The translations under genes were made by a program, and so were the position numbers. A stretch of 64,000 nucleotides of DNA from Gammaproteobacteria bacterium. Lineage in GTDB: Bacteria > Pseudomonadota > Gammaproteobacteria > JAABTG01. Of the stretch, positions 1 through 64,000 are shown piece by piece (the first letter of the stretch is position 1; every line of letters starts with the position of its first letter). The notes under the pieces are model-generated. The model was not told the origin of the DNA and did no database searches. It saw only the letters and a program-made list of their open reading frames with translations. The stretch is from positions 3,057,549 to 3,121,548 of the forward strand of contig JAXHLS010000002.1 in the NCBI GenBank assembly GCA_034522055.1. Reading direction: 5' to 3'.

Positions 1-128
1 TCCCGAGGAGGCGCGGGCTTGTGGCCCGCCTTTCGGCGTGCGCGCCGATTTCTTTAGGCGCCTGCGTTCTTGTAAATCCCGGTGCGCCCGACCGCCGCAA
101 AGCCGACGCTGTGGCCCACGATCGAAAC

Positions 129-705
129 TCACCCGGGAAATTCAAAGCGCTTGCCGCTGGCGTCCGCGAATGCGGCCGGGCCAAGGCCAGACAAAGACGT
201 TGCCGAGAAGTCGGAATTTTCCAGCCGGGTCCGTGCAATAACCGGGTGCTGGCCCGGTGCCGCCAGCAAATACCAGGCCGCAGGGTCGGTGAGGTAGCTC
301 GTCGCGATAACCTGCAATCGATGCTCATCCGGCAGCTCGTCCATAACCTGGTAGAAGGTGCTCTCAAGCTCGGCAGGCACCAGCAGGGTTGCCGCCTTGG
401 CGTCGGACTTCTCTCCACCCACAGTCAGCGCGTGGCGTAAAGCACTGCGGGCAGCGTTAAGTGTGATCCGGCTCGGGGCCCGCCGGGGTCCGCCAGGTTG
501 CCGTCAGTGGCGTTGAACAAGGTACGGCCGTCCGAAAGGACAGGGTTGGATTCCAGCAGGCTACAGAGTATCTGCATCCTGCTTCCTCAGGGACGACGAC
601 ACCCACCGAGGCCAGCGCCGCCGAAACATAACCCCGGTCATCGTTGACGATGGCCTGTTCACTCCACAGGATCCGACCGAAAACGGAATGCGCCTGCACT
701 CCAGG
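129..705 (-). pseudogene. Phage major capsid protein remnant
   Basis: Pieces of one protein can be read in three minus-strand frames. Around 600-690 the residues SEQAIVNDDRGYVSAALAS resemble the REAIVNDDLGAF region of HK97/Mu-like capsid proteins. Around 480-590 a second frame reads LLESNPVLSDGRTLFNATDG, matching their LTSNPxLxDGxxLFxAxHGN stretch. At 129-422 a third frame carries the C-terminal part, with VPAELE, WYLLAAPGQHPVIA and a closing FEFPG segment. Such C-termini occur in phage capsids, including those fused to ClpP-like head proteases. At least two frameshifts separate the pieces and the N-terminal half is missing, probably lost near the neighbouring insertion element. The family assignment is from recalled motifs and is good but not proven. 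Confidence 0.65.
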
Positions 706-794
706 CGAATTTGTCCTCCCAAGTTTCTTGGGTGAAGCCAATAACTTAGCCTCTACCGCTGGACAAGACCGAAAAAGCCCGGTATAACGGGCGC

Positions 795-2617
795 ATGAAC
801 TCATCAACGATTTTCCAAGGCCAATGCCTGTCCGAACTGATCCTTCGCCCGGTCACGCGCAGCGAACAGGCGCGCTATCAAGCGCAGATGGCCCGGCACC
901 GCTACCTGGGCGATCTGCCGAGATCGGCGAGACGCTGTGGTACGTGGCAACCTGGCGCGAGCAATGGGTCGCGCTGCTCAGCGTCTCAGCGGCGGCGCTC
1001 AAATGTGGCGTGCGGGATCGCTGGATCGGCTGGGACTTCCGGCTTCAGTACGACCGGCTCAAGCTGGTCGCTGAACGATAGCCGCTTTCTGATCCTGCCT
1101 GAAGGCCGCTGGCCGAATGTGGGCTCGAAGGTGCTGTCGCTGCTGGAGCGGCGCATCGGTGCCGATTGGCAGTGCCAGTTCGGGCATCCGCTGCTGTTGC
1201 TCGAAACATTTGTCGATCCGCGCCGCTTCCATGGCGGTGTCTACCGCGCCGCGAACTGGCTTGAACTCGGGCTGACGCGCGGCTTCCGACGTACGCGCGA
1301 GGGCTACTCGACCGAGGCCTGTGCCCCAAACGGGTATTCGTGCGGCCGCTGTGCCGCAATGTCCCGGCTCGCCTGAACCATCCCGATCGTGCCCACCTGG
1401 GCCTTGCTGGAGTCCCCAAGATGCAACTCAATGCCGAACAAATGTACTCGCTGCCTCGCTGTTTTGCCTCGAATCCCCGATCCACGCCGTGCCCACGGGC
1501 GCCGTCATCGCCTGCCAGTGGTGTTGGCGCTCGCGGCCGGCGCAAGCCTGTGTGGCATGCGCGGCTACAAGGCCATGGCCGATTGGGCCAAAGGGCTTGG
1601 CCAGGGCGCACGATCCCGCTTCGGCTGCCGCCGCACCCGCGTCAACGGCAAGGTCCATTCCGAGGTGCCCAGCGAGTACGTGATCCGTGACTGTCTGGTG
1701 CGCATCGAACCGGGCGCGCTCGAATGGGCGCTCGATGCCTGGAACCAGGCCTGGGCGGCCAAGGAGGAGGCGCTGGCCATCGATGGCAAGACGATGAAGA
1801 ACGCCATCAATGAAGTCGGAGAACAAACGCATATCATGAGCGTCGTTGGCCATGAGTCCGGACACTGCTACACCCAAAAAAGTCGGCTCGCTGCCGGTAA
1901 CGGGAAGCGACGCGCTCAAACGGACCAATGAAATCGGCATGGCGATCCCGCTGCTCGCGCAATGCGAGATTGCGGGCCGCGACATCACCGCCGATGCGCT
2001 CCTGACACAACGCGCACTCGCCGCGTACATCGTCGAGCGCCAAGCGCACTACCACTTCACGGTCAAAGGCAATCAGCCCACCCTCGCAAACGACATCGCG
2101 CTGCACTTCGAGCGGCCCGGCGCGCCAGACTTCGCCGAGCCACCCACCCTGGCGCATGGGCGGATCGAGACGCGGCGGATCTGGGCGAGCACGGCACTGA
2201 ACGGCTACCTCGATTTCCCCCATGTCGGACAGGTCTTTCTGATCGAGCGCGAGGTGCTCATCAAGAAAACCGCAAAGCGCAGCTGCGAAATCGCCCTCGG
2301 CATCACCAGCCGTTCGCCACAGCAGGCATCGCCCGAGCGCCTGCTCGCGAATCAATCGCGAACACTGGCGCATCGAGAGCACCCACTACATCATCGACTG
2401 GAATTACGACGAGGATCGCAGCCGCATACGCACCGGTTATGGCCCGGAGAACGTCACGCGCCTGCGCCGCTTCGCGGTGGGGATCTTGAAGTCGTTCCAG
2501 AAACCCCGCCAGTCGATCGCGCAAATGATGCGCCAACTTGCCTCCAGCTCTCGAAGGATCCTCGACTACCTGCGCCTGACCGACAACTCACTCGGTTCGG
2601 CTCGAGCGGCAGGGTGA
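795..2617 (+). pseudogene. DUF4338 (DruA-like)-ISAs1 transposase fusion, multiply frameshifted
   Basis: The first third (795-1400) encodes a DUF4338 domain, the family of Druantia DruA. Recognisable pieces are LRPVTRSEQARYQAQMARH, GETLWYVATWREQWVALLS and HPLLLLETFVDPRRFHGGVY. The remainder is an ISAs1-family DDE transposase: VLALAAGASLCGMRGYKAMA, LAIDGKTMKNAI (catalytic Asp), ALLTQRALAAYIVERQAHYH, FTVKGNQPTL and, near the end, IESTHYIIDWNYDEDRSR. At least five frame changes break it (near 920, 1078, 1320, 1465, 1875 and 2345). The final frame stops at 2615-2617. Terminal inverted repeats were not identified. Related DUF4338-ISAs1 fusions are known, so the DruA-like part here probably belongs to the transposon rather than to a defence locus. 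Confidence 0.8.
795..2617 (+). mobile_element. ISAs1-family insertion sequence (inactive)
   Basis: This is the coding span of the transposase pseudogene. It is the only plus-strand gene within a minus-strand phage remnant, which marks it as a secondary insertion. Exact ends and target duplications could not be seen, so the boundaries given are those of the coding region. Confidence 0.7.
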
Positions 2618-2669
2618 GAACAAATTTGCCGTGGCCTGCACTCCCTCGGCCGTTACGATTGGCTGCATA

Positions 2670-3199
2670 AAATGGTACAGCGCATCGCTGTCAGTACCCG
2701 GCTCCGGCACACCCTCCAGGCCGGCACGGCTGTAGCTGGCGATCCTGCAATCCTTCACCGGGTTGTCCACGGTGAGCGCCGCCATGGCCGCAAGGTGTTC
2801 GTTTGGGGCGGCCTCGGCGGCAGTCACGCCACGTAGCGTTTCCTCCAGCAGGGACGGGAAGTGCGACGTTGTAGGCGGCCTGCACCACCATTCGGGCGGA
2901 TGCTCCCGGCGGCATCTGCCGGCCCTCCAACTCCAGGGCTGCATTCATGGCTGCCATCACGAAAGCTCGCGCCTGCCGGACTATCACGGCGAGTGCCTCG
3001 GGACCTGCGGTTCATCCACCCGAAGCCCGAAGATGTGGCCGAGACTGTGGGCCAACGCTTCAAGCCCGTCCTGGCGACGGCCGGAAGGCCGGTATGCATC
3101 CAACTCCGTATCCAAACGGCGGCCAGCGGCGGCGGTCAGTGCAGCCTTCAGTCTCTCGTTCTCGCGGAACTGGGGGGTGCCAGGTATGTAGTCGGTCAT
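2670..3199 (-). pseudogene. Unknown prophage protein, frameshifted
   Basis: Three minus-strand pieces read on from each other. The ATG at 3199 opens MTDYIPGTPQFRENERL and continues to GLRVDEPQ. A second frame follows with AVIVRQARAFVMAAMNAALE and GASARMVVQAAYNVALP, then a third with GVTAAEAAPNEHLAAMAALT and YSRAGLEGVPEPGTDSDALY. The composition and helix-like pattern suggest a soluble protein of about 170 residues. I do not recognise a family. Its place between terminase and capsid suggests a phage morphogenesis gene. The 3' end merges with the end of the inserted ISAs1 element. Confidence 0.5.
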
Positions 3200-3448
3200 G
3201 CTCGTGAACCTTTTGATGGTGGATGGTGAAAGCGTATCCGTGAATCACTGACCGTGGCGGTCAGTCACAGCGAATATCCACCAGCAGGGGGTAAAGCTTC
3301 CGCTGTGTCTCGGGGCACCCCGCCCGCAGGCAGGCAGTTAAGGCCGTCTCTCGTGCGTCTCGGGGCTCACGGTGGCCTGCTTGAATACGTTGCCATGCCA
3401 CCGATCGACGTAGCTCCAGCGCCACCAGGGACGCATGGCGCCATGTGG

Positions 3449-3955
3449 TCAGGCTGCCACCCGGTCGAGCAGGGTCACAAGAACGTGTAGCGCGTTATCG
3501 CGTGCCGACAATGCCTCGGCCCGCGCGATGGCGGCGGTGGCCTGTGCGGAGATCTCTCGGTGGTCACTGGCGTCGCGGCCCGCCCTCGGCCTCGGCGGCT
3601 TTCCGTTGGTCCGCGACCTTCGCCAAGCGCTCGCTTAGCTCTTGGCGCAGGCCGTCGATCACTTGCTGGCACCGTTCCACCGCCGCAGGGGATATGCCTG
3701 CATCGCGTTCCAGCACATCCGGCAAGGTGTCCAGGACCATAATCACCTGTCTGGCATGTTCGGCAAGGACCATCTCGAAGTCGGCAATGGGAACCAAGGT
3801 GCCCGCTTTCTCCATGGCCTCCATGTGCCGCAGCCGGCTTAAACTTTCTTCCTTGAGGCTGCGTGCCTCGTAGTAGCGATCTGCCGAACTGTGCTTTTCG
3901 TGCCTCGCGGCCGGCCGGCGCCAGGCCTTGCGCCACCGTGTTTTGGTCCCGTCAT
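3449..3955 (-). pseudogene. Phage terminase small subunit-like protein (DUF1441), frameshifted
   Basis: The start at 3953-3955 opens with TGPKHGGARPGAGRPRGTKS, and the GGARPGAGRP box is typical of phage small terminases. After a frameshift near 3880, another frame gives YYEARSLKEESLSRLRHMEA and FEMVLAEHARQVIMVLDTLP, the coiled-coil pattern of DUF1441/Nu1-like DNA-packaging proteins. A second frameshift near 3575 leads to SDHREISAQATAAIARAEAL and VLVTLLDRVAA before the stop at 3449-3451. Repaired, the protein would be about 168 residues. The role would be recognition of phage DNA for packaging. The large terminase gene expected downstream is absent. Confidence 0.65.
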
Positions 3956-4261
3956 GCCGTAACCTCTTGAATTCAATTCAACTTTTCAACCCCGCACACC
4001 AGTCTCGACCGCCGCCGCAATGCCCCGTTGGTTGAGGGTATAACCACAGGACCCAAAGGGTTATTATTCACGGGGGTGGCCTCCGCTCACTCGTCTTCAT
4101 GGGGTAGCCTCGCAGTATCCGCACCCCTCGCCGTCACATGCTGGGCAGGTGGACATGGTGGACATGGTGGACATGGGTTGGCATTTTCCGGCTCATCTCC
4201 CACGTGTCACCTATATTCACTGACACTTTTCCCCTGCGTGTAGCTATGTCCACCCATGTCC
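3956..4261. other. Non-coding gap within the prophage
   Basis: About 300 bases between the small terminase remnant and the helicase remnant contain no convincing gene. The AT-richer stretch at 3961-3990 may have held a promoter for the packaging genes. The notable content is the GGACATG repeat set listed separately. Confidence 0.5.
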
Positions 4262-4272
4262 TTATGTCCACC
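4149..4272. repeat. GGACATG direct repeats with an inverted copy set
   Basis: Three copies of a 9-bp unit (gtggacatg) lie head to tail at 4149-4177. About 70 bases later, at 4245-4272, the inverted form appears as atgtccacc, catgtcc and atgtccacc. The two clusters could pair as a long imperfect stem. They overlap the stop end of the helicase pseudogene. Similar iterated sites can serve as replication-initiator or repressor sites in small phages and satellites. Nothing here proves which. Confidence 0.55.
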
Positions 4273-5894
4273 ACTGCTCGGGGGCCACTACCCACGTGGG
4301 TGCTCCTCGTTGTAGGTTCCCTTGCGTGAGAACCAGCCCCCCGGCGCGGCGGTCCCGGTGCGCCCTCAGCCAGTAACCCAGGCTGCGGCCGGTGGCTACT
4401 CCGCGGGGTGACACCGCGGCCAGCGCGTCCGCCAACGGCGGCACCGTCTCGGCGGCCGATATGAGGTCAGCCGCACGGGCCGGCTGCGTCCCCAAGTGCT
4501 CATGCCAAGCCCTGAATAGCGCGGCGGTATCCTGTCGCGACGGATCGGCGTCCCGCGTCCTGTTCATCGCATCAACCGGATCGGCAGTCCCGGCCCAGAC
4601 CAGGGCGGCGCGGACGGTGCGGGACCATTCGGCATAGCCACCCAACGGCGACAGCTGAGACGGATACCCCGCATCGGCGTGGGCCACCAGCAGCGTAACG
4701 ATGGCGCCTACCAGGTCCCGACGACGGTCCCGCACCTCCGCTATGAGGTCCTGATCGATCACCCTCAGTTCCGGTCGTTCGGTCCCGGCATCGAACCGGC
4801 ACACCAGCGCCCGGCGCACAATATCTCCGCGTAAGACCAGGTTGTTGCCGGTGGCGGCCAGTGTCATGGTGCATGGGACTGTCGCGAGCGTGGACGTCCC
4901 CAGGGGCCGGACACGTCGATGGGTCTGCGTGAGTATCTGGCACAGGGTGGCACCCTCTAGCGGCCGCTCGATGTTATCGATGGTGACCATCTATCTCCCG
5001 CCAGTAGCGCACCGTCCAGCCGCTTAGCTGCTTCGGCCTCGTCGCGCCCATAGTCCAGCACCGGAGCACGCTGGCCGGTCGCCAGCAGTGCGGCCACATC
5101 GACCAGCAGGGACTTGCCGGTACCGGGCTCGGGTGCATCTATGGCGTGCATGGGTGCCGTCGGCAAGGTCTGCCGTGCGATGGCCGTCACCAGCAGGGAC
5201 AGCGCAACAGCCCGGTCTGCGTCTCCCCCAAATGGGAAGTGTCGGATGAGGTCAGCGAGGGTGGCCACTGCCTGGACGGCGGCGGCGCGGTCGGCCGACG
5301 CGGGATGGGCCATCCCTCGTCGATGTCTATCGAGTAGTCCGGTACCGCGGTCATACCCGGGCGCGGCTACGACTCGCCCCGCGGTCTACGATGGGGTGCT
5401 GCACCACGCCTCGCAGGGTAGGCCAGTCGCCCACATCAGGCGCGACGCAAAGGGTGGCGGATATATCGGCCGGTGGAGCTGTGTCTCGCCAGTCATGCGA
5501 ACGCACGTCCCATCGTTGCCATGTGGCCCGCCGATCCAGTTCAAGCCGTAGCCATGCAGGATCTACAGTCGCCAAGGTGCACGGCGCCGGCCCGACGGGT
5601 TGATCCCGGTGCCATCCTGTGATGCCATGTGGCGGCACCGGGCGGACCAGCAGGCCGCCCCTCACGTATACAGGTGCCGCGGACCCTCGGAGGAGGCTGC
5701 AAGCTGCGTCCACTGACTCGGCGAGGCTCAGTCAGTCGCACCACGGGTCGGGCGCGCTCCATCCCGCTCGTGGGGTCGTGTAGGTCGGTAGACTGCTCGG
5801 CGTCTTCGGCAGTATCATCAATGCCGAGCTGTCCGCTCGATGTGTCGACCCAGACGCCCGGCCCACCCGCCGGGCGTCGTCGCGTCTGGGCCAT
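4262..5894 (-). pseudogene. Phage/satellite primase-helicase-like ATPase, frameshifted
   Basis: The frame opened by ATG at 5894 (MAQTRRRPAGGPGVW) passes to a second frame with LLRGSAAPVYVRGGLLVRPV and WQRWDVRSHDWRDTAPP. A third frame (5313-4990) carries a Walker A motif, APEPGTGKSLL, and LATGQRAPVLDYGRDEAEA. A fourth frame (4990-4262) gives TIDNIERPLEGATLCQILTQ, LAATGNNLVLRGDIVRRALV and CRFDAGTERPELRVID, the sensor-like end of this ATPase family. Such proteins unwind or prime DNA during replication of prophages and integrative elements. At least three frameshifts (near 5720, 5320 and 5000) break it. The stop is at 4262-4264, at the edge of the repeat cluster. Confidence 0.7.
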
Positions 5895-5975
5895 GGATCA
5901 CCCCCTCCCGGCTGCGGCTTGGTAGACGCCGATCTCGTCGTGCCCGATGTCGTTGCGGCCGGTGCCGACATCTGA

Positions 5976-6166
5976 TCATCGAATCCATCGATCGAGGTCC
6001 TCAGGGGTATAGAGGGCGCGCGCACCGCGGCCGGCGCCGAACTCGGGAAGGTGGGGCCGGTGCCGCTGACGGCCAACTTCGCCAGCGTCGCCCGAGTGCG
6101 GTGGACGCCACGGGCCTGGAGGTATTCGGCGGCCTCCGCGCGGGTTAGGTATTCCGATACGGCCAT
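5976..6166 (-). pseudogene. AlpA-like helix-turn-helix regulator, one frameshift
   Basis: The ATG at 6164-6166 opens AVSEYLTRAEAAEYLQARGV, a helix-turn-helix of the excisionase/AlpA (HTH_17) type. A missing base near 6045 shifts the frame. The downstream frame then reads GAGRGARALYTPEDLDRWIR and stops at 5976-5978, a normal end for this family at about 63 residues. Small regulators of this kind control integrase and excision or early genes of P4-like satellites. It lies directly upstream of the primase/helicase remnant. Confidence 0.65.
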
Positions 6167-6271
6167 CTGTGTCTCCGAGTTGCCGATGCCTGAGGGGTCA
6201 CGATAGCCGGCGGTTACTGACCAGCTCATTGTTTTAACTGGACAAAATTCCATAGCAAAAAATGTCCTTCT

Positions 6272-6852
6272 TCATTCTTCTCGCGGCGGCGGGTATTTGG
6301 TGACAAGCGGATCCTTCTCCATCATTGCGAACGCCTGAGCAGACTTCTCCGCCCGCGGCTCGATGGCGTCAATCCACCGGCCGATCTGCCTGGGCGAAGC
6401 GGGCATGACGCGCTCCCGAATTCCTTCATCGCCTCCGCCCGCGCGATCTCTCCTTCGACATAGGCCATTACGATCCCGAATGCAGGCGTGTCGATGGTGG
6501 CCCGGTCGGGGTGGAATTTCTTGGATGAGATCCTTGTTCACTCCACGAATTTGGTTCACGGCGACGTTTAGATCCTCGCCCCGCTTTGCGGCCTCCAGCA
6601 GTTCGATCAAGGAAAAAACCCGCCACTCGGTGTTGATTCGGGATCGGGGTCGCCTCCCCACGGCTGTTCCTGATACCAGTTCCACACCTCATCCGACATA
6701 CCTTCCGGGCGGGTTTCGGGCCGCGGTAGTGCGACCGCCTGTTGAATGAAGCGCCACAGGTTTTCATAGTTGATTTCCGTCCCGTGTAGATAGGTTTCCT
6801 CGATGGCCTTGAGTCGTTCACTGAAACGTGCCTTTCCGTCGGACTTAGCCAT
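6272..6852 (-). pseudogene. Unknown island protein, frameshifted
   Basis: The first frame starts at 6852 with MAKSDGKARFSERLKAIEET and reaches GMSDEVWNWYQEQPWGGDPD. A second frame follows with FSLIELLEAAKRGEDLNVAV. A third reads GIVMAYVEGEIARAEAMKEF and a fourth IGRWIDAIEPRAEKSAQAFA, ending PPPREE at 6272. Three frame changes are needed to join them. The whole would be about 190 residues, soluble and mainly helical. No family is recognised. The start touches the integrase stop, suggesting that the two were once co-transcribed. Confidence 0.5.
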
Positions 6853-8142
6853 CAGCCCACCTCACCATTCTTGATGGGCACCACGTCGGCGGCCGCCTTC
6901 TTGCCTTCCAGCGCCGCACTGATATGACTAGACGCGCGTTCTGCCAGCTCCGCCCGGGCGTCCTGATGCCAGTGGAGATAGCGCGCCACGGTGGATAGCT
7001 GGCGGTGCCCCAGGGCCTCCATGATCTGCGCGGACTCCGCTCCCGAGATGGCAAGCCAGCTCCCGAGCGAGTGCCGGTAAGCTGTGCAGGACAATCCCCT
7101 CCGGGAATCCAGCCTCCGCCCGGACATCCCGAAACATCTGAGAAAGGGAACTAGGCCCCTTGCCCCGGGCCGCCTTGAACACGAGGTCTTCTGACTCGCC
7201 TTCGGGCTGTCGCTTGATGATTGCCTGTGCCGCCGTCGGGAGTCCGATCACCCGCGGCCGGCCGGTGCGCTTCCCCGCTCTTGTGCTCCTTCCACGGCAG
7301 GGTGATCACGCCTTGCTGTAGATCGACATGGCGCCACCGCAGGCCGACAATTTCCCCTCGGCGAGCGCCGGTCAGTGCGATCAGCCTAATGGCGTCGGCG
7401 GCGGGCCGTCGGATCCGGTGCTCCTCCTCCATGCGGTCAAGGGCCTTAAACAGTCGGGCATATCTTCTGCGGTCTTCAGGGTGGCGTCTCGGGTGCCTGT
7501 GCCCTGCACACTGACAGTGGCGGCCGGGTTGGCCTCCATGTAGCCCTCGGACACGCCCCAGGAAAAGATCGCCTTGAGTAGCCGCACGGTTGCGGCTGCG
7601 GTGCCTTCCCCGCCCTTCACCCGGATGCGCCCCCGGGGCTTGTCGGAGGGGCCGCTTGCGGCGGTCTTGCCATCCCGGATTTCAGCGAAGGCGCGGCGCA
7701 CGTCTTCGGCCCTCAGCTTGTGCAGGTACTTGGTGCCGAGGGTCGGGCGGATATGGCGCTTGATGCGGCCCTCGTCAATGTCCCGGGTACTCTGGGCCTT
7801 CTCCGCGAACTTGCCGCCCTTCAGATACGCGTCTAGGAGATCGTTCACGGTCAGGGACTCCCGAAGGGAACGCTTCTCTTCCATGGGGTCGATACCGCCC
7901 GCCACTTGGATAGCCGAGCTTTTTTGCCTCCTTGCGGGCCTGGTCCGGGGTCATGGCCTCCCCATGCTTGCCGATGGTCTTTCGCCGGGTGCGTCCCTCG
8001 GCGGTCCTGTACTGAAAGACGTAGCTCTTGACGCCGGATTTCTGCACCACGATACCGAAGCCCTTTAAGTCTTCGTCCCAGACGAAGAGGGCCTTTTCTC
8101 CAGGGAAGTAGCGTCCACGAGTCGCTTGGAAATGCGGGCCAT
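6852..8142 (-). pseudogene. Tyrosine-recombinase phage integrase, multiply frameshifted
   Basis: The frame opened at 8140-8142 (MARISKRLVDATS) is the usual N-terminus of P4-type integrases. It shifts near 8110 into ALFVWDEDLKGFGIVVQKSG and VKSYVFQYRTAEGRTRRKTI. The SAM-like core domain follows (LTVNDLLDAYLKGGKFAEKA). The catalytic domain shows RLIALTGARRGEIVGLRWRH with the first Arg. Later pieces show the HSLGSWLAISGAESAQIMEA helix and LGHRQLSTVARYLHW with the nucleophile Tyr. At least four frameshifts make it inactive. Its position next to the tRNA fragment fits integration into a tRNA gene. Confidence 0.85.
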
Positions 8143-8334
8143 GTCGGGGTTTTCCTCGGTTCCTGAGTAATCGCCGAATAAGCACCTAGTAAGCAAACGG
8201 CGGCAAATTCGGGTAAATTCTGTCACCACCACTGCATAGATAGTAGCCGCTAAATGCCTGTGGCGTAAAGAAAAAGTAAAGCGTAGGAAAACCGAGTAAG
8301 CAGCGGAAATAGGCGCGAGTCGGGATTGTGGCTC

Positions 8335-8369
8335 CAGTGGTCGGGGTTCGAATCCCCTCGCTCACCCCA
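8335..8369 (+). other. tRNA 3'-end fragment, putative attachment site
   Basis: The bases include a T-arm (gggg-TTCGAAT-cccc), an acceptor-like strand and a terminal CCA. The preceding 50 bases show no anticodon arm, so this is only the 3' part of a tRNA. It is the duplicated core left when an island integrates into a tRNA gene. The intact copy should lie beyond the left edge of the window. The isotype cannot be told from this piece. Confidence 0.65.
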
Positions 8370-8388
8370 TCATTAATTGAAAAGGAAG

Positions 8389-8412
8389 GGCCGTGCAGGC
8401 GACTGCACGGCC
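8389..8412 (+). terminator. Hairpin after the tRNA fragment
   Basis: A perfect 10-bp inverted repeat (ggccgtgcag / ctgcacggcc) with a 4-base loop lies 20 bases after the tRNA fragment and is followed by tctttg. This is probably the original terminator of the disrupted tRNA gene, retained on the chromosome side of the attachment site. Confidence 0.65.
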
Positions 8413-8467
8413 TCTTTGCGTCTCGCCCAGAGGATGCATTGCGAAACCCCGGGCTTAGCCGGTCGCC

Positions 8468-8545
8468 CGTCATGCCGGCGTAAGCCGGTATCCCGGAACG
8501 CCGCCCGGGGCCTTCTCCTCGATTGCGGCTTGCGCCACAATGACG
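8468..8545. repeat. REP-like double-hairpin repeat
   Basis: The 78-bp element is bounded by CGTCAT and ATGACG. It contains an inner hairpin (atgccggc-gtaa-gccggtat) on the left and a weaker counterpart on the right. This layout resembles the extragenic palindromic repeats common in gammaproteobacterial genomes. It lies in the gap after the deacetylase gene. No second copy was noticed in the window. Confidence 0.5.
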
Positions 8546-8629
8546 TCGCTTCTTCGGTGGTTGGGCGCGGAATGCCGCCTTGGCCCGGGAAGCGCAGGTC
8601 TTCCGAGGGCGTCCTTCGTTTCGGCAGCG

Positions 8630-9544
8630 CTATTTGAACCCCAACAGGCTGTCCAGGTGGGCGGCCACGCTGCGGCCGAGGGCCGGCAGGTCGTAGCCGC
8701 CCTCGAGTACCGAGACCACCCGGCCGCCCGCATGGCGCAGGGCCAGCTCCCGGGCCTGGTCCGTGATCCACGCGAAGTCGGCCTCCCGCAGCCTGAACTG
8801 GGCCATGGGGTCGGCGGCGTGGGCATCGAAGCCGGCGGACAGCATCACCAGCTGCGGCCGGAAGGCATCCAGGGCGCAGGCCACCGGGCCTCCACGGCGC
8901 GGCGGAAGTCCTCGCCGCCGGTGCCGGCGGGCAGGGGGATGTTGATGACGTTGTCGGCGGTGGCCTCGTCGCCGCTGAAGGGGTAGTAGGGGTGCTGGAA
9001 GGAGGAACAGAAGAGCACCCGGGGATCACCCTCGAAGATGTCCTGGGTGCCGTTGCCGTGGTGCACGTCGAAATCGACGATGGCGATGCGCTCAAGGCCG
9101 TAGGCATCCAGGGCACAGGCAGCCCGCGGCGACGTTGTTGTAAATGCAGAACCCCGCGTGATCGTGCCCGGCATGGTGGCGCGGGCGCACGTTGCAGAAT
9201 ACCTTGTCGATATCGTCGTTCATCACCAGGTCCACCGCCTTGATGACCGCGCCGGCGTGGCGCGCGGCCTCCAGGCTGTGGGGGTTCATGAGGGTGTCGT
9301 CGTCCAGGGGCTTGAGGCCGGTGGTGGGGCTGACGGCCTCTATGAGGTCCAGGTATTCCGGGTCGTGGACCCGCAGCAGCTGTTCCCGGGTGACGGTGGG
9401 GGCATCCACATGGCGCACGGTGAAGTCGAGGCCCGAGGCCAGGAGGGCGTCATGGATGGCGCCGAGGCGGGCCGGTTGCTCCGGGTGGTCGTCACCCATG
9501 TCGTGGAGACGGCAGCTGGGGTGGGTGACGATGGCCATGGTCAT
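8630..9544 (-). pseudogene. HDAC-family (AcuC/Hos3-like) deacetylase with two compensating frameshifts
   Basis: Reading from ATG 9542-9544 gives THPSCRLHDMGDDHPEQPAR, RVHDPEYLDLIEAVSP and RPRHHAGHDHAGFCIYNNVA, the conserved active-site His pair and the FCIYNN motif. Around 9123 one extra G moves the frame, and the next frame holds the zinc-site segment IVDFDVHHGNGTQDIFEGDP. Around 8890 one G is missing, which restores the original frame with LVMLSAGFDAHAADPMAQFR and VVSVLEGGYDL. All zinc ligands and the catalytic dyad are present once repaired, at about 304 residues. The enzyme would remove acetyl groups from lysines or acetylated amines. It is divergent from an acyl-CoA synthetase/GNAT gene. 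Two compensating single-G changes could be sequence errors or real mutation. Confidence 0.8.
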
Positions 9545-9718
9545 GACGGCGGGGACCCCGGTGGCGAGCGAAGATGATAAAGCCAGGTTACTGTAAGGAA
9601 CGGGCGCCCGGAATCGTCCTGTGCCTGACGTCGTTCTTTCCCGGGTGCCGAGTTTGTCATCCGATGGTCCACCCCCGGGCACGAAGACGACTAAACTCGT
9701 AAATTACGTAGTTGAATC

Positions 9719-12487
9719 GTGGCCGGCAGGGGCGTGCACCGGCGCCCGACAAGGGGAGACAGGCTTATTCCTGTCAAGAACCTGGACAAGATCTTTCGGC
9801 CGCGCCGCATCGCCCTGTTCGGGGCCGAGGACCGGCCGGGCAATCTCGGCGCAGCGGTCCAGGCCAACCTCATGGGCGGCGCCTTCGACGGCGTGATTTT
9901 CCCCATCCACCCCACCCGCGAGGCCCTGCACGGGGTCGCCACCTACGCCGATGTCCGGCAGTTGCCGAAGGTGCCGGACCTGGCCGTCATCTGCAATCCG
10001 GCGGTGGAGGTCCCCGCCATCGTCGAGGCCTGCGGTGCCCGGGGCATCAAGGGGGTGTTGGTACTGTCGGGGGGCTTTCGCGAAACGGGTAGGGACGGGG
10101 CCGCCCTGGAAGACGAGCTGGAGGCCATCCGCCAGCGCCATGTTGGCATGCGCATCCTCGGGCCCAATTCCCTCGGGGTCATCCTGCCCACTATTGGCCT
10201 CAACGCCAGCCATGCCGTCACCATGCCCAAGGCGGGCCATCTGGCCTTCATCTCCGAATCCCGCGCCCTGTGCAACTCGGTCATCGACTGGGCCACCGAG
10301 GAGGGCATCGGCTTCTCCGCCTTCGTCTCCACCGGCAACCGCCTCGACATCGGCTTCGGCGATCTCATCGACTGGTGCGGCAACGACCCCAAGACCCAGG
10401 CCATCATCGTCTACCTGCAGAGCCTCACCCATGCCCGGCGTTTCATGTCGGCGGCGCGGGCCTTCGCCATGACCAAGCCTATCGTGGTGTACAAGGCGGG
10501 CCACTACGCCGAGACCGTGGATGCCGTGGCCTCCCACACCGGCGACATGGTGGGCGAGGATGCGGTGTTCGAGGCGGCCTTCCGGCGCTGCGGCGTGGTG
10601 CGGGCCTACGAGCTGGACGACATCTTCGACGTGGCCGAGGTGCTGGCCTCCCAGCGCCTGCCCCGAGGGGCGCGCCTCGGTATCCTCAGCAACGCCGGCG
10701 GCTCGGCCATCATCGCCAGCGATGCCCTGCTCAGTCGGGGCGGCGAGATGGCCGCACTGGAGGAGGCCACGGAGGCGGGGCTGCGGGATCTGCTGCCCCC
10801 CGCCGCCCGTCACCGCAACCCGGTGGACATCCTGGACGGCGCGCCCCCGGAGCGCTATGGCACGGCCCTGGGGTTGTTGCTGGCGGACCACAACGTGGAT
10901 GCCGTGCTGGTGGTCTTCTCCGTGCAATCGGGCAACGACCCCCTGGCCACCGCCCGCGTGGTGGTGGACAAGGCCCGCCGGGCCGCCAAACCGGTGCTGG
11001 CGGCGTGGATGGGCGGGGCGCGGGTGCGCCAGGGGGTCCAGGTGCTCAACGAGGCTGGCCTGCCCACCCACAAGACGCCCGAGCAGGCCGTCAGGGCCTT
11101 CATGCACCTGGTCTCCTACGCGCGCAACCTGGAGGCCCTCTACCAGACCCCCAGGGACGTACCCGTGCCCTTCGACCTCAACCGCCGCAAGCTGCGCCGG
11201 CGCCTCGAACCCCTGCTGGCGGGACGGCGGCCCTCCATGGCCGGGCACGCCATGGCCTTCCTCCAGGCCTACGGCATCCCGGTGTGCCCCACCTGCATGG
11301 TGGCCTCCGCCGACGAGGCGGTGCGGGCCGCGACCCGGGTGGGCTTCCCGGTGGTGTTGAAGGTCATGTCGCCCCAGATCCCCCACAAGGTGGATGTGGG
11401 CGGCGTGGCCCTGGACCTGCCCGACGAGCAGGCGGTGCGCAAGGCCTACCACCGGATTCTGGAGGATACCCACCGCCACTGCGGTGACGTGGATATCCAC
11501 GGCGTGTGCGTGCAGCCCATGGTGGCCCTGGAGGGGGTGGAGTTGATCCTGGGGGCCAAGAAGGACCCCACCTTCGGCGCCGTGATCATGGTGGGCATGG
11601 GCGGCGTGGCCACCAACGTCCACAACGACCGCGCTCTCGGACTGCCGCCCCTGAACGAGCGCCTGGTGCGGCAGATGCTGGAGTCCCTGCGCGCCTGGCC
11701 CCTGCTCCAGGGTTATCGCGGCCGGCCGCCGGTGGACGTGGACCGTCTCGTCGAGGTCATCATCCGCTTTTCCCGGCTCATCGCGGATTACCCCGAGATA
11801 GACCAGTTCGACGTCAACCCCCTGCGCTGCACCAGCGACGGCGTGGTGGCCCTGGATGCCTTCATGGTGCTGGACGCGGCCCGCGCAGGGTCTGACGCCG
11901 AGGCCTTCCCCCACCTCGCCATCCGGCCCTATCCCGAAGACTTCGTCCGCCACGGCCGTGCCGCCGACGGCACCCCCGTCACCCTGCGTTCGGTACGCGC
12001 CGAGGACGAGCCCATGTGGCATGGGCTGGTGGCCAGTTCCTCCACCGAGTCCATCCGCTTTCGCTTCCGCTCCGTGTTCCGCCAGACCTCCCACCGCATG
12101 GCGGTGGAACACTGCGTCATCGACCACGAACGCCAGATCTCCATCGTCGCCGAGGTGGTCCTGGAGGACGGTCCCGAGATGGCCGGCATCGCCCAACTGC
12201 TGGCGGACGCAGACCATGAGACGGCCGAATTCGCCGTGCTGGTCTCGGACCCGTGGCAGCAGCGCAAGATAGGCGGCATGCTGCTGGACTACTGCCTGGA
12301 ACTGGCGGCCAAATGGGGCGTGCAGCGGGTAATGGCGGAGACGGACCCCCAGAACCGGCGCATGCTGGAGGCCTTCAAGAAGCGTGGATTCAAGGCCGAG
12401 GTGAACTACGAAGACGACGTGGTATTGCTGCACAAGGCCCTGGGCGACCCGCGACCCGCCCCCACTCCAGAGGAGCCCGCGCAGTGA
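9719..12487 (+). CDS. ADP-forming acyl-CoA synthetase / GNAT protein acetyltransferase (Pat/PatZ type)
   Basis: The 922-codon frame joins an NDP-forming acyl-CoA ligase to a C-terminal GNAT domain. Near the N-terminus NLDKIFRPRRIALFGAEDRP is the CoA-binding fold. A succinyl-CoA-ligase-like centre follows (LGILSNAGGSAIIASDALL). An ATP-grasp part carries GFPVVLKVMSPQIPHKVDVG and GVELILGAKKDPTFGAVIMV. The final 160 residues start TLRSVRAEDEPMWHGLV and include PWQQRKIGGMLLDYCLELA, the acetyl-CoA-binding turn. Family members acetylate lysines of acetyl-CoA synthetase and other proteins, and in several the synthetase half is inactive. The GTG at 9719 lacks a clear ribosome site. An ATT at 9767 sits 7 bases after AGGGGAGA and matches the usual N-terminus better, so the true start is uncertain. 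Confidence 0.9.
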   Translation: MAGRGVHRRPTRGDRLIPVKNLDKIFRPRRIALFGAEDRPGNLGAAVQANLMGGAFDGVIFPIHPTREALHGVATYADVRQLPKVPDLAVICNPAVEVPAIVEACGARGIKGVLVLSGGFRETGRDGAALEDELEAIRQRHVGMRILGPNSLGVILPTIGLNASHAVTMPKAGHLAFISESRALCNSVIDWATEEGIGFSAFVSTGNRLDIGFGDLIDWCGNDPKTQAIIVYLQSLTHARRFMSAARAFAMTKPIVVYKAGHYAETVDAVASHTGDMVGEDAVFEAAFRRCGVVRAYELDDIFDVAEVLASQRLPRGARLGILSNAGGSAIIASDALLSRGGEMAALEEATEAGLRDLLPPAARHRNPVDILDGAPPERYGTALGLLLADHNVDAVLVVFSVQSGNDPLATARVVVDKARRAAKPVLAAWMGGARVRQGVQVLNEAGLPTHKTPEQAVRAFMHLVSYARNLEALYQTPRDVPVPFDLNRRKLRRRLEPLLAGRRPSMAGHAMAFLQAYGIPVCPTCMVASADEAVRAATRVGFPVVLKVMSPQIPHKVDVGGVALDLPDEQAVRKAYHRILEDTHRHCGDVDIHGVCVQPMVALEGVELILGAKKDPTFGAVIMVGMGGVATNVHNDRALGLPPLNERLVRQMLESLRAWPLLQGYRGRPPVDVDRLVEVIIRFSRLIADYPEIDQFDVNPLRCTSDGVVALDAFMVLDAARAGSDAEAFPHLAIRPYPEDFVRHGRAADGTPVTLRSVRAEDEPMWHGLVASSSTESIRFRFRSVFRQTSHRMAVEHCVIDHERQISIVAEVVLEDGPEMAGIAQLLADADHETAEFAVLVSDPWQQRKIGGMLLDYCLELAAKWGVQRVMAETDPQNRRMLEAFKKRGFKAEVNYEDDVVLLHKALGDPRPAPTPEEPAQ

Positions 12488-12494
12488 ATCGTCA

Positions 12495-12523
12495 CCCGCC
12501 TATTTAAAAGCGGGGGCGTTTTT
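12495..12523 (+). terminator. Rho-independent terminator after the acetyltransferase gene
   Basis: A CCCGC/GCGGG stem with an AT-rich loop begins 7 bases after the TGA and is followed by GGCG and five T residues. Confidence 0.65.
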
Positions 12524-12628
12524 CTATATACTTGCGCGCTTCACGCCGGTGCCGGAACACCGGCCCTGTCACCGGGCCGGGGCATCATGAGGCAGCGCCA
12601 CGGATGGCGAGGAAAGCTCAATCTCGAA

Positions 12629-12704
12629 GGGCCGTTAGCTCAGTTGGTAGAGCAGCTGACTCTTAATCAGTAGGTCGAAGGTTCGAATCCTTCACGGCCC
12701 ACCA
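12629..12704 (+). tRNA. tRNA-Lys (anticodon CTT)
   Basis: The 76-base gene folds as a full cloverleaf. The acceptor strands GGGCCGT and ACGGCCC pair, the D-arm contains AGCTCAGTTGGTAGAGC, the anticodon loop is CTCTTAA (CTT at 12662-12664), and the T-arm is GAAGGTTCGAATCCTTC. CCA is encoded. Confidence 0.98.
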
Positions 12705-12942
12705 ATAAAATCAATAAGTTGCAAGAATAACCTTATATCACTATCAAGAATAATCTACCAGATTATCTACTAACGCTCCGGCAATAGTCCGACAGGAAGG
12801 ACCCACATTCGCCAGCGCGTAGGAGTCAAGGTCCAATCCTGCCCGGCCTTTGTATTCACCAGAGGGCACCGGGTAGCCGCCGTCGCCGCGCAAAGCTGAA
12901 TCAGGGCTTGCCGGGGAGGAAGTGCCACTATAGTATCACTTC
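12705..12942. other. AT-rich gap after tRNA-Lys
   Basis: The first 70 bases are far richer in A+T than their surroundings. They contain two copies of caagaataa (about 12722 and 12743) and a small inverted repeat (aatct-acc-agatt). The rest has no gene. tRNA-Lys genes are frequent integration targets, so this may be an old island junction. No second tRNA 3' end was found within the window to confirm it. Confidence 0.35.
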
Positions 12943-13200
12943 ATGAGAACTGAACTCGTCACAACTCTAAAGCGTCAGGCCACCGAACTGCTTTCCGAAC
13001 TTGAAAGGAGCAGGGAGCCCATTCTTATCACGCAGCATGGCGTTCCGAGCGCCTACCTGGTGGATGTCGAAACATACGAAGCAATGCAACATAGGATGAG
13101 ACTGCTTGAGGGGATCGCACGAGGGGAGAAAGCCATCGAGGATGGGCGAACCCTCACCCATGCGCAGGCAAGGAAGCGCATGGATCGATGGCTGAAATAA
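12943..13200 (+). CDS. Antitoxin, Phd/YefM family
   Basis: The 85-residue protein begins MRTELVTTLKRQATELLSEL and continues REPILITQHGVPSAYLVDVE, the N-terminal DNA-binding fold of Phd/YefM antitoxins. The C-terminal part is charged and helical, as expected for a toxin-wrapping tail. Its stop lies inside the next gene, with a 13-base overlap, the common translational coupling of antitoxin and toxin. The product should neutralise the toxin and repress the pair by binding its own promoter, where ctatagtatcac lies just before the start. Confidence 0.85.
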   Translation: MRTELVTTLKRQATELLSELERSREPILITQHGVPSAYLVDVETYEAMQHRMRLLEGIARGEKAIEDGRTLTHAQARKRMDRWLK

Positions 13201-13508
13201 TTTGGACCGAGCCCGCACTTAGCGATCTGGATGCCATTGCGGACTATATTGCTCTGGATAACCCAGACGCAGCAAGAACCTTGGTTCAAAGCGTCTTTCG
13301 CCACGTAGATCAGCTCGCTGATCACCCCAAGAGCGGCTCCAAGCCCCAGGAACTCAAGGGGTGGCGTTACAGACAAATCGTCGAGCCTCCATGCCGCATC
13401 TTTTATCGGGAAGAGGATTCGCGCGCCTATATTCTTTATGTCATGCGAGGCGAACAGTTGCTTCGCCGTTCTGTTCTTGCTGCTCGTGGCAGGCTCCCGA
13501 AAAAGTAA
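13188..13508 (+). CDS. Toxin, RelE/ParE family
   Basis: The 106-residue protein begins AEIIWTEPALSDLDAIADYI, the N-terminal helix pair of ParE/RelE proteins. DNPDAARTLVQSVFRHVDQL and GWRYRQIVEPPCRIFYRE with a C-terminal YVMRGEQLLRR complete the fold. Without biochemical data it cannot be said whether it cleaves mRNA (RelE) or poisons gyrase (ParE). The ADYI and DNPDAA spacing looks more ParE-like. It is coupled to the upstream antitoxin. Confidence 0.85.
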   Translation: MAEIIWTEPALSDLDAIADYIALDNPDAARTLVQSVFRHVDQLADHPKSGSKPQELKGWRYRQIVEPPCRIFYREEDSRAYILYVMRGEQLLRRSVLAARGRLPKK

Positions 13509-13572
13509 AGCCCGACAAGCCGCGTCGCCCGCCGTCGGTCCTGTTTCGCTCTACGAGGCGACGCTGGTGTTG

Positions 13573-14019
13573 TCATTGGCGGCGGCACCGAACCTTTGGA
13601 TCGTTCTGGCCGATGGCGTCGATGATGGGGCAACCCTTGTCGGTTCCATGGCAGCTCTCAACGAGCTGTCGCAGCTCGTCGCGCAGGGTCGTCAGCTCCT
13701 GCAGGCGGGTTTCGACTTCTTCCAGCTTTGCGGCGGTGATGGCCCGGACGCTGCTGCGGGCATTTTGGGGGTCGTCCCGCATCTTCAGGAGGGTCCCGAT
13801 CTCTGCGAGGCTGAAGCCCATGCCCTGGGCCCGCCGGATGAATCTGAGGCGTGCGATGTCTTCGTCCGTGTAAGTACGGATACCGGAAGAAGTGCGCATC
13901 ACCGTCGGCAACAGGCCGATGCGTTCGTAGTAGCGCAGGGTATCCACGGATAGGCCTGTCGAGCGGGACACCCTGCCTATACGATGATGGCCATCTCTGG
14001 GTGACGCGGATGTCTTCAT
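13573..14019 (-). CDS. MerR-family metal regulator, CueR-like
   Basis: The 148-residue protein has the winged-helix start IGRVSRSTGLSVDTLRYYER with GLL and GIRTYTDEDIARLRFIRRAQ, then the long dimer helix and a C-terminal metal loop, CHGTDKGC (C123 and C130), followed by PIIDAI as in CueR. The position that is Ser in Cu(I)/Ag(I) sensors and Cys in Zn/Cd/Hg sensors appears to be Ser here (residues 89-90). This points to a monovalent metal, though the Cys spacing is one residue shorter than in E. coli CueR. It is the last gene of the minus-strand arm of the mer locus. It may instead control cop or cus genes. Confidence 0.75.
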   Translation of the reverse strand: MKTSASPRDGHHRIGRVSRSTGLSVDTLRYYERIGLLPTVMRTSSGIRTYTDEDIARLRFIRRAQGMGFSLAEIGTLLKMRDDPQNARSSVRAITAAKLEEVETRLQELTTLRDELRQLVESCHGTDKGCPIIDAIGQNDPKVRCRRQ

Positions 14020-14066
14020 GTTCTTCCCATCCCATGTCCGTGTCCTTCACGCACAGATCCCGACGC

Positions 14067-15032
14067 TCAGAAATTGAACCTGACACCGGCGCGAAGGAGG
14101 TAGTCGGTCTCCAGGGCGCCGCCGTTGAGGTTCTGTGCTACCGGCACCTGCAGCGCCCCCTCCAGGAGCCACCGTCGGCCGACGTATTGAAGCCCCGGTG
14201 TGAGGAAGAACCGTGTACCGCCCGAGTCCGGGTCCCTGCGGCCATCGATACGGTTCCTGCCCTCATGGACCAGGTTGGCCTCCAGGACGCCGTAGATGAA
14301 GGCCGGTACGCCACCGGCAAGCTCCAAAGGATGCAAGCGATATTGCAAAGATCCATCCAGGCGCCAGACATCCCCGGCCTCGAAGTCGTCGGCCACCGTG
14401 TTCTCCCGATAAGCGATCTGCCCATCCATCTGGTATCTCAGGGTCTGGTAGGTCATGACGATGCCGCCGAAATAGTCCCACGAACCGGTGCCCGCCTGCA
14501 CACTGGCCGGCAGCCGGCCATGGGAATCACGGTCGTCATGCTCGCCCGTGGGCGCCTTGATCCCGGCGAAGGGCGCGACGCGCAGGGTTTGCCCGAGCCG
14601 ATCATGCCGATAGGCGGTATGGCGCGCGAGGAGGGAAAGGTCACCGAAGCCGCTGGTGCTGCGGGAGATCCGTTGCCCGTCCGTGGTCCGGTCCAGATCG
14701 ATGTCCCGGTAGGCGAGTTCGCCGAACAGCGCCCACCGATTTGTGATGCCGTAACCCAGCACGCTGATGGCGGCGACCTCGGTGCGCTCCCGTTGGGCCT
14801 CACTGGGGTCCTCACCAGACCGATGGACGACCAATTGCTCGCGGGCCATGAACACCCCTCGGGCGACGGGCAGGGCGGTGTTGAAGGTGATGGGTGCGGC
14901 CTGAGGGGAATTGCTCCAGGCCAGCGAGCAAGACAGCGCCAAGGCAAGGCTGGGGCCCGGGCGCCATCGCCGTGAGTGGCAAGCGGCCATGGTCACTCCA
15001 CTGGCTCTCAGCTGTCGGTGTTCGGCCTTCAT
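14067..15032 (-). CDS. Outer-membrane beta-barrel protein, phenol-MetA-degradation-like
   Basis: The 321-residue product has a signal peptide ending near NSPQAAPITF. It then shows alternating aromatic/polar strands (LFGELAYRDIDLD, FFLTPGLQYVGRRWLLEGA) and ends in Phe (VRFNF), the signal for outer-membrane insertion. The pattern matches the transporter-like family PF13557 (MetA-pathway of phenol degradation). Its start overlaps the stop of the MerP-like gene by 4 bases (ATGA), so the two are translated together. A role in moving Hg(II), organomercurials or another metal compound across the outer membrane is inferred only from the neighbours. Confidence 0.7.
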   Translation of the reverse strand: MKAEHRQLRASGVTMAACHSRRWRPGPSLALALSCSLAWSNSPQAAPITFNTALPVARGVFMAREQLVVHRSGEDPSEAQRERTEVAAISVLGYGITNRWALFGELAYRDIDLDRTTDGQRISRSTSGFGDLSLLARHTAYRHDRLGQTLRVAPFAGIKAPTGEHDDRDSHGRLPASVQAGTGSWDYFGGIVMTYQTLRYQMDGQIAYRENTVADDFEAGDVWRLDGSLQYRLHPLELAGGVPAFIYGVLEANLVHEGRNRIDGRRDPDSGGTRFFLTPGLQYVGRRWLLEGALQVPVAQNLNGGALETDYLLRAGVRFNF

Positions 15033-15346
15033 TGTGGATGTTTCGTCATGCCGCGATAAGTAAAGCCCGCCTCTTGGATCACGGTCTTCATCTGTGATTC
15101 CGCGATCTCCACGCCGTCACGCACCTGCAGGGTCACACGGCCCTGGCTCAGATCGACATCCACCTGCTCCACGCCGTCGATTTCCTGCAGCTTTCTCTCG
15201 ATGCCGTAGACGCAAAAAGGACAGGCCAGACCGTCCACCCGCAGCTCGTAGCGTGTGCCGGCGGCCGCTGCCGCGATGGCCAGCCCCACCAGGGCGGCGG
15301 CGATGATGGATCTGATGATGAGGGATCTAATCATGAGGCTCTTCAT
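15029..15346 (-). CDS. MerP-like periplasmic heavy-metal-binding protein
   Basis: The ATG at 15344-15346 gives 105 residues. An N-terminal hydrophobic export signal (SLIIRSIIAAALVGLAIA) precedes a heavy-metal-associated domain starting TRYELRVDGLACPFCVYGIE. The metal motif is C-P-F-C, where MerP normally has G-M-T-C-x-x-C, and the rest (VDVDLSQGRVTLQVRDGVEI) follows the usual ferredoxin-like fold. It probably captures Hg(II) or Cu(I) in the periplasm. It heads the minus-strand operon, divergent from merC across the mer-type promoter. Confidence 0.8.
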   Translation of the reverse strand: MKSLMIRSLIIRSIIAAALVGLAIAAAAAGTRYELRVDGLACPFCVYGIERKLQEIDGVEQVDVDLSQGRVTLQVRDGVEIAESQMKTVIQEAGFTYRGMTKHPQ

Positions 15347-15454
15347 GGAATATTGCCGTTGGGGTTTGAAGAGCAGGGTATCCCCTGGAGCCGACTCCAG
15401 GTCAAGCTCCGATGGCTGTATCGGCGGGCCGCTCACCGGGGCGGCGGTTCGGTC

Positions 15455-15486
15455 TTGACTCCGTACGCGGGTACGTCGTTTAGCCT
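15455..15486 (+). promoter_or_regulatory. mer-type promoter with MerR operator
   Basis: The -35 box is ttgact at 15455-15460. The -10 region is ttagcc/tagcct at about 15480-15486, so the spacer is 19-20 bases, as in MerR-activated promoters. Between them lies the dyad CCGTAC-gcgg-GTACG, nearly the same as the MerR operator of Tn501/Tn21. It drives merC-merA-merR. Confidence 0.85.
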
Positions 15487-15501
15487 TGCATGACGAACTG
15501 A

Positions 15502-17358
<1,857 letters not shown>

Positions 17359-17422
17359 CGGGGCCTCCCGGGTGGCCCAGAATGGCGCCCGGAGAATATG
17401 TGTTCGGCAAGGGGGCAGTAAG

Positions 17423-17884
17423 GTGAATACGAAGGCGGCCGGGCGGGCGGAACCAGGGCTTACCATCGGGCGCCTCGCCGCGGTGGCGGGCGTCAACGTG
17501 GAGACAGTCCGCTACTATCAGCGCATCGGCCTCATCATCGCACCCGTGAAGCCCGCCCGTGGCTACCGTCGCTATCCGCCAGATGCCGTGGAGCGTATCC
17601 GCTTCATCAAGCGCGCCCAGGAGCTGGGATTCAATCTCCGGGAAATCGCGGAGCTGCTGTCCCTGAATGACGGTGACTGCAACGAGGCGCGCCTCATGGC
17701 GGAGCACAAGCTCGAGGCCATTCGCCGGCGCATGGACGATCTCGGTGCCATGGCCCATGAGCTGACTGCATTGATCGTGGCCTGCCGGGACCATGCGTCT
17801 CGGCAGGGACGTTGCGCCATCATCGCCAGCCTCGGCCAGGACAAGGGCCGGAACGAGGGCCAGAACGAGGGCCAGAGAGGCTAA
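17423..17884 (+). CDS. merR: Mercury regulator MerR
   Basis: From GTG 17423 the protein has 153 residues. The winged helix (TIGRLAAVAGVNVETVRYYQ, GYRRYPPDAVERIRFIKRAQ) is followed by the three Hg-binding cysteines in conserved context: NDGDC (C86), VACRDH (C121) and GRCAIIASL (C131). It represses and, with Hg(II), activates the mer promoter. It sits downstream of merA in the same direction, not divergent as in Tn21/Tn501, so it is probably expressed from the operon it controls. An upstream ATG at 17348 inside merA is possible but gives an untypical N-terminus. The tail is rich in Gly, Asn, Gln and Glu. Confidence 0.92.
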   Translation: MNTKAAGRAEPGLTIGRLAAVAGVNVETVRYYQRIGLIIAPVKPARGYRRYPPDAVERIRFIKRAQELGFNLREIAELLSLNDGDCNEARLMAEHKLEAIRRRMDDLGAMAHELTALIVACRDHASRQGRCAIIASLGQDKGRNEGQNEGQRG

Positions 17885-17895
17885 CCGCCGGCGTC

Positions 17896-20800
17896 TCAGG
17901 CGCCGGGCTCATCCTTCGGCAATCCGCCAGCGCGCCACACGGCGAATATTGCGGGAAACACGATCAAAACCATGATCAGCGCGGAGAGGACACCGCCCAC
18001 CATGGGCGCGGCGATGCGCTTCATCACGTCCGCGCCGCTGCCACTGCTCCATAGGATGGGCACCAGGCCCATGAACAGGGCCAGGCCGGTCATGAGCATG
18101 GGGCGGATGCGTTGTCCGGCGCCATCCTGGATCAACTCGTTCAGGTCCGTGCGAGTACGGAGGTTTTGTCCCGCCAGGCGGTCGCGATAGGCGATGTCCA
18201 GGTACACCATCATCAGCAGCCCCAACTCGACGGCCAGGCCGGCCACGGCGATCATGCCCACCCACACCGCGACACTCAGGTTATAGTCCAGCCACCACAG
18301 CAGCCACACGGCACCCACCAGGGAGAACGGTACGCTGACCATGACCACCAGGGTCTCCATGAGGGAACCGCGGTGCATGAAGAGCATGAAGAAGATCAGG
18401 AACACCGCCAGGGGCACCAGGACCTTCAGTTTGGCCTTGGCCCGTTCGAAGTACTGGAACTGGCCGGCCCAGGCCAGGCGGTAGCCGGCCGGGATGTCCA
18501 CCCGGTCGGCGACCACCTGTTTGGCCAGGGCCACGTAGTCGGCGATGCCGATGTCGGACTTGGCATCGACGAACACGAAGCCCGCGAGCTGACCGTCCTC
18601 GCTGCGGATGCTGGGCGGTCCGGTACGAAACGCCATGTCGGCCACCTGGGTGATGGGGATCTGGGCACCGGTGGGTGTGGGTACCAGCACACGTTTTAGC
18701 GCCTCCACGTTGTCGCGGTAGTCGCGCGCGTAGCGCACCAGGATATTGAATCGCTGCCGGCCTTCCACGGTCTGGGACACCACCGTGCCTCCCATGGCGG
18801 CGAGGATCACCCGTTCCACGTCACCCACGTTGAGACCGAACCGTGCGGCCGCGCCACGGTCGACGGTGAAATCGAGAAAGTAGCCGCCGGTGGTCCGTTC
18901 GGCGAAGGCGCTACGGGTATAGGGCGCCGTGCGCGGATCGGCCTGCAGGGCCTCCTCGATGGCAACGCCGGTGTTCTCGATGGTCTTCAGGTCCGGACCA
19001 AAGACCTTGATGCCCAGGGTGGAGCGGATGCCGGTGGCGAGCATCTCGGTGCGGGTCTGGATGGGCATCCAGAAGATGTTGGGCATACCGGGGAAGCGCA
19101 GCTTGCCGTCCATCTCCTGGATCAGGCCGTCCCAGTCGAGCCCCTCGCGCCATTGGTCCCTGGGTTTGAGGGATATCACCGTTTCCACCATGGACAGGGG
19201 CGCGGGATCGGTGGCGCTGGTGGAGCGGCCTATCTTGCCGAACACGTGCTCCACTTCGGGGATATCGGCGATGATGCGGTCCATGGTCTGCAGAGTCTGG
19301 GTGGCCTCGGTGATGGACATGCCCGGCAGCGCCGTGGGCATGTAGAGGATGGAGCCTTCATTGAGCGGGGGCATGAATTCGTTGCCCAGGGAGCGGAACG
19401 GGATAACGGTCACCGCCAGGGTGACAACGGCCAGCCCCACCACCGCCCAGCGCAGTCTGACCGCGAGCTGTACGACGGGCCGGTAACCGGCCACCAGCCA
19501 TTGATTGAGCCTGCTGCGATCGGCCCGGATCCTGCCGCGGATCAGCCATACGGCCAGCGCTGGAACGAGGGTGATGGACAACAACGCTGCGAAACCCATG
19601 GAGTAGGTCTTGGTGAAGGCCAGGGGCTTGAACAACCGGCCCTCCGTGCCTTCCAGGGCGAACACCGGCATGAACGAGACAGTGATGATCAGCAGGGAGA
19701 AGAAGATGCTCGGGCCCACCTGCTGCATGGCCTCGATGATCACGTCGGTACGCGCCTTGGCCTTCTCTTCCGGCGGCGCGTTGTCCGCCTGCCAGTGGTG
19801 CAGGCGCTTATGGACGTTGTCGATGATCACGATGGCGGCATCCACCATGGCCCCGATGGCCACCGCGATGCCGCCCAGGGACATGATGTTGGCGGTCAGG
19901 CCCTGGTAGTACATGGGGATGAAGGCCAGCAGCACCGCCACCGGCAGGGTGATGATGGCCACCAGGGTCGAGCGGACGTGGAGCAGAAACACCAGGATCA
20001 CCAGGGAGACGATGGCCATCTCCTCCAGCAGGGTCGTCTGCAGGGTGTCGATGGCCTCCTTGATGAGGGTGGACCGGTCGTAGACCGGTATGATCTCGAC
20101 CCCTTCCGGCAGCCCCGGCTCGATCTCCGCCAGGCGCTGCTTGACCCGCTCGATCACCGCCAGGGCGTTCTCGCCATAGCGCATCACCACGATGCCACCC
20201 ACGGTCACACCCTGGCCGTCGAGCTCACCCTGACCGCGCTGCATGGCCGGCCCCAGGGCCACCGTGCCCACGTCGCTGATGGTGACGGGCACGCCACCCG
20301 GCGTCGTCTTGAGCACCACCTTTTCGAGATCGGCCACCGAACGCACGTAGCCCCGGCCACGAATGAATTGTTCGTGTCCCGCCACCTCCAGGATGCGCCC
20401 GCCCACGTCGTTGTTGGAGTCGCGCACCGCCTCGTTCACCCTTGCGAGGGAAATGTTGAAGGAGGCCAGCTTGTTGGGATCCAGGCTGATCTGGTACTCC
20501 CGTTCGAAACCACCCACGGCGGCGACCTCGGAAACGCCCTCCACGGATTCGAAGGCGTAGCGCAGGTTGAAGTCCTGGAGGGCGCGCAGCTCATCCAGGC
20601 TGTGTTGCCCGGTGGTATCTTTGAGGGCATATTGGTAGACCCAGCCCACGCCGGTGGCGTCGGGCCCGAGGGTCGGGTTGACGCCCTCGGGCAGATGGGC
20701 GGTGGCGCTGTTGAGGTATTCCAGTACCCGGGAACGCGCCCAGTACATGTCCACGCCGTCGTCGAAGATCACGTAGACGAAGGAAAGCCCGAAGAAGCTC

Positions 20801-21117
20801 TGGCCCCGTACGTAGTTCACGCCGGGCGCGGCCAGCAGCGTGGTGGTGAGGGGATAGGTGATCTGGTCCTCCACCAGGTCCGGGCTGCGTCCCGGCCATT
20901 CGGTGAAGATGATCACCTGCACGTCAGACAGATCGGGGATGGCGTCCAGGGGGGCATTGAGCAAGGCCCGATAGCCGCCGAAGGCCAATGCCGCGACGGT
21001 CACCACGGTCAGGAGAGGGTTGCGGGCACAGTAACCGATCACGCCTTGCAGCCAGCCTATGGATTCGCCCTCCGGGGGCGGGACATGGGGTTTTTGTCGG
21101 TGTTCCTGATCTACCAT
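17896..21117 (-). CDS. cusA: Heavy-metal RND efflux pump, CusA type (Cu/Ag)
   Basis: The 1073-residue inner-membrane pump has 12 predicted helices and two large periplasmic loops. Early motifs are NAPLDAIPDLSDVQVI and PGRSPDLVEDQITYPLTT. The fourth helix reads GIAVAIGAMVDAAIVIIDN. This Asp-containing signature belongs to the Cu(I)/Ag(I) class and differs from the DFGxxVDGA form of Zn/Cd/Co pumps such as the one at 51-54 kb. Met-rich segments (EFMPPLNEGSILYMPTALPG) fit a methionine relay for Cu(I). Its start overlaps the end of cusB by 7 bases. It carries metal from periplasm and membrane into the CusBC channel. Confidence 0.95.
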   Translation of the reverse strand: MVDQEHRQKPHVPPPEGESIGWLQGVIGYCARNPLLTVVTVAALAFGGYRALLNAPLDAIPDLSDVQVIIFTEWPGRSPDLVEDQITYPLTTTLLAAPGVNYVRGQSFFGLSFVYVIFDDGVDMYWARSRVLEYLNSATAHLPEGVNPTLGPDATGVGWVYQYALKDTTGQHSLDELRALQDFNLRYAFESVEGVSEVAAVGGFEREYQISLDPNKLASFNISLARVNEAVRDSNNDVGGRILEVAGHEQFIRGRGYVRSVADLEKVVLKTTPGGVPVTISDVGTVALGPAMQRGQGELDGQGVTVGGIVVMRYGENALAVIERVKQRLAEIEPGLPEGVEIIPVYDRSTLIKEAIDTLQTTLLEEMAIVSLVILVFLLHVRSTLVAIITLPVAVLLAFIPMYYQGLTANIMSLGGIAVAIGAMVDAAIVIIDNVHKRLHHWQADNAPPEEKAKARTDVIIEAMQQVGPSIFFSLLIITVSFMPVFALEGTEGRLFKPLAFTKTYSMGFAALLSITLVPALAVWLIRGRIRADRSRLNQWLVAGYRPVVQLAVRLRWAVVGLAVVTLAVTVIPFRSLGNEFMPPLNEGSILYMPTALPGMSITEATQTLQTMDRIIADIPEVEHVFGKIGRSTSATDPAPLSMVETVISLKPRDQWREGLDWDGLIQEMDGKLRFPGMPNIFWMPIQTRTEMLATGIRSTLGIKVFGPDLKTIENTGVAIEEALQADPRTAPYTRSAFAERTTGGYFLDFTVDRGAAARFGLNVGDVERVILAAMGGTVVSQTVEGRQRFNILVRYARDYRDNVEALKRVLVPTPTGAQIPITQVADMAFRTGPPSIRSEDGQLAGFVFVDAKSDIGIADYVALAKQVVADRVDIPAGYRLAWAGQFQYFERAKAKLKVLVPLAVFLIFFMLFMHRGSLMETLVVMVSVPFSLVGAVWLLWWLDYNLSVAVWVGMIAVAGLAVELGLLMMVYLDIAYRDRLAGQNLRTRTDLNELIQDGAGQRIRPMLMTGLALFMGLVPILWSSGSGADVMKRIAAPMVGGVLSALIMVLIVFPAIFAVWRAGGLPKDEPGA

Positions 21118-23003
21118 TGTTTGATACCTGCCTTGAGCCGGCTTTCCGAGGCGATGAGGAAATTGCCGGAGGTCACCACGCGGTCCCCGGCCTCGAGGCC
21201 GCTCAGGATCTCGATGCGCCCCTCGGCGCGCTGGCCGGTCTCCACGATGCGCGGGGCGAGCCGCCCGCCTCCGAGATCCTCGAACACCACGCGCGTCTCG
21301 CCGGCGATGATGACGGCCTCTTCGGGCACGGTGAGCCGCGGGCCGAGCCTTGCCTCGAGCCGCACTTGTGCGTACATCTGCGGTTTGAGCATCCCGTCGG
21401 GGTTATCGAGCACGACGCGGATCCGCCCGGTGCGGCTCTGGCCGTCCAGATACGGATAGAGGTAATCCACCATGCCTGCGAAGGTACGCCCCGGCAGGTA
21501 GGGCAGGGATACCGTGACCGGCATGCCCGGCTGCACCAGCGACAGCTCGGACTCGTATACATCCGCCTCGACCCAGACCCGTGACAGATCGGCGATGCGC
21601 ATGAGGGTCACGCCCGCCTTTTTAGCCGTGCCTTCGACGATGTTTTTGCTTACCACCGTACCGCCCATGGGGGCATACATGGCGACGTAGTCAACCGGTG
21701 CTCCCCGCCGCCGCAGGGCCTCGATCTCGCCGGGGCTCATGTCCCAGAGGGCGAGTCGTTTGCGTGCCGCCGCCAGCAGAGGGTTGGTGGCCTGCCTGGG
21801 CGACCTCCGGTCCCCGAGCTCCAGGTACTCCTGTTGTGCGGCCAGCAATTCCGGCCCGTAGACGGTGAACAGCTTCTGGCCTTTCTCGACCGGAGCGCCG
21901 ACGTAATCCACGTACAGCTCGCCGATCCAGACATCGACCTTGAGGGCGACGTCGGCCAGGCGCGTCTCATCGTAGGTCACCCGGCCCACGGCGCGGATGG
22001 TGCGGGTCAGGTCCCTCGCCTGCGCCTCGGCGGTCTTCACCCCGATGAGCTGGCGGCGGGCCGGGTCCAGGGTCACGGTGCCGGGAGGGGCCTCTTCCAT
22101 GGTGTCCGCGCCGGCGCGGCTCCCGCCGGATGCCAGCTGCAGTCCCTCGCGGCCCGTAGCCAGATCGAAACTCACGCGGCGTTCATCCAGCCCCGGGGCC
22201 TGGATCGCCAGACTCAGGGGCCAACTGCCTTCCATCGACAAATTGAACTCGCCCTCGTAGAGGCCGGATTCAACTTCGGTCATCTCCGCCGGTGCCCGCA
22301 TGGCGGGCATGGTGCCCATGGCAGGCATCTCGGCCACGGCGCGGATGGACGCGCCGGGAATGGCTTCGCCGTTCTCGTTATGCAGGCGGATGGTGAGGGT
22401 GTTCCCACCCATCCGGGGGGTTGGGGGCTGGACTTGAACGTCGAGCCGGTACGGCCCGCTGCGATAGGGCAATGTCTCATCGGTGCTCGCCACGACCCCG
22501 GAACCGGCACTCGATTGCAGGGGCGTGGCCCCCGAGGAAAGTTCGAGGCCGGGACGACCCGTGGCCATGTCCAGGGTAATGCGCGTCTCCCCCATCTCGG
22601 CGTCGTTGATTGCCAACGTCAGGGGCCAGCTACCCTCCATGGAAAGGTCGAAGGTGCCCTCGTAGAGGCCGGGCTCGACTTCAGTCATCTCCGCCGGTGC
22701 CCGCATGGCGGGCATGGTGCCCATGGCGGGCATTTCAGCGACCGCGCGGATGGTGGCACCACGTGCCGGTTCACCCAGCGGTGTCCGCAGTAGGACGCGC
22801 AGACGGTTCTCGCCGACATCGGGGCTAGTGGGTACGACTTCGACCCCGACATGGAAGGGACCCGAGCGGTACTGCGGCTGCAACCCGATCGCCGTGGCCG
22901 CCGTGCCCGGTCCCGCGTCTCCGGACGGGTACTGCAGGCCGATGAAGATCCCCGCGCTCAGCAGCGCGGCCCCTGCCAGACCCAAGGTGAGAAAGCGCAT
23001 CAT
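21111..23003 (-). CDS. cusB: CusB-like adaptor with two tandem YtkA-like domains
   Basis: The ATG at 23003 overlaps the upstream TolC-like gene by 4 bases and gives 630 residues, much longer than a usual CusB (about 400). After a signal anchor, residues 45-153 and 180-288 are two copies of the same YtkA/FixH-like domain. Each contains RAVAEMPAMGTMPAMRAPAE followed by MTEVExGLYEG and SMEGSWPL. From about 300 on, the standard adaptor follows: DLTRTIRAVGRVTYDETRLA, LYVDYVGAPVEKGQKLFTVY, YAPMGGTVVSKNIVEGTAKK and a beta-barrel domain. It links the pump to the outer-membrane channel. The Met-rich duplicated domains could hold Cu(I) or Ag(I). Confidence 0.93.
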   Translation of the reverse strand: MMRFLTLGLAGAALLSAGIFIGLQYPSGDAGPGTAATAIGLQPQYRSGPFHVGVEVVPTSPDVGENRLRVLLRTPLGEPARGATIRAVAEMPAMGTMPAMRAPAEMTEVEPGLYEGTFDLSMEGSWPLTLAINDAEMGETRITLDMATGRPGLELSSGATPLQSSAGSGVVASTDETLPYRSGPYRLDVQVQPPTPRMGGNTLTIRLHNENGEAIPGASIRAVAEMPAMGTMPAMRAPAEMTEVESGLYEGEFNLSMEGSWPLSLAIQAPGLDERRVSFDLATGREGLQLASGGSRAGADTMEEAPPGTVTLDPARRQLIGVKTAEAQARDLTRTIRAVGRVTYDETRLADVALKVDVWIGELYVDYVGAPVEKGQKLFTVYGPELLAAQQEYLELGDRRSPRQATNPLLAAARKRLALWDMSPGEIEALRRRGAPVDYVAMYAPMGGTVVSKNIVEGTAKKAGVTLMRIADLSRVWVEADVYESELSLVQPGMPVTVSLPYLPGRTFAGMVDYLYPYLDGQSRTGRIRVVLDNPDGMLKPQMYAQVRLEARLGPRLTVPEEAVIIAGETRVVFEDLGGGRLAPRIVETGQRAEGRIEILSGLEAGDRVVTSGNFLIASESRLKAGIKQW

Positions 23004-24319
23004 GGTGAGGTCTCCGTGCTCATGGGGCTGGCGGTGTCGAGGGGCATGCCCAGCCAGCGCTCGAGTTCGGCGAGGTGCCGCAGATAGTCGGCGCGGGCGC
23101 GTGCCAGGCCATCTTCGGTGCGCAGTTGTTCGCGCTCGGCGTCGATGACTGTGACGAACGAGCCCCCTCCGGCGCGATAATCTGTGCGGGCGGCAGCCAG
23201 GTTGTCCTTGGCCAGCGGCAGCAAACGGCTGCGGTAGATCTCGATGAGGGCGCCGGTCTCTTCCACCGCCGCCCGCGCGGTCTCGAGGTCGGCGAGCAAC
23301 TGGGCCTCCTGCTCGATCAGTTGCCAACGCCGGCGCATCAGCTCGGCGCGCGCGGCATCGCGGGAGGCGGAACGCTTGTTGCCATGGTCTAACGGCAGAT
23401 TGATGCCCACCCCCACGGTCCAGCGCTTGTCCGGGTCGTCCCAGAGGTCGTTGTAGCCGGCCATCACGCGAAAATCCGGGTAAGCGTCCTTGTCAGCCAG
23501 ATCCTTTTGGGCTCGGGCCTCGGCGATCTGGGCGCGCACCCGGGTGAGGGCGGGATGCTCGTGGGCGGCACGTCGTTGCAACCGGGCCAGGGGGGGCATG
23601 GGTGTTGGCTCGGGCAAGGCCGCCGGCGGTGGCACATAGGCTTGAGCCGGATGATTCAACAGCGCGTTGATGCGCGCCTTGGCCTCGCGCCGGCGGCGTT
23701 CGAGTGTGATCGCCTCCGCAGCCAGACGGGAACGGGCCACTTCGGCCTGCAGGGCATCCTGCTGCCCGGCGCGTCCCGTCGCATAGCGGGTTTCGGCGAC
23801 ACGACGTAGGTCCTTGAGCAATGCCTGATGGGCATCGTTGATCTCCAGTGCCCGGTGCACGTAGGTCCATTCGGCAGCCAGGGACTTCGCCGCCGCGGCG
23901 ACGCGCAGGCGCAGCTCATCGCTGTCCTCGGCCGCGGCCGCGGCCCGTTGGCGTGCGGCCTCTTCGCGCAGCGCGAGCTTGCCCGGCCAGGGGAGTGGCT
24001 GGCTGAACTCGAGGCGGTGCTGCAGCCCCCGGGGACCGCCCGCGGTCTCGGGTGCCGCCGCGTAGCTCAGGTGAGGATCGTCAAGGGCGCCGGCGGGGGC
24101 GATACGAAACTCCGCCGCCTCGGCGGCTGCCTCCAGGGCCTTGATGCTGGGGTTGCGGGCCATCACCGCATCCACCAGGGACGGCGCCGTCAGGCGGGTG
24201 AGCCCGTTGAGTGGATCCTCATCCGCGGCGGCTGGTGTGGGGCCGCCGACGGCGCTCAGCGATACCATGAGCATTCCCATTAGGCACCATTGCCCGCTGG
24301 GGTTGGGTAAAAAAGTCAT
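23000..24319 (-). CDS. cusC: Outer-membrane efflux channel, CusC/TolC family
   Basis: The 439-residue protein has a signal peptide (LMVSLSAVGGPTPAAA). It then shows the duplicated helical repeats of TolC-type channels: SLVDAVMARNPSIKALEAAA, FSQPLPWPGKLALREEAARQ, GINLPLDHGNKRSASRDAAR and ARTDYRAGGGSFVTVIDAE. It completes the tripartite pump with the next two genes. The three genes overlap by 4 and 7 bases, so they form one translation unit. Its start is preceded by a 137-base gap containing two TGTAAC hexamers. Confidence 0.9.
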   Translation of the reverse strand: MTFLPNPSGQWCLMGMLMVSLSAVGGPTPAAADEDPLNGLTRLTAPSLVDAVMARNPSIKALEAAAEAAEFRIAPAGALDDPHLSYAAAPETAGGPRGLQHRLEFSQPLPWPGKLALREEAARQRAAAAAEDSDELRLRVAAAAKSLAAEWTYVHRALEINDAHQALLKDLRRVAETRYATGRAGQQDALQAEVARSRLAAEAITLERRRREAKARINALLNHPAQAYVPPPAALPEPTPMPPLARLQRRAAHEHPALTRVRAQIAEARAQKDLADKDAYPDFRVMAGYNDLWDDPDKRWTVGVGINLPLDHGNKRSASRDAARAELMRRRWQLIEQEAQLLADLETARAAVEETGALIEIYRSRLLPLAKDNLAAARTDYRAGGGSFVTVIDAEREQLRTEDGLARARADYLRHLAELERWLGMPLDTASPMSTETSP

Positions 24320-24379
24320 TAGAACACCTTCCGTTCCAGGGGTTGCGCGTAAGGCGATCCCCGGCGTTGGATGGGTGCT

Positions 24380-24413
24380 TGTAACGCACCTCGGGGATTC
24401 CAGTACGTGTAAC
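24380..24413. promoter_or_regulatory. Paired TGTAAC hexamers upstream of cusC
   Basis: TGTAAC occurs at 24380-24385 and again at 24408-24413, 28 bases apart, just upstream of cusC. The same hexamer forms the core of the proposed CopR operator at 32.7 kb. A shared regulator is possible, but the spacing differs and no clear promoter boxes were seen. Confidence 0.3.
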
Positions 24414-24456
24414 GGGCGCGCGTGGCCGTGCTAACGGCCGGCGCGGGAAGGTGGGA

Positions 24457-24894
24457 TCAAACGCGCAGGCGGTGGGTCAGGAAGTAGGTGTCGGTGCCCG
24501 AGACGCGGGCGGGTAGGTAAGGTGGTTCAAAGGGGGAACGACCAAACGGCTGGGGTTCGGCCCCGGCGGGCATGACCGCCACGGGTGGCGGCTGGGGTGC
24601 GTCCAGCAACAGCAAAAGTTGGCTCGCCGGGTCCGTCGATAATGCTTCCATGCCAGGCACGGCCTGGTGCGATATCTCACAACAGTCCATGGTCGGCACC
24701 AACCCCGCTGTGTCACCCGGACACCCGCCGCCCAGGGGACAGCCGTCATCCATGGCGTTATCTTCGTCACAGCAACAGGCCCGATATTCGCCATCCATGA
24801 GGGTACAGGCGAAGATCTGCTGAAAGGGTGTGGCCAGGGCCAACACCATCAGGAGTGCTGTGGTCAGCCACCGTGTAGAAGGAGGGCGATGCAT
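24457..24894 (-). CDS. Secreted Cys-rich protein of the cus locus
   Basis: The 145-residue protein has a signal peptide (ALLMVLALATPFQQIFA). A short Cys-rich module follows: FACTLMDG, YRACCCDEDNAMDDGCPLGG, GCPGD and MDCCEISHQ, eight cysteines within about 60 residues. The C-terminal half is Pro-rich (DAPQPPPVAVMP, RSPFEPPYLPARV) and probably unstructured. I recognise no named family. Directly upstream of cusCBA on the same strand, it may bind Cu(I), Ag(I) or Hg(II) in the periplasm and hand it to the pump. Confidence 0.7.
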   Translation of the reverse strand: MHRPPSTRWLTTALLMVLALATPFQQIFACTLMDGEYRACCCDEDNAMDDGCPLGGGCPGDTAGLVPTMDCCEISHQAVPGMEALSTDPASQLLLLLDAPQPPPVAVMPAGAEPQPFGRSPFEPPYLPARVSGTDTYFLTHRLRV

Positions 24895-25076
24895 AAGGTT
24901 AAAGATAGCCTTTATCCGGCAAAGCTTACAAGGAGGCAGTTGGGTTCCAAGACCGATGGGTCATCCCCACCGGAATGCGCTCGGGTCAAGAAGATCAAGA
25001 CTCGCTGGCCCGCGAACCTTCCCCAGACCACAGAATGTGCTGTAGGGGTCAAGGCCGGATGCGGCTATGGAGACCC

Positions 25077-26450
25077 TCAGAAGAGGAGGGAATAGACCAG
25101 ACCAACGGCGGCGCAGGTGGCGATTACGGAGATGATGCTTGCCTTGTATCGCCATAATGCGATGAAAGCGCCGATGGTTATCAACAACGAGAACCACTCG
25201 AAGCGCCCACTGAAGGGTGCCGTCCCGGTGGCGTCCGGCCACAGCACATGCCAGGCGAAGAACACCGCGAGGTTGAGCACCACGCCGACCACTGCGGCGG
25301 TTATACCGGTCAGCGGTGCCGTGAACTTGACATCGTGCCGGGTCGCCTCCACGGCGGGAGCGCCGATGAGGATGAACAGGAACGAGGGCAGAAAGGTGAA
25401 TACGGTGGCCACGATGGCGCCGACGATACCGGCCAGAGCCAGACTGTCCGGGCCGAAGATCTCTTTGGTCCAGGCTCCCACAAAACCGACGAAGGCCACC
25501 ACCATGATGAGGGGTCCCGGTGTCGTCTCTCCGAGCGCCAGGCCATCAATCATCTGGACGCCGGTGAGCCAACCGTAGTGGTCGACACCACCCTGATAGA
25601 CGTAGGGCAGTACCGCATAGGCACCGCCGAAGGTCACGAATGCCGCCTTGGTGAAGAACCAGCCCATCTGGGTCAGGGGACCCTGCCAGCCATAGCTCAG
25701 ATAGAGGTAGCCCTCCAGCAGCGTCCAGATGGCCACCCCGGTGGCCCCGTGGATGATGGCGGCCCGCCAGGTGAATCGGCCCCAGGGTGGCGCCGGCGTG
25801 TGGTCGTCGATGAGCGCCGGCCCGAAGGTTCTGCCTGACGCGCCATGACTACCGCCCACTTCGAACTTTGCGGGTGCGACGCGGCCGCCGATGTAACCCA
25901 TCAGGCCGGCACCCAGGACGATATAGGGGAAGGGGACATGCAGGGCGAAGATGGCCACGAAGGCCATGGCGGCCATGGACCATAACACCCCGTTGTGCAG
26001 TGCCCGCGAGCCGATCCGGTAGGCGGCGAATACGACGATGGCCGTCACCGCCGGTTTGATGCCGTACAGTACGCCGGCCACCACGGGCAAATCGCCGTAG
26101 GCCAAGTAGATCCAGGTCAGCACCATCAGTATCGCCAGGGATGGCAGCACGAACAGCACACCAGCCATGACCCCGCCGAGGGTGCCGTGCATCAGCCAGC
26201 CGATATAGGTGGCTAATTGCTGGGCCTCGGGACCGGGTAGCACCATAGTGTAATTGAGGGCGTGGAGGAAGCGGTGTTCGCTGATCCAACGGCGGCGTTC
26301 CACGAGTTCGGTATGCATCATGGAGATCTGACCCGCCGGTCCGCCGAAGCTGATGAAGCCGAGCTTCAGCCAGTATAGAAATGCCTCGCGCCAGGAGACG
26401 GGGGTGGGCGAGGGGCGCTCCGCCTCCAGTGGTTCAGGATTGGCTGACAT
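25077..26450 (-). CDS. chrA: Chromate transporter ChrA
   Basis: The ATG at 26448-26450 gives 457 residues with two homologous six-helix halves, the long (bidomain) ChrA form. Half one begins FLYWLKLGFISFGGPAGQIS and contains MVLPGPEAQQLATYIGWLMH. Half two has FTKAAFVTFGGAYAVLPYVY and LALGETTPGPLIMVVAFVGF. The FGGP and PGPE/TPGP motifs are the family signature. It exports chromate from the cytoplasm. It follows chrB after 43 bases. Confidence 0.95.
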   Translation of the reverse strand: MSANPEPLEAERPSPTPVSWREAFLYWLKLGFISFGGPAGQISMMHTELVERRRWISEHRFLHALNYTMVLPGPEAQQLATYIGWLMHGTLGGVMAGVLFVLPSLAILMVLTWIYLAYGDLPVVAGVLYGIKPAVTAIVVFAAYRIGSRALHNGVLWSMAAMAFVAIFALHVPFPYIVLGAGLMGYIGGRVAPAKFEVGGSHGASGRTFGPALIDDHTPAPPWGRFTWRAAIIHGATGVAIWTLLEGYLYLSYGWQGPLTQMGWFFTKAAFVTFGGAYAVLPYVYQGGVDHYGWLTGVQMIDGLALGETTPGPLIMVVAFVGFVGAWTKEIFGPDSLALAGIVGAIVATVFTFLPSFLFILIGAPAVEATRHDVKFTAPLTGITAAVVGVVLNLAVFFAWHVLWPDATGTAPFSGRFEWFSLLITIGAFIALWRYKASIISVIATCAAVGLVYSLLF

Positions 26451-26493
26451 GGGATGTTTCTCGGTCAGGATCGCATCAGGTGGAGCCGGGCCC

Positions 26494-27459
26494 TCAGGGC
26501 TCTGGCCCCGAGAAACGGCGATGCAGGGCGTCGAGGACCGGCGTCGTGGCGTCCAGCAGGATGTCATCGTCCGCTGCACTTTCACGCAGTCCGGCCAGTA
26601 TGGCCTCGAATCCCGCGGCCTCCGCCACGGCTTCGCCACCCACATCGAGGTAGTGGACCAGGCGCCCGAGTTGGGTCAGTCCGGGATCCGTATCCAGCTC
26701 GAAGCTCGACAGCAACACCTCGAAGGTCACCCGGGGACCGATGTGGGTAAAGGCCGCGCCGTCGAAATCAAACCCCACGGCTTCGCCGGGACAATCCTCG
26801 GGCCGACCCAGCCACAGGAAACGGGCCTCGCTATCGATAAAGCGGCGGATCAACCAGGCGCTCGCCACACGATCGACCCAAAGATGGCGGCGAGTCGCCC
26901 ATAGGAGACCTCGATATCGTTGTCGGTCCACTCGCCCCACATCCCCCTCGGCCGTGCTCGGTTCCCGGGGTGAAAAGCGGCTGTTGATGCGGTCAGTCAG
27001 CTCCGCCAACGCCTGCGTTGTCCGCGCGCTGGTCTCGTCGGGGAAAAAATCGGTGAGCACGATGGACTTGAGTTCCTGTTCCATCCGGCGCAGCCGCCGC
27101 CGCGCCGCGGCCTCGTCCAGTCGGGGCAGCTCCGAACCGAGGGCCGCCATGTGCGCCTGAAGCTCCAGATAGCCCTCCCTACGGTTGAAGGAGGACCGTA
27201 TCCGCTCCTCGAGCCCTGCCCGCTGCACGGGCAACTCGAACAGCCATGTTGTCCCACCATCTCCTTCGACCTGTTCGCCAATCGCTTCCAGCTTCGTGCG
27301 GTTGGCCGCCGTCGCGGGTAATAGCGTGACCCCGTCGCGTAGGGAGGTCGCACCCAGCTCCTTCAGCGACCGCCAGAGACGCACCCGGGGTGTGCTCTGG
27401 GTGCGCCGGAGCAGACTGGTCGTGAAGACCAGCCATCGGGTAGGGCGGTCGTCATGCAT
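26494..27459 (-). CDS. chrB: Chromate resistance protein ChrB
   Basis: The 321-residue protein starts RPTRWLVFTTSLLRRTQSTP and VRLWRSLKELGATSLRDGVT, the N-terminal ChrB domain that acts as a chromate-sensing DNA-binding region in Ochrobactrum and Cupriavidus. The C-terminal domain includes WATRRHLWVDRVASAWLIRR, the ChrB-C signature. It is the first gene of the pair and is likely both sensor and repressor of chrBA. Confidence 0.92.
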   Translation of the reverse strand: MHDDRPTRWLVFTTSLLRRTQSTPRVRLWRSLKELGATSLRDGVTLLPATAANRTKLEAIGEQVEGDGGTTWLFELPVQRAGLEERIRSSFNRREGYLELQAHMAALGSELPRLDEAAARRRLRRMEQELKSIVLTDFFPDETSARTTQALAELTDRINSRFSPREPSTAEGDVGRVDRQRYRGLLWATRRHLWVDRVASAWLIRRFIDSEARFLWLGRPEDCPGEAVGFDFDGAAFTHIGPRVTFEVLLSSFELDTDPGLTQLGRLVHYLDVGGEAVAEAAGFEAILAGLRESAADDDILLDATTPVLDALHRRFSGPEP

Positions 27460-27920
27460 TTGAAACGGACGTTACTATATGGAAACAGCCATTACAAACG
27501 CTTCAGCGCGACCGTTTTCACCGGGTGAATGGGTCACGGGTTTCATCGGCGGTTACTCCATCTACCATCTACGACCAGGCCCATCCCTGGCTGGTCTCCC
27601 TGTTGGAGGCCGCCTGCGCACAGATGGTCAGGAGCGCGACCGTTACAACGGCGAGCCCGAGTGCCGAGAGTGAAGGCGGCGAGACAAGGAAGATACGGCC
27701 AGCGTGTCGGCCCCGACCTTGGTCTACTTCCGCCCATCACCCCTGGGAGTCCAGCCGTGCTGATCGTGCCATGGCGACCCTTGATAGGATTGACCGCGGT
27801 TTTGCTGCCACATGGGTGGGCTGTCCCGGTAGCCGCCCCTGGACATGTCGTTACGGCGCCGTTGCCACAGGGGTGGTCCCGGCTGGAGTCGATGGGGGTT
27901 TCAAGCGTGGGACATTTGGA
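27460..27920. other. Gap between chrB and the cop operon, no gene seen
   Basis: Short open frames occur on both strands, but none has a convincing start, family motif or codon pattern. The stretch next to chrB (27460-27530) is AT-richer and should hold the chrBA promoter. The operon to the right ends in the other part of the gap, and no strong terminator hairpin was noticed. Confidence 0.5.
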
Positions 27921-28364
27921 TCAGTTTGTGGGGGTGATGGACTTGCTGGAGCGGCGGCTGATCTCCACCCAGCGCTCGTAGATCTCATCGCTCCAGCGGG
28001 ACTGGACCCAGGCCAGGATGGCGTCGACGTCGCGATCCGAGAGTCGGTCGGCAAAGCCCGGCATGACGCCCCCCAGGCGCTCGCCCCCCTGCTTGATTGT
28101 GCGCTGGAGGATGAACAGGGGGTGGTGCCAGGTGTGGGCGCTGCCGTCCAGGGGCGGTGGCGGGTACTTGCCGTCCGGGCCCGGCTTGCGCCAGTCCGGG
28201 GTGCCCGAGGCATCCGGCCGGTGGCAGGAGGCGCAGTGTTGCTGATAGAGAGGGCCGCCGCGGGCCACCTGCTGCGGGGTATACCAGCGCTCGGCCGCCG
28301 GGGCCGGCACGGCGCCGGCGATGGTCAGGGCCGCCGCCACTGCCAAAGGTGTTGCGTGTCTCAT
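27921..28364 (-). CDS. Secreted c-type cytochrome of the cop operon
   Basis: The ATG at 28362-28364 follows gaggagg and gives 147 residues. A signal peptide (LAVAAALTIAGAVPAPA) is followed by one haem motif, CASCH, in GPLYQQHCASCHRPDASG. The axial Met is probably in LGGVMPGFADRLSDRDVDA, the usual cytochrome c C-terminal helix pattern. It is the last gene of the cop operon, 12 bases after copB. It could take electrons from the CopA oxidase or from Cu(I). No such role is proven. Confidence 0.85.
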   Translation of the reverse strand: MRHATPLAVAAALTIAGAVPAPAAERWYTPQQVARGGPLYQQHCASCHRPDASGTPDWRKPGPDGKYPPPPLDGSAHTWHHPLFILQRTIKQGGERLGGVMPGFADRLSDRDVDAILAWVQSRWSDEIYERWVEISRRSSKSITPTN

Positions 28365-28375
28365 GGCATGCCTCC

Positions 28376-29080
28376 TCAGAACCAGGCCCGGAAGCCCACC
28401 ACCACCTGGGCGTCGCTGGTGTCCTCGCCGTGGTCGCGGGCGAAGTCGGCGGTGTCGCCGAACTTCTTGGTCCAGTTGATGCCGATGTAGGGGGCGAATT
28501 CCCGCACGATCTCGTAGCGTAGGCGCAGGCCGAGTTCCAGATCGGAAAGACCTGAGCCGACGCCCGTGGCGCGGTCGTCCTTGCCGTGGAGGTTCACCTC
28601 CAACTCCGGCGACAGCACCAGCTTCTGGGTGAACAGCCACTCGTATTCGCCGGTGAAGCGGGCCGCCACCTGGCCGTTGCCGCCCACGAAGGCGGCGGCG
28701 TCGACCTCGAACCAGTAGGGGGCCAGGCCGTTGAAGCCTATGGCCAGCCAGTCCCGCTCGGGCTTGGGCATGGCGTCGTGGCGCCAGCCCACCTGGAGGT
28801 CCCAGTAGGGGGCGATGGCGCGGCTGTAGAGGGCCTGGATCTCGGCCTCCTCGGTCTCGCCGCCCACCCGTTCCACCTCGGTCTTGAACCACAGCTTGTG
28901 GAGGTCGCGACCGATCCACACATCGGCCTCGAGCATCAGGGGGTCGTCGCCGCCGGTGTGTTGTCTTTCGAAGCGGTCGATCATCACCTTGGCCAGCACG
29001 GGGTCGTCGCCGCCGGCGGCGGGGACGTTGGTGGCCAGGACGAGGGTGCCAAGGGCAATCAGGGTTCTTTTCATATTCAT
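28376..29080 (-). CDS. copB: Copper resistance protein CopB (PcoB)
   Basis: The 234-residue protein has a short signal peptide (LIALGTLVLATNVPA) and an outer-membrane barrel of the CopB family: DPVLAKVMIDRFERQ, EADVWIGRDLHKLWFKTEVE, YSRAIAPYWDLQVGWRHDAM and LGLRLRYEIVREFAPYIGIN. It ends in Phe (VGFRAWF). The Met/His-rich N-terminal segment of many CopB proteins is missing, so this is the short form. It works with CopA in binding or exporting copper at the outer membrane. It starts 5 bases after copA. Confidence 0.92.
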   Translation of the reverse strand: MNMKRTLIALGTLVLATNVPAAGGDDPVLAKVMIDRFERQHTGGDDPLMLEADVWIGRDLHKLWFKTEVERVGGETEEAEIQALYSRAIAPYWDLQVGWRHDAMPKPERDWLAIGFNGLAPYWFEVDAAAFVGGNGQVAARFTGEYEWLFTQKLVLSPELEVNLHGKDDRATGVGSGLSDLELGLRLRYEIVREFAPYIGINWTKKFGDTADFARDHGEDTSDAQVVVGFRAWF

Positions 29081-29085
29081 TCTCC

Positions 29086-30939
29086 TCAGCTCACCACCAC
29101 TTTCCGGAACATCCCCGGCATGTGGTAGAGCAGGTGGCAGTGATAGGCCCAGCCGCCCATGGCGTCGGCGGTGACGAGGTAGCTGATGCGCGCGCCGGGC
29201 TGAACGATGACGGTGTGCTTGCGGGGGATGCGCCCGGGGTCCCCCGTCTCCAGGTCGCTCCACATGCCGTGGAGGTGGATGGGATGGTTCATCATGGTGT
29301 CGTTGATGAGGTTGATGCGCACCCGCTCGCCGAATTTGAGTCCCAGGGGTTCGGCATCGGCGAACTTGATGCCGTCCATGGACCACATGTAGCGGCTCAT
29401 GTTGCCCGTGAGGTGAAGGTCGATCTCCCGCCCCGGCTCCCGGGGATCGGGGGTGGCGCCGATATTGAACAGGTCGGCGTAGGTGAGCACGCGGCGGCCG
29501 TTGTCCCGCAGGCCCACGCCGGGGTCGTCCAGCCGGTATTGGGGGGCGTCGGCGCGCATGTCGATGTGGGGACCGTACTCGGTATCGGCGTGGACCACGG
29601 GGCGGCTACTGCCATAGCCGGCCGTGCCCGAGCCGATGGCGGGCCTGGCTTCCATGCCGCCCATGTCATGGCCCGAGTGGTCCATGCCACCCATGTCATG
29701 GCCCGAGTGGTCCATGGCCGGCATCCCGCCGTCGGCGGAGTCATTGGCACCCATGTCGTGCCCGGCATGGCCCATGGCCGCCATGTCCATGCCCATGTCG
29801 CCATGGGTGAGGATGGGTGCCGGGTCCATCTCCGGCACCTCGCCCGCCAGGGCCAGGTCCGGCGTCAGGGTGCCGCGGGCATAGCCCGAGCGGTCGATGG
29901 CCTGGGCGAAGACGGTATAGGGCCGGTCGTCCTGCGGTCTGACGATGACGTCATAGGTCTCGGCCACGCCGAGGCGCAGTTCGTCCACCGTCACGGGCTC
30001 GATGTTCTGGCCATCGGCGGCCACGACGGTCATCTCGAGCCCCGGGATCCGCAGGTCGAAGAAGGTCATGGCGGCGGCATTGATGATGCGCAGGCGCACC
30101 CGCTCGCCCCGGCGGAACAGCCCCTTCCAGCCCTCGGCGGGGGTGACGCCGTTCATGAGGAAGGTATAGGTGTAGCCGGTGACATCGGAGATGTCGCGGT
30201 CGGACATGCGCATGGTGTCCCACATGTCGCGCTCGGCGCGGTAGCCGGCCCAGCCCTTCTCACGGATCTCCGCCAGGGCATCGAAGATGGTGCGCTCGCG
30301 GAAGTTGTAGTAGTGGGAGAGCTTCTTGAGGGTGGCATAGATGTGGTTGGGATCCTCGTCGCTCCAGTCGGACAGCACCAGGGCGTAATCGCGGTCGCAG
30401 GCGAAGGGTTCGGGGCCCGCGGGGTCGATGATGATGGCGCCGTAGGACCCGGTCTGCTCGTGGAAGCCGGAGTGGCTGTGATACCAGTAGGTGCCCGATT
30501 GCTTCACCGGGAATTGGTAGGTGAAGGACTCCCCCGGGGGAATGCCCTCGAAACCGTCGCTGATGTGGGGCACTCCGTCCTGGGAACTTGGCAGGATGAG
30601 GCCATGCCAGTGGATGGAGGCGTCCTCGGCGAGGTGGTTGGTGACTTTCAGCGTCACCGTGTCGCCCTCGCGCCAGCGCAGCACGGGGGCGGGCACCGTG
30701 CCGTTGATGGCGGTGGCCTGGCGCTCAGCGCCCGTGAGGTTGATGGGGGTGGGGCTGTAGGTGAGGTCGAAACGGGTGCCCGAGAGCACCTGCTGGCGGC
30801 CGGGCGGGGTGGCGGCGGCACGGCCGGTGGCCGGGTTGATGCCGAGGCCGAGCAGGGCGCCGCCGGCGGCGAGTCCGGTGACGAAGCGGCGCCGGGAGGG
30901 CGAGAAGGCCCCGGGATGGGGCAGGGATATACGGGACAT
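29086..30939 (-). CDS. copA: Multicopper oxidase CopA (PcoA)
   Basis: The 617-residue periplasmic oxidase carries a Tat signal (SRRRFVTGLAAGGALLG) and all copper sites: HWHG, WYHSHSGFHEQTG, HPIHLHGMW and HCHLLYHMPGM. Between domains lies a Met/His stretch with near-perfect repeats of MDHSGHDMGG, typical of CopA/PcoA, which probably loads extra Cu(I). It oxidises Cu(I) to less harmful Cu(II) in the periplasm. It is the core gene of the operon running from 32559 down to 27921. Confidence 0.96.
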   Translation of the reverse strand: MSRISLPHPGAFSPSRRRFVTGLAAGGALLGLGINPATGRAAATPPGRQQVLSGTRFDLTYSPTPINLTGAERQATAINGTVPAPVLRWREGDTVTLKVTNHLAEDASIHWHGLILPSSQDGVPHISDGFEGIPPGESFTYQFPVKQSGTYWYHSHSGFHEQTGSYGAIIIDPAGPEPFACDRDYALVLSDWSDEDPNHIYATLKKLSHYYNFRERTIFDALAEIREKGWAGYRAERDMWDTMRMSDRDISDVTGYTYTFLMNGVTPAEGWKGLFRRGERVRLRIINAAAMTFFDLRIPGLEMTVVAADGQNIEPVTVDELRLGVAETYDVIVRPQDDRPYTVFAQAIDRSGYARGTLTPDLALAGEVPEMDPAPILTHGDMGMDMAAMGHAGHDMGANDSADGGMPAMDHSGHDMGGMDHSGHDMGGMEARPAIGSGTAGYGSSRPVVHADTEYGPHIDMRADAPQYRLDDPGVGLRDNGRRVLTYADLFNIGATPDPREPGREIDLHLTGNMSRYMWSMDGIKFADAEPLGLKFGERVRINLINDTMMNHPIHLHGMWSDLETGDPGRIPRKHTVIVQPGARISYLVTADAMGGWAYHCHLLYHMPGMFRKVVVS

Positions 30940-31076
30940 GGTGATTTCCTCTGGTGTTCCGGACGGTTCCCCGCGACCACGACGGGCGGCGCGGGACGTG
31001 GGAGTGACGACTAGCCGACCTCTGGCAGGCCAGCGGTGAGGCCGGGTGGAACCGGCGTCCCCTGCGGCATGACAGT

Positions 31077-31307
31077 CTACCGTCGCAGATCGGCCTTCTT
31101 CTGCTCGAACTCCTCGCGGTCGATATCGCCGCGGGCGTAGCGTTCCTCAAGGATCTCCAGGGCGCTTTTGGCGGGCGGCGGCGCTTCAATGCTGCGGGCA
31201 CGGCCGGTGCCTCCCGCCAAGGCCGCAACAGCCCACACCACCAGGCCGATGATTACCAACCACAGGATCCACATGAAACCACCGCCGATAAAATGTCCGT
31301 CGTACAT
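31077..31307 (-). CDS. Small membrane protein with SHOCT domain
   Basis: The 76-residue protein has one membrane helix (WILWLVIIGLVVWAVAALAG). A short C-terminal SHOCT-type motif follows (ALEILEERYARGDIDREEFE, then QKKADLRR). SHOCT domains are short oligomerisation or regulatory tails. Such proteins are common in copper clusters, where their role is unknown. Confidence 0.8.
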   Translation of the reverse strand: MYDGHFIGGGFMWILWLVIIGLVVWAVAALAGGTGRARSIEAPPPAKSALEILEERYARGDIDREEFEQKKADLRR

Positions 31308-31370
31308 GTAATGTCTCCGATTGAATGGTGGAGGGACGGGACGGCGCTGCCATCCCGCCGAAACGCCAGA

Positions 31371-31877
31371 CTACTGCGCGTAGCCGGGACCCATCATGCC
31401 TCCCTGGCCGTCCCCCATGGGCCCACGCTGCTGTTGACCCATGGGCGGGCCGCCCATGCCGCCGGGGCCTTGCATGCCACCCATGCCGCCGCGGCGGTCC
31501 TGCCACGCGGGAGAGCGTCCCATATTGCCCTGGTACGGCATCTGACCGCGCTGGTCCTGCCAGGCGGATGGCCCGCCGCGGCGCTGCATCATCTCCTCAC
31601 GCCACCGCTCCATGTCCTGGTGCCGCTGTTGCCAGTCCGGTGACTGGCCGCGCCGCTGCTGCCACATGGGCGGCGCGTTCTCCGGGCCCTGTATGGAGCC
31701 GGGATAGCCGCGCATCATGCCGCGATGGTGCTCGCCGCCGGGCCCCATCATGGGCCCCATGCCTTGACCCATCATGGGTCCACCGTAGCCCTGACCCTGG
31801 CCGGGGCCCGGTTGGGCGAAGGCCAGCTGGGTGGTGAAGAGGAGCGCCGCGGCGCCGAGTAAGGGAATGAGTCTCAT
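31371..31877 (-). CDS. Secreted Met/Gln/Gly-rich protein
   Basis: The 168-residue product has a signal peptide (LIPLLGAAALLFTTQLAFA). The rest is low complexity: GPMMGQGMGPMMGPGGEHHR, MEPWW-free Gln/Arg-rich WQQR segments, and GMGGMQGPGGMGGPPMGQ. Twenty or so Met plus a few His suggest Cu(I)/Ag(I) binding in the periplasm. No named family is recognised. It is the second gene of the cop operon. Confidence 0.7.
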   Translation of the reverse strand: MRLIPLLGAAALLFTTQLAFAQPGPGQGQGYGGPMMGQGMGPMMGPGGEHHRGMMRGYPGSIQGPENAPPMWQQRRGQSPDWQQRHQDMERWREEMMQRRGGPSAWQDQRGQMPYQGNMGRSPAWQDRRGGMGGMQGPGGMGGPPMGQQQRGPMGDGQGGMMGPGYAQ

Positions 31878-32061
31878 GAGTCTTCTCCTGTTTGATGTGG
31901 GGAATTAACGCTTGTGCCCCGGGGTCGCCCCGTGATCTGAGATGCGTCCACGGTAACCGCCCGCGCCGCAACGCAATCCTGGGGATTAAATCGCATGTGC
32001 CATGCCATCAGTCGGCCGTTGAGGCGGAGGTTCCCGCAGGGAAACGCCGCCTCGTTGCGGC

Positions 32062-32559
32062 TTACCACTGCGGGCACGCGGCCACCGTGAGCGTGCCGGC
32101 ACGCGTCTGCTGGGCGGGCGTGAGCACGGCATAGAGGTCACGGGTCGCCGTGTCCAGCTTGCGCATCTGCTCCAGGCCTTCCTCGTGGAAGGTGGCTCGC
32201 GGATCCGCTCCGGCGGTGCCGTCATAGCGCGTCTGGTGATGGGCGGCCATCAGGTCGCGGCCGTTGGCGACGGCATCGACGTAGGCATTCCAGGCGGGCT
32301 CCTGATCGGCGGTGATCGCGAGATCGGCCTTGATTTGCCCGAGCCTGGCTGTATCGAAGGCCAGCGGACCGCTGCGGTGCATCCAGCCGGTCCCGCCGTA
32401 GCCACCGTGCATGGTACCGGCGCCACCCATCATGCCGTGGTGGCCGCCGAAGCCATAACCCGGGCCGAAGCCGGCACCGGCGAAGACGCCGCTGGTGGCA
32501 CCGATGGCCAGTGCGGAGGCCACTGCGATGGCGAGCATACCCTTGGTCGTCTGTTTCAT
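32062..32559 (-). CDS. Periplasmic LTXXQ (Spy/CpxP-like) protein
   Basis: The ATG at 32557-32559 gives 165 residues. A signal peptide precedes a Gly/His/Met-rich stretch (GFGGHHGMMGGAGTMHGGYG). A helical body follows (LGQIKADLAITADQEPAWNA, YVDAVANGRDLMAAHHQTRY) and it ends in a LTPAQQ motif of the Spy/CpxP/ZraP family. These proteins act as periplasmic chaperones or metal-binding sensors. It is the first gene of the cop operon, divergent from copRS. Confidence 0.8.
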   Translation of the reverse strand: MKQTTKGMLAIAVASALAIGATSGVFAGAGFGPGYGFGGHHGMMGGAGTMHGGYGGTGWMHRSGPLAFDTARLGQIKADLAITADQEPAWNAYVDAVANGRDLMAAHHQTRYDGTAGADPRATFHEEGLEQMRKLDTATRDLYAVLTPAQQTRAGTLTVAACPQW

Positions 32560-32687
32560 GATTGTCTCCTTTTCAAGTGTTGCCTGGTTTACTCTGTTGT
32601 GGAGCCCCTGGCTGTTGTGGAGGCCCTGGGCTCGAGTGTCATTAGACGCCCCGCCGGTAAGCGGCATGTGTCAGTCCGTGGGTTTTT

Positions 32688-32731
32688 TGTAAGCCCGTGT
32701 AACACTCCGGGGCGGGGTTACATCCTGTTAC
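32688..32731. promoter_or_regulatory. Putative CopR operator between the cop operon and copRS
   Basis: TGTAA is repeated at 32688 and 32698. GTTAC, its inverted form, is repeated at 32717 and 32727. Both pairs have exactly 10-base spacing, one DNA turn, as in direct-repeat sites for OmpR-family dimers. The two pairs face opposite ways between divergent genes, so one regulator could control both directions. Confidence 0.6.
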
Positions 32732-32776
32732 CCCCTTTCTTCCCGCGCGTGCCGGAGGCCGCGTAGAGTAAGCGCC

Positions 32777-33502
<726 letters not shown>

Positions 33503-33514
33503 GGGCGATTGACG

Positions 33515-34933
33515 ATGCACCTCGTACCCCGTTCCTTGTCCAGCCGCCTCGGTCTGGTGCTGCTGGCCGTACTGGTAACGGCCCAACTGCTGTCCGCGTG
33601 GATCATGCTGCGGGACCGCGGCCAGATCATGTACGAGACGGTCCGGGGCGATCTGGTGGAGCGCACCGCCGGCATCGTGCGGCTGCTGGATGCGCTCCCG
33701 GCGGCCGAGCGTCGGAGCCTGGTACCGTTGCTCAACACGCCGGAGACGCGGGTCGCCCTGGCGGCGGATGCGCTGGCCAGGGACAGCGGCGAAGAGCCGG
33801 CTGTCGATGACGCCGGCCGTTTGGCGGCCGCCCTGCGCGAACGCCTGCCGCCGGGCAGCGAGGTACGGGTGTCGCTGCGGGGCGGGCTGGCGACACCGCC
33901 TGGGCCGCCAGCGGGCATGGCGGATATGCACCGGCGTCACATGGAGCAGATGGGGGGCATGGCCGGTTCCTGGGCCTACCTCCAGGGGGTGCCTGCCCTG
34001 GCCCGGGGCTACCTCATCCAGGTACGTCTTGCCGATGGCACCTGGGTGCGCTTCGAACGCCGCCTCCCCGAGAGCCTCTTCGACCGGCCCACCCGCCTGC
34101 TTCTCACCCTGACGATCCTGCTGGCCAGCGTGGTGCTGCTGTCCCTGCTGGCCGTGCGCTGGGTGGTGCGCCCGCTGCACCGCCTGCGCGGTGCGGCGGA
34201 GGCCCTCGGGCGCGACATCAACCGTCCACCCCTGGCGGAGGCAGGGCCCCTGGAGGTGGCCGAGACGGCGCGGGCCTTCAACACCATGCAGCGCCGCATC
34301 CGCAGCTTCGTCGAGGACCGCGCGCGTATCCTCGCCGCCGTGTCCCATGACCTCAAGACACCCCTGACGCGGTTGCGCCTGCGCGCCGAGCTGCTGGACG
34401 ACGAGGCCCTGCGGGACAAGGTGCTGGCGGATCTGAACGACATGGAGACCATGGTTGCCGCCACCCTGGATTTCATGCGCGGGGCCGAGGCCCGCGAGGA
34501 CTCCCGCCGGGTAGACCTCATGGCCCTGCTGGAGACCGTGGCCGAGGACGCCCGCGAGGCCGGCGGGCGGGTGAGCCTCGGGGGCACCGTAAATGCACCC
34601 GTGGCGGCCCGGCCCATGGCGCTGAAGCGCTGCCTGGTGAACCTGGTGGATAACGCCGTGCGCTATGGCGGCGGCGCCGAGATCACGGCCGGCGAAACAC
34701 CAGGAGCGGTGCGGGTGGTGGTGGCCGATGGCGGCCCGGGGATCCCCGAGGCGCTGTTGGAGCAGGCCTTCGAGCCCTTCTACCGTATCGACGGTTCCCG
34801 CGCCCGCCACACCGGCGGCACGGGCCTCGGCCTCGGCATCTCCCGCAACATCGCCCGCGCCCACGGCGGCGACCTGATCCTGCGTAACCGCCAGGGAGGC
34901 GGGCTGGAGGCCGAGCTTACGCTGCCGCGTTGA
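33515..34933 (+). CDS. Sensor histidine kinase with Met/His-rich sensor loop (CopS-like)
   Basis: The 472-residue kinase (ATG 33515; a TTG at 33509 is also possible) has two membrane helices around residues 11-30 and 190-212. Between them is a periplasmic domain containing GMADMHRRHMEQMGGMAG, a likely Cu(I)/Ag(I) site. A HAMP linker follows. The phospho-acceptor box is AAVSHDLKTPLTRLRLRAEL. The ATP site carries NLVDNAVRYGG, DGGPGIPEALLEQAFEPFYR and TGLGLGISRNIARAHGGDL. It pairs with the upstream response regulator. Confidence 0.9.
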   Translation: MHLVPRSLSSRLGLVLLAVLVTAQLLSAWIMLRDRGQIMYETVRGDLVERTAGIVRLLDALPAAERRSLVPLLNTPETRVALAADALARDSGEEPAVDDAGRLAAALRERLPPGSEVRVSLRGGLATPPGPPAGMADMHRRHMEQMGGMAGSWAYLQGVPALARGYLIQVRLADGTWVRFERRLPESLFDRPTRLLLTLTILLASVVLLSLLAVRWVVRPLHRLRGAAEALGRDINRPPLAEAGPLEVAETARAFNTMQRRIRSFVEDRARILAAVSHDLKTPLTRLRLRAELLDDEALRDKVLADLNDMETMVAATLDFMRGAEAREDSRRVDLMALLETVAEDAREAGGRVSLGGTVNAPVAARPMALKRCLVNLVDNAVRYGGGAEITAGETPGAVRVVVADGGPGIPEALLEQAFEPFYRIDGSRARHTGGTGLGLGISRNIARAHGGDLILRNRQGGGLEAELTLPR

Positions 34934-35021
34934 GCATGGCGTGCATCGCGGCCTGGGTTCAGAGCCGTCTGCGTGGTCACACCTCACCACCGCTCCCCAG
35001 TCCCGCGGCCGACGCGGACCA

Positions 35022-35513
35022 TCAGCGGCCGACGTGCGTGAAGACAGCGGTTTCGTAGCCTTCACGATTGTGATCGTGGATTTGTACCGCCACCGTATGC
35101 TCGTCCTGCCGGTGCACCTTGAAGAAGTTGCCATAGGCGATGCCGGTGGAAAGCCTCATCTTCTCCATCGGCTTGCGTGCCTCGACCACGCCCATGTAAC
35201 TGACCTCGCCGAACACGGTGGCGTCCCGCACCGGCTCGTTTCCCGGCTTGCGGTAGATCCAGGCGAAAACGTGCGAAAGCTCCGATTCGGCTGCCGGCCG
35301 GAGATCGTGGAGCTGCTTTTCCTCGTCCAGGAGCTGGGGCTGGTGCTTGACCAGTTCGACGGGGACGATCCCCAGGTAGACGCGGTAGTGCTCCGTTTCC
35401 TGCTGCCAGAAATATTGGTTCTCTCCGGTGCTCTGTGCAGCCTGCGCCGAAACGAAGAGCATGAGCGAGGCCACTCGTGCGAACGTTGACCACCTTTTGA
35501 ATGTCATCTCCAT
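35022..35513 (-). CDS. Secreted protein of unknown function
   Basis: The 163-residue product has a signal peptide (FARVASLMLFVSAQAAQS). A beta-rich domain follows: EHYRVYLGIVPVELVKHQPQ, YRKPGNEPVRDATVFGEVSY and TVAVQIHDHNREGYETAVFT. The His pair near the end and the sandwich-like pattern recall small periplasmic metal-binding domains, but no family is certain. It is transcribed away from the Cu ATPase, with one small gene between them, and converges on copS. Confidence 0.6.
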   Translation of the reverse strand: MEMTFKRWSTFARVASLMLFVSAQAAQSTGENQYFWQQETEHYRVYLGIVPVELVKHQPQLLDEEKQLHDLRPAAESELSHVFAWIYRKPGNEPVRDATVFGEVSYMGVVEARKPMEKMRLSTGIAYGNFFKVHRQDEHTVAVQIHDHNREGYETAVFTHVGR

Positions 35514-35547
35514 GGTCCTCCCGTTTTTGCCTGGCGCTGGATGGCGC

Positions 35548-35892
35548 CTACTCTTCGAGCATGTCCAGCATCGACTGGTGCATCTCGACCATATTGCGCA
35601 GGTGAACGCGGCTGGCCGGGAGCCAGTTCTGACATCGCCCGGCCGCGTCCTGGGCGGGCGTCTTCAATGCCTGCCGCGCCGCTGCGACGCGTTCCTGGTG
35701 CTCCCGAATCAGCCGGTTGCGTTCTATCGAGTCGGGTTCGGCAATCAGGCTGTGCCAATGGTGTTGGAGATCAGCGATCGGGTCATCAGGACACACGGGC
35801 GAGGCCAGGACCCGTGGTGCTGCTCCGACTCCGGCCATCAGGGTGAGCAGGGTTGCCATGGGCGCTGCAAGGAACAGGGTTCGGTGAATCAT
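35548..35892 (-). CDS. Small secreted helical protein of unknown function
   Basis: The ATG at 35890-35892, after a good purine-rich site, gives 114 residues. A signal peptide ends near GVGAAPRVLASP. The mature part has two Cys (VCPDD, RCQNW), His-rich spots (LQHHWHSLI) and helices (HLRNMVEMHQSMLDMLEE). It follows the Cu ATPase gene after 49 bases and may be part of its operon. No family is recognised. Confidence 0.6.
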   Translation of the reverse strand: MIHRTLFLAAPMATLLTLMAGVGAAPRVLASPVCPDDPIADLQHHWHSLIAEPDSIERNRLIREHQERVAAARQALKTPAQDAAGRCQNWLPASRVHLRNMVEMHQSMLDMLEE

Positions 35893-35941
35893 AATGGCCC
35901 TCCTGGATGCTTGTTTCTCGGGTTGCCGCAACCGCCGGTGG

Positions 35942-38365
<2,424 letters not shown>

Positions 38366-38434
38366 GTCGCACCTGTAGTGAATTTGGGCGCACCGGGGTT
38401 TCCCGCGATCCCCGGCCAGAGATCAAAGGGCGTC

Positions 38435-38566
38435 TCAATCCCTGAGGATGGAGACCAGGAAGCCGACGGCGGCCACCAGTACCAGCAGCCAGAAGACCAG
38501 CCCGAGCTTGGTATACCCGGATGGGAAGCCGGCCAGATGGATGGTCATGGGTTGGTCTATGGACAT
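38435..38566 (-). CDS. Single-helix small membrane protein
   Basis: The 43-residue frame starts at 38564-38566 (SIDQPMTIHLAGFPSGYTKL). It has one membrane helix (LVFWLLVLVAAVGFLVSIL) and a charged end. It lies 69 bases before the Cu ATPase on the same strand. Small proteins of this size accompany several copper ATPases. Coding status rests on the helix and spacing only. Confidence 0.5.
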   Translation of the reverse strand: MSIDQPMTIHLAGFPSGYTKLGLVFWLLVLVAAVGFLVSILRD

Positions 38567-38704
38567 CGCGGATCGTCTCTCGAGAGCATTTCGTACCCAA
38601 ACCGAAGCATGGAATGTGCCAGGGACTTGGCTTAACGGGCGGCCCAGTAGGTCCGGTCCCGCGCAAGGCTGTGCGCGAAGTAAAGCCCGTACGGGGATGC
38701 CCAT

Positions 38705-38747
38705 CGGTTTAACGGGCACTGGAAAATTGGAACGCTTCGTTAAACCG
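38705..38747. repeat. Inverted repeat in the gap before the Cu ATPase unit
   Basis: CGGTTTAACG at 38705-38714 and CGTTAAACCG at 38738-38747 are perfect 10-bp inverted copies 23 bases apart. The sequence TTAACGGGC occurs inside the left copy (extending past it) and again near 38631. The gap (38567-38823) has no gene, so these may be operator sites for the ATPase genes or a read-through barrier after the VTT-domain gene. Confidence 0.5.
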
Positions 38748-38823
38748 GTTGCGGCAGGCCGGCGGGGAGTCCGGGCGTCATGACGGGATAGGGCGGCCAT
38801 GGCTGTGGGGCGCAGCGGGGCAT

Positions 38824-39528
38824 TTAGACCCGGTTGCCGTCAGCGGGGCCCCGGCGCAATCTCCTCACGAGGGCGACCATCAGGGGGATCAAGAGGCCAA
38901 GCCCCAGGAACTGCACGGCAAGGACGACATTATCATCACCACCGGCCGCCAACTCGGAGCCGAAGTGGGCCAGCAGGAAACTGGCGGGCAGGATCCCCGC
39001 CAGGGTCGCCAGGGCGAAACGCCAGAAGGCCAAGGGGGTGACGCCCGCGGCGTAGCTCACCGCGTCGAAGGAGATGAAGGGCATCAGGCGGGTGAGGAAG
39101 ACCATGGTCATCAGCATCCCCTGGGACCCCTGCAGCCGGCGTAGCGTGGCCGGGCTCACCCAGCGCTCCACGGCGGCCCGGCCGGCGGTGCGGGCGATGA
39201 CGAAGGCGATGATGGCCCCCAGTTCGGCACCCAGCAAGACGTACAGGGTACCCAAGGTATGGCCATAAACGGTGCCGGCCGCCAGGGCGATGGGTGCACT
39301 CGGCAGGGGACTGAAGACGATGGCCGTGCACATCAGGCCGACGATGGCTGCGGGCCCCAGCCAGCCGCTGGCGGCGATGGCGTCCTGCAGGGCCTCGGGG
39401 TCGCGCAGCAGCGCCAGGGCGCCGGCCCAGTCCAGCAGCACGTATCCGGCTCCGAGGGTGAGCAGCACCATCAGGGGGATCAGGAAGACCGCGCGGCGTC
39501 TGCCCTTGGCGTGCGGGGGCGGGTCCAT
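38824..39528 (-). CDS. TVP38/TMEM64-family (VTT domain) membrane protein
   Basis: The 234-residue protein has five or six helices. Its VTT core shows AIVFSPLPSAPIALAAGTVY, GELGA-like LLGAELGAIIAFVIARTAGR and FLTRLMPFISFDAVSYAAGV. The F/G-R-x-x-P-x-x-x-F pattern is the family signature. Members are related to DedA and move lipids or unknown solutes. It ends the series of cytochrome genes, but a direct link to metals is unproven. Confidence 0.88.
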   Translation of the reverse strand: MDPPPHAKGRRRAVFLIPLMVLLTLGAGYVLLDWAGALALLRDPEALQDAIAASGWLGPAAIVGLMCTAIVFSPLPSAPIALAAGTVYGHTLGTLYVLLGAELGAIIAFVIARTAGRAAVERWVSPATLRRLQGSQGMLMTMVFLTRLMPFISFDAVSYAAGVTPLAFWRFALATLAGILPASFLLAHFGSELAAGGDDNVVLAVQFLGLGLLIPLMVALVRRLRRGPADGNRV

Positions 39529-39531
39529 GGG

Positions 39532-39927
39532 TCAGCGGATCCCGGCCTGGCGCTGAAGGCCCCGGATGTATGCGATGATGTGGCCTGCCTCCTCGGGGCT
39601 GATCTGGGGCTGAGGTGGCATGTCCCCAAAGTTCCAGTGGTGCTCCCGAACGCCGTCGCGGACGGCAAAGTGAATCGTCAGGTCGGCGTGGTGGCTGCGG
39701 CGGTAGATCGGGTCCACCAGCGGCGGCCCGCGGTCTGTGCCTTGGGCACGGTGGCCGTGGCACTCGACGCAGTGGGCCTGGAACAGGCGGCGGCCTGTCT
39801 CGGCGTCCGCCTTGAAGTCCTCCGGCGGGAGGTGGAAGCGCTGGCGCCCCGCCTCTGGGTCGTTCTCGCCGCAACCGGCGAGAACAGCGGCGAGGAGCAT
39901 GGTCGCGGCGGCCCTGGAGAATTTCAT
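39532..39927 (-). CDS. Lipoprotein c-type cytochrome
   Basis: The start at 39925-39927 gives 131 residues with a lipobox (LLAAVLAGC), so the protein is probably anchored in a membrane. One haem motif, CVECH, lies in LFQAHCVECHGHRAQGTDRG. A likely axial Met is in FGDMPPQPQISPEEAGHIIA. It follows another cytochrome gene by 10 bases and precedes the VTT gene by 3 bases, so all three are co-transcribed. Confidence 0.88.
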   Translation of the reverse strand: MKFSRAAATMLLAAVLAGCGENDPEAGRQRFHLPPEDFKADAETGRRLFQAHCVECHGHRAQGTDRGPPLVDPIYRRSHHADLTIHFAVRDGVREHHWNFGDMPPQPQISPEEAGHIIAYIRGLQRQAGIR

Positions 39928-39937
39928 GATGCGCGCC

Positions 39938-40549
39938 TCAGTGGTCATGGTTGTCGTGAACATGTTCGGCCGGTTCACCGTCGGTGGACTCCCCCTCATC
40001 ATCCGCGGCCAAGGCGCCTCCGTGAGCGTGGGCGTGACCGTCGTCCCCCGCCCGCGCCACCAGTTGCTCGTAGCCCGCCGCGTCGAGCGCCGGCAGGCGC
40101 CGGATGAAGGCTACCAGCTCCCACAGCTCGTCATTGCCATGGGTCGGGCCCCACGCCGGCATCCCGGTCATGCGAATGCCGTGCTTGATTATCCAGAACA
40201 GCTCGGCGGGACTGCGTTCCGCACCCCTGTCCGCGAGCCGCGGTGGCGCGGGGCTCATGTCCCGCGCGCCCACGAAGGGCTCGCGCCCGGGCGCGCCGTG
40301 GCAGCTCGCGCAGATCTCGTCGAAGGCTCGGGCGCCGGCCGTCACCGTGGCGTCCCCGGACAGGTCGGGGACGGTGATGGCCGCGGCCCGCCGCTCCACC
40401 GACTGCTGGCGGATGGTGCGCAGCAGCCAGCGCAGCGCGGCTGGCTCGTCGGTAGTGGCGGAGACTTCGGGGATGCCAGAGTAGGCGAGACCCACCACAG
40501 CGGCCGCGGCGAGGACGGTGACGAGGATGACGGCGGACAGAAGCTTCAT
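39938..40549 (-). CDS. Membrane-anchored c-type cytochrome with His-rich tail
   Basis: The 203-residue protein has an N-terminal helix (LSAVILVTVLAAAAVVGLAY), one haem motif in AFDEICASCHGAPGREP and an axial Met in RMTGMPAWGPTHGNDELWEL. The last 40 residues are rich in His and acidic residues (DDGHAHAHGG, AEHVHDNHDH) and could bind a divalent metal. Its start overlaps the adaptor stop by 4 bases, which ties it tightly to the RND pump genes. Confidence 0.88.
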   Translation of the reverse strand: MKLLSAVILVTVLAAAAVVGLAYSGIPEVSATTDEPAALRWLLRTIRQQSVERRAAAITVPDLSGDATVTAGARAFDEICASCHGAPGREPFVGARDMSPAPPRLADRGAERSPAELFWIIKHGIRMTGMPAWGPTHGNDELWELVAFIRRLPALDAAGYEQLVARAGDDGHAHAHGGALAADDEGESTDGEPAEHVHDNHDH

Positions 40550-41679
40550 ATCCTACCTCCGATTTTATGGGTAGCGGTATCATCTTGCCTGCCCGGGGAC
40601 TCGGCCTCAGCACCCGACTGCGTCGCCGGCGGCAGCACCACCTGCTCACCGGGCCGCAGCCCGCTAAGGACCTCCATGCGGCCATCGTGGCGCGCGGGGC
40701 CGGTGCGCACATAGCGGCGCAACGCGCTGCCATCGACCGCTACCAGTACATACTCCAGCTGACCCACCCGGCGCAGGGCCGACGCCGGCATGCTCACATG
40801 CTCTACCGTCCCCGCCTGAATGAGCAGGCGGCCGAACATGCCGGGATAGATCTCGGGCAGGGACGGCAGGCTGGTCTTGACCACGAAGGAACGGGAACCG
40901 GGATCGGCGGCAGGCACGATCATGTCGACGGTCGACGGGACGGTCAGGTCCAGGGCGTCGATGCGCACTTGCAGGCTCTCCCCCGGGGTCAACCGGGTGG
41001 CCAGGGTCTCGCGCACCTGCGCCTCCAGGCGCAGGGCCTCGGGATCGTAAAGGTGCAGCAGTGGGCTGCCGGGGCTCGCGGTGTCTCCCGGCTCCACCAA
41101 GCGGTGAATGATCCGGCCGTCGATGGGTGCACGCACGGTGGCATGGCTGCGTGCCGTTTCCGCCTCTCCCACCGCCTGGCGGCTGCGCTCCAGCTCCGCC
41201 TGCGCGGTCTTGAGGGCCGCCTCGGTGCGGTCCAGCTCCGCGGCGGCAGCGACTCCCCGCTCCGCCAGCTCTCTCACCCGCTCGAAGGTGGCACGCGCCT
41301 CTTCCAGGGTGGCCTGGGTGGCCGCCCGCGCCTGACGTGCCTGCTCGAGTCTGGCCGTGAGATCCCGGCGGTCCAACTCCACCAGCACATCGCCCTTCGT
41401 GACTCGGTCACCCTCTCTTACCGTTACGGCGATCACGGTGGAGAGTACCCGCGCCGATATCTGGGTCTGCTCCCGCGGGCGCAGTGTGCCCACCGCCTCC
41501 TCCACCAGGGGTACCCGGTGCAGTTGCACCTCGACCAGCGGGCCAGCGATGGGCCGTGGCGGAGCCGCGACGCGGCCGGTCGGTATCTTCTCCTCGAACA
41601 CCCCGGCCAGCAGGGCCATGAGGAACGCCAGCAGGATCAGGGCGCCGGCCGCGCCGGCAATGCGCAATGAAGCATTCAT
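40546..41679 (-). CDS. RND periplasmic adaptor subunit
   Basis: The 377-residue membrane-fusion protein has an N-terminal anchor (LILLAFLMALLAGVF). A lipoyl half follows (ARVLSTVIAVTVREGDRVTK), then a long coiled-coil hairpin (residues about 110-170, rich in Ala/Glu/Arg). The second lipoyl half (ARSHATVRAPIDGRIIHRLV) and a barrel domain (SMPASALRRVGQLEYVLVAV) complete it. It connects the next-door pump to an outer-membrane channel. No TolC gene is in this cluster, so it may share one. Confidence 0.9.
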   Translation of the reverse strand: MNASLRIAGAAGALILLAFLMALLAGVFEEKIPTGRVAAPPRPIAGPLVEVQLHRVPLVEEAVGTLRPREQTQISARVLSTVIAVTVREGDRVTKGDVLVELDRRDLTARLEQARQARAATQATLEEARATFERVRELAERGVAAAAELDRTEAALKTAQAELERSRQAVGEAETARSHATVRAPIDGRIIHRLVEPGDTASPGSPLLHLYDPEALRLEAQVRETLATRLTPGESLQVRIDALDLTVPSTVDMIVPAADPGSRSFVVKTSLPSLPEIYPGMFGRLLIQAGTVEHVSMPASALRRVGQLEYVLVAVDGSALRRYVRTGPARHDGRMEVLSGLRPGEQVVLPPATQSGAEAESPGRQDDTATHKIGGRI

Positions 41680-44600
41680 GCAACGGGACTCCTCTGGCCG
41701 GTGGACTGATGCGCCTCGCTCTCGCCGTAGACCAGGAAATAGGCCACGGGGACCACCGCCAGGGTGAAGACGGTGGAGGCGCTGATACCGAATATCACGG
41801 CCCAGGCCAGGCCGCTGAAGATGGGATCCAGGGTAATGACGACGTTGCCCAGCAGGGTGGTCACGGCGGTGAGCACCACCGGGCGCATGCGCACGGCGCC
41901 GGCGGTGAGCAGGGCGTCGCGCAATGCCGCACCGCGGCCGAGTTCGAGCTGAACGAACTGCACCAGCACCAGGGAGTTGCGGACCACGATGCCGGCCAGC
42001 GCGATCATGCCGATCATGGCGGTGGCGGTGAACAGCGCCGGGTTGGGTTGACCGTCGATGATCCGGTCACCGAGCTGATTGAGCAGCCAAAAACCGGGCA
42101 TTATTCCGATGACGGTCAGGGGGATGGCCAGCATGATGATGAGGGACAGGGATGGCAGGCCGGTCTGGATCATCAGCACCACGAAGATCCCCACCAGCGC
42201 CACCCCGAAGGCGATGCCGAGATCGCGGAACACGCGCAGGGTGATTTGCCATTCACCTTCGCCACCCCACTCGACATTCACGCCCGCCGGCAGAGACCAG
42301 GGGATGCCACCTCCCGGATCGATAAAGCTGCGCTCGTCGAGGGGCCGGGGGGCCTCGGCCGCCGTCGCCGGGGCATCCTGGTCCGCCGCCAGGTCGGCGA
42401 TGATCTCTGCGGGGGTGCGTCCGGCGGCATCGGCGTAGACGTAGGCCACCGGGCGTAGATTTTTGTGGTAGATGGTCTTGTCCACCTGGTGCTCGGCGAA
42501 GTGCCCGAGTTCACGTAGTGCCGCCAGTCGCGGGGGCGCGTCGCCCATGGGCGGGTCGTCCGCGGTGCCCGCCGTCGCCACGTGGAGCGCTCCCAGCTCG
42601 CCCGGGGCATTGCGCCGGCCCATGGGCAGGCGCAGCTCGATGGGCAGGGGGTTCGCCTCCGAGGGCAGCTGCAGGTGGCCGGCGACCTGGCCGGCGGTGG
42701 CCAGGGCCACGGTGGCGGCGGCCTCCCGGGTGGTTACACCCGCGAGCGCCGCTTTCTCCTTGTCGGCCACGTAGACCAGCTTGCGCTGGTCGTCTTCCAC
42801 GGAGGTGTCCACGTCCACCACGTAGGGCTCGCGTTCGAGGCGTGTGGCAAGGGTGCGTGCGGCGTGTCGGAGGGCGGCGTAGTCGGTGGTCTCGTGGCCG
42901 TAGATCTCGGCGGTCAGAGTGGAGATCACCGGTGGACCGGGTGGCACCTCCACCAGCTTGATGAGGACATGGTGCTCCCGTCCGAGTGCCGCGAGTTCCC
43001 GGCGCAGCCGCAGGACCACCTCGTGGGACTGCTGGCTGCGGGCGTGACGCCCGGCGAGGGTGACCCTCAGTTCGCCGAGGTGGGGTGCCTCGCGGAGATA
43101 GTAGTGGCGTACCAGGCCGTTGAAGTCCATGGGGGAAGGCACCCCCGCGAAGCCGGAGATGCTCTCCACCTCCGGCACCGAGGCCAGCAGCCTGCCTGCC
43201 GCCGCCACCACACTCTGGGTGCGTTCCAGGGTGGTGCCTTCCGGGGCGTCCACCAGTACCTGGAACTCGTCCTTGTTGTCGAAGGGCAGGAGCTTGAGGG
43301 GCACCGCGCGCAACAGCGGCAGGGCGGCGGCGAGCAGGAACAGCAGGGCCACCACCGCCAGGAAGGCCCAAGCCCGCCGCCGGCTGGCGATCAGGGGTGC
43401 CACCAGCACCGCATAGACGCGGTAGAGAGCGGTCCGGGTGATGTCATAGTCTGCCTCTGGGCGCACGTGGCGCAGCATCCGGTAGGCCAGCCAGGGGGTG
43501 AACAGGAAGGCCACCAGGGTGCTCGCCGTGACGGCTACCGGCACGTTGAAGGCCATCGGTGCCATGTAGGGACCCATCATGCCGGTGATGAAAAACATCG
43601 GGGCAAAGGCCAGGATCACCGCGACGGTGGACAGCAGCAGGGCACTGCGCACCTCCAGCATGGCATCCACCACCGCATCGCGGGCCGAGCGCCCGCCCAT
43701 GCGCAGGTAGCGGCTGATGTTGTCCACGCCGGTGATGGGATCATCCACCAGCAGGCCCAGGGCAAGGATCAACGCGAAGAGGGTGACGCGGTTGATGGTA
43801 TAGCCGGTCAGCAGGTCGAGCAGCAGGGTGATGCCGTAGCTTACGGGTACGGCCACCGCCACCACTACCGCCTGCCGCCAGCCGAGGAATACGGCGATGA
43901 ACACCACCACCGTCAGCATCGCCACGGCCAGGCTGGACACGAGATCGTCCACCTTCTGGTCGGCGGTCTCACCGTAATTGCGGATGATCTGGAAGTGGAC
44001 CTCGGGTGGAAAAAGCTCGCGATGGAGCCGTTCCAGGGTCTCCAGGGTCTCCTCGGCGACCCACACCGCATTTGACCCCTTGCGTTTGGCCACCGCCAGG
44101 AAGACGGCCGGGTAGGGGCCGTCGACTCTGCCCTCGGTGGTTGAGGCGGGCCCGAAGTCCGTCCAGGTATAACTCGTGGGCTCCGCCGGACCGTCATGGA
44201 CGCGGGCGACGTCTCGCAGCTGGACGGGAGCACCGTCCAGCACATTCACCACCAGTCGCTCCAGGGCCGCGGCATCGGCGATGAAGGTGCCCGCCTCGAC
44301 GACGATGGCGTGGTCCTTACGACTCACCACGCCGCCGGATTGCTGAAAGTTGGCGGCCTCGATGGCGTCGGCCACCTGGAGTGGGGTGGTCCGGCGAGAT
44401 GCCAGTGCTGCCGGGTCGAGTTCCACCCGGATACGGCGCGGATTGCCACCGGTGACAGTGACCCGGTTGGTGCTGTCGATGGCCTTGAGGCGGTGGGCCA
44501 TTTCCTCGGCGAGGCGGCGCAGGGTGTAGCCGCCGACCCGCTCCGGGTCGTCACTCCACAGCGATGCCACCACGATGGGGACGTCGTCCACCTCCAGCGG

Positions 44601-45023
44601 CTTCACCACCCAGGACCGTACCACTGCCGGAACCTGGTCCCGGCTCGATTCCAGCTTGGAGAATACCTTGACCAGCGAGTCCTCGCGGTCCTCGCCCACG
44701 TAGAAGCGTACGGTCACGATGGCGCGGCCGGGCTGCGACATGGAGTAGACGTGCTCGACACCGTCGATCTGGGACAGCAGCTTCTCCAGTGGCGTGCTCA
44801 CCTGGCGCTCCACCTGGCGGGCCCCAAGCCCTGGTGCCGACACCAGTACGTCCGCCAGCGGGACGATGATCTGCGGCTCCTCCTCCCGGGGGGTGATGGC
44901 CAGCGCCACCAGGCCGGCCGCGATGAGACCTATTACGCCCAGCATCACCAGCGGACCGTTCATGGCGCCGGCGATCAAGCGTCCCCAGGGACCGCTTTGG
45001 GGCGTATGGGGGTTTTCGTTCAT
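41676..45023 (-). CDS. RND efflux permease, AcrB/HAE-like
   Basis: The 1115-residue permease has 12 helices and two big periplasmic loops. Motifs are LAITPREEEPQIIVPLADVL and GARQVERQVSTPLEKLLSQI near the start. Helix four reads LALGLLVDDPITGVDNISRY, where the LLVDDPI form differs from both the CusA and CzcA signatures. This places the protein nearer hydrophobe/amphiphile RND pumps than known metal pumps. The substrate is unknown. The adaptor overlaps its end by 4 bases. Upstream lies the beta-propeller gene. Confidence 0.92.
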   Translation of the reverse strand: MNENPHTPQSGPWGRLIAGAMNGPLVMLGVIGLIAAGLVALAITPREEEPQIIVPLADVLVSAPGLGARQVERQVSTPLEKLLSQIDGVEHVYSMSQPGRAIVTVRFYVGEDREDSLVKVFSKLESSRDQVPAVVRSWVVKPLEVDDVPIVVASLWSDDPERVGGYTLRRLAEEMAHRLKAIDSTNRVTVTGGNPRRIRVELDPAALASRRTTPLQVADAIEAANFQQSGGVVSRKDHAIVVEAGTFIADAAALERLVVNVLDGAPVQLRDVARVHDGPAEPTSYTWTDFGPASTTEGRVDGPYPAVFLAVAKRKGSNAVWVAEETLETLERLHRELFPPEVHFQIIRNYGETADQKVDDLVSSLAVAMLTVVVFIAVFLGWRQAVVVAVAVPVSYGITLLLDLLTGYTINRVTLFALILALGLLVDDPITGVDNISRYLRMGGRSARDAVVDAMLEVRSALLLSTVAVILAFAPMFFITGMMGPYMAPMAFNVPVAVTASTLVAFLFTPWLAYRMLRHVRPEADYDITRTALYRVYAVLVAPLIASRRRAWAFLAVVALLFLLAAALPLLRAVPLKLLPFDNKDEFQVLVDAPEGTTLERTQSVVAAAGRLLASVPEVESISGFAGVPSPMDFNGLVRHYYLREAPHLGELRVTLAGRHARSQQSHEVVLRLRRELAALGREHHVLIKLVEVPPGPPVISTLTAEIYGHETTDYAALRHAARTLATRLEREPYVVDVDTSVEDDQRKLVYVADKEKAALAGVTTREAAATVALATAGQVAGHLQLPSEANPLPIELRLPMGRRNAPGELGALHVATAGTADDPPMGDAPPRLAALRELGHFAEHQVDKTIYHKNLRPVAYVYADAAGRTPAEIIADLAADQDAPATAAEAPRPLDERSFIDPGGGIPWSLPAGVNVEWGGEGEWQITLRVFRDLGIAFGVALVGIFVVLMIQTGLPSLSLIIMLAIPLTVIGIMPGFWLLNQLGDRIIDGQPNPALFTATAMIGMIALAGIVVRNSLVLVQFVQLELGRGAALRDALLTAGAVRMRPVVLTAVTTLLGNVVITLDPIFSGLAWAVIFGISASTVFTLAVVPVAYFLVYGESEAHQSTGQRSPVA

Positions 45024-45080
45024 GAACGGATCAGGCGGAAGGCCGCGAGAGAAGGGGGCGCGCCCGGGCGTGCCCCTGGG

Positions 45081-46046
45081 TCAGCGGTTGCCAGGGACGG
45101 CTACCCAGAACGGCTTGGCGCCGGTCGCCATGCGCCGGACCACTTTGTGGGTGGTGGTATCCACCACGGCGATGACGTCCTCGCCACTCACCGCCACGTA
45201 GAGGTGCTCGCCCCGCGCGTCGGCCCGCAGGCCATGAGGTCCGGAGCCCACCTCCACCTGGCCTGTGCGCTCCCCCTTGGCGGGGTCGATCACATTCACC
45301 ACCGCGCCGGCGATGCCGCTGACGAAGACCTGGCTGCCGTCCGGCAGGACGTCGACGCCGTAGTGGGGCGGGCTCAGGGGCACGCGCGCCCGCACCGCGC
45401 CGGACTCGATGTCCACCACGTCGAGCATCTGGCTGGCGATGCCCGCCACGTACAGGGTTCCATCGTCGGCGCTGATATCCACGTTGTGGGGTGCGCCTTC
45501 AACGGGGATCTGGCGGGTTTTCTCCATCGTCTCCACGTCGATTACCGCGATGCCGTCGCCGCCCTGGAGGGCCACGTAGGCCGTCTTCCCGTCGCTGGAG
45601 AAGGTGGTGTTGTGGGGCATTTGGCCCACCGGCAGGGTCTTTACCACCGTCAGGCTCTCCATGTCGATGAAGCTCAGGGTCCCACCGCCCTCGTCGGCGG
45701 CGATGGCGATGCCGCCGTCGGGAGAGATCTTGATTCCCTTGGGCGTCTTGCCCACGGGGATTCGTTTGAGCAGCTCGCCGCTGTGGGCGTCGTAGGCGTA
45801 GATGCGGTCCTCGCCGCTGCTGGTGGCCAGCACCCGCTTGCCGTCCGGGCTGACCGTTATGTAGGTCATCGCCTTGCCGGCGTCCCATCGGGCACCGTCC
45901 GGCAGGCGTACGACGGCGTTTTCACCCTGCAGCGTAACGAAGAAATGATCATGTGCCCCGGTGGCTTGCCCGGCACTCACGAGGGCGGGTGGGAAGAGGG
46001 AGATCAGCAGAAAGCCAACCAAGAATTGCAATGAATGAATACGCAT
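45081..46046 (-). CDS. Secreted YVTN/YncE-type beta-propeller protein
   Basis: The 321-residue protein (ATG 46044-46046) has a signal peptide ending LVSAG. About seven repeats follow, each with a strand ending near VSPDGKRVLATS, ISPDGGIAIAADEGGG, SSDGKTAYVALQGGDG or ISADDGTLYVAGIAS. This is the YncE/40-residue YVTN propeller. Such proteins bind ligands or partner proteins in the periplasm, and some sit near cytochromes. Here it lies directly upstream of the RND permease (57 bases) and may be its periplasmic partner. No enzyme motif is seen. Confidence 0.85.
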   Translation of the reverse strand: MRIHSLQFLVGFLLISLFPPALVSAGQATGAHDHFFVTLQGENAVVRLPDGARWDAGKAMTYITVSPDGKRVLATSSGEDRIYAYDAHSGELLKRIPVGKTPKGIKISPDGGIAIAADEGGGTLSFIDMESLTVVKTLPVGQMPHNTTFSSDGKTAYVALQGGDGIAVIDVETMEKTRQIPVEGAPHNVDISADDGTLYVAGIASQMLDVVDIESGAVRARVPLSPPHYGVDVLPDGSQVFVSGIAGAVVNVIDPAKGERTGQVEVGSGPHGLRADARGEHLYVAVSGEDVIAVVDTTTHKVVRRMATGAKPFWVAVPGNR

Positions 46047-46144
46047 GGCGAATCCTCGTCGGTGGCAGGCGCTCGACAGAGCGAAGGACTGGCGGCGGCG
46101 GACAAGGCCGTGGGTCTGCCTTGCCACCGCCGCGGCAGAAGGAG

Positions 46145-46711
46145 TTAGCGGAGCATCAGGCGCTCCAGCATGGCCTCCATCTTGATCATCCGGACTTCCA
46201 GGAGATCGATGCGGTTCATGAGCTTGCGATGCTTCTTGTGCATGCCGCCGTGCATGCCCTTGCCCATCATGCCCATGCCGTCCTGGCCGCCGTCCATGCC
46301 TTGGCTCATCATGCCCATGCCGCCCTCCTGGCCGCCGTGCATGCCTTTGCCCATCATGCCCATGCCGCCACCCTGGCCGCCGTGCATGCCTTTGCCCATC
46401 ATGCCCATGCCGCCGCCCTGGCCGTCTTGCATGCCCTTGCCCATCATGCCCATGCCGCCGCCTTGGTTGCCTTGCATGCCCTTGCCCATCATGCCCATGC
46501 CGTCGCCGCCGCGGCCCATCATCTTCATCTTCTCGGTCGGATCCCCGTCCTGTGCCTGCCCCCTCGCCATCTGGCGGCCTTCATCGGTGGAAGAGGTCGA
46601 TGCCGCGCTGGCGGGTGCCTCCTCCGGATGGTGTTCCTCCTCGGCCATCACCGGTGGCAGGGTGAGCATGAGGGCGGACAGGGTCAGGATCAGCGTCTTT
46701 CTCATATACAT
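46145..46711 (-). CDS. Periplasmic Met-rich repeat protein
   Basis: The 188-residue protein has a signal peptide ending VMA. After an acidic stretch, residues 71-157 hold six copies of a 15-residue unit (GMGMMGKGMHGGQGG), with the fifth and sixth shortened. A helical C-terminal end follows (LMNRIDLLEVRMIKMEAMLE). Each unit carries four Met and often a His, a strong Cu(I)/Ag(I)-binding pattern. The start at 46709-46711 has a gaggag ribosome site. It is the first gene after the histidine kinase and has an 18-bp palindrome in its promoter region. It has the place and possibly the role that ZraP has next to ZraSR. Confidence 0.82.
   Translation of the reverse strand: MYMRKTLILTLSALMLTLPPVMAEEEHHPEEAPASAASTSSTDEGRQMARGQAQDGDPTEKMKMMGRGGDGMGMMGKGMQGNQGGGMGMMGKGMQDGQGGGMGMMGKGMHGGQGGGMGMMGKGMHGGQEGGMGMMSQGMDGGQDGMGMMGKGMHGGMHKKHRKLMNRIDLLEVRMIKMEAMLERLMLR
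46241..46501 (-). repeat. 45-bp tandem coding repeats
   Basis: Six units of about 45 bp encode the 15-residue Met-rich repeats. The central four are very alike at DNA level, differing mainly in the His/Gln codon. This indicates recent expansion by slippage or unequal recombination, and the copy number may vary between strains. Confidence 0.85.
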
Positions 46712-47026
46712 GGTCTTTCTCCTCTTCATGGCTTGAACCAGCCGCCGGATCTCTCGGCGGTTGAAAGGCACCAGGCCTGGTGCCCCCTGGAACTGGCGCC
46801 GGGCCTGTGCCCGGCCCCCGGTGCCGCGTTGCCGGTTGCAATGTGGTGCCGCAGGGTCCCGCTGTAGGGTTGCGGAGTGGAAAACCGTGAGGGTTCCCCA
46901 CCGGGGCTCAGTCAGAGGCAGAGAAGGCAGTTTTCATGCCAGCCTTGGGAAGGACTGTCGCCCCTCCAATGAGGCCGCTGGCGCGGCCGGCGCGAGCGTG
47001 CCGGCGTAACGTTCCGATGAATTTCT
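46712..47026. other. Regulatory gap upstream of the Met-repeat gene
   Basis: About 315 bases without a gene separate the Met-repeat gene from the kinase gene, both on the minus strand. The gap is unusually rich in short GC palindromes, including the 18-bp perfect one listed separately. It should contain the promoter of the downstream genes. Confidence 0.55.
46767..46784. promoter_or_regulatory. 18-bp perfect palindrome, possible enhancer or operator
   Basis: GGCACCAGGCCTGGTGCC reads the same on both strands and lies 56 bases upstream of the Met-repeat start codon. NtrC-type regulators bind palindromes upstream of their targets, and a gene of that type lies next to the kinase. Binding is inferred, not shown. 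Confidence 0.45.
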
Positions 47027-48460
47027 TTAAGAATCGTTCAACGGGGTCGTGGCGGTTGCCGCCAGCGGCAGGCGCAGGATAACCCGGGTGCCCTCGCGGG
47101 CATCGCTGGCCATGATGACCTGGCCGCCGTGTTCCTCCACCACCCGCTTGACCAGCACCAGGCCAAGTCCTGAACCCCGGGGCTTGGTGGTACAGAAGGG
47201 TTCGAAGACCCGCTCCAGGACCTCCGGTGGTATGGGATCCCCGGGGTTGGCCACCTCCACCATCGCTATGGTGCCGTCACGGTAGTGGCGGACATGGATA
47301 CGCGAGCCGGGCGGGCTCGCTTCCACGGCATTCTTCAGCAGGTTGAGGAGGACCTGGTGCATCTTGGCCTTGTCCAGTCGCATCGCAGGGCAATGGTTGC
47401 ACTTTGTGCGGTCGACGGTGATGGCTTTCTTGCGCAGCAGGGGCTGCTGTTGGCGGATCACATGCGCTATCAGCAACTCGACGTCCACCTGCTCCATCGA
47501 CAGCTGCAAGGGCCGCACGTAGTCCAGGGTCTCCGACAGGAGGGCATCCAGTCGATCCACCTCGCCCGATACCAGGGCGACCCTGCGACGCTCCCGTTCC
47601 GGGATCGCCCCGTAATCCTTGAGGCCCCCCAAGGCCAGCTTGATGGATGCGAGGGGATTGCGCATCTCGTGGGCGAGCATGGACGCGGTCTGACCGATGG
47701 CGGCGAGGCGGGTATTTCGCACCATCGCCTCGTGGGCCAGATCAAGCTCCCGGGTGCGCTGGCGTACCTGGGCCTCGAGGTCACGCTCGTACATGCGGCC
47801 AATGCCCCGCAGTGCCATATGTCCGAGGAGGGCGATGAGCACGAAGGTGATCAGCAATACCAGATCCAGATGCCAGTGCAGATCGCCGAGAAACTGTACC
47901 AGGGTGTTCTGATCACTGGCGACGCCGAGCAGCCAGGGGTGTTCGCTTGATGTACCGGCGCCAGCCTGCTGGAGCCAGATGAGCGTGGTGAGGCCGCCTT
48001 CAGACACGGTCACGGCCGGCCCCTGAACCAACCGCAACGGTCCCTGGCCCTCGATCCCCGAGGAGGCACCAGCCAGCCAGCTGGAATCGATGGGAACCGG
48101 GAGGTGAGTCATTCCGCGGCTGTCCGCTACCAGCAGGCGACGGGCACGGTCGACAACGAAGAGCCGATAGCCAAGGCTGCCGAAGCGCTCCAGGGTCCGC
48201 TGGAGGGGGTCCCGGGAGGGGGTGCCCGTGGAATCCAGTACGGGGCGAAGATAGGGCAACAGATTCTCCGCGATGTCGCGGTTGTGGTGAATGCCGTGGG
48301 ACAGCAGGCGCTCCTGCAGGTAACCGAGGACATGTGCGGTGCCGGTGAGGCCGACGCCGGCCACTATCAGTCCCATTATCAAAAGGCTCAGCCATGTTAC
48401 CTTGGTCGGCGTCCATCGCCGGGGGCTGCCATCGGCCTTCGGTTCAGTTTTTGTCTGCAT
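47027..48460 (-). CDS. Sensor histidine kinase, ZraS/NtrB-like
   Basis: The 477-residue kinase has two membrane helices (WLSLLIMGLIVAGVGLTGTA near residue 24, and LVLLITFVLIALLGHMAL near 195). A 150-residue periplasmic sensor domain lies between them. The phospho-acceptor box is SMLAHEMRNPLASIKLALGG. The ATP site has NLLKNAVEASPPGS and CTTKPRGSGLGLVLVKRVVE. In the ATP-binding domain, near residue 350, sits an unusual CNHC pair (DRTKCNHCPAMRLDKAK). It is divergent from its response regulator, with 82 bases between them. Confidence 0.9.
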   Translation of the reverse strand: MQTKTEPKADGSPRRWTPTKVTWLSLLIMGLIVAGVGLTGTAHVLGYLQERLLSHGIHHNRDIAENLLPYLRPVLDSTGTPSRDPLQRTLERFGSLGYRLFVVDRARRLLVADSRGMTHLPVPIDSSWLAGASSGIEGQGPLRLVQGPAVTVSEGGLTTLIWLQQAGAGTSSEHPWLLGVASDQNTLVQFLGDLHWHLDLVLLITFVLIALLGHMALRGIGRMYERDLEAQVRQRTRELDLAHEAMVRNTRLAAIGQTASMLAHEMRNPLASIKLALGGLKDYGAIPERERRRVALVSGEVDRLDALLSETLDYVRPLQLSMEQVDVELLIAHVIRQQQPLLRKKAITVDRTKCNHCPAMRLDKAKMHQVLLNLLKNAVEASPPGSRIHVRHYRDGTIAMVEVANPGDPIPPEVLERVFEPFCTTKPRGSGLGLVLVKRVVEEHGGQVIMASDAREGTRVILRLPLAATATTPLNDS

Positions 48461-48542
48461 GGGCCTTGCCGGGGCACTGTCGTTTCGGTTCCGATAGGGC
48501 GAACGTTATCATAGGTTTTGATTTGCCCACCGGATAGCAACC

Positions 48543-49898
48543 ATGGCCTATATCCTCATCATCGAAGACGATCCGGTATTCGGCGAACTCCTGGTCATGC
48601 ATCTTGAGGATCGCGGCCATGAATCTCGAGTCGCGGGCGACATTGGAGAAGCGCGGGAGTTGCTTTCCCAGGGCACTCCGGATGCCGTGCTTCTGGATCA
48701 CCAACTGCCCGATGGCTACGGGCTTGACCTGCTTGGGGAGCTCGGGGCGCCGAACGATGGGCCGCCGGTCATCATGATCACCGGTGTTACCGACAATGCC
48801 CTCGCCATCGAGGCGATACGTCACGGTGCGTATGACTTCATTCGCAAGCCGATGGACGACCTCGAACTCGAAACCACCCTGGGGAATGCCCTGCGCCATC
48901 ACCGCTTGTCCCGCCAAGTCTCGGCCATCACCTCCACCGAAGACCATCGAGTAGATATCAACGAGATCGTGGGTAGGAGTTCGGCGATCCTGGAAGTGTG
49001 CAAGACCGTTGGGGCAGTGGCTGCCCGCGTGGCACCGGTTCTCATCACGGGGGAGACCGGCACGGGCAAGGAGGTGGTAGCCCGCGCCATCCATCACCAC
49101 TCGGGGCGCCAGGGCCTGTTCCTGCCCCTCAACTGTTCGGTGCTGGCCGAGGGTGTCCTGGAGAGCGAGCTGTTTGGCCACGAGCGCGGCAGCTTTACCG
49201 GCGCGCTGGGGCGCAGGGAGGGCCGTTTCGAACTCGCTGCCGGCGGTACCTTGTTCCTCGATGAGGTAGGCGAGATGCCGGCGTCGCTGCAGGCCAAACT
49301 CCTGCGGGTGCTCCAGGAAGGCACTTTCGAGCGGGTGGGCGGTGGTCAGGTCCTGCATTCCGACGCCCGCGTCATCGCCGCGACCCATCGTGACCTGGAG
49401 GCCATGGTGCGCGACGGCACCTTTCGGGAAGATCTCTACTACCGCCTTAACGTGGTGTCCGTGCACTTGCCGCCGCTGCGCGAGCGGATGGCGGACCTGC
49501 CGATCCTGATCGAGCACCTGCTATACAAGATCAATGCCCGCCAACACACCGCGGTCCGACACACTGCCGAGGGCACCTGGCGTCTGCTCAATGACTACTC
49601 ATGGCCAGGCAACGTGCGCGAGCTGGAGAATGCCCTTACTCGCGCCGCGGTGCTGGCGCGGGGGGACACCCTGACACCGGAACTCTTTTCCCTGTCCGAT
49701 GACGTGGCCGCCACTGTGGTCGACGCAGGAGATGATCAGCCGGTCCCGCCGCGTCTCATCACCCTCGATGAACTGGAGCATGAGCACGTCGTCGCGGTGC
49801 TGAACCATGTGCGCTGGCACAAGGGCAGGGCCTGCGAGATCCTGGGCATCTCGCGCCCCGCCCTCGATCGCAAGATCGAGCGCTACGGGCTTGCTTGA
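48543..49898 (+). CDS. Sigma-54-dependent response regulator, ZraR/NtrC-like
   Basis: The 451-residue protein has a receiver domain (ILIIEDDPVFGELLVMHLED; phospho-Asp in DAVLLDHQLPDGYGLDLL). An AAA+ domain follows with Walker A GETGTGKE, the loop ESELFGHERGSFTGAL, Walker B GGTLFLDEVGEM and YSWPGNVRELENAL. A Fis-type helix-turn-helix closes it (GRACEILGISRPALDRKIER). The sigma-54 contact loop reads GSFTGA where GAFTGA is normal. It should activate sigma-54 promoters after phosphorylation by the divergent kinase. Confidence 0.93.
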   Translation: MAYILIIEDDPVFGELLVMHLEDRGHESRVAGDIGEARELLSQGTPDAVLLDHQLPDGYGLDLLGELGAPNDGPPVIMITGVTDNALAIEAIRHGAYDFIRKPMDDLELETTLGNALRHHRLSRQVSAITSTEDHRVDINEIVGRSSAILEVCKTVGAVAARVAPVLITGETGTGKEVVARAIHHHSGRQGLFLPLNCSVLAEGVLESELFGHERGSFTGALGRREGRFELAAGGTLFLDEVGEMPASLQAKLLRVLQEGTFERVGGGQVLHSDARVIAATHRDLEAMVRDGTFREDLYYRLNVVSVHLPPLRERMADLPILIEHLLYKINARQHTAVRHTAEGTWRLLNDYSWPGNVRELENALTRAAVLARGDTLTPELFSLSDDVAATVVDAGDDQPVPPRLITLDELEHEHVVAVLNHVRWHKGRACEILGISRPALDRKIERYGLA

Positions 49899-50103
49899 GA
49901 CGGTGTGCCCGTTCAGCGCCGCGCGTATACTAGCTTGCGGGGCTAGCCGTCACGGCAAACGATAGACTCGCTTCAGCCCGCACCTGGATGCCGATGACCC
50001 TTTTTGTGGTGCGAGAGCCGGATATGATTGCTTCTTCACATGAAGTCCCTCAGGGAACCGCTCATTTGATCTGAAGGTCATTGTTCGAGTCCTCACAATC
50101 ACC

Positions 50104-50262
50104 ATGAGGACCGGGATGAAAGCAGTCCGATTCTCCGGCAACGGCGGGGCGGGGGCGACGCTCGCCATGCAGCTGCACAATGGCATCGACTTCGACGTTC
50201 CCGAGGGCGCCGCCCCCGCGATGGTTTGCGGTGTGCTCGACGCGCTGCTCACCCGGACATGA
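50104..50262 (+). pseudogene. IS66 TnpA (orfA) fragment
   Basis: The 52-residue frame (TGMKAVRFSGNGGAGATLAM, then FDVPEGAAPAMVCGVLDALL) resembles only the C-terminal end of IS66 orfA proteins, so the N-terminal part is lost. It overlaps the TnpB start by 4 bases (ATGA), the normal arrangement of IS66. Confidence 0.55.
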
Positions 50263-50938
50263 TGCGCCCCACCGATCCCGGGCTCGCCGTCTATCTCTGC
50301 CGCGCGCCCGTGGACTTCCGCAAGTCCATCGACGGGCTGGCCGCCGTGGTGGAGGCCGAACTCGACCTCGACGCCTTCTCTTCGGCCCTGTTCGTGTTCA
50401 TCAACCGCAAGCGCGACAAGCTCAAGTGTCTCTACTGGGAGCCCAGCGGCCTCCGCCTGTGGTCATGTGGTTTGCCCGCGGCGGACCGCCCGTCCAAAAG
50501 GTACTCCTCTACCATTACGCCCTGTCACGTAGCGGCGCCGTGCCCCACGAGCTGCTCGAGGGCTTCACCGGGACCCTGCAGACCGACGGCTATGCCGGCG
50601 CCGCCGCCCGGCACCTCATCGGTGTCTGCTGTTGTACCTATGCCCGATGCAAGTTCGACGAGGCCAGCACCGTACCGCCTGGAGTGGAATGGGACGCACG
50701 CAGTGCGTCCGTAGGGGGCGCGCCACGGATGGCGCGCATCAGGGCCCACGGCAAGGGCGCCAAGGCCAAGACCAGCCGCGCCCATCACGAGACCCACGTC
50801 CAGGCTGTGCTCACCCAACTGCGCGCCTGGCTTGATACCGCATTACCGCAAGTGCCCCCTGGGACCGCCACCGGGCTAGCGCTTGGCTACCTCGACCGCT
50901 TACAGCAATTCTGCGTCCGTACGCGTCTAAGCGACTGA
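50259..50938 (+). pseudogene. IS66 TnpB fused to TnpC remnants, frameshifted
   Basis: The TnpB start reads DPGLAVYLCRAPVDFRKSID and GLAAVVEAELDLDAFSSALF, with FVFINRKRDKLKCLYW. After about 65 residues it breaks into another frame with part of the TnpC (DDE) transposase: YHYALSRSGAVPHELLEGFT, GTLQTDGYAG and CTYARCKFDEA. The 3' end of TnpC, with the IDNN and GRKN motifs, is missing. Confidence 0.75.
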
Positions 50939-51098
50939 AACGATTGCAACACACTCCCCCGAAGCCCATGTCGGATCTGGTCTAATCGGGATCCCAAGCC
51001 TACTGACACATTGTTTTTTGGCATCCCGCTGAAAGCCTTCTGCTGCGCGGCTTTGCGGCAAAGGCGACTCTAGAAAGTGTCAAAGGTGGGCTAGACGA

Positions 51099-54260
<3,162 letters not shown>

Positions 54261-55478
54261 TCAGTGGTCGTGGCTGGCGCCGGATTTTTCGATATCCGCC
54301 TTGATGAGATAGCTGTTCTCCACCACGTAGGTGTCACCGGAATTCAGCCCCGACAACACTTCTGTGAAGCGGCCGTCGCTGCGGCCCAGCTCCAGCGGGC
54401 GAATCTCGTAGCTGTCATCCACTCGGATAAACACCACGGTCCAGTCGCGGAACGATTGCAGGGCGCGATTCTCCACCGCCAGCGGCACGTCGATCTTCTC
54501 CACCACAATGTCAGCCGAAACCAGTTGACCCGGCGTCCGGTTGCCCTGGGCGTTGTCGATTTTGGTCCGCGCTATCACGAAGGGTGCATTGTTACTGCTC
54601 GGCAGCAGGTGATCGATATTGGCCTGGTATTGGCTGCCTTCGCTGTCGATGCGAACGGTCTGACCGACGGCGATTTCCTGCCGCTGTCCCGGAAAGATTT
54701 TCAGTTCCACCCATAACGTATCCAGATTGGCGACGGAAAACAGGGACTGTGCCTCGGCCAACTCACCGACATTGACGTTGCGCTGGATGACGGTACCGGC
54801 GAAGGGCGCGCGAATAGCATAAGTCTGCAGGCTCTCATTGGACTCGATGGTGGCGAGCACCGCACCCTCTTGCACTGTATCTCCCAGGCTGGCTGCGACG
54901 CGCTTGACCAGTCCGGGGAATCGCGCCTTGATATGGGCGATGGTTTCCGGATTGGCAATCAACTGGCCATAACTGATAATGCGGCGCTCGATGGTAGCCG
55001 GGCCAGCCTCACGCGTGCCGATCCCGGCCTGCCCGGCCATGGCGGCGGAGATTTCCGTGCGTCCTTCGTGGGATTCCCAGGTCCATTGATGATCCTGGCC
55101 AGCGAGTGCCAGTTTCGCTGTCACATCAAAGGAGTGCGGTTCCTCCACCACGCCTTTGCCCAGCCAGTAATCCCCCTGATGGGTGAATGTGAACCGATCC
55201 ACCTGCCCACCCAAACGGGTCAATTCGACGCTCAGTTCGGCGCCTTGGGTAACCGCATCGCCATCCCGGCTGAGCCAGGCGCGGTATTCGGGCGGGACGC
55301 CCTGTTCATAAATCGCCAGCTCCAGGGTGACATCGCCGTCTTCCAACAGCCTGCCTCCATTTGGTCCTTCTTCGGCGCTAGCGTCTTCAGCACCATGATC
55401 CTCTTCCGCGGCCTGCACCGGCCCCCACGCCAGGCACAGCATGCCGGCAATGATGAACAAAGCGTGTAGTCGTTTCAT
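54261..55478 (-). CDS. czcB: CzcB adaptor protein
   Basis: The start at 55476-55478 gives 405 residues with a signal peptide (ALFIIAGMLCLAWGPVQA). An acidic N-terminal domain unique to CzcB-like adaptors follows (EEGPNGGRLLEDGDVTLELA). The lipoyl and barrel parts include AHIKARFPGLVKRVAASLGD, YAIRAPFAGTVIQRNVNVGE and LSGLNSGDTYVVENSYLIKA. It ends in Ser-His-Asp-His. The N-terminal domain may bind the metal before handing it to the pump. Confidence 0.93.
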   Translation of the reverse strand: MKRLHALFIIAGMLCLAWGPVQAAEEDHGAEDASAEEGPNGGRLLEDGDVTLELAIYEQGVPPEYRAWLSRDGDAVTQGAELSVELTRLGGQVDRFTFTHQGDYWLGKGVVEEPHSFDVTAKLALAGQDHQWTWESHEGRTEISAAMAGQAGIGTREAGPATIERRIISYGQLIANPETIAHIKARFPGLVKRVAASLGDTVQEGAVLATIESNESLQTYAIRAPFAGTVIQRNVNVGELAEAQSLFSVANLDTLWVELKIFPGQRQEIAVGQTVRIDSEGSQYQANIDHLLPSSNNAPFVIARTKIDNAQGNRTPGQLVSADIVVEKIDVPLAVENRALQSFRDWTVVFIRVDDSYEIRPLELGRSDGRFTEVLSGLNSGDTYVVENSYLIKADIEKSGASHDH

Positions 55479-55497
55479 AATGAATGATCCTGTTCTG

Positions 55498-56802
55498 TCA
55501 GTAGCCGGAGCCACTTTCCGTGGCAGCCAGTGACTGCCCCGTGAGCTGTTCGATCAAGGCCTGGTTGAGCAGCGCCGTGGTGGCGGCATCTACCAGATCC
55601 CGTTGGGCGGCGAGCAGTTCCCGCTGCGCCGTCCGCCACTCCACATAGCTGTAACGGCCCTGCTCATAGGCGGTGCGAGTAAGATCCAGCGCCGCGCTCA
55701 GATCGGGAAGTACCCGGCTCTGCATGGCGTCCACCGTCGCCACCGCCTGCCGATGCAGGTGATACGCTTCGTAGAGTCGTGAACGCAGAACCAGCAGGGC
55801 GCTTTCTCGTCGCAAACTTACCTCGTCCCGTGCCGCCTGGGCCGCCTGTGCCTCGCCGCGATTGCGGCGACCGGAAAACAGAGGCACGGAAACACTCGCC
55901 ACCAGCGCGGAATCGCCGGTTTCCTCCAGGTAGCGGGTACCCACCTGCCAGCGGACATTGCTGCGGGACTGGCTGCGAGCGAGTGCCAGTTCCGCCTCCC
56001 GCAGGCGCTCCTGACTGGCGAAGACCCGAATGTCGGGATTCTCGCGGGCGCGCTGGAACAGATCCGGGAAACCGTCAGCAGCGGTGAAGGCAAACAAGTC
56101 CCCTTGCAAGCGGGTAAAGTCCGCCGTCTCCTTGCCCAGCAGGGTGGCCAGGACCATGAGGCTGCTGTCGTGGGCGGCCCGCAGGCGATCCCGCTCCAGC
56201 CGGCTCTGGGTCAGTTGCGCCCGGGCACGCAGGACTTCCGCCTGGGGTGCGGCGCCTCGTTCGGCCCGCTGGCTGACGATGTTATGGCTGGACTCCTCCA
56301 GCTTCACCGCATCGTCGGCGAGTTGCAGTTTTTCCTGCAAGGTCAGGGCACTGATAAAACCTCGGGTGACATCGCCGAGCAGGCCGAGGGCTTCGGCGCG
56401 GCGTTCTGCCTCGACTAATGCATAACGCCCGGAGGCTACCTGGGTGCGCGCCTGGCGTTTGCCTCCCAGTTCGATAACCGAGGACAGTGAAAGGGTGTAT
56501 TCCGCCCCGTCGAGTCCGTTGAGTTCCCCGGAACCGAGGACATTTTCCGCTTCAAAACCCAGTTCAAAGGCAGGATTCTGGTCAGCCGTCAGGCGTTTGC
56601 CTTCCAAGCCGATCAGTCTGGGAGTGAACACCTGCAGGGCAGGGTTTTGTGCCAGGGCCTGGAAAGCAGCCTGCGGCAATGTCAGGGTTTGCGCATCCGC
56701 GTCGGCGAACACTGCCAGTGGGCTGGAAAAAATCAGTCCCAATGCCAGAATAATGGCATGACGCCCACGGCGTGGGCGCCACAAAAAGTCGTCGTGATAC
56801 AT
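55498..56802 (-). CDS. czcC: CzcC outer-membrane channel
   Basis: The 434-residue protein has a signal peptide (IILALGLIFSSPLAVFA) and the repeated helical hairpins of TolC/CzcC proteins: LTLPQAAFQALAQNPALQVF, YTLSLSSVIELGGKRQARTQ, AERGAAPQAEVLRARAQLTQ and TAYEQGRYSYVEWRTAQREL. It completes the CzcCBA pump. czcB starts 19 bases downstream. Confidence 0.92.
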   Translation of the reverse strand: MYHDDFLWRPRRGRHAIILALGLIFSSPLAVFADADAQTLTLPQAAFQALAQNPALQVFTPRLIGLEGKRLTADQNPAFELGFEAENVLGSGELNGLDGAEYTLSLSSVIELGGKRQARTQVASGRYALVEAERRAEALGLLGDVTRGFISALTLQEKLQLADDAVKLEESSHNIVSQRAERGAAPQAEVLRARAQLTQSRLERDRLRAAHDSSLMVLATLLGKETADFTRLQGDLFAFTAADGFPDLFQRARENPDIRVFASQERLREAELALARSQSRSNVRWQVGTRYLEETGDSALVASVSVPLFSGRRNRGEAQAAQAARDEVSLRRESALLVLRSRLYEAYHLHRQAVATVDAMQSRVLPDLSAALDLTRTAYEQGRYSYVEWRTAQRELLAAQRDLVDAATTALLNQALIEQLTGQSLAATESGSGY

Positions 56803-56871
56803 CGCATGATTCCTGTGAAATCAGAAGAAAAAACGATTCCTCCCAAATAAGAGGGAGGTTGATTCGCAGGA

Positions 56872-57231
56872 TCAGGCTATGGGGGGGCGAAGAATGGTGT
56901 CGACGTAAGCGGAGGTATTTTGCGCGGTATAGCCCGGGACGACGTATTCTGTTATTAAAAGGGGAAGATCGAAAACATGCGTAGCCACCAATAAGTGGGA
57001 ACCGTGGCAGTGGCTACCGTGACAATGGTCGGGCATGTCTGGTCGATCGCCGTTGCCTTGCCTGTCGGTAGTATTATCTGTCGCGGGGGAGGGTTCGCCG
57101 GTAGAGTGGTGCAAGTGCTCCTGATTGTGGTGAACATCACCCAACTGGGTCGGTAATATATCCGACGCAACGGTTTGGGTTTGCACCACTATCAGTATTG
57201 CGAACAGTATTATTGTCCAGGCTTTTGACAT
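56872..57231 (-). CDS. His-rich periplasmic protein, CzcI-like
   Basis: The 119-residue product has a signal peptide (TIILFAILIVVQTQTVA). It then shows two His clusters (VHHNQEHLHHS and HCHGSHCHGSH) separated by an acidic, Asn/Asp-rich linker. This pattern fits the small His-rich CzcI or CzcE-like proteins that precede czcC in other bacteria, but sequence similarity beyond composition is not clear. It probably binds Zn(II), Cd(II) or Co(II). Base composition is lower in GC than the surroundings. Confidence 0.7.
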   Translation of the reverse strand: MSKAWTIILFAILIVVQTQTVASDILPTQLGDVHHNQEHLHHSTGEPSPATDNTTDRQGNGDRPDMPDHCHGSHCHGSHLLVATHVFDLPLLITEYVVPGYTAQNTSAYVDTILRPPIA

Positions 57232-57272
57232 GAAATCGATCAGTTAAAAAAAAGTTTGGACATGGATGAAGG

Positions 57273-58271
57273 TCAACCTAGGAGACGCCCAAGGACGATC
57301 TCGGCGCCATGGTGCCATTGATCACTACTCTTCAGGCCGAGTACGAGGAAGCCAATGGCAAGGGCAGAGACCGTGACAAAAAGAGCGGGACGTTGGGGGA
57401 TTGGCGGGCGCAACAGGCCCTCAACACGTGACGCCGTATCCGCCCCCGTGAAACCCGTCTCCACGGCGGCCACCGGGGGCGCGGTTGAACCGATCAATCG
57501 TGTCAAGTGGAGGATGGTTTCAGCGACTTGTAGTCTGTCACCCGACCGACTCGCGGCGATCTCGTCACAGGCCTGTTCGATGGCCAGCTGAAGATCACCC
57601 AGCATGCGGTGCCGTATAGACGATATATGCAGGCCAACGAACAGACCAGCGACAAACAACCTCAGCCCATCCCGGCGCCGTTGATGGGCGTACTCGTGAT
57701 CAACCACGATAGCGACTGCACGAGGATGAACCGCTTGTAGCAACGCACTGGAAAGGAAGATCTGTGGCCGTATCAGACCGGCCGTGAACACAAAATGGCG
57801 TTGCGATGAAACAACACGTGCTATGGGGCTATCCGTTGAGGGTGTGCTCAGAGTAAGCAACATCCTCAGCTTACCGCGAGCCTTCCCGAAGCGAGCGCCT
57901 GCAGCGACCAGCCAGGCTGATGCCAGCGTCGCCAGGCCGCCTAATACACTCCACTCGATGATGCCGCCAACCACCCAAGGCGTGTGAATCACACACAGAT
58001 GTATGTGGTGGTCATGGGCGCGGCAATGATCCACGCCAATTCCCAGCAAGTATGCCACTGAGGGGGAGAGCACCAGCAGCAGCAACATGCTGCTTAGCCA
58101 CACGGGTACCGTTGCCCAGGCAAAAAGAAAGTTTGCGCGAGTTGCGGGCGCCATACGATTTAGCCAAGCGGCCACGGCCGGGTAAAGCACTGCGGAAACA
58201 ACCACGATGCTCGCCCCTGCGCAGAGCAGTATCAGCAGGGAGGCGACAACGAGCCCGATCTCTGGTGTCAC
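57273..58271 (-). CDS. M56-family membrane metalloprotease with His/Cys-rich loop
   Basis: The 332-residue BlaR1/MecR1-like protein has four or five membrane helices. The protease site is HEYAH (residues 192-196), with the third zinc ligand in IEQACDEIAA (Glu232). BlaR1's penicillin-binding sensor domain is absent. Instead, between two early helices (residues 81-96), there is a short loop, DHCRAHDHHIHLCVIH, with six His and two Cys. In BlaR1/BlaI, signal binding triggers protease cleavage of the repressor. Here the loop could bind metal and trigger cleavage of the BlaI-like repressor encoded upstream. The start overlaps the blaI-like gene by 4 bases. Confidence 0.85.
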   Translation of the reverse strand: MTPEIGLVVASLLILLCAGASIVVVSAVLYPAVAAWLNRMAPATRANFLFAWATVPVWLSSMLLLLVLSPSVAYLLGIGVDHCRAHDHHIHLCVIHTPWVVGGIIEWSVLGGLATLASAWLVAAGARFGKARGKLRMLLTLSTPSTDSPIARVVSSQRHFVFTAGLIRPQIFLSSALLQAVHPRAVAIVVDHEYAHQRRRDGLRLFVAGLFVGLHISSIRHRMLGDLQLAIEQACDEIAASRSGDRLQVAETILHLTRLIGSTAPPVAAVETGFTGADTASRVEGLLRPPIPQRPALFVTVSALAIGFLVLGLKSSDQWHHGAEIVLGRLLG

Positions 58272-58666
58272 GATGGCGTGTCCCCGGACTCGGCGCGGCG
58301 TTCGGCGATCAGTCGTTCAAGCCGAGCCAGGTTTTCGTCATCGACTCTTGCCGCCAAGTCCACAAAGGCGGTGAGCATCGGTTCGAAGCGCCCCGATGAA
58401 AAGGTTTCGACCACGCCTTCGATCAGCCGCTCCATCAACTGTTCGCGGCGCACCGATGGGGTGTAGACGTAGGCATGACTGATCTTCTCGCGAGTCAGCA
58501 AATCCTTGCGGTACAGACGCTCCAACGTCGACTGCACGGTGTTGGGTGCGATACCCCGACGGCCACCAATGCGGCGGTGCACCGTCTTCGCATCGCTGGC
58601 GCCGTGGGTCCATAGTTCTTCGAGGACCGCGAGTTCGAGGTCACCGAAATAGGGCCTGAAAAGCAT
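58268..58666 (-). CDS. BlaI/MecI/CopY-family repressor
   Basis: The 132-residue protein starts LFRPYFGDLELAVLEELWTH and has the winged-helix pattern TVHRRIGGRRGIAPNTVQST, with LERLYRKDLLTREKISHAYV for the wing. The dimer domain follows (LMERLIEGVVETFSSGRFEP). It lacks the C-terminal Cys hook of CopY (CxCxxxxCxC), so it probably does not bind Cu itself and depends on the M56 protease. It heads the series blaI-like, M56, His-rich, czcC, czcB, czcA on the minus strand. No TACAnnTGTA box was seen upstream. Confidence 0.85.
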   Translation of the reverse strand: MLFRPYFGDLELAVLEELWTHGASDAKTVHRRIGGRRGIAPNTVQSTLERLYRKDLLTREKISHAYVYTPSVRREQLMERLIEGVVETFSSGRFEPMLTAFVDLAARVDDENLARLERLIAERRAESGDTPS

Positions 58667-58707
58667 CGAAGGGGAGGAACCTCAAAGGCAAATGGAATGA
58701 CGGCAGC

Positions 58708-59313
58708 TTATCCTGACAAAACAACGACCGTCAATCGGTGTTTGATGGGCTGCTTCGCTTTTCTTGGTGACGCCTTGAGCACCACGCCCTGTTCGGTCCT
58801 GGTTGAGGGTCTTCTGGGTGCAAGCATGTCGCCGCGCGTACACGTCGAGTCTACCGTCCCGGCCCAGGGCGTAGACGTTGTAGGCCTCCTTTCGTGGCCC
58901 CTCCATGTCCGGCGAGCCATGGGCATGCCCGGTACGGCCAGGCCGTGGATGTCGGGCCGTGCCGCCAGCATGCCTTGGATGACGTCGGTGGGCACGTGGC
59001 CCTCCACCACGTAGCCATCCACATAGGCCGTGTGACGGGACTGCAGGCGGCGGGGGATCCCGGCCTCGGCCTTGATGGGCTCGAGGTCCTGGACATCGCG
59101 GGCGTCCACGGTGAAGCCGTTGGCCTCGAGGTGCTCGACCCACTTGCTGCAGCAGTCGCAGGTGGGGCTCTTGTAGACCACCACCTCGGCGGCGGCGCCG
59201 TGGCGGGAGGTGAGGGCGAGGCCGGTGGCTACGGCGGCCAGCGCCAGCAGGCCTGATACCAGCAGGATTCGTGGCAGGGCCCGGGATGAAGTCTTCTTCG
59301 TCATGAAGTCCAT
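58708..59313 (-). pseudogene. DUF411 metal-binding protein with a late frameshift
   Basis: The frame from 59313 encodes a signal anchor (ILLVSGLLALAAVATGLAL). A DUF411 domain follows: VVVYKSPTCDCCSKWVEHLE, IPRRLQSRHTAYVDGYVVEG and HVPTDVIQGMLAARPDIHGL. At PGMPM a missing G (ATGGCTC where ATGGGCTC is expected) moves the frame. The correct ending (GSPDMEGPRKEAYNVYALGR, DGRLDVYARR) is readable in the next frame. The CDCC pair and most of the domain remain, so a truncated product could still bind Cu(I). A sequence error is also possible. Confidence 0.75.
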
Positions 59314-59508
59314 GGATGGATCAGCGTATCAATCACGAAAGTGATTGAAATGCGTGTACCGGGCCCCGCATGTTAGCGGCTGAGTAAATCCGCGCATAAA
59401 TGGCGAAGGTCGCAGTCGCGGGTTCAGGCGGCGTGACTCGGCCTCAGCGCGGATAGGTCGCCTCGACTCAAGCCAGGTCACGCCGCCGGGGTGGGCTTAA
59501 GAGTCGGC

Positions 59509-59685
59509 TCAGAAGATCAAGTCATCGTCGTCGACTTCAAAGGTCGTTATGCGGTCTTGTTGCATGAGTTCGACCAGCTGCCGATCGTATCGGCTCCAGA
59601 TGGCATCGCGGAGTTCGTCGATAAAGTCATAGATCGCCAATGCCTGCTCTGGTGTCCAGTCGTCCGGTATCGGGGGATGGGTCAT
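59509..59685 (-). CDS. Small IS21 accessory ORF
   Basis: The 58-residue frame (TPEQALAIYDFIDELRDAIW, RITTFEVDDDDLIF) overlaps the istB stop by the ATGA type of coupling. Short acidic proteins of this type are found behind some IS21 istB genes. Function unknown; maybe an accessory regulator. Confidence 0.6.
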   Translation of the reverse strand: MTHPPIPDDWTPEQALAIYDFIDELRDAIWSRYDRQLVELMQQDRITTFEVDDDDLIF

Positions 59686-60455
59686 GGTTGGGCTCCTTTG
59701 TTGGATTTGGCTGCGGATTGGCGCCGCTGCGCCTGTTGCTGCTGTCGCTCCTTGGCCTCCTTGAGCCGGTAGGATTCACCTTCGATAGTGAGGATCTCGG
59801 AGCGGTGTACCAGCCGGTCCACGAGGGAGACCACGCAGGAGGCGTTGGGAAAGACTTCACCCCATTCGGCGAAGGGTCGGTTGGTGGTGACCAGGGTGGA
59901 TTTCTCCTCGTAGCGGCGGGAGACGATCTCGAACAGCAGATCGGCATGGCGATTGGAGTAGGCGAGATACCCCACCTCGTCGACCGCTAGCAGTTGAGGG
60001 CGGGCGTAGCGGGCGAGGCGCCGCTTGAGGGCGCTGTCGCCATCCTGGGCGGCCAAGTCATTGAGCATCTGGCCGGCGCTGGTAAAGAGGACGCTGTGGC
60101 CGGCCAGCACCGCTTGATGGGCGATGTTGCGGGCCAGGGTGGATTTGCCGACCCCGTTGGGTCCCACCAGGATGATATTGACCGCCTCGGTAAGGAAGTC
60201 GAGGCGCATCAGCTCACTGACCAGTTCCCGGTCGCAACGGCTGGGCCAGCCCCAGTCGAAGTCGGCCAGGGGTTTGAAGCGGCCCAGCCGCGCCCCTTTC
60301 ATGCGCCGCTCGAGGCTGCGGTCGGCACGTTCTTCCTCTTCCCACTGGATCAGGGACTCGACCCAGCCAGCGTCGGCGTGCTCCTCCCAATGGCTCAGCA
60401 GGCCATGGAGCTTGAGGGCCGTGGCCCGTTCTTTCAGGGATGGGTTAGGGATCAT
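59682..60455 (-). CDS. istB: IS21 transposition helper ATPase IstB
   Basis: The 257-residue protein is a DnaA/DnaC-related AAA+ ATPase. Walker A is [20 protein letters not shown] and Walker B is [38 protein letters not shown] and [20 protein letters not shown] follow as usual. It bends target DNA and activates IstA. Its start overlaps the istA stop by 4 bases. Confidence 0.93.
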
Positions 60456-61980
60456 TGGGGCTCCTCCTGGGCGTCGTCTTCGGCTTCGGGCGGGGTGGAC
60501 TGCAAGGCGTCGTAGCCGCCCAGATCATGGGTGCGTACCACCAGCCCCCTGGCGCGCGCGTGGTCGATGCGCACTCCCACCCGGGGCGGCTGGTTTCTCG
60601 CCTCGCGCCTCCGCTGCAGGGCGATGCGCACGCCGTTGGGGTGAGCGACCCCGTGGGCCAGGCTCTCCTGGATGGCCGCTTCCAGCTCGGGGGCGCCGTA
60701 GGCATCGAGGAGGCGCAGCAGGGCGGCGGTGATGGCGCCGAGGTTGTCGCCACGCTCAGCGGCCTGTATGAGTAACTGCCGGCTGGCCGGTGCGGCCTGG
60801 GCCAGGTGGTCCTGGCCGCGATGATGCCGGGCCTGGCGTTTGATCTGGACCAGTGCCTCGATGTGTTCCGGCTGTTCGATCTGCCGGCCCTTGTCGTAGC
60901 TGCGCGGGTGGCGGGCGATGACGTCTCCGCCGTCGAGGATCCGCACCTCGGTGGGTGAGGCCGAGACGGTGAGGGTGCGGCGCACATGGGTGTGGGGCAC
61001 GCTGTAGTCGTTGCCCTCGAAGCGCGCGTAAGGGGTCTTGCCGATGTGGACCTCGACCCGCTCGTCGGTGGGATAGGGGTTATCGGGCAGCGCCAGCAGG
61101 GGCTCCTGCTCGAAGGCCTGGCGCACCGAGAGGGCACGGTCCTCCGGGCAGGGCCGGTCCATGGCCCAGCCGTTGCACCAGGCCTCGGCCTGGGCGTTGA
61201 GGTCATCGATGTCGGTCCATTGGCGGGCCGGCCAGAAATTATCGCGTATCGTGCGGATGGCGCGTTCCACCCGCCCCTTCTCGTTGCCCCGGGCCACCGC
61301 CACCGGACGGGGCTCGAAGCGGTAGTGGGCGGCGAACTCGAGCAAGGTGGGATGGAAGCGGATGGCCTCACCCTGGCGCTCCAGCACGGCGCTTTTGAGG
61401 TTGTCGTAGAGCAGGACCTTGGGCAGGCCGTTCGAGGCGGTGAAGGCCGCCTCATGGCCCCGCAGGAAGTTGGCCATCTTGGCATCGAGGAAGAAGCGCA
61501 AAAAATGCGCCGGGAGTAGCTGAGCACCATGACAAAGGCCATCAGGGCATGGGTTGCGCGGCCGATGGTGAGCTTGCCGAAATGGCCCCAGTCGATCTGT
61601 CCCTGGTCGCCGGGCAGGGTCTTCAGGCGCAGAAAGGCCTCGGGCCGGGGGCGTGGCCGGTAACAGGCGAGCTGATGGCGGAAGTGGTCGGGGCCGCCGG
61701 GGTAGCCCCGTTCACGCACCATGCCGTAGAGGCGGCTGGCGGTGAGCGTGGGGAACTGGGCCAGGGTGTCGGTGATGAACGGCAGATAAGGATCGATCAT
61801 CGACGGCTGCGCAGCCCGCTCGACCTTCGGCATGCCGGCCTGGGAGAGCACCCGATTGACGACGTTGTGGTGTACGCCCAACTGGCTGGCAATGGTGCCC
61901 ACCCGCCACTTCTCGACGTAGTGATAGCGCAGGATCTGCGCCTCTTGTTCTTTGCTGATGGCCAATGCGTTTCTCCTCAT
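60452..61980 (-). pseudogene. istA: IS21 transposase IstA with a frame change at a T6 run
   Basis: The start at 61978-61980 gives [20 protein letters not shown] and [20 protein letters not shown] (helix-turn-helix). Then comes the first catalytic part ([20 protein letters not shown]). At 61500-61506 a run of six A (T on the coding strand) needs one extra T to continue into [20 protein letters not shown] and [20 protein letters not shown]. The second frame is intact to its stop. Either a real or sequencing deletion, or slippage on the run, could join them. All other core residues look normal. Confidence 0.85.
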
Positions 61981-62040
61981 CTCGTGGCCGGCCGGCTCAA
62001 GGGGGCTGAGCCCGGGCGCCTGGTGGCCCCTGTCGGGTGA

Positions 62041-62457
62041 CTGTTCCAAGCGCAGCAGCGGCGGTGGCGCGATGAAGCGGGCCGGTACGCAGGAAAGGTC
62101 CGCACTCACGGCCGCAGAAGTGGCAGCGAATGGGCGCCATCATCGGCGCGCCATCCGCACCGCGGCGGCCAGCCGGCCTCGCCGGAACGGGGGGTAGTGG
62201 ATCATGAGGGGCGGGGCCGGGGAACCCTGATGCGTCACTTTCTGCCTTCTCGCCCGGTAGCGGCGTTGCCGCTCGGCATGCTTGTGCCGGCCCTGGCGGC
62301 TCTGCTGGTAGCGCCAGCCGGCGGCCCGCAGAGACGCGCTTCGTGCCACCTGCGCACACCCCTCAGGGCAATAGATGTTGCCGCGGTCACAGCCGCTGCA
62401 GATCATCACTTGACGGTGACAACGGGCGCAGTTGTACAGGCGTGCAGAGTTCTCCAT
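62041..62457 (-). pseudogene. Zinc-ribbon accessory protein of IS21, frameshifted
   Basis: The start at 62457 opens MENSARLYNCARCHRQVMIC with SGCDRGNIYCPEGC, a double Cys-x2-Cys ribbon, then an Arg-rich helix (HAERQRRYRARRQKVTHQGS). A frame change near 62180 leads to a last ribbon, [19 protein letters not shown]. Similar genes accompany some IS21-like elements. A nucleic-acid-binding role is likely but unproven. It is directly upstream of istA. Confidence 0.55.
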
Positions 62458-62944
62458 CGGCGATCCAGGCCGATGAGGACTTGATTGTCAGGGGAAAACG
62501 AGAAATAGTGTGCGGGCTCGTGCTCTGCACGGCCCGGGGTGCGATACCGGGATCGACGGCCAAGTCAATTAGACCCGGTATCGCACCTGTCTCAACGGCC
62601 CCTCTTCATCTACCCGATTCCGGCACTCTTGTCACCGGTTGCTCGCGGCCGCCCGCCTGCCGGCTCAGCGACTGATTGGCCTACCAATCAATCCTTCGCC
62701 AGATATGCGCGGGTTTTTACAGCCAGCTACACCGCATGGTGGATTTTATCCTAGACGGATTAAATCATTTCCCTACGATGCATTGGGTGGACTCATCAAG
62801 TACGCAGGGCAGCTCGCGGGCCTTCGGCAGGGAACGCAGAAGGACAGGCCGACGGTGATCATCTGATGGCGGGTGAGCCGGGCTCGGGCGTGGTACGGTG
62901 ACGGGCCGGCCGTGGCTGGCTCGAGCCGGCGTGCGGCGGAGCGC
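62458..62944. other. Gap between the IS21 element and a broken gene
   Basis: About 490 bases contain no convincing gene. The part next to the IS (62458-62540) should include the IS21 end. The notable structure is the 14-bp inverted repeat at 62538-62587. The portion from 62690 to 62800 is AT-richer than its surroundings. Confidence 0.5.
62538..62587. repeat. Perfect 14-bp inverted repeat
   Basis: GGTGCGATACCGGG (62538-62551) and CCCGGTATCGCACC (62574-62587) are exact inverted copies with a 22-base loop. No T-run follows on either side, so it is not a standard terminator. It may be an attachment site, a remnant of a miniature element, or a recognition site. Confidence 0.65.
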
Positions 62945-63530
62945 TCAGGCCTCGGTGCGGGCGTTCGGCTCGCGGCCGAAGCGCCTGTCCCGGTCGCGGG
63001 GGATGTAAAAGAGCTCCTTGCGGTAGAGGGGGCCAGCCGAGCCCCGGAAGTCGATCTCGCAGTCGAGCCAATCTATGCGTCCCCAGCTGGACTGCAGGAC
63101 CTCGAAGGTGTGCAAATCGCTGCCTTTGGCGAAGCCGTAGCCTGGGCTCATGCTCCGTAGCATGAAATCCTCGTTGGGCTCGAGGCCCGCCACCGGGCAT
63201 TGCCAAGGCCTCGTCGTAGGTAAGGTCGAAATACGCATTGCCGGCAAAGGCCAGGTGGTAGCGCGTATCCTGGACGATGGCGGTCGCGCTGCCGATATTC
63301 CTGATGGTGATATGGAAGACCTTCGGCCCGACTTTGACAGTTTCTAGGCACATTTCGGCTTCAATGGTGTCAACCACGCGGGTTTGCGGGCCGTTGGGCG
63401 GCAAAACCCTAGTCACATGGATCTTTGAGTTTTCTGCCTCGTCAGAAAAATTCGTGGGCGGTTTCCGGGACAGGTAATGCTCCAAGCGCATGATATAAAG
63501 CGATTTCTGCCGCATGATAAGTCCTGAAGC
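62945..63530 (-). pseudogene. Broken hypothetical gene
   Basis: The frame on the right gives KIHVTRVLPPNGPQTRVVDT and VGPKVFHITIRNIGSATAIV, with FAGNAYFDLTYDEALAMP. One extra base near 63195 shifts it to GLEPNEDFMLRSMSPGYGFA, SSWGRIDWLDCEIDFRG and ELFYIPRDRDRRFGREPNAR. The first 30 or so residues overlap the end of the ISL3 transposase, so the native 5' end is probably lost. It looks like a beta-rich soluble domain. No family recognised. Confidence 0.5.
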
Positions 63531-64000
63531 CATATGCTTTTCTGGTGGTCAGTTTCGCTTTGTTATTGAAACCTTCGACAATGCCGCTCGAAAACTGCTT
63601 TTTTGCCCGGAACCAGTTCAGCAGCAGGGGCCGATGGTTTCTCAGCATGCGGGCCACCTTCTTCATCGGCTTAATCTTGGAACGCATCGTTTTCGTACAC
63701 CACTTATCCAGGAACTCACCGGCCCAATAGGGCGACTGATACGACCAGAAGAGCTGAAACTCCTCTTTGAGCAGATAGCTTCTGACCGACTTCAAATTGT
63801 ACTGCAGCAGATCCGCCAGTTTGGTCTCCTGTTTCTCCGTCAGATTCTCCGGACGCTTGAGCAGCAGCCAGCGGGTCTTCGTCAGTACCGGATCGTAGCC
63901 TCTTTTCTTCAGCTCCTTGGCCTCCCCGGCCCGCACCTCATCGATCGCTTTACTCAAGTGCGCCATGATGTGGAACCGGTCCAGGATGTGGAGTGCACCT
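63442..64000 (-). CDS. ISL3-family transposase, 3' part (cut by window end)
   Basis: The frame runs off the right edge. The visible 186 residues begin ALHILDRFHIMAHLSKAIDE, the DRFHxxxHL block of ISL3 transposases. They continue with VLTKTRWLLLKRPENLTEKQ, FSSGIVEGFNNKAKLTTRKA and YGFRTYHAAEIALYHALGAL, the catalytic Glu region and the usual C-terminus. No frameshift is seen. The IS end should lie just below 63442. Confidence 0.88.
   Translation of the reverse strand, partial: GALHILDRFHIMAHLSKAIDEVRAGEAKELKKRGYDPVLTKTRWLLLKRPENLTEKQETKLADLLQYNLKSVRSYLLKEEFQLFWSYQSPYWAGEFLDKWCTKTMRSKIKPMKKVARMLRNHRPLLLNWFRAKKQFSSGIVEGFNNKAKLTTRKAYGFRTYHAAEIALYHALGALPVPETAHEFF

Follow-up and report, generated by a model that had tools for sequence, protein, structure and literature searches.

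A methionine-repeat protein in a gammaproteobacterial copper island as a candidate periplasmic copper buffer

Architecture of the methionine-repeat protein

The window that we analyzed, a stretch of 64,000 nucleotides from a gammaproteobacterial genome, carries on its minus strand a gene for a protein of 188 amino acids (46145-46711), hereafter the Met-repeat protein. Its ATG lies at position 46711 or 46705, a few bases downstream of an AGGAG motif resembling a ribosome-binding site, and start and motif region are both kept in two further copies of the gene, at loci L006 and L007 of the one same-genus genome (G001). Tandem Repeats Finder detects at 46244-46507 an array with a period of 45 and 5.9 copies (90% matches, score 388), the top score among its 16 rows for the window. 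Upon translation, this array resolves into six tandem units with GMGMM[GS][KQ]GM cores (46235-46501, minus strand), spaced by 15, 15, 15, 15 and 14 residues and holding four methionines each. A previous sequence-only reading had recognized six 15-residue methionine-rich repeats at 46241-46501, four of them nearly identical in DNA and together offering about two dozen methionine ligands. Number and approximate length of the repeats agree with ours, and the span is accurate to a few bases, our unit windows covering 46501 to 46235 on what we identify as the minus strand; the near-identity holds roughly, as units 1-4 have pairwise 38-43 of 45 bases in common, and the 96-residue repeat zone contains 28 methionines.

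The protein consists of a Sec-type signal peptide, an acidic linker, the six units, and a C-terminal helix. The signal peptide (MRKTLILTLSALMLTLPPVMA, 46643-46705, minus strand) was called by eye and is near-identical in L006 and L007, and the AlphaFold model places a helix at residues 2-15 in this region; the protein is very probably exported. Its mature part of 165 residues includes 34 Met, 46 Gly, 7 His and not a single Cys, with only 3 of the His in the repeat zone. An AlphaFold2 model computed from a three-row alignment has a mean pLDDT of 53.9. Values fall below 50 for the greater part of linker and repeats, and residues 154-185 form a C-terminal helix whose block means are mostly 84-89. 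This amphipathic helix (KKHRKLMNRIDLLEVRMIKMEAMLERLMLR, 46148-46237, minus strand) is identical in L006. In four distinct helices of relatives, the hydrophobic fraction at heptad positions a and d reaches 0.84, above that of column shuffles (p 0.0046), with shuffle p values for single helices of 0.108 in the window, 0.27 in G199, 0.013 in G266 and 0.001 in G088; taken singly, the window helix thus does not exceed its shuffles. The helix is likely to form a coiled coil and probably oligomerizes the protein.

No Pfam or NCBIfam family matched the Met-repeat protein at E values up to 10, a range within which Pfam gave neither the ZraP/LTXXQ profile (PF07813) nor a DUF305 domain, and a sequence search of the PDB returned nothing at E up to 1. 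Likewise, tblastn against plasmids with the window protein and its G199 counterpart as queries found no match, in a search where low-complexity filtering may hide matches.

Genomic neighborhood

The gene lies within a copper island. Immediately downstream is a YVTN-type beta-propeller gene (45081-46046, minus strand, by domain search), 95% identical in L006, where it also directly follows the Met-repeat gene. Domain and family searches then identify an RND efflux permease (41676-45023), an HlyD/CusB-type adaptor (40546-41679, domain search only) and a copper-type P1B ATPase with YHS and HMBD domains (35942-38365), all on the minus strand, as are a CopA multicopper oxidase (29086-30939, TIGR01480 above cut-off) and, on the other side, a CusA/CzcA-family RND permease (51099-54248, TIGR00914 above cut-off) accompanied by an adaptor and an outer-membrane channel. 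The island also has CopB and two cytochromes c, with chromate genes farther off.

Copper genes were seen at three of the seven loci read, namely the window, L006 and L028. The order at L006 is copA, copB, cytochrome c, DUF411, Met-repeat gene and propeller, the cytochrome c and DUF411 genes being assigned by Pfam, whereas copA and copB were recognized solely by reading the translation. At L028, in G199, the Met-repeat gene, a distant relative, sits between genes for MerR and an HMBD ATPase and genes for SHOCT, DUF411 and multicopper oxidase proteins. The sequence of L007 spans just 4 kb. Two-component genes and an LTXXQ gene are seen at L038 and L039, where Pfam covered a single protein; at L038 the LTXXQ gene precedes the Met-repeat gene. 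Reading of the frames around the G266 gene (L029) revealed no copper gene.

This neighborhood bears on the idea that the repeats act as a sacrificial sink, scavenging hypochlorous acid or other periplasmic oxidants and being recycled by methionine sulfoxide reductase. The very high methionine content would suit such a role, a methionine-cycling system of this kind, MrpX/YedYZ, has been described (PMC4623255), and an antioxidant function is possible because MsrP-like enzymes occur elsewhere in the genome, in the form of an Oxidored_molyb protein that is MsrP-like by our reading. However, this MsrP-like gene is on another contig, a Pfam search of 20 window proteins revealed no methionine sulfoxide reductase, adjacent or otherwise, and the nearest conserved neighbors are copper genes. 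MrpX, which we compared by description, is likewise a periplasmic methionine-rich peptide (PMC4623255), but it goes with sigF/nrsF and yedYZ, whereas the Met-repeat gene accompanies copper genes and a sigma54 activator. We consider the sacrificial role improbable.

Several other features of the region deserve mention. A further Met/Gly-rich frame with a signal-like start (MRLIPLLGAAALLFTTQLAFAQ..., GGPMMGQGMGPMMGPGG) occupies 31374-31877 (minus strand) and has a relative at L006 (11346-12170), so that the island would encode several methionine-rich exported proteins. Within CopA, a 30-bp repeat (29651-29716; 2.2 copies at 97%) encodes MDHSGHDMGG units, a stretch present in a longer, different version in the L006 CopA frame. 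Frames at 50180-50938 (plus strand), between the regulator described below and the CusA-type system, look like the remnant of an IS66-type transposase, and the product of 58708-59313 (minus strand) resembles the L006 DUF411 protein except towards the end, where it differs in a way suggestive of a frameshift.

Regulatory context

Upstream of the Met-repeat gene, on the same strand, is a sensor histidine kinase gene (47027-48460, minus strand), followed by that of an NtrC-type response regulator (48543-49898, plus strand) with Sigma54_activat (1.4e-65), Response_reg and Fis-type HTH (HTH_8) Pfam domains. Both are conserved in L007 (90% and 89% identical, respectively), where the sigma54 activator adjoins the Met-repeat gene in an identical arrangement. 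The earlier description of these genes as ZraSR-like is right in that an NtrC-family pair with a sigma54 activator is adjacent, but in NCBIfam the pair fits AtoS and AtoC best; ZraS comes second for the kinase and ZraR seventh for the regulator, and none of these models reaches its cut-off (ZraS 166.7 bits against 479; ZraR 325.3 against 760), which leaves the pair outside ZraSR as these models define it.

The same reading regarded the protein as a methionine-based counterpart of ZraP. The zraP gene is sigma54-dependent, and the likeness, a metal-related protein that is exported and encoded next to a two-component pair of sigma54 type, holds loosely for regulation; by contrast, the Met-repeat protein lacks an LTXXQ match and the island encodes a separate LTXXQ-family protein with a Met/His/Gly-rich N-terminal part (32062-32667, minus strand; PF07813, 1.6e-10), which appears to be its actual candidate of Spy/CpxP/ZraP type. 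The question is whether the Met-repeat protein could nonetheless be a ZraP-, CpxP- or Spy-like accessory of the adjacent system, binding metal and tuning the kinase without storage. The regulator-kinase-Met gene order kept in the window and L007, the helical C-terminus and the LTXXQ proteins encoded in the same or related clusters (window, L038) would fit such a function, which we nevertheless judge unlikely given that no Pfam domain, LTXXQ or other, is found in the protein and that the L006 copy lies in its copA-copB cluster without this kinase.

A candidate sigma54 -24/-12 element, TGGCAT-N5-CTGC (46927-46941, minus strand), lies 230 nt before the ATG. It mismatches at 2 of 10 positions, and sites of this quality occurred by chance in 97 of 1214 stretches of 315 nt (8%). 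The pattern TGGCAT-N5-[CA]TGC recurs in all three genus copies, 225 nt (L006) and 218 nt (L007) before the start, an agreement that is not independent because the three loci are related; the upstream DNA of L006 is otherwise unlike that of the window, similarity beginning about at the element. No sigma70-like promoter was detected in the 3.7 kb scanned (45000-48700), and rpoN is present in the genome. These data suggest that the gene is probably induced through sigma54. In all three genus copies, the leader of about 200 nt (46712-46926, minus strand, in the window) contains a CCGCC...GGCGG hairpin just 5' of the ribosome-binding site; its fold z-scores are mixed (-1.34, -0.01 and -3.01), so we do not claim it as a feature, and Rfam had no hit in 44000-50000.

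Distribution and variation among relatives

A search of 56 relatives at E 0.01 matched three genomes: the window's own, G001 with its two copies, and G040, a borderline case whose frame is exported and Met/Gly/Gln-rich and has no C-terminal helix. A scan of genome contigs recovered the same two copies as in G001 in the MAG Thiotrichales bacterium S21.Bin127. A profile of the C-terminal helix, run against 369 genomes of the class, matched 11 at E 0.01, and after reading of the frames six of them were kept as sharing the architecture (G000, G001, G199, G266, G088 and G211), including the same-genus genome and members of three other genera. The remaining five were dropped, four after reading (G111, G115, G311 and G351) and one, G073 (L035), for lack of a frame. 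Among 398 genomes drawn from the phylum, the own genome alone was genuine in both searches that we ran. Matches discarded as antisense, unrelated or non-Met-rich frames were, besides the four of the class, G413, G476, G523 and G111 in the first phylum search, G381, G405, G413, G523, G633 and G643 in the second, and G013 with a later profile; G246 (L012) was dropped for internal stops alone, and a second match in the own genome (E 0.391, one stop) was also set aside. With so few genuine matches across class and phylum, the distribution of the family is, on these searches, patchy. Literature searches, including exact peptide strings, yielded no published description of it among the matches listed.

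The links between genera differ in strength. The helix profile contained rows from G199 and G266, and the unbiased evidence for these two therefore comes from a single-sequence search (E 7e-5 and 3e-6, respectively); the GMMGKGM core is found again in G199. G088 and G211 scored weakly with the first helix profile (E 0.001 and 7e-4), their later strong scores coming from a profile that contained both sequences, and the resemblance of their helices may be convergent.

Unit number and unit length vary. The genus copies have six cores in the window, five in L006 and at least six in L007, which ends at a contig edge, with core spacings of 14-15, 13-14 and 11-14 residues, respectively. In genus g87, a 27-bp unit of identical consensus is present in 9.6 copies in one sister species and in 6.6 in the other, the G199 array has 3.4 copies of 42 bp, and G266 retains the helix with its units nearly gone. 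These counts rest on one genome per species, and the assemblies of G001 and G211 are fragmented, a condition in which repeats can collapse. The suggestion that copy number is changeable is borne out to the extent that unit counts differ among close relatives. Concerted evolution of the units is unsupported, as core similarity is 0.798 within the window gene and 0.832 between window and L006; cores being not clearly more alike within than between genes, we see no sign of a fresh expansion of the window array. Such variability in number and length, together with the near loss of units beside a retained helix in G266, might indicate a low-complexity expansion of little function, in which an exported protein tolerates a GC-rich array prone to slippage. 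The recurrence of the core in G199 and the conservation of signal peptide, helix and upstream element argue against this explanation, which seems to us very unlikely.

Discussion

We consider it fairly probable that the Met-repeat protein is an exported, largely disordered periplasmic buffer of Cu(I) and probably Ag(I). This copper-buffer reading is partly supported by the methionine-rich, cysteine-free composition and by the copper neighbors in the window and in two relatives. The protein would work like SilE/PcoE or CopM, yet matches no known family in Pfam, NCBIfam or the PDB. SilE and PcoE, periplasmic sponges for Ag(I) and Cu(I), are similarly exported, and their genes accompany RND and copper-oxidase genes. 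They have Met/His repeats and a disordered apo-form, a state that the low pLDDT may indicate for the Met-repeat protein as well, and SilE folds upon binding six Ag(I) (PMC5008109). However, SilE uses the motifs MxxHxxxxxHxxMxx and HxxMxxxHxxMxx and contains ten His, whereas the units described here are built of Met and Gly, with 3 His in the whole repeat zone, and are followed by a C-terminal helix; homology was judged via the Pfam, NCBIfam and PDB searches only. CopM of Synechocystis (23 Met, 8 His, Cu(I) KD ~3.7e-16) is also periplasmic and methionine-rich, and its gene adjoins a two-component system (PMC4335983), but it has two DUF305 domains. CopM binds about one copper per monomer, and PcoE retained one copper after purification (PMC4335983). 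The disordered N-terminus of CopB/PcoB is a comparable His/Met-rich segment needed for copper efflux (PMC12509749), although it forms part of an outer-membrane barrel protein, whereas the Met-repeat protein is free-standing.

In the mechanism that we propose for copper buffering, the kinase would sense periplasmic copper and activate the NtrC-type regulator, which would in turn drive transcription of the Met-repeat gene from the candidate sigma54 promoter. Once exported, the protein would assemble through its C-terminal helix into a coiled-coil oligomer gathering several repeat tails, and thioether sulfurs of several units would wrap each Cu(I), so that buffering capacity may grow with unit number. 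We only infer such scaling, because CopM and PcoE carry about one copper despite their many methionines. Bound copper might finally be handed on, with the copper oxidase and the RND pumps as possible recipients.

Methionine-rich copper and silver sponges have so far been known one by one. As a broader and doubtful proposal, the proteins found here in several genera of one class might form an undescribed family of coiled-coil-anchored methionine sponges whose capacity is set by repeat number, with lineages tuning periplasmic copper buffering by gain and loss of repeats under a copper-sensing sigma54 two-component switch. The copper systems CusRS and CopRS are of OmpR type and, if true, NtrC-type sigma54 control of the Met-repeat gene would be unusual beside them. 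The differences in unit number between sister species would offer natural length variants with which to test ligand number against capacity and tolerance.

Follow-up and report, generated by a model that had tools for sequence, protein, structure and literature searches.

A BlaI/M56 gene pair with a His/Cys-rich membrane loop at the head of czc efflux genes: a candidate proteolytic metal switch

In the stretch of DNA analysed here (64,000 nucleotides, hereafter the window), a BlaI-family repressor and a short M56 membrane protease are encoded ahead of czc-type efflux genes. We consider this pair to be probably a proteolytic switch of the BlaR1/BlaI type that has been re-tuned from antibiotics to metals, with a His/Cys-rich loop at the EL1 position sensing periplasmic metal. 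A metal switch had been proposed in a first-pass annotation of the window and is supported by the present study. Comparison of sequences defines a family of such M56 proteins, with its gene order, its linkage to metal genes, a conserved loop, a common operator and homology to BlaR1/BlaI; from this, we infer that the M56 protein binds metal, becomes active as a protease and cleaves BlaI. The features discussed are listed in Table 1.

Table 1. Features of the switch region and of the efflux genes that follow it
Feature	Position	Strand	Basis
Operator O1, ACACCGATTGACGGTCGTTGT, 55-75 nt upstream of blaI	58721..58741	(-)	leave-one-out PWM
BlaI-family repressor, 132 aa, no Cys	58268..58666	(-)	PF03965
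A100-F101 codons, at the position of the N101-F102 bond cut in MecI/BlaI	58364..58369	(-)	profile alignment to MecI 1sd6
M56 membrane protease, BlaR1-like, without C-terminal sensor domain	57273..58271	(-)	332 aa, GTG start; PF05569
Proposed periplasmic metal-binding loop at EL1 position, codons 81-96, DHCRAHDHHIHLCVIH	57984..58031	(-)	family motif conservation; predicted extracytoplasmic
HEYAH, protease active site, residues 192-196	57684..57698	(-)	sequence
HHGAE, codons 320-324, extracytoplasmic C-terminal His and Glu	57300..57314	(-)	alignment and family C-terminal segments
CopL/CzcI-like His-rich exported protein, 119 aa	56872..57231	(-)	NF033807 CopL_fam, 25.2 bits
Terminator-like hairpin between copL-like gene and czcC	56839..56858	(-)	consensus scan
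CzcC-type outer membrane efflux protein	55498..56802	(-)	PF02321; NF045679 165 bits, below cut-off
CzcB-type periplasmic adaptor	54261..55514	(-)	PF16576/PF13437; NF045680 229 bits, below cut-off
CzcA-type heavy-metal RND pump	51099..54248	(-)	TIGR00914; signature motif

The M56 protein had been described as carrying a HEYAH site and no penicillin-binding domain, and we confirmed this description: PF05569 (Peptidase M56; 33.2 bits against a cut-off of 31) is the sole domain detected, and the chain stops ∼18 residues past its last membrane helix, where the penicillin-binding sensor domain is absent. The third-ligand motif of gluzincins is present as EQACD at residues 232-236. In an alignment of 11 M56 sequences, H192, E193, H196, E232 and D236 are invariant, and H320 and E324 in the C-terminal segment are as invariant as these catalytic residues. 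The latter two are possible extra metal ligands.

The repressor matches PF03965 with 88.3 bits (cut-off 22.6), and its gene overlaps the start of the M56 gene by 4 bp, in agreement with the overlap first reported. MecI (1sd6) matches the profile of the family BlaI proteins with an E value of 2e-12. At the position of the known cut, A100 and F101 are nearly invariant in the alignment of family BlaI proteins, the Asn of N101-F102 being replaced by Ala. The score of the repressor against TIGR02698 (CopY/TcrY), 46.9 bits, is below the cut-off of 121.95. The window repressor contains no Cys among its 132 residues and therefore has no Cys hook of the CopY type, as had been noted. Downstream, 41 bp separate the M56 gene from the copL-like gene, and 69 bp separate the latter from czcC. 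The pump gene matches TIGR00914 (CusA/CzcA) with 1553.9 bits against a cut-off of 701. The order of the czc genes on one strand stands as first described, whereas the label 'czcI-like' corresponds to a CopL match that does not reach the family cut-off of 40, and a terminator-like hairpin lies ahead of czcC. Given this hairpin, which by itself does not exceed chance expectation, the genes may not form a single uninterrupted transcript.

The sequence bears out the 16-residue loop with six His and two Cys that had drawn attention to this protein. It holds 6 of the 15 His and two of the four Cys of the M56 protein, and the chance of finding eight or more His/Cys is p ∼2e-7 for a given 16-mer and ∼7e-5 over all positions. 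Within the 11-sequence alignment, the two loop Cys are invariant, like the catalytic residues; across the family, 23 of the 26 members have both. A common form of the loop is [DE]HC-xx-H-xx-HH-x-H-[LF]-C-xx-H-P, and some members have a shorter one (PEHCHGAVCVPHPP or DHHCHPLEGCMAHVP). This motif is retained although overall identity is 25-36%. A nested clade (L043, L084, L085 and Shewanella plasmids) has a loop of the HWHH...SWH type from which both Cys are missing; it nonetheless heads czcCBA and keeps several His at the same loop position. The loop is thus retained by homologues from different classes and phyla, a point on which the first-pass annotation had made its proposal depend, together with a location of the loop outside the cytoplasm.

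On the second point, the loop is predicted to be extracytoplasmic. Across the family, Lys plus Arg average 0.19 for the loop and 0.35 for the C-terminal tail. The segments predicted to be cytoplasmic have higher means, 2.38 for the first inter-helix loop and 3.88 for the stretch that follows helix 3; by the positive-inside rule, the loop and the tail would therefore both be outside. The predicted model of the window M56 protein (mean pLDDT 81) has helices at 3-37, 42-75 and 104-141 followed by the protease domain, and its C-terminal part comprises a helix at 295-314 and a C-terminal helix. Model confidence is at its lowest in regions that include the loop (pLDDT <50 at 89-92 and 97-102), and ligand geometry is unreadable there. 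The best structural matches are structures of Staphylococcus aureus BlaR1, which occupy Foldseek ranks 1-6; VIA-align comparison with BlaR1 gave Z scores up to 14.6 over 225 residues (8ext, model residues 15-279). In BlaR1, the loop joining helices 2 and 3 is EL1, which drives signalling by way of helix 3 (PMC9834060). In the predicted fold, the His/Cys loop occupies the same place. Charge bias, predicted fold and BlaR1 topology together place it, as a prediction, outside the membrane at the EL1 position.

HMM searches covered 369 genomes of the window's class and 398 of the phylum. Their scores separate short M56 proteins (>100 bits) from long ones (∼480-730 aa; ≤83 bits), and in a tree, a branch supported at 100/99 separates the 26 short proteins from 16 long controls. 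The family is represented in several families of the window's class, in another class of the same phylum (f207) and in one MAG each of Rhodospirillales and Myxococcales. A second M56 protein in the same genome (L013), 28% identical and with the loop DDHCLAHGLHHPHFCLRHLP, has its own BlaI, TolC, adaptor and pump of the CusA/CzcA family. A scan of genome contigs returned only 5 loci because it relied on a single peptide pattern; among viral contigs, 48 pattern matches included no relative. One member, L086 (M56 at 7658-8623), has lost HExxH (YELIR) while retaining a Cys/His loop and a BlaI partner, so that not every family member may act by proteolysis; all others examined retain HExxH and the E...D motif.

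A BlaI gene accompanies the M56 gene in 26 of 26 loci, immediately upstream wherever the genes were mapped. Genes for metal efflux (RND) or for a TonB receptor adjoin 22 of the 26 loci, compared with 0 of 20 loci of long M56 proteins (18 kb each, searched identically); the associated p = 1.9e-9 is only indicative because the counted loci are partly related. The search for other looped M56 proteins beside BlaI and RND genes, recommended when the window was annotated, was therefore successful. Genes for HME-RND pumps were found at 14 of the 26 loci; at three others (L044, L047 and L079), genes for outer-membrane efflux proteins lie close to contig ends. At least three signature types are represented among the pumps. 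No recognised metal transporter was found near L011, L012, L036 and L043, where contigs are short in part. The order BlaI, M56, TolC, adaptor, CzcA is shared by annotated plasmids of Shewanella sp. ANA-3, S. baltica, Pseudoalteromonas donghaensis, Glaciecola and P. aeruginosa.

At five loci (L041, L042, L082, L083 and L086), the neighbouring gene encodes a TonB receptor, and for these importers the sign of the regulation may be opposite. These receptors carry the plug motif HGHGQGYTDLNF, and the M56 proteins next to them have short Cys/His loops. On Shewanella and Pseudoalteromonas plasmids (L126, L127 and L129), a DUF3147 gene is divergent from blaI and has the operator region in common with it. 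HupE/UreJ-like genes lie beside or inside the operons at L077, L078, L081, L126, L127 and L129.

Upstream of blaI, we identified a palindrome with the consensus AAACCGATTGNCAATCGGTTT. Consensus searches were inadequate for this site: with 3 mismatches allowed, the full consensus missed the window's own copy, and the short core was no rarer than chance in the window. We therefore used a leave-one-out position weight matrix (PWM), which placed the operator upstream of blaI in 20 of 23 loci. For each site, between 0 and 2 of 1000 shuffles scored as high; these counts gauge each site and not the number of evolutionary events, related loci being partly dependent. The window operator O1 scored 23.7, a value reached by 0 of 1000 shuffles, and is the best PWM site of the 64 kb (21.9 versus 6.1 for the next), with a degenerate right half. 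TTGACG within it could be a −35 box; a consensus scan found no σ70 promoter match in the window. Control loci without the operator (25 entries at 23 distinct places) gave at most 12 of 20 seed matches, compared with 13-20 for the sites used. The PWM site of L012 precedes a DUF2231 gene that stands before blaI, a site was also found at L041, where the blaI start is probably miscalled, and L011 has merely a weak one. A pattern scan of 398 genomes yielded 12 distinct operator sites, 10 of them at family loci. The other two, at L094 and L102, map within unrelated genes and were discarded as chance matches.

A second operator is present 31-47 nt past the M56 stop codon in 11 efflux-linked loci and in L012, and in five plasmid loci outside the PWM set, the top two sites start 65-70 nt before blaI and 37-47 nt after M56. 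Since the same operator is common to the start regions of blaI and of the efflux genes, it gives independent support to the reading as a metal switch. In ten loci, the second copy falls within the first codons of the next gene; in the others, it is non-coding. The ten coding copies (L010, L039, L040, L046, L047, L048, L077, L080, L084 and L085) are always in the same reading frame, corresponding to a signal peptide of the KKPxxxRF type. We considered the possibility that the second operator is a mere by-product of this signal-peptide motif. As the site lies outside the annotated or predicted efflux gene at L044, at L012 and on the P. aeruginosa plasmid, a function at the DNA level is preferred, the codon counts being too few to decide. 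A second operator was sought in the window and in L013 and was not found; control of czc in the window would consequently depend on read-through.

We propose that BlaI, bound to the palindromic operator, would hold off the regulator genes and the metal-efflux operon; in many relatives, it would also occupy the second operator at the start of the efflux genes. The M56 protein would lie in the inner membrane with its protease side toward the cytoplasm. The loop that joins helices 2 and 3 would face the periplasm and bind a metal ion through Cys83, Cys93, several His and perhaps His320/Glu324. The metal in this genome would probably be a divalent ion, Zn, Cd, Co or Ni, given the type of CzcA. Once bound, it would shift helix 3 and activate the protease, which would cut BlaI near Ala100-Phe101, free the operators and end repression; we infer the sign of this response as well as the identity of the metal. 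The wider generalization, which we regard as about evenly poised, is that this constitutes a distinct metal-responsive control across several bacterial classes and conjugative plasmids. The M56 protein would be a one-step transmembrane sensor with EL1 as its metal receptor, tuned by variants of loop chemistry (Cys2-His5/6, short Cys-His, His-only), and cleavage of the repressor would control heavy-metal pumps or TonB receptors, often by means of paired operators ∼1.45-1.5 kb apart, which could form a repression loop.

The loop might instead be structural, act as a redox (Cys-Cys) switch or feed zinc to the enzyme, with the M56 protein answering another envelope signal. Its two Cys, 10 residues apart, could form a disulfide in the oxidising periplasm, and the HWHH clade stands at the head of czcCBA without them. 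However, the loop is dominated by His, of which that clade has several in the same place, and the linkage to several types of heavy-metal pump points to metal as the signal, so we judge this explanation unlikely. As for the protease, the M56 protein could act on BlaI without cutting it, for example through metal-dependent sequestration at the membrane, and L086, with its degenerate active site, would fit such a mode of action. This seems very unlikely for the family, given that the catalytic motifs are kept in all other members examined and that the known cut position of MecI/BlaI is conserved as A-F.

The remaining alternatives concern the target and the signal. The pair could regulate itself only, with czcCBA under separate control, for instance by the NtrC-like two-component pair at 47027-49898. 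The window, with no second operator detected and a terminator-like hairpin ahead of czcC, would agree with this, but an operator copy is found at the start of the efflux genes in the 11 efflux-linked relatives and the five plasmid loci, and a scan found no σ54 promoter-like site ahead of the czc genes of the window; such self-regulation therefore appears highly improbable. That the pair is a degenerate β-lactam sensor standing beside metal genes by accident can appeal to the homology to BlaR1/BlaI, and yet it is hardly credible in view of the missing penicillin-binding domain, the absence of a β-lactamase gene among the neighbours tested and the repetition of the metal-gene linkage throughout the clade.

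Bacterial metal sensing is known to involve cytosolic repressors, two-component systems and ECF systems. CopY/TcrY belong to the same repressor superfamily and likewise target metal efflux; CopY senses the metal itself via a Cys hook, whereas the window repressor has no Cys and is partnered by a membrane protease. Two-component systems of the CzcRS/CusRS type control CzcCBA/CusCBA by sensing periplasmic metal through a phosphorelay and an activator, unlike the proteolysis of a repressor proposed here. In Mycobacterium tuberculosis, Rv1845c/Rv1846c consist of an M56 protein without a penicillin-binding domain next to a BlaI repressor; we know of no His/Cys loop or link to a metal pump for this pair. 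The closest parallel is with BlaR1/BlaI and MecR1/MecI of Staphylococcus and Bacillus, in which a BlaI repressor and an M56 gluzincin protease are also encoded together. The resemblance extends to the predicted transmembrane-protease fold, in which the loop joining helices 2 and 3 is extracellular (PMC9834060), and to the aligned BlaI cut position. The window pair differs from these systems in that it has no C-terminal penicillin-binding sensor, a His/Cys motif in EL1, another operator and a link to metal-efflux genes.

A description of the BlaI-M56-czc module was not found in the open-access literature, and public records give these genes generic names. As most subscription journals are outside this coverage, novelty is probable and not certain; repressor cleavage is probably an undescribed way of switching on metal export. 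To our knowledge, the signals of most M56/BlaI pairs without a sensor domain have not been established. This clade offers a concrete candidate signal (periplasmic metal), a sensor element (the EL1 loop), an operator and a target (heavy-metal pumps). If the proposal is correct, transmembrane proteolysis of a repressor would join the known modes of metal sensing, and the M56 protein would provide a minimal BlaR1, without the drug-binding domain, for studying the control of a cytoplasmic-side protease by a loop on the outer face of the membrane. Because conjugative plasmids carry the module, it also bears on the spread of metal resistance.

The surroundings of the switch in the window show some further features. 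Upstream of blaI, a DUF411 gene (58682-59313, minus strand) has an apparent frameshift near 58900, its C-terminal part (GSPDMEGPRKEAYNVYALGRDGRLDVYARR) being in another frame. An istB gene of the IS21 type and broken istA-like frames adjoin the metal island (59682-62109, minus strand). Besides the NtrC-like pair, the window contains a second RND pump with an adaptor and cytochrome c-like genes at 39532-45023.
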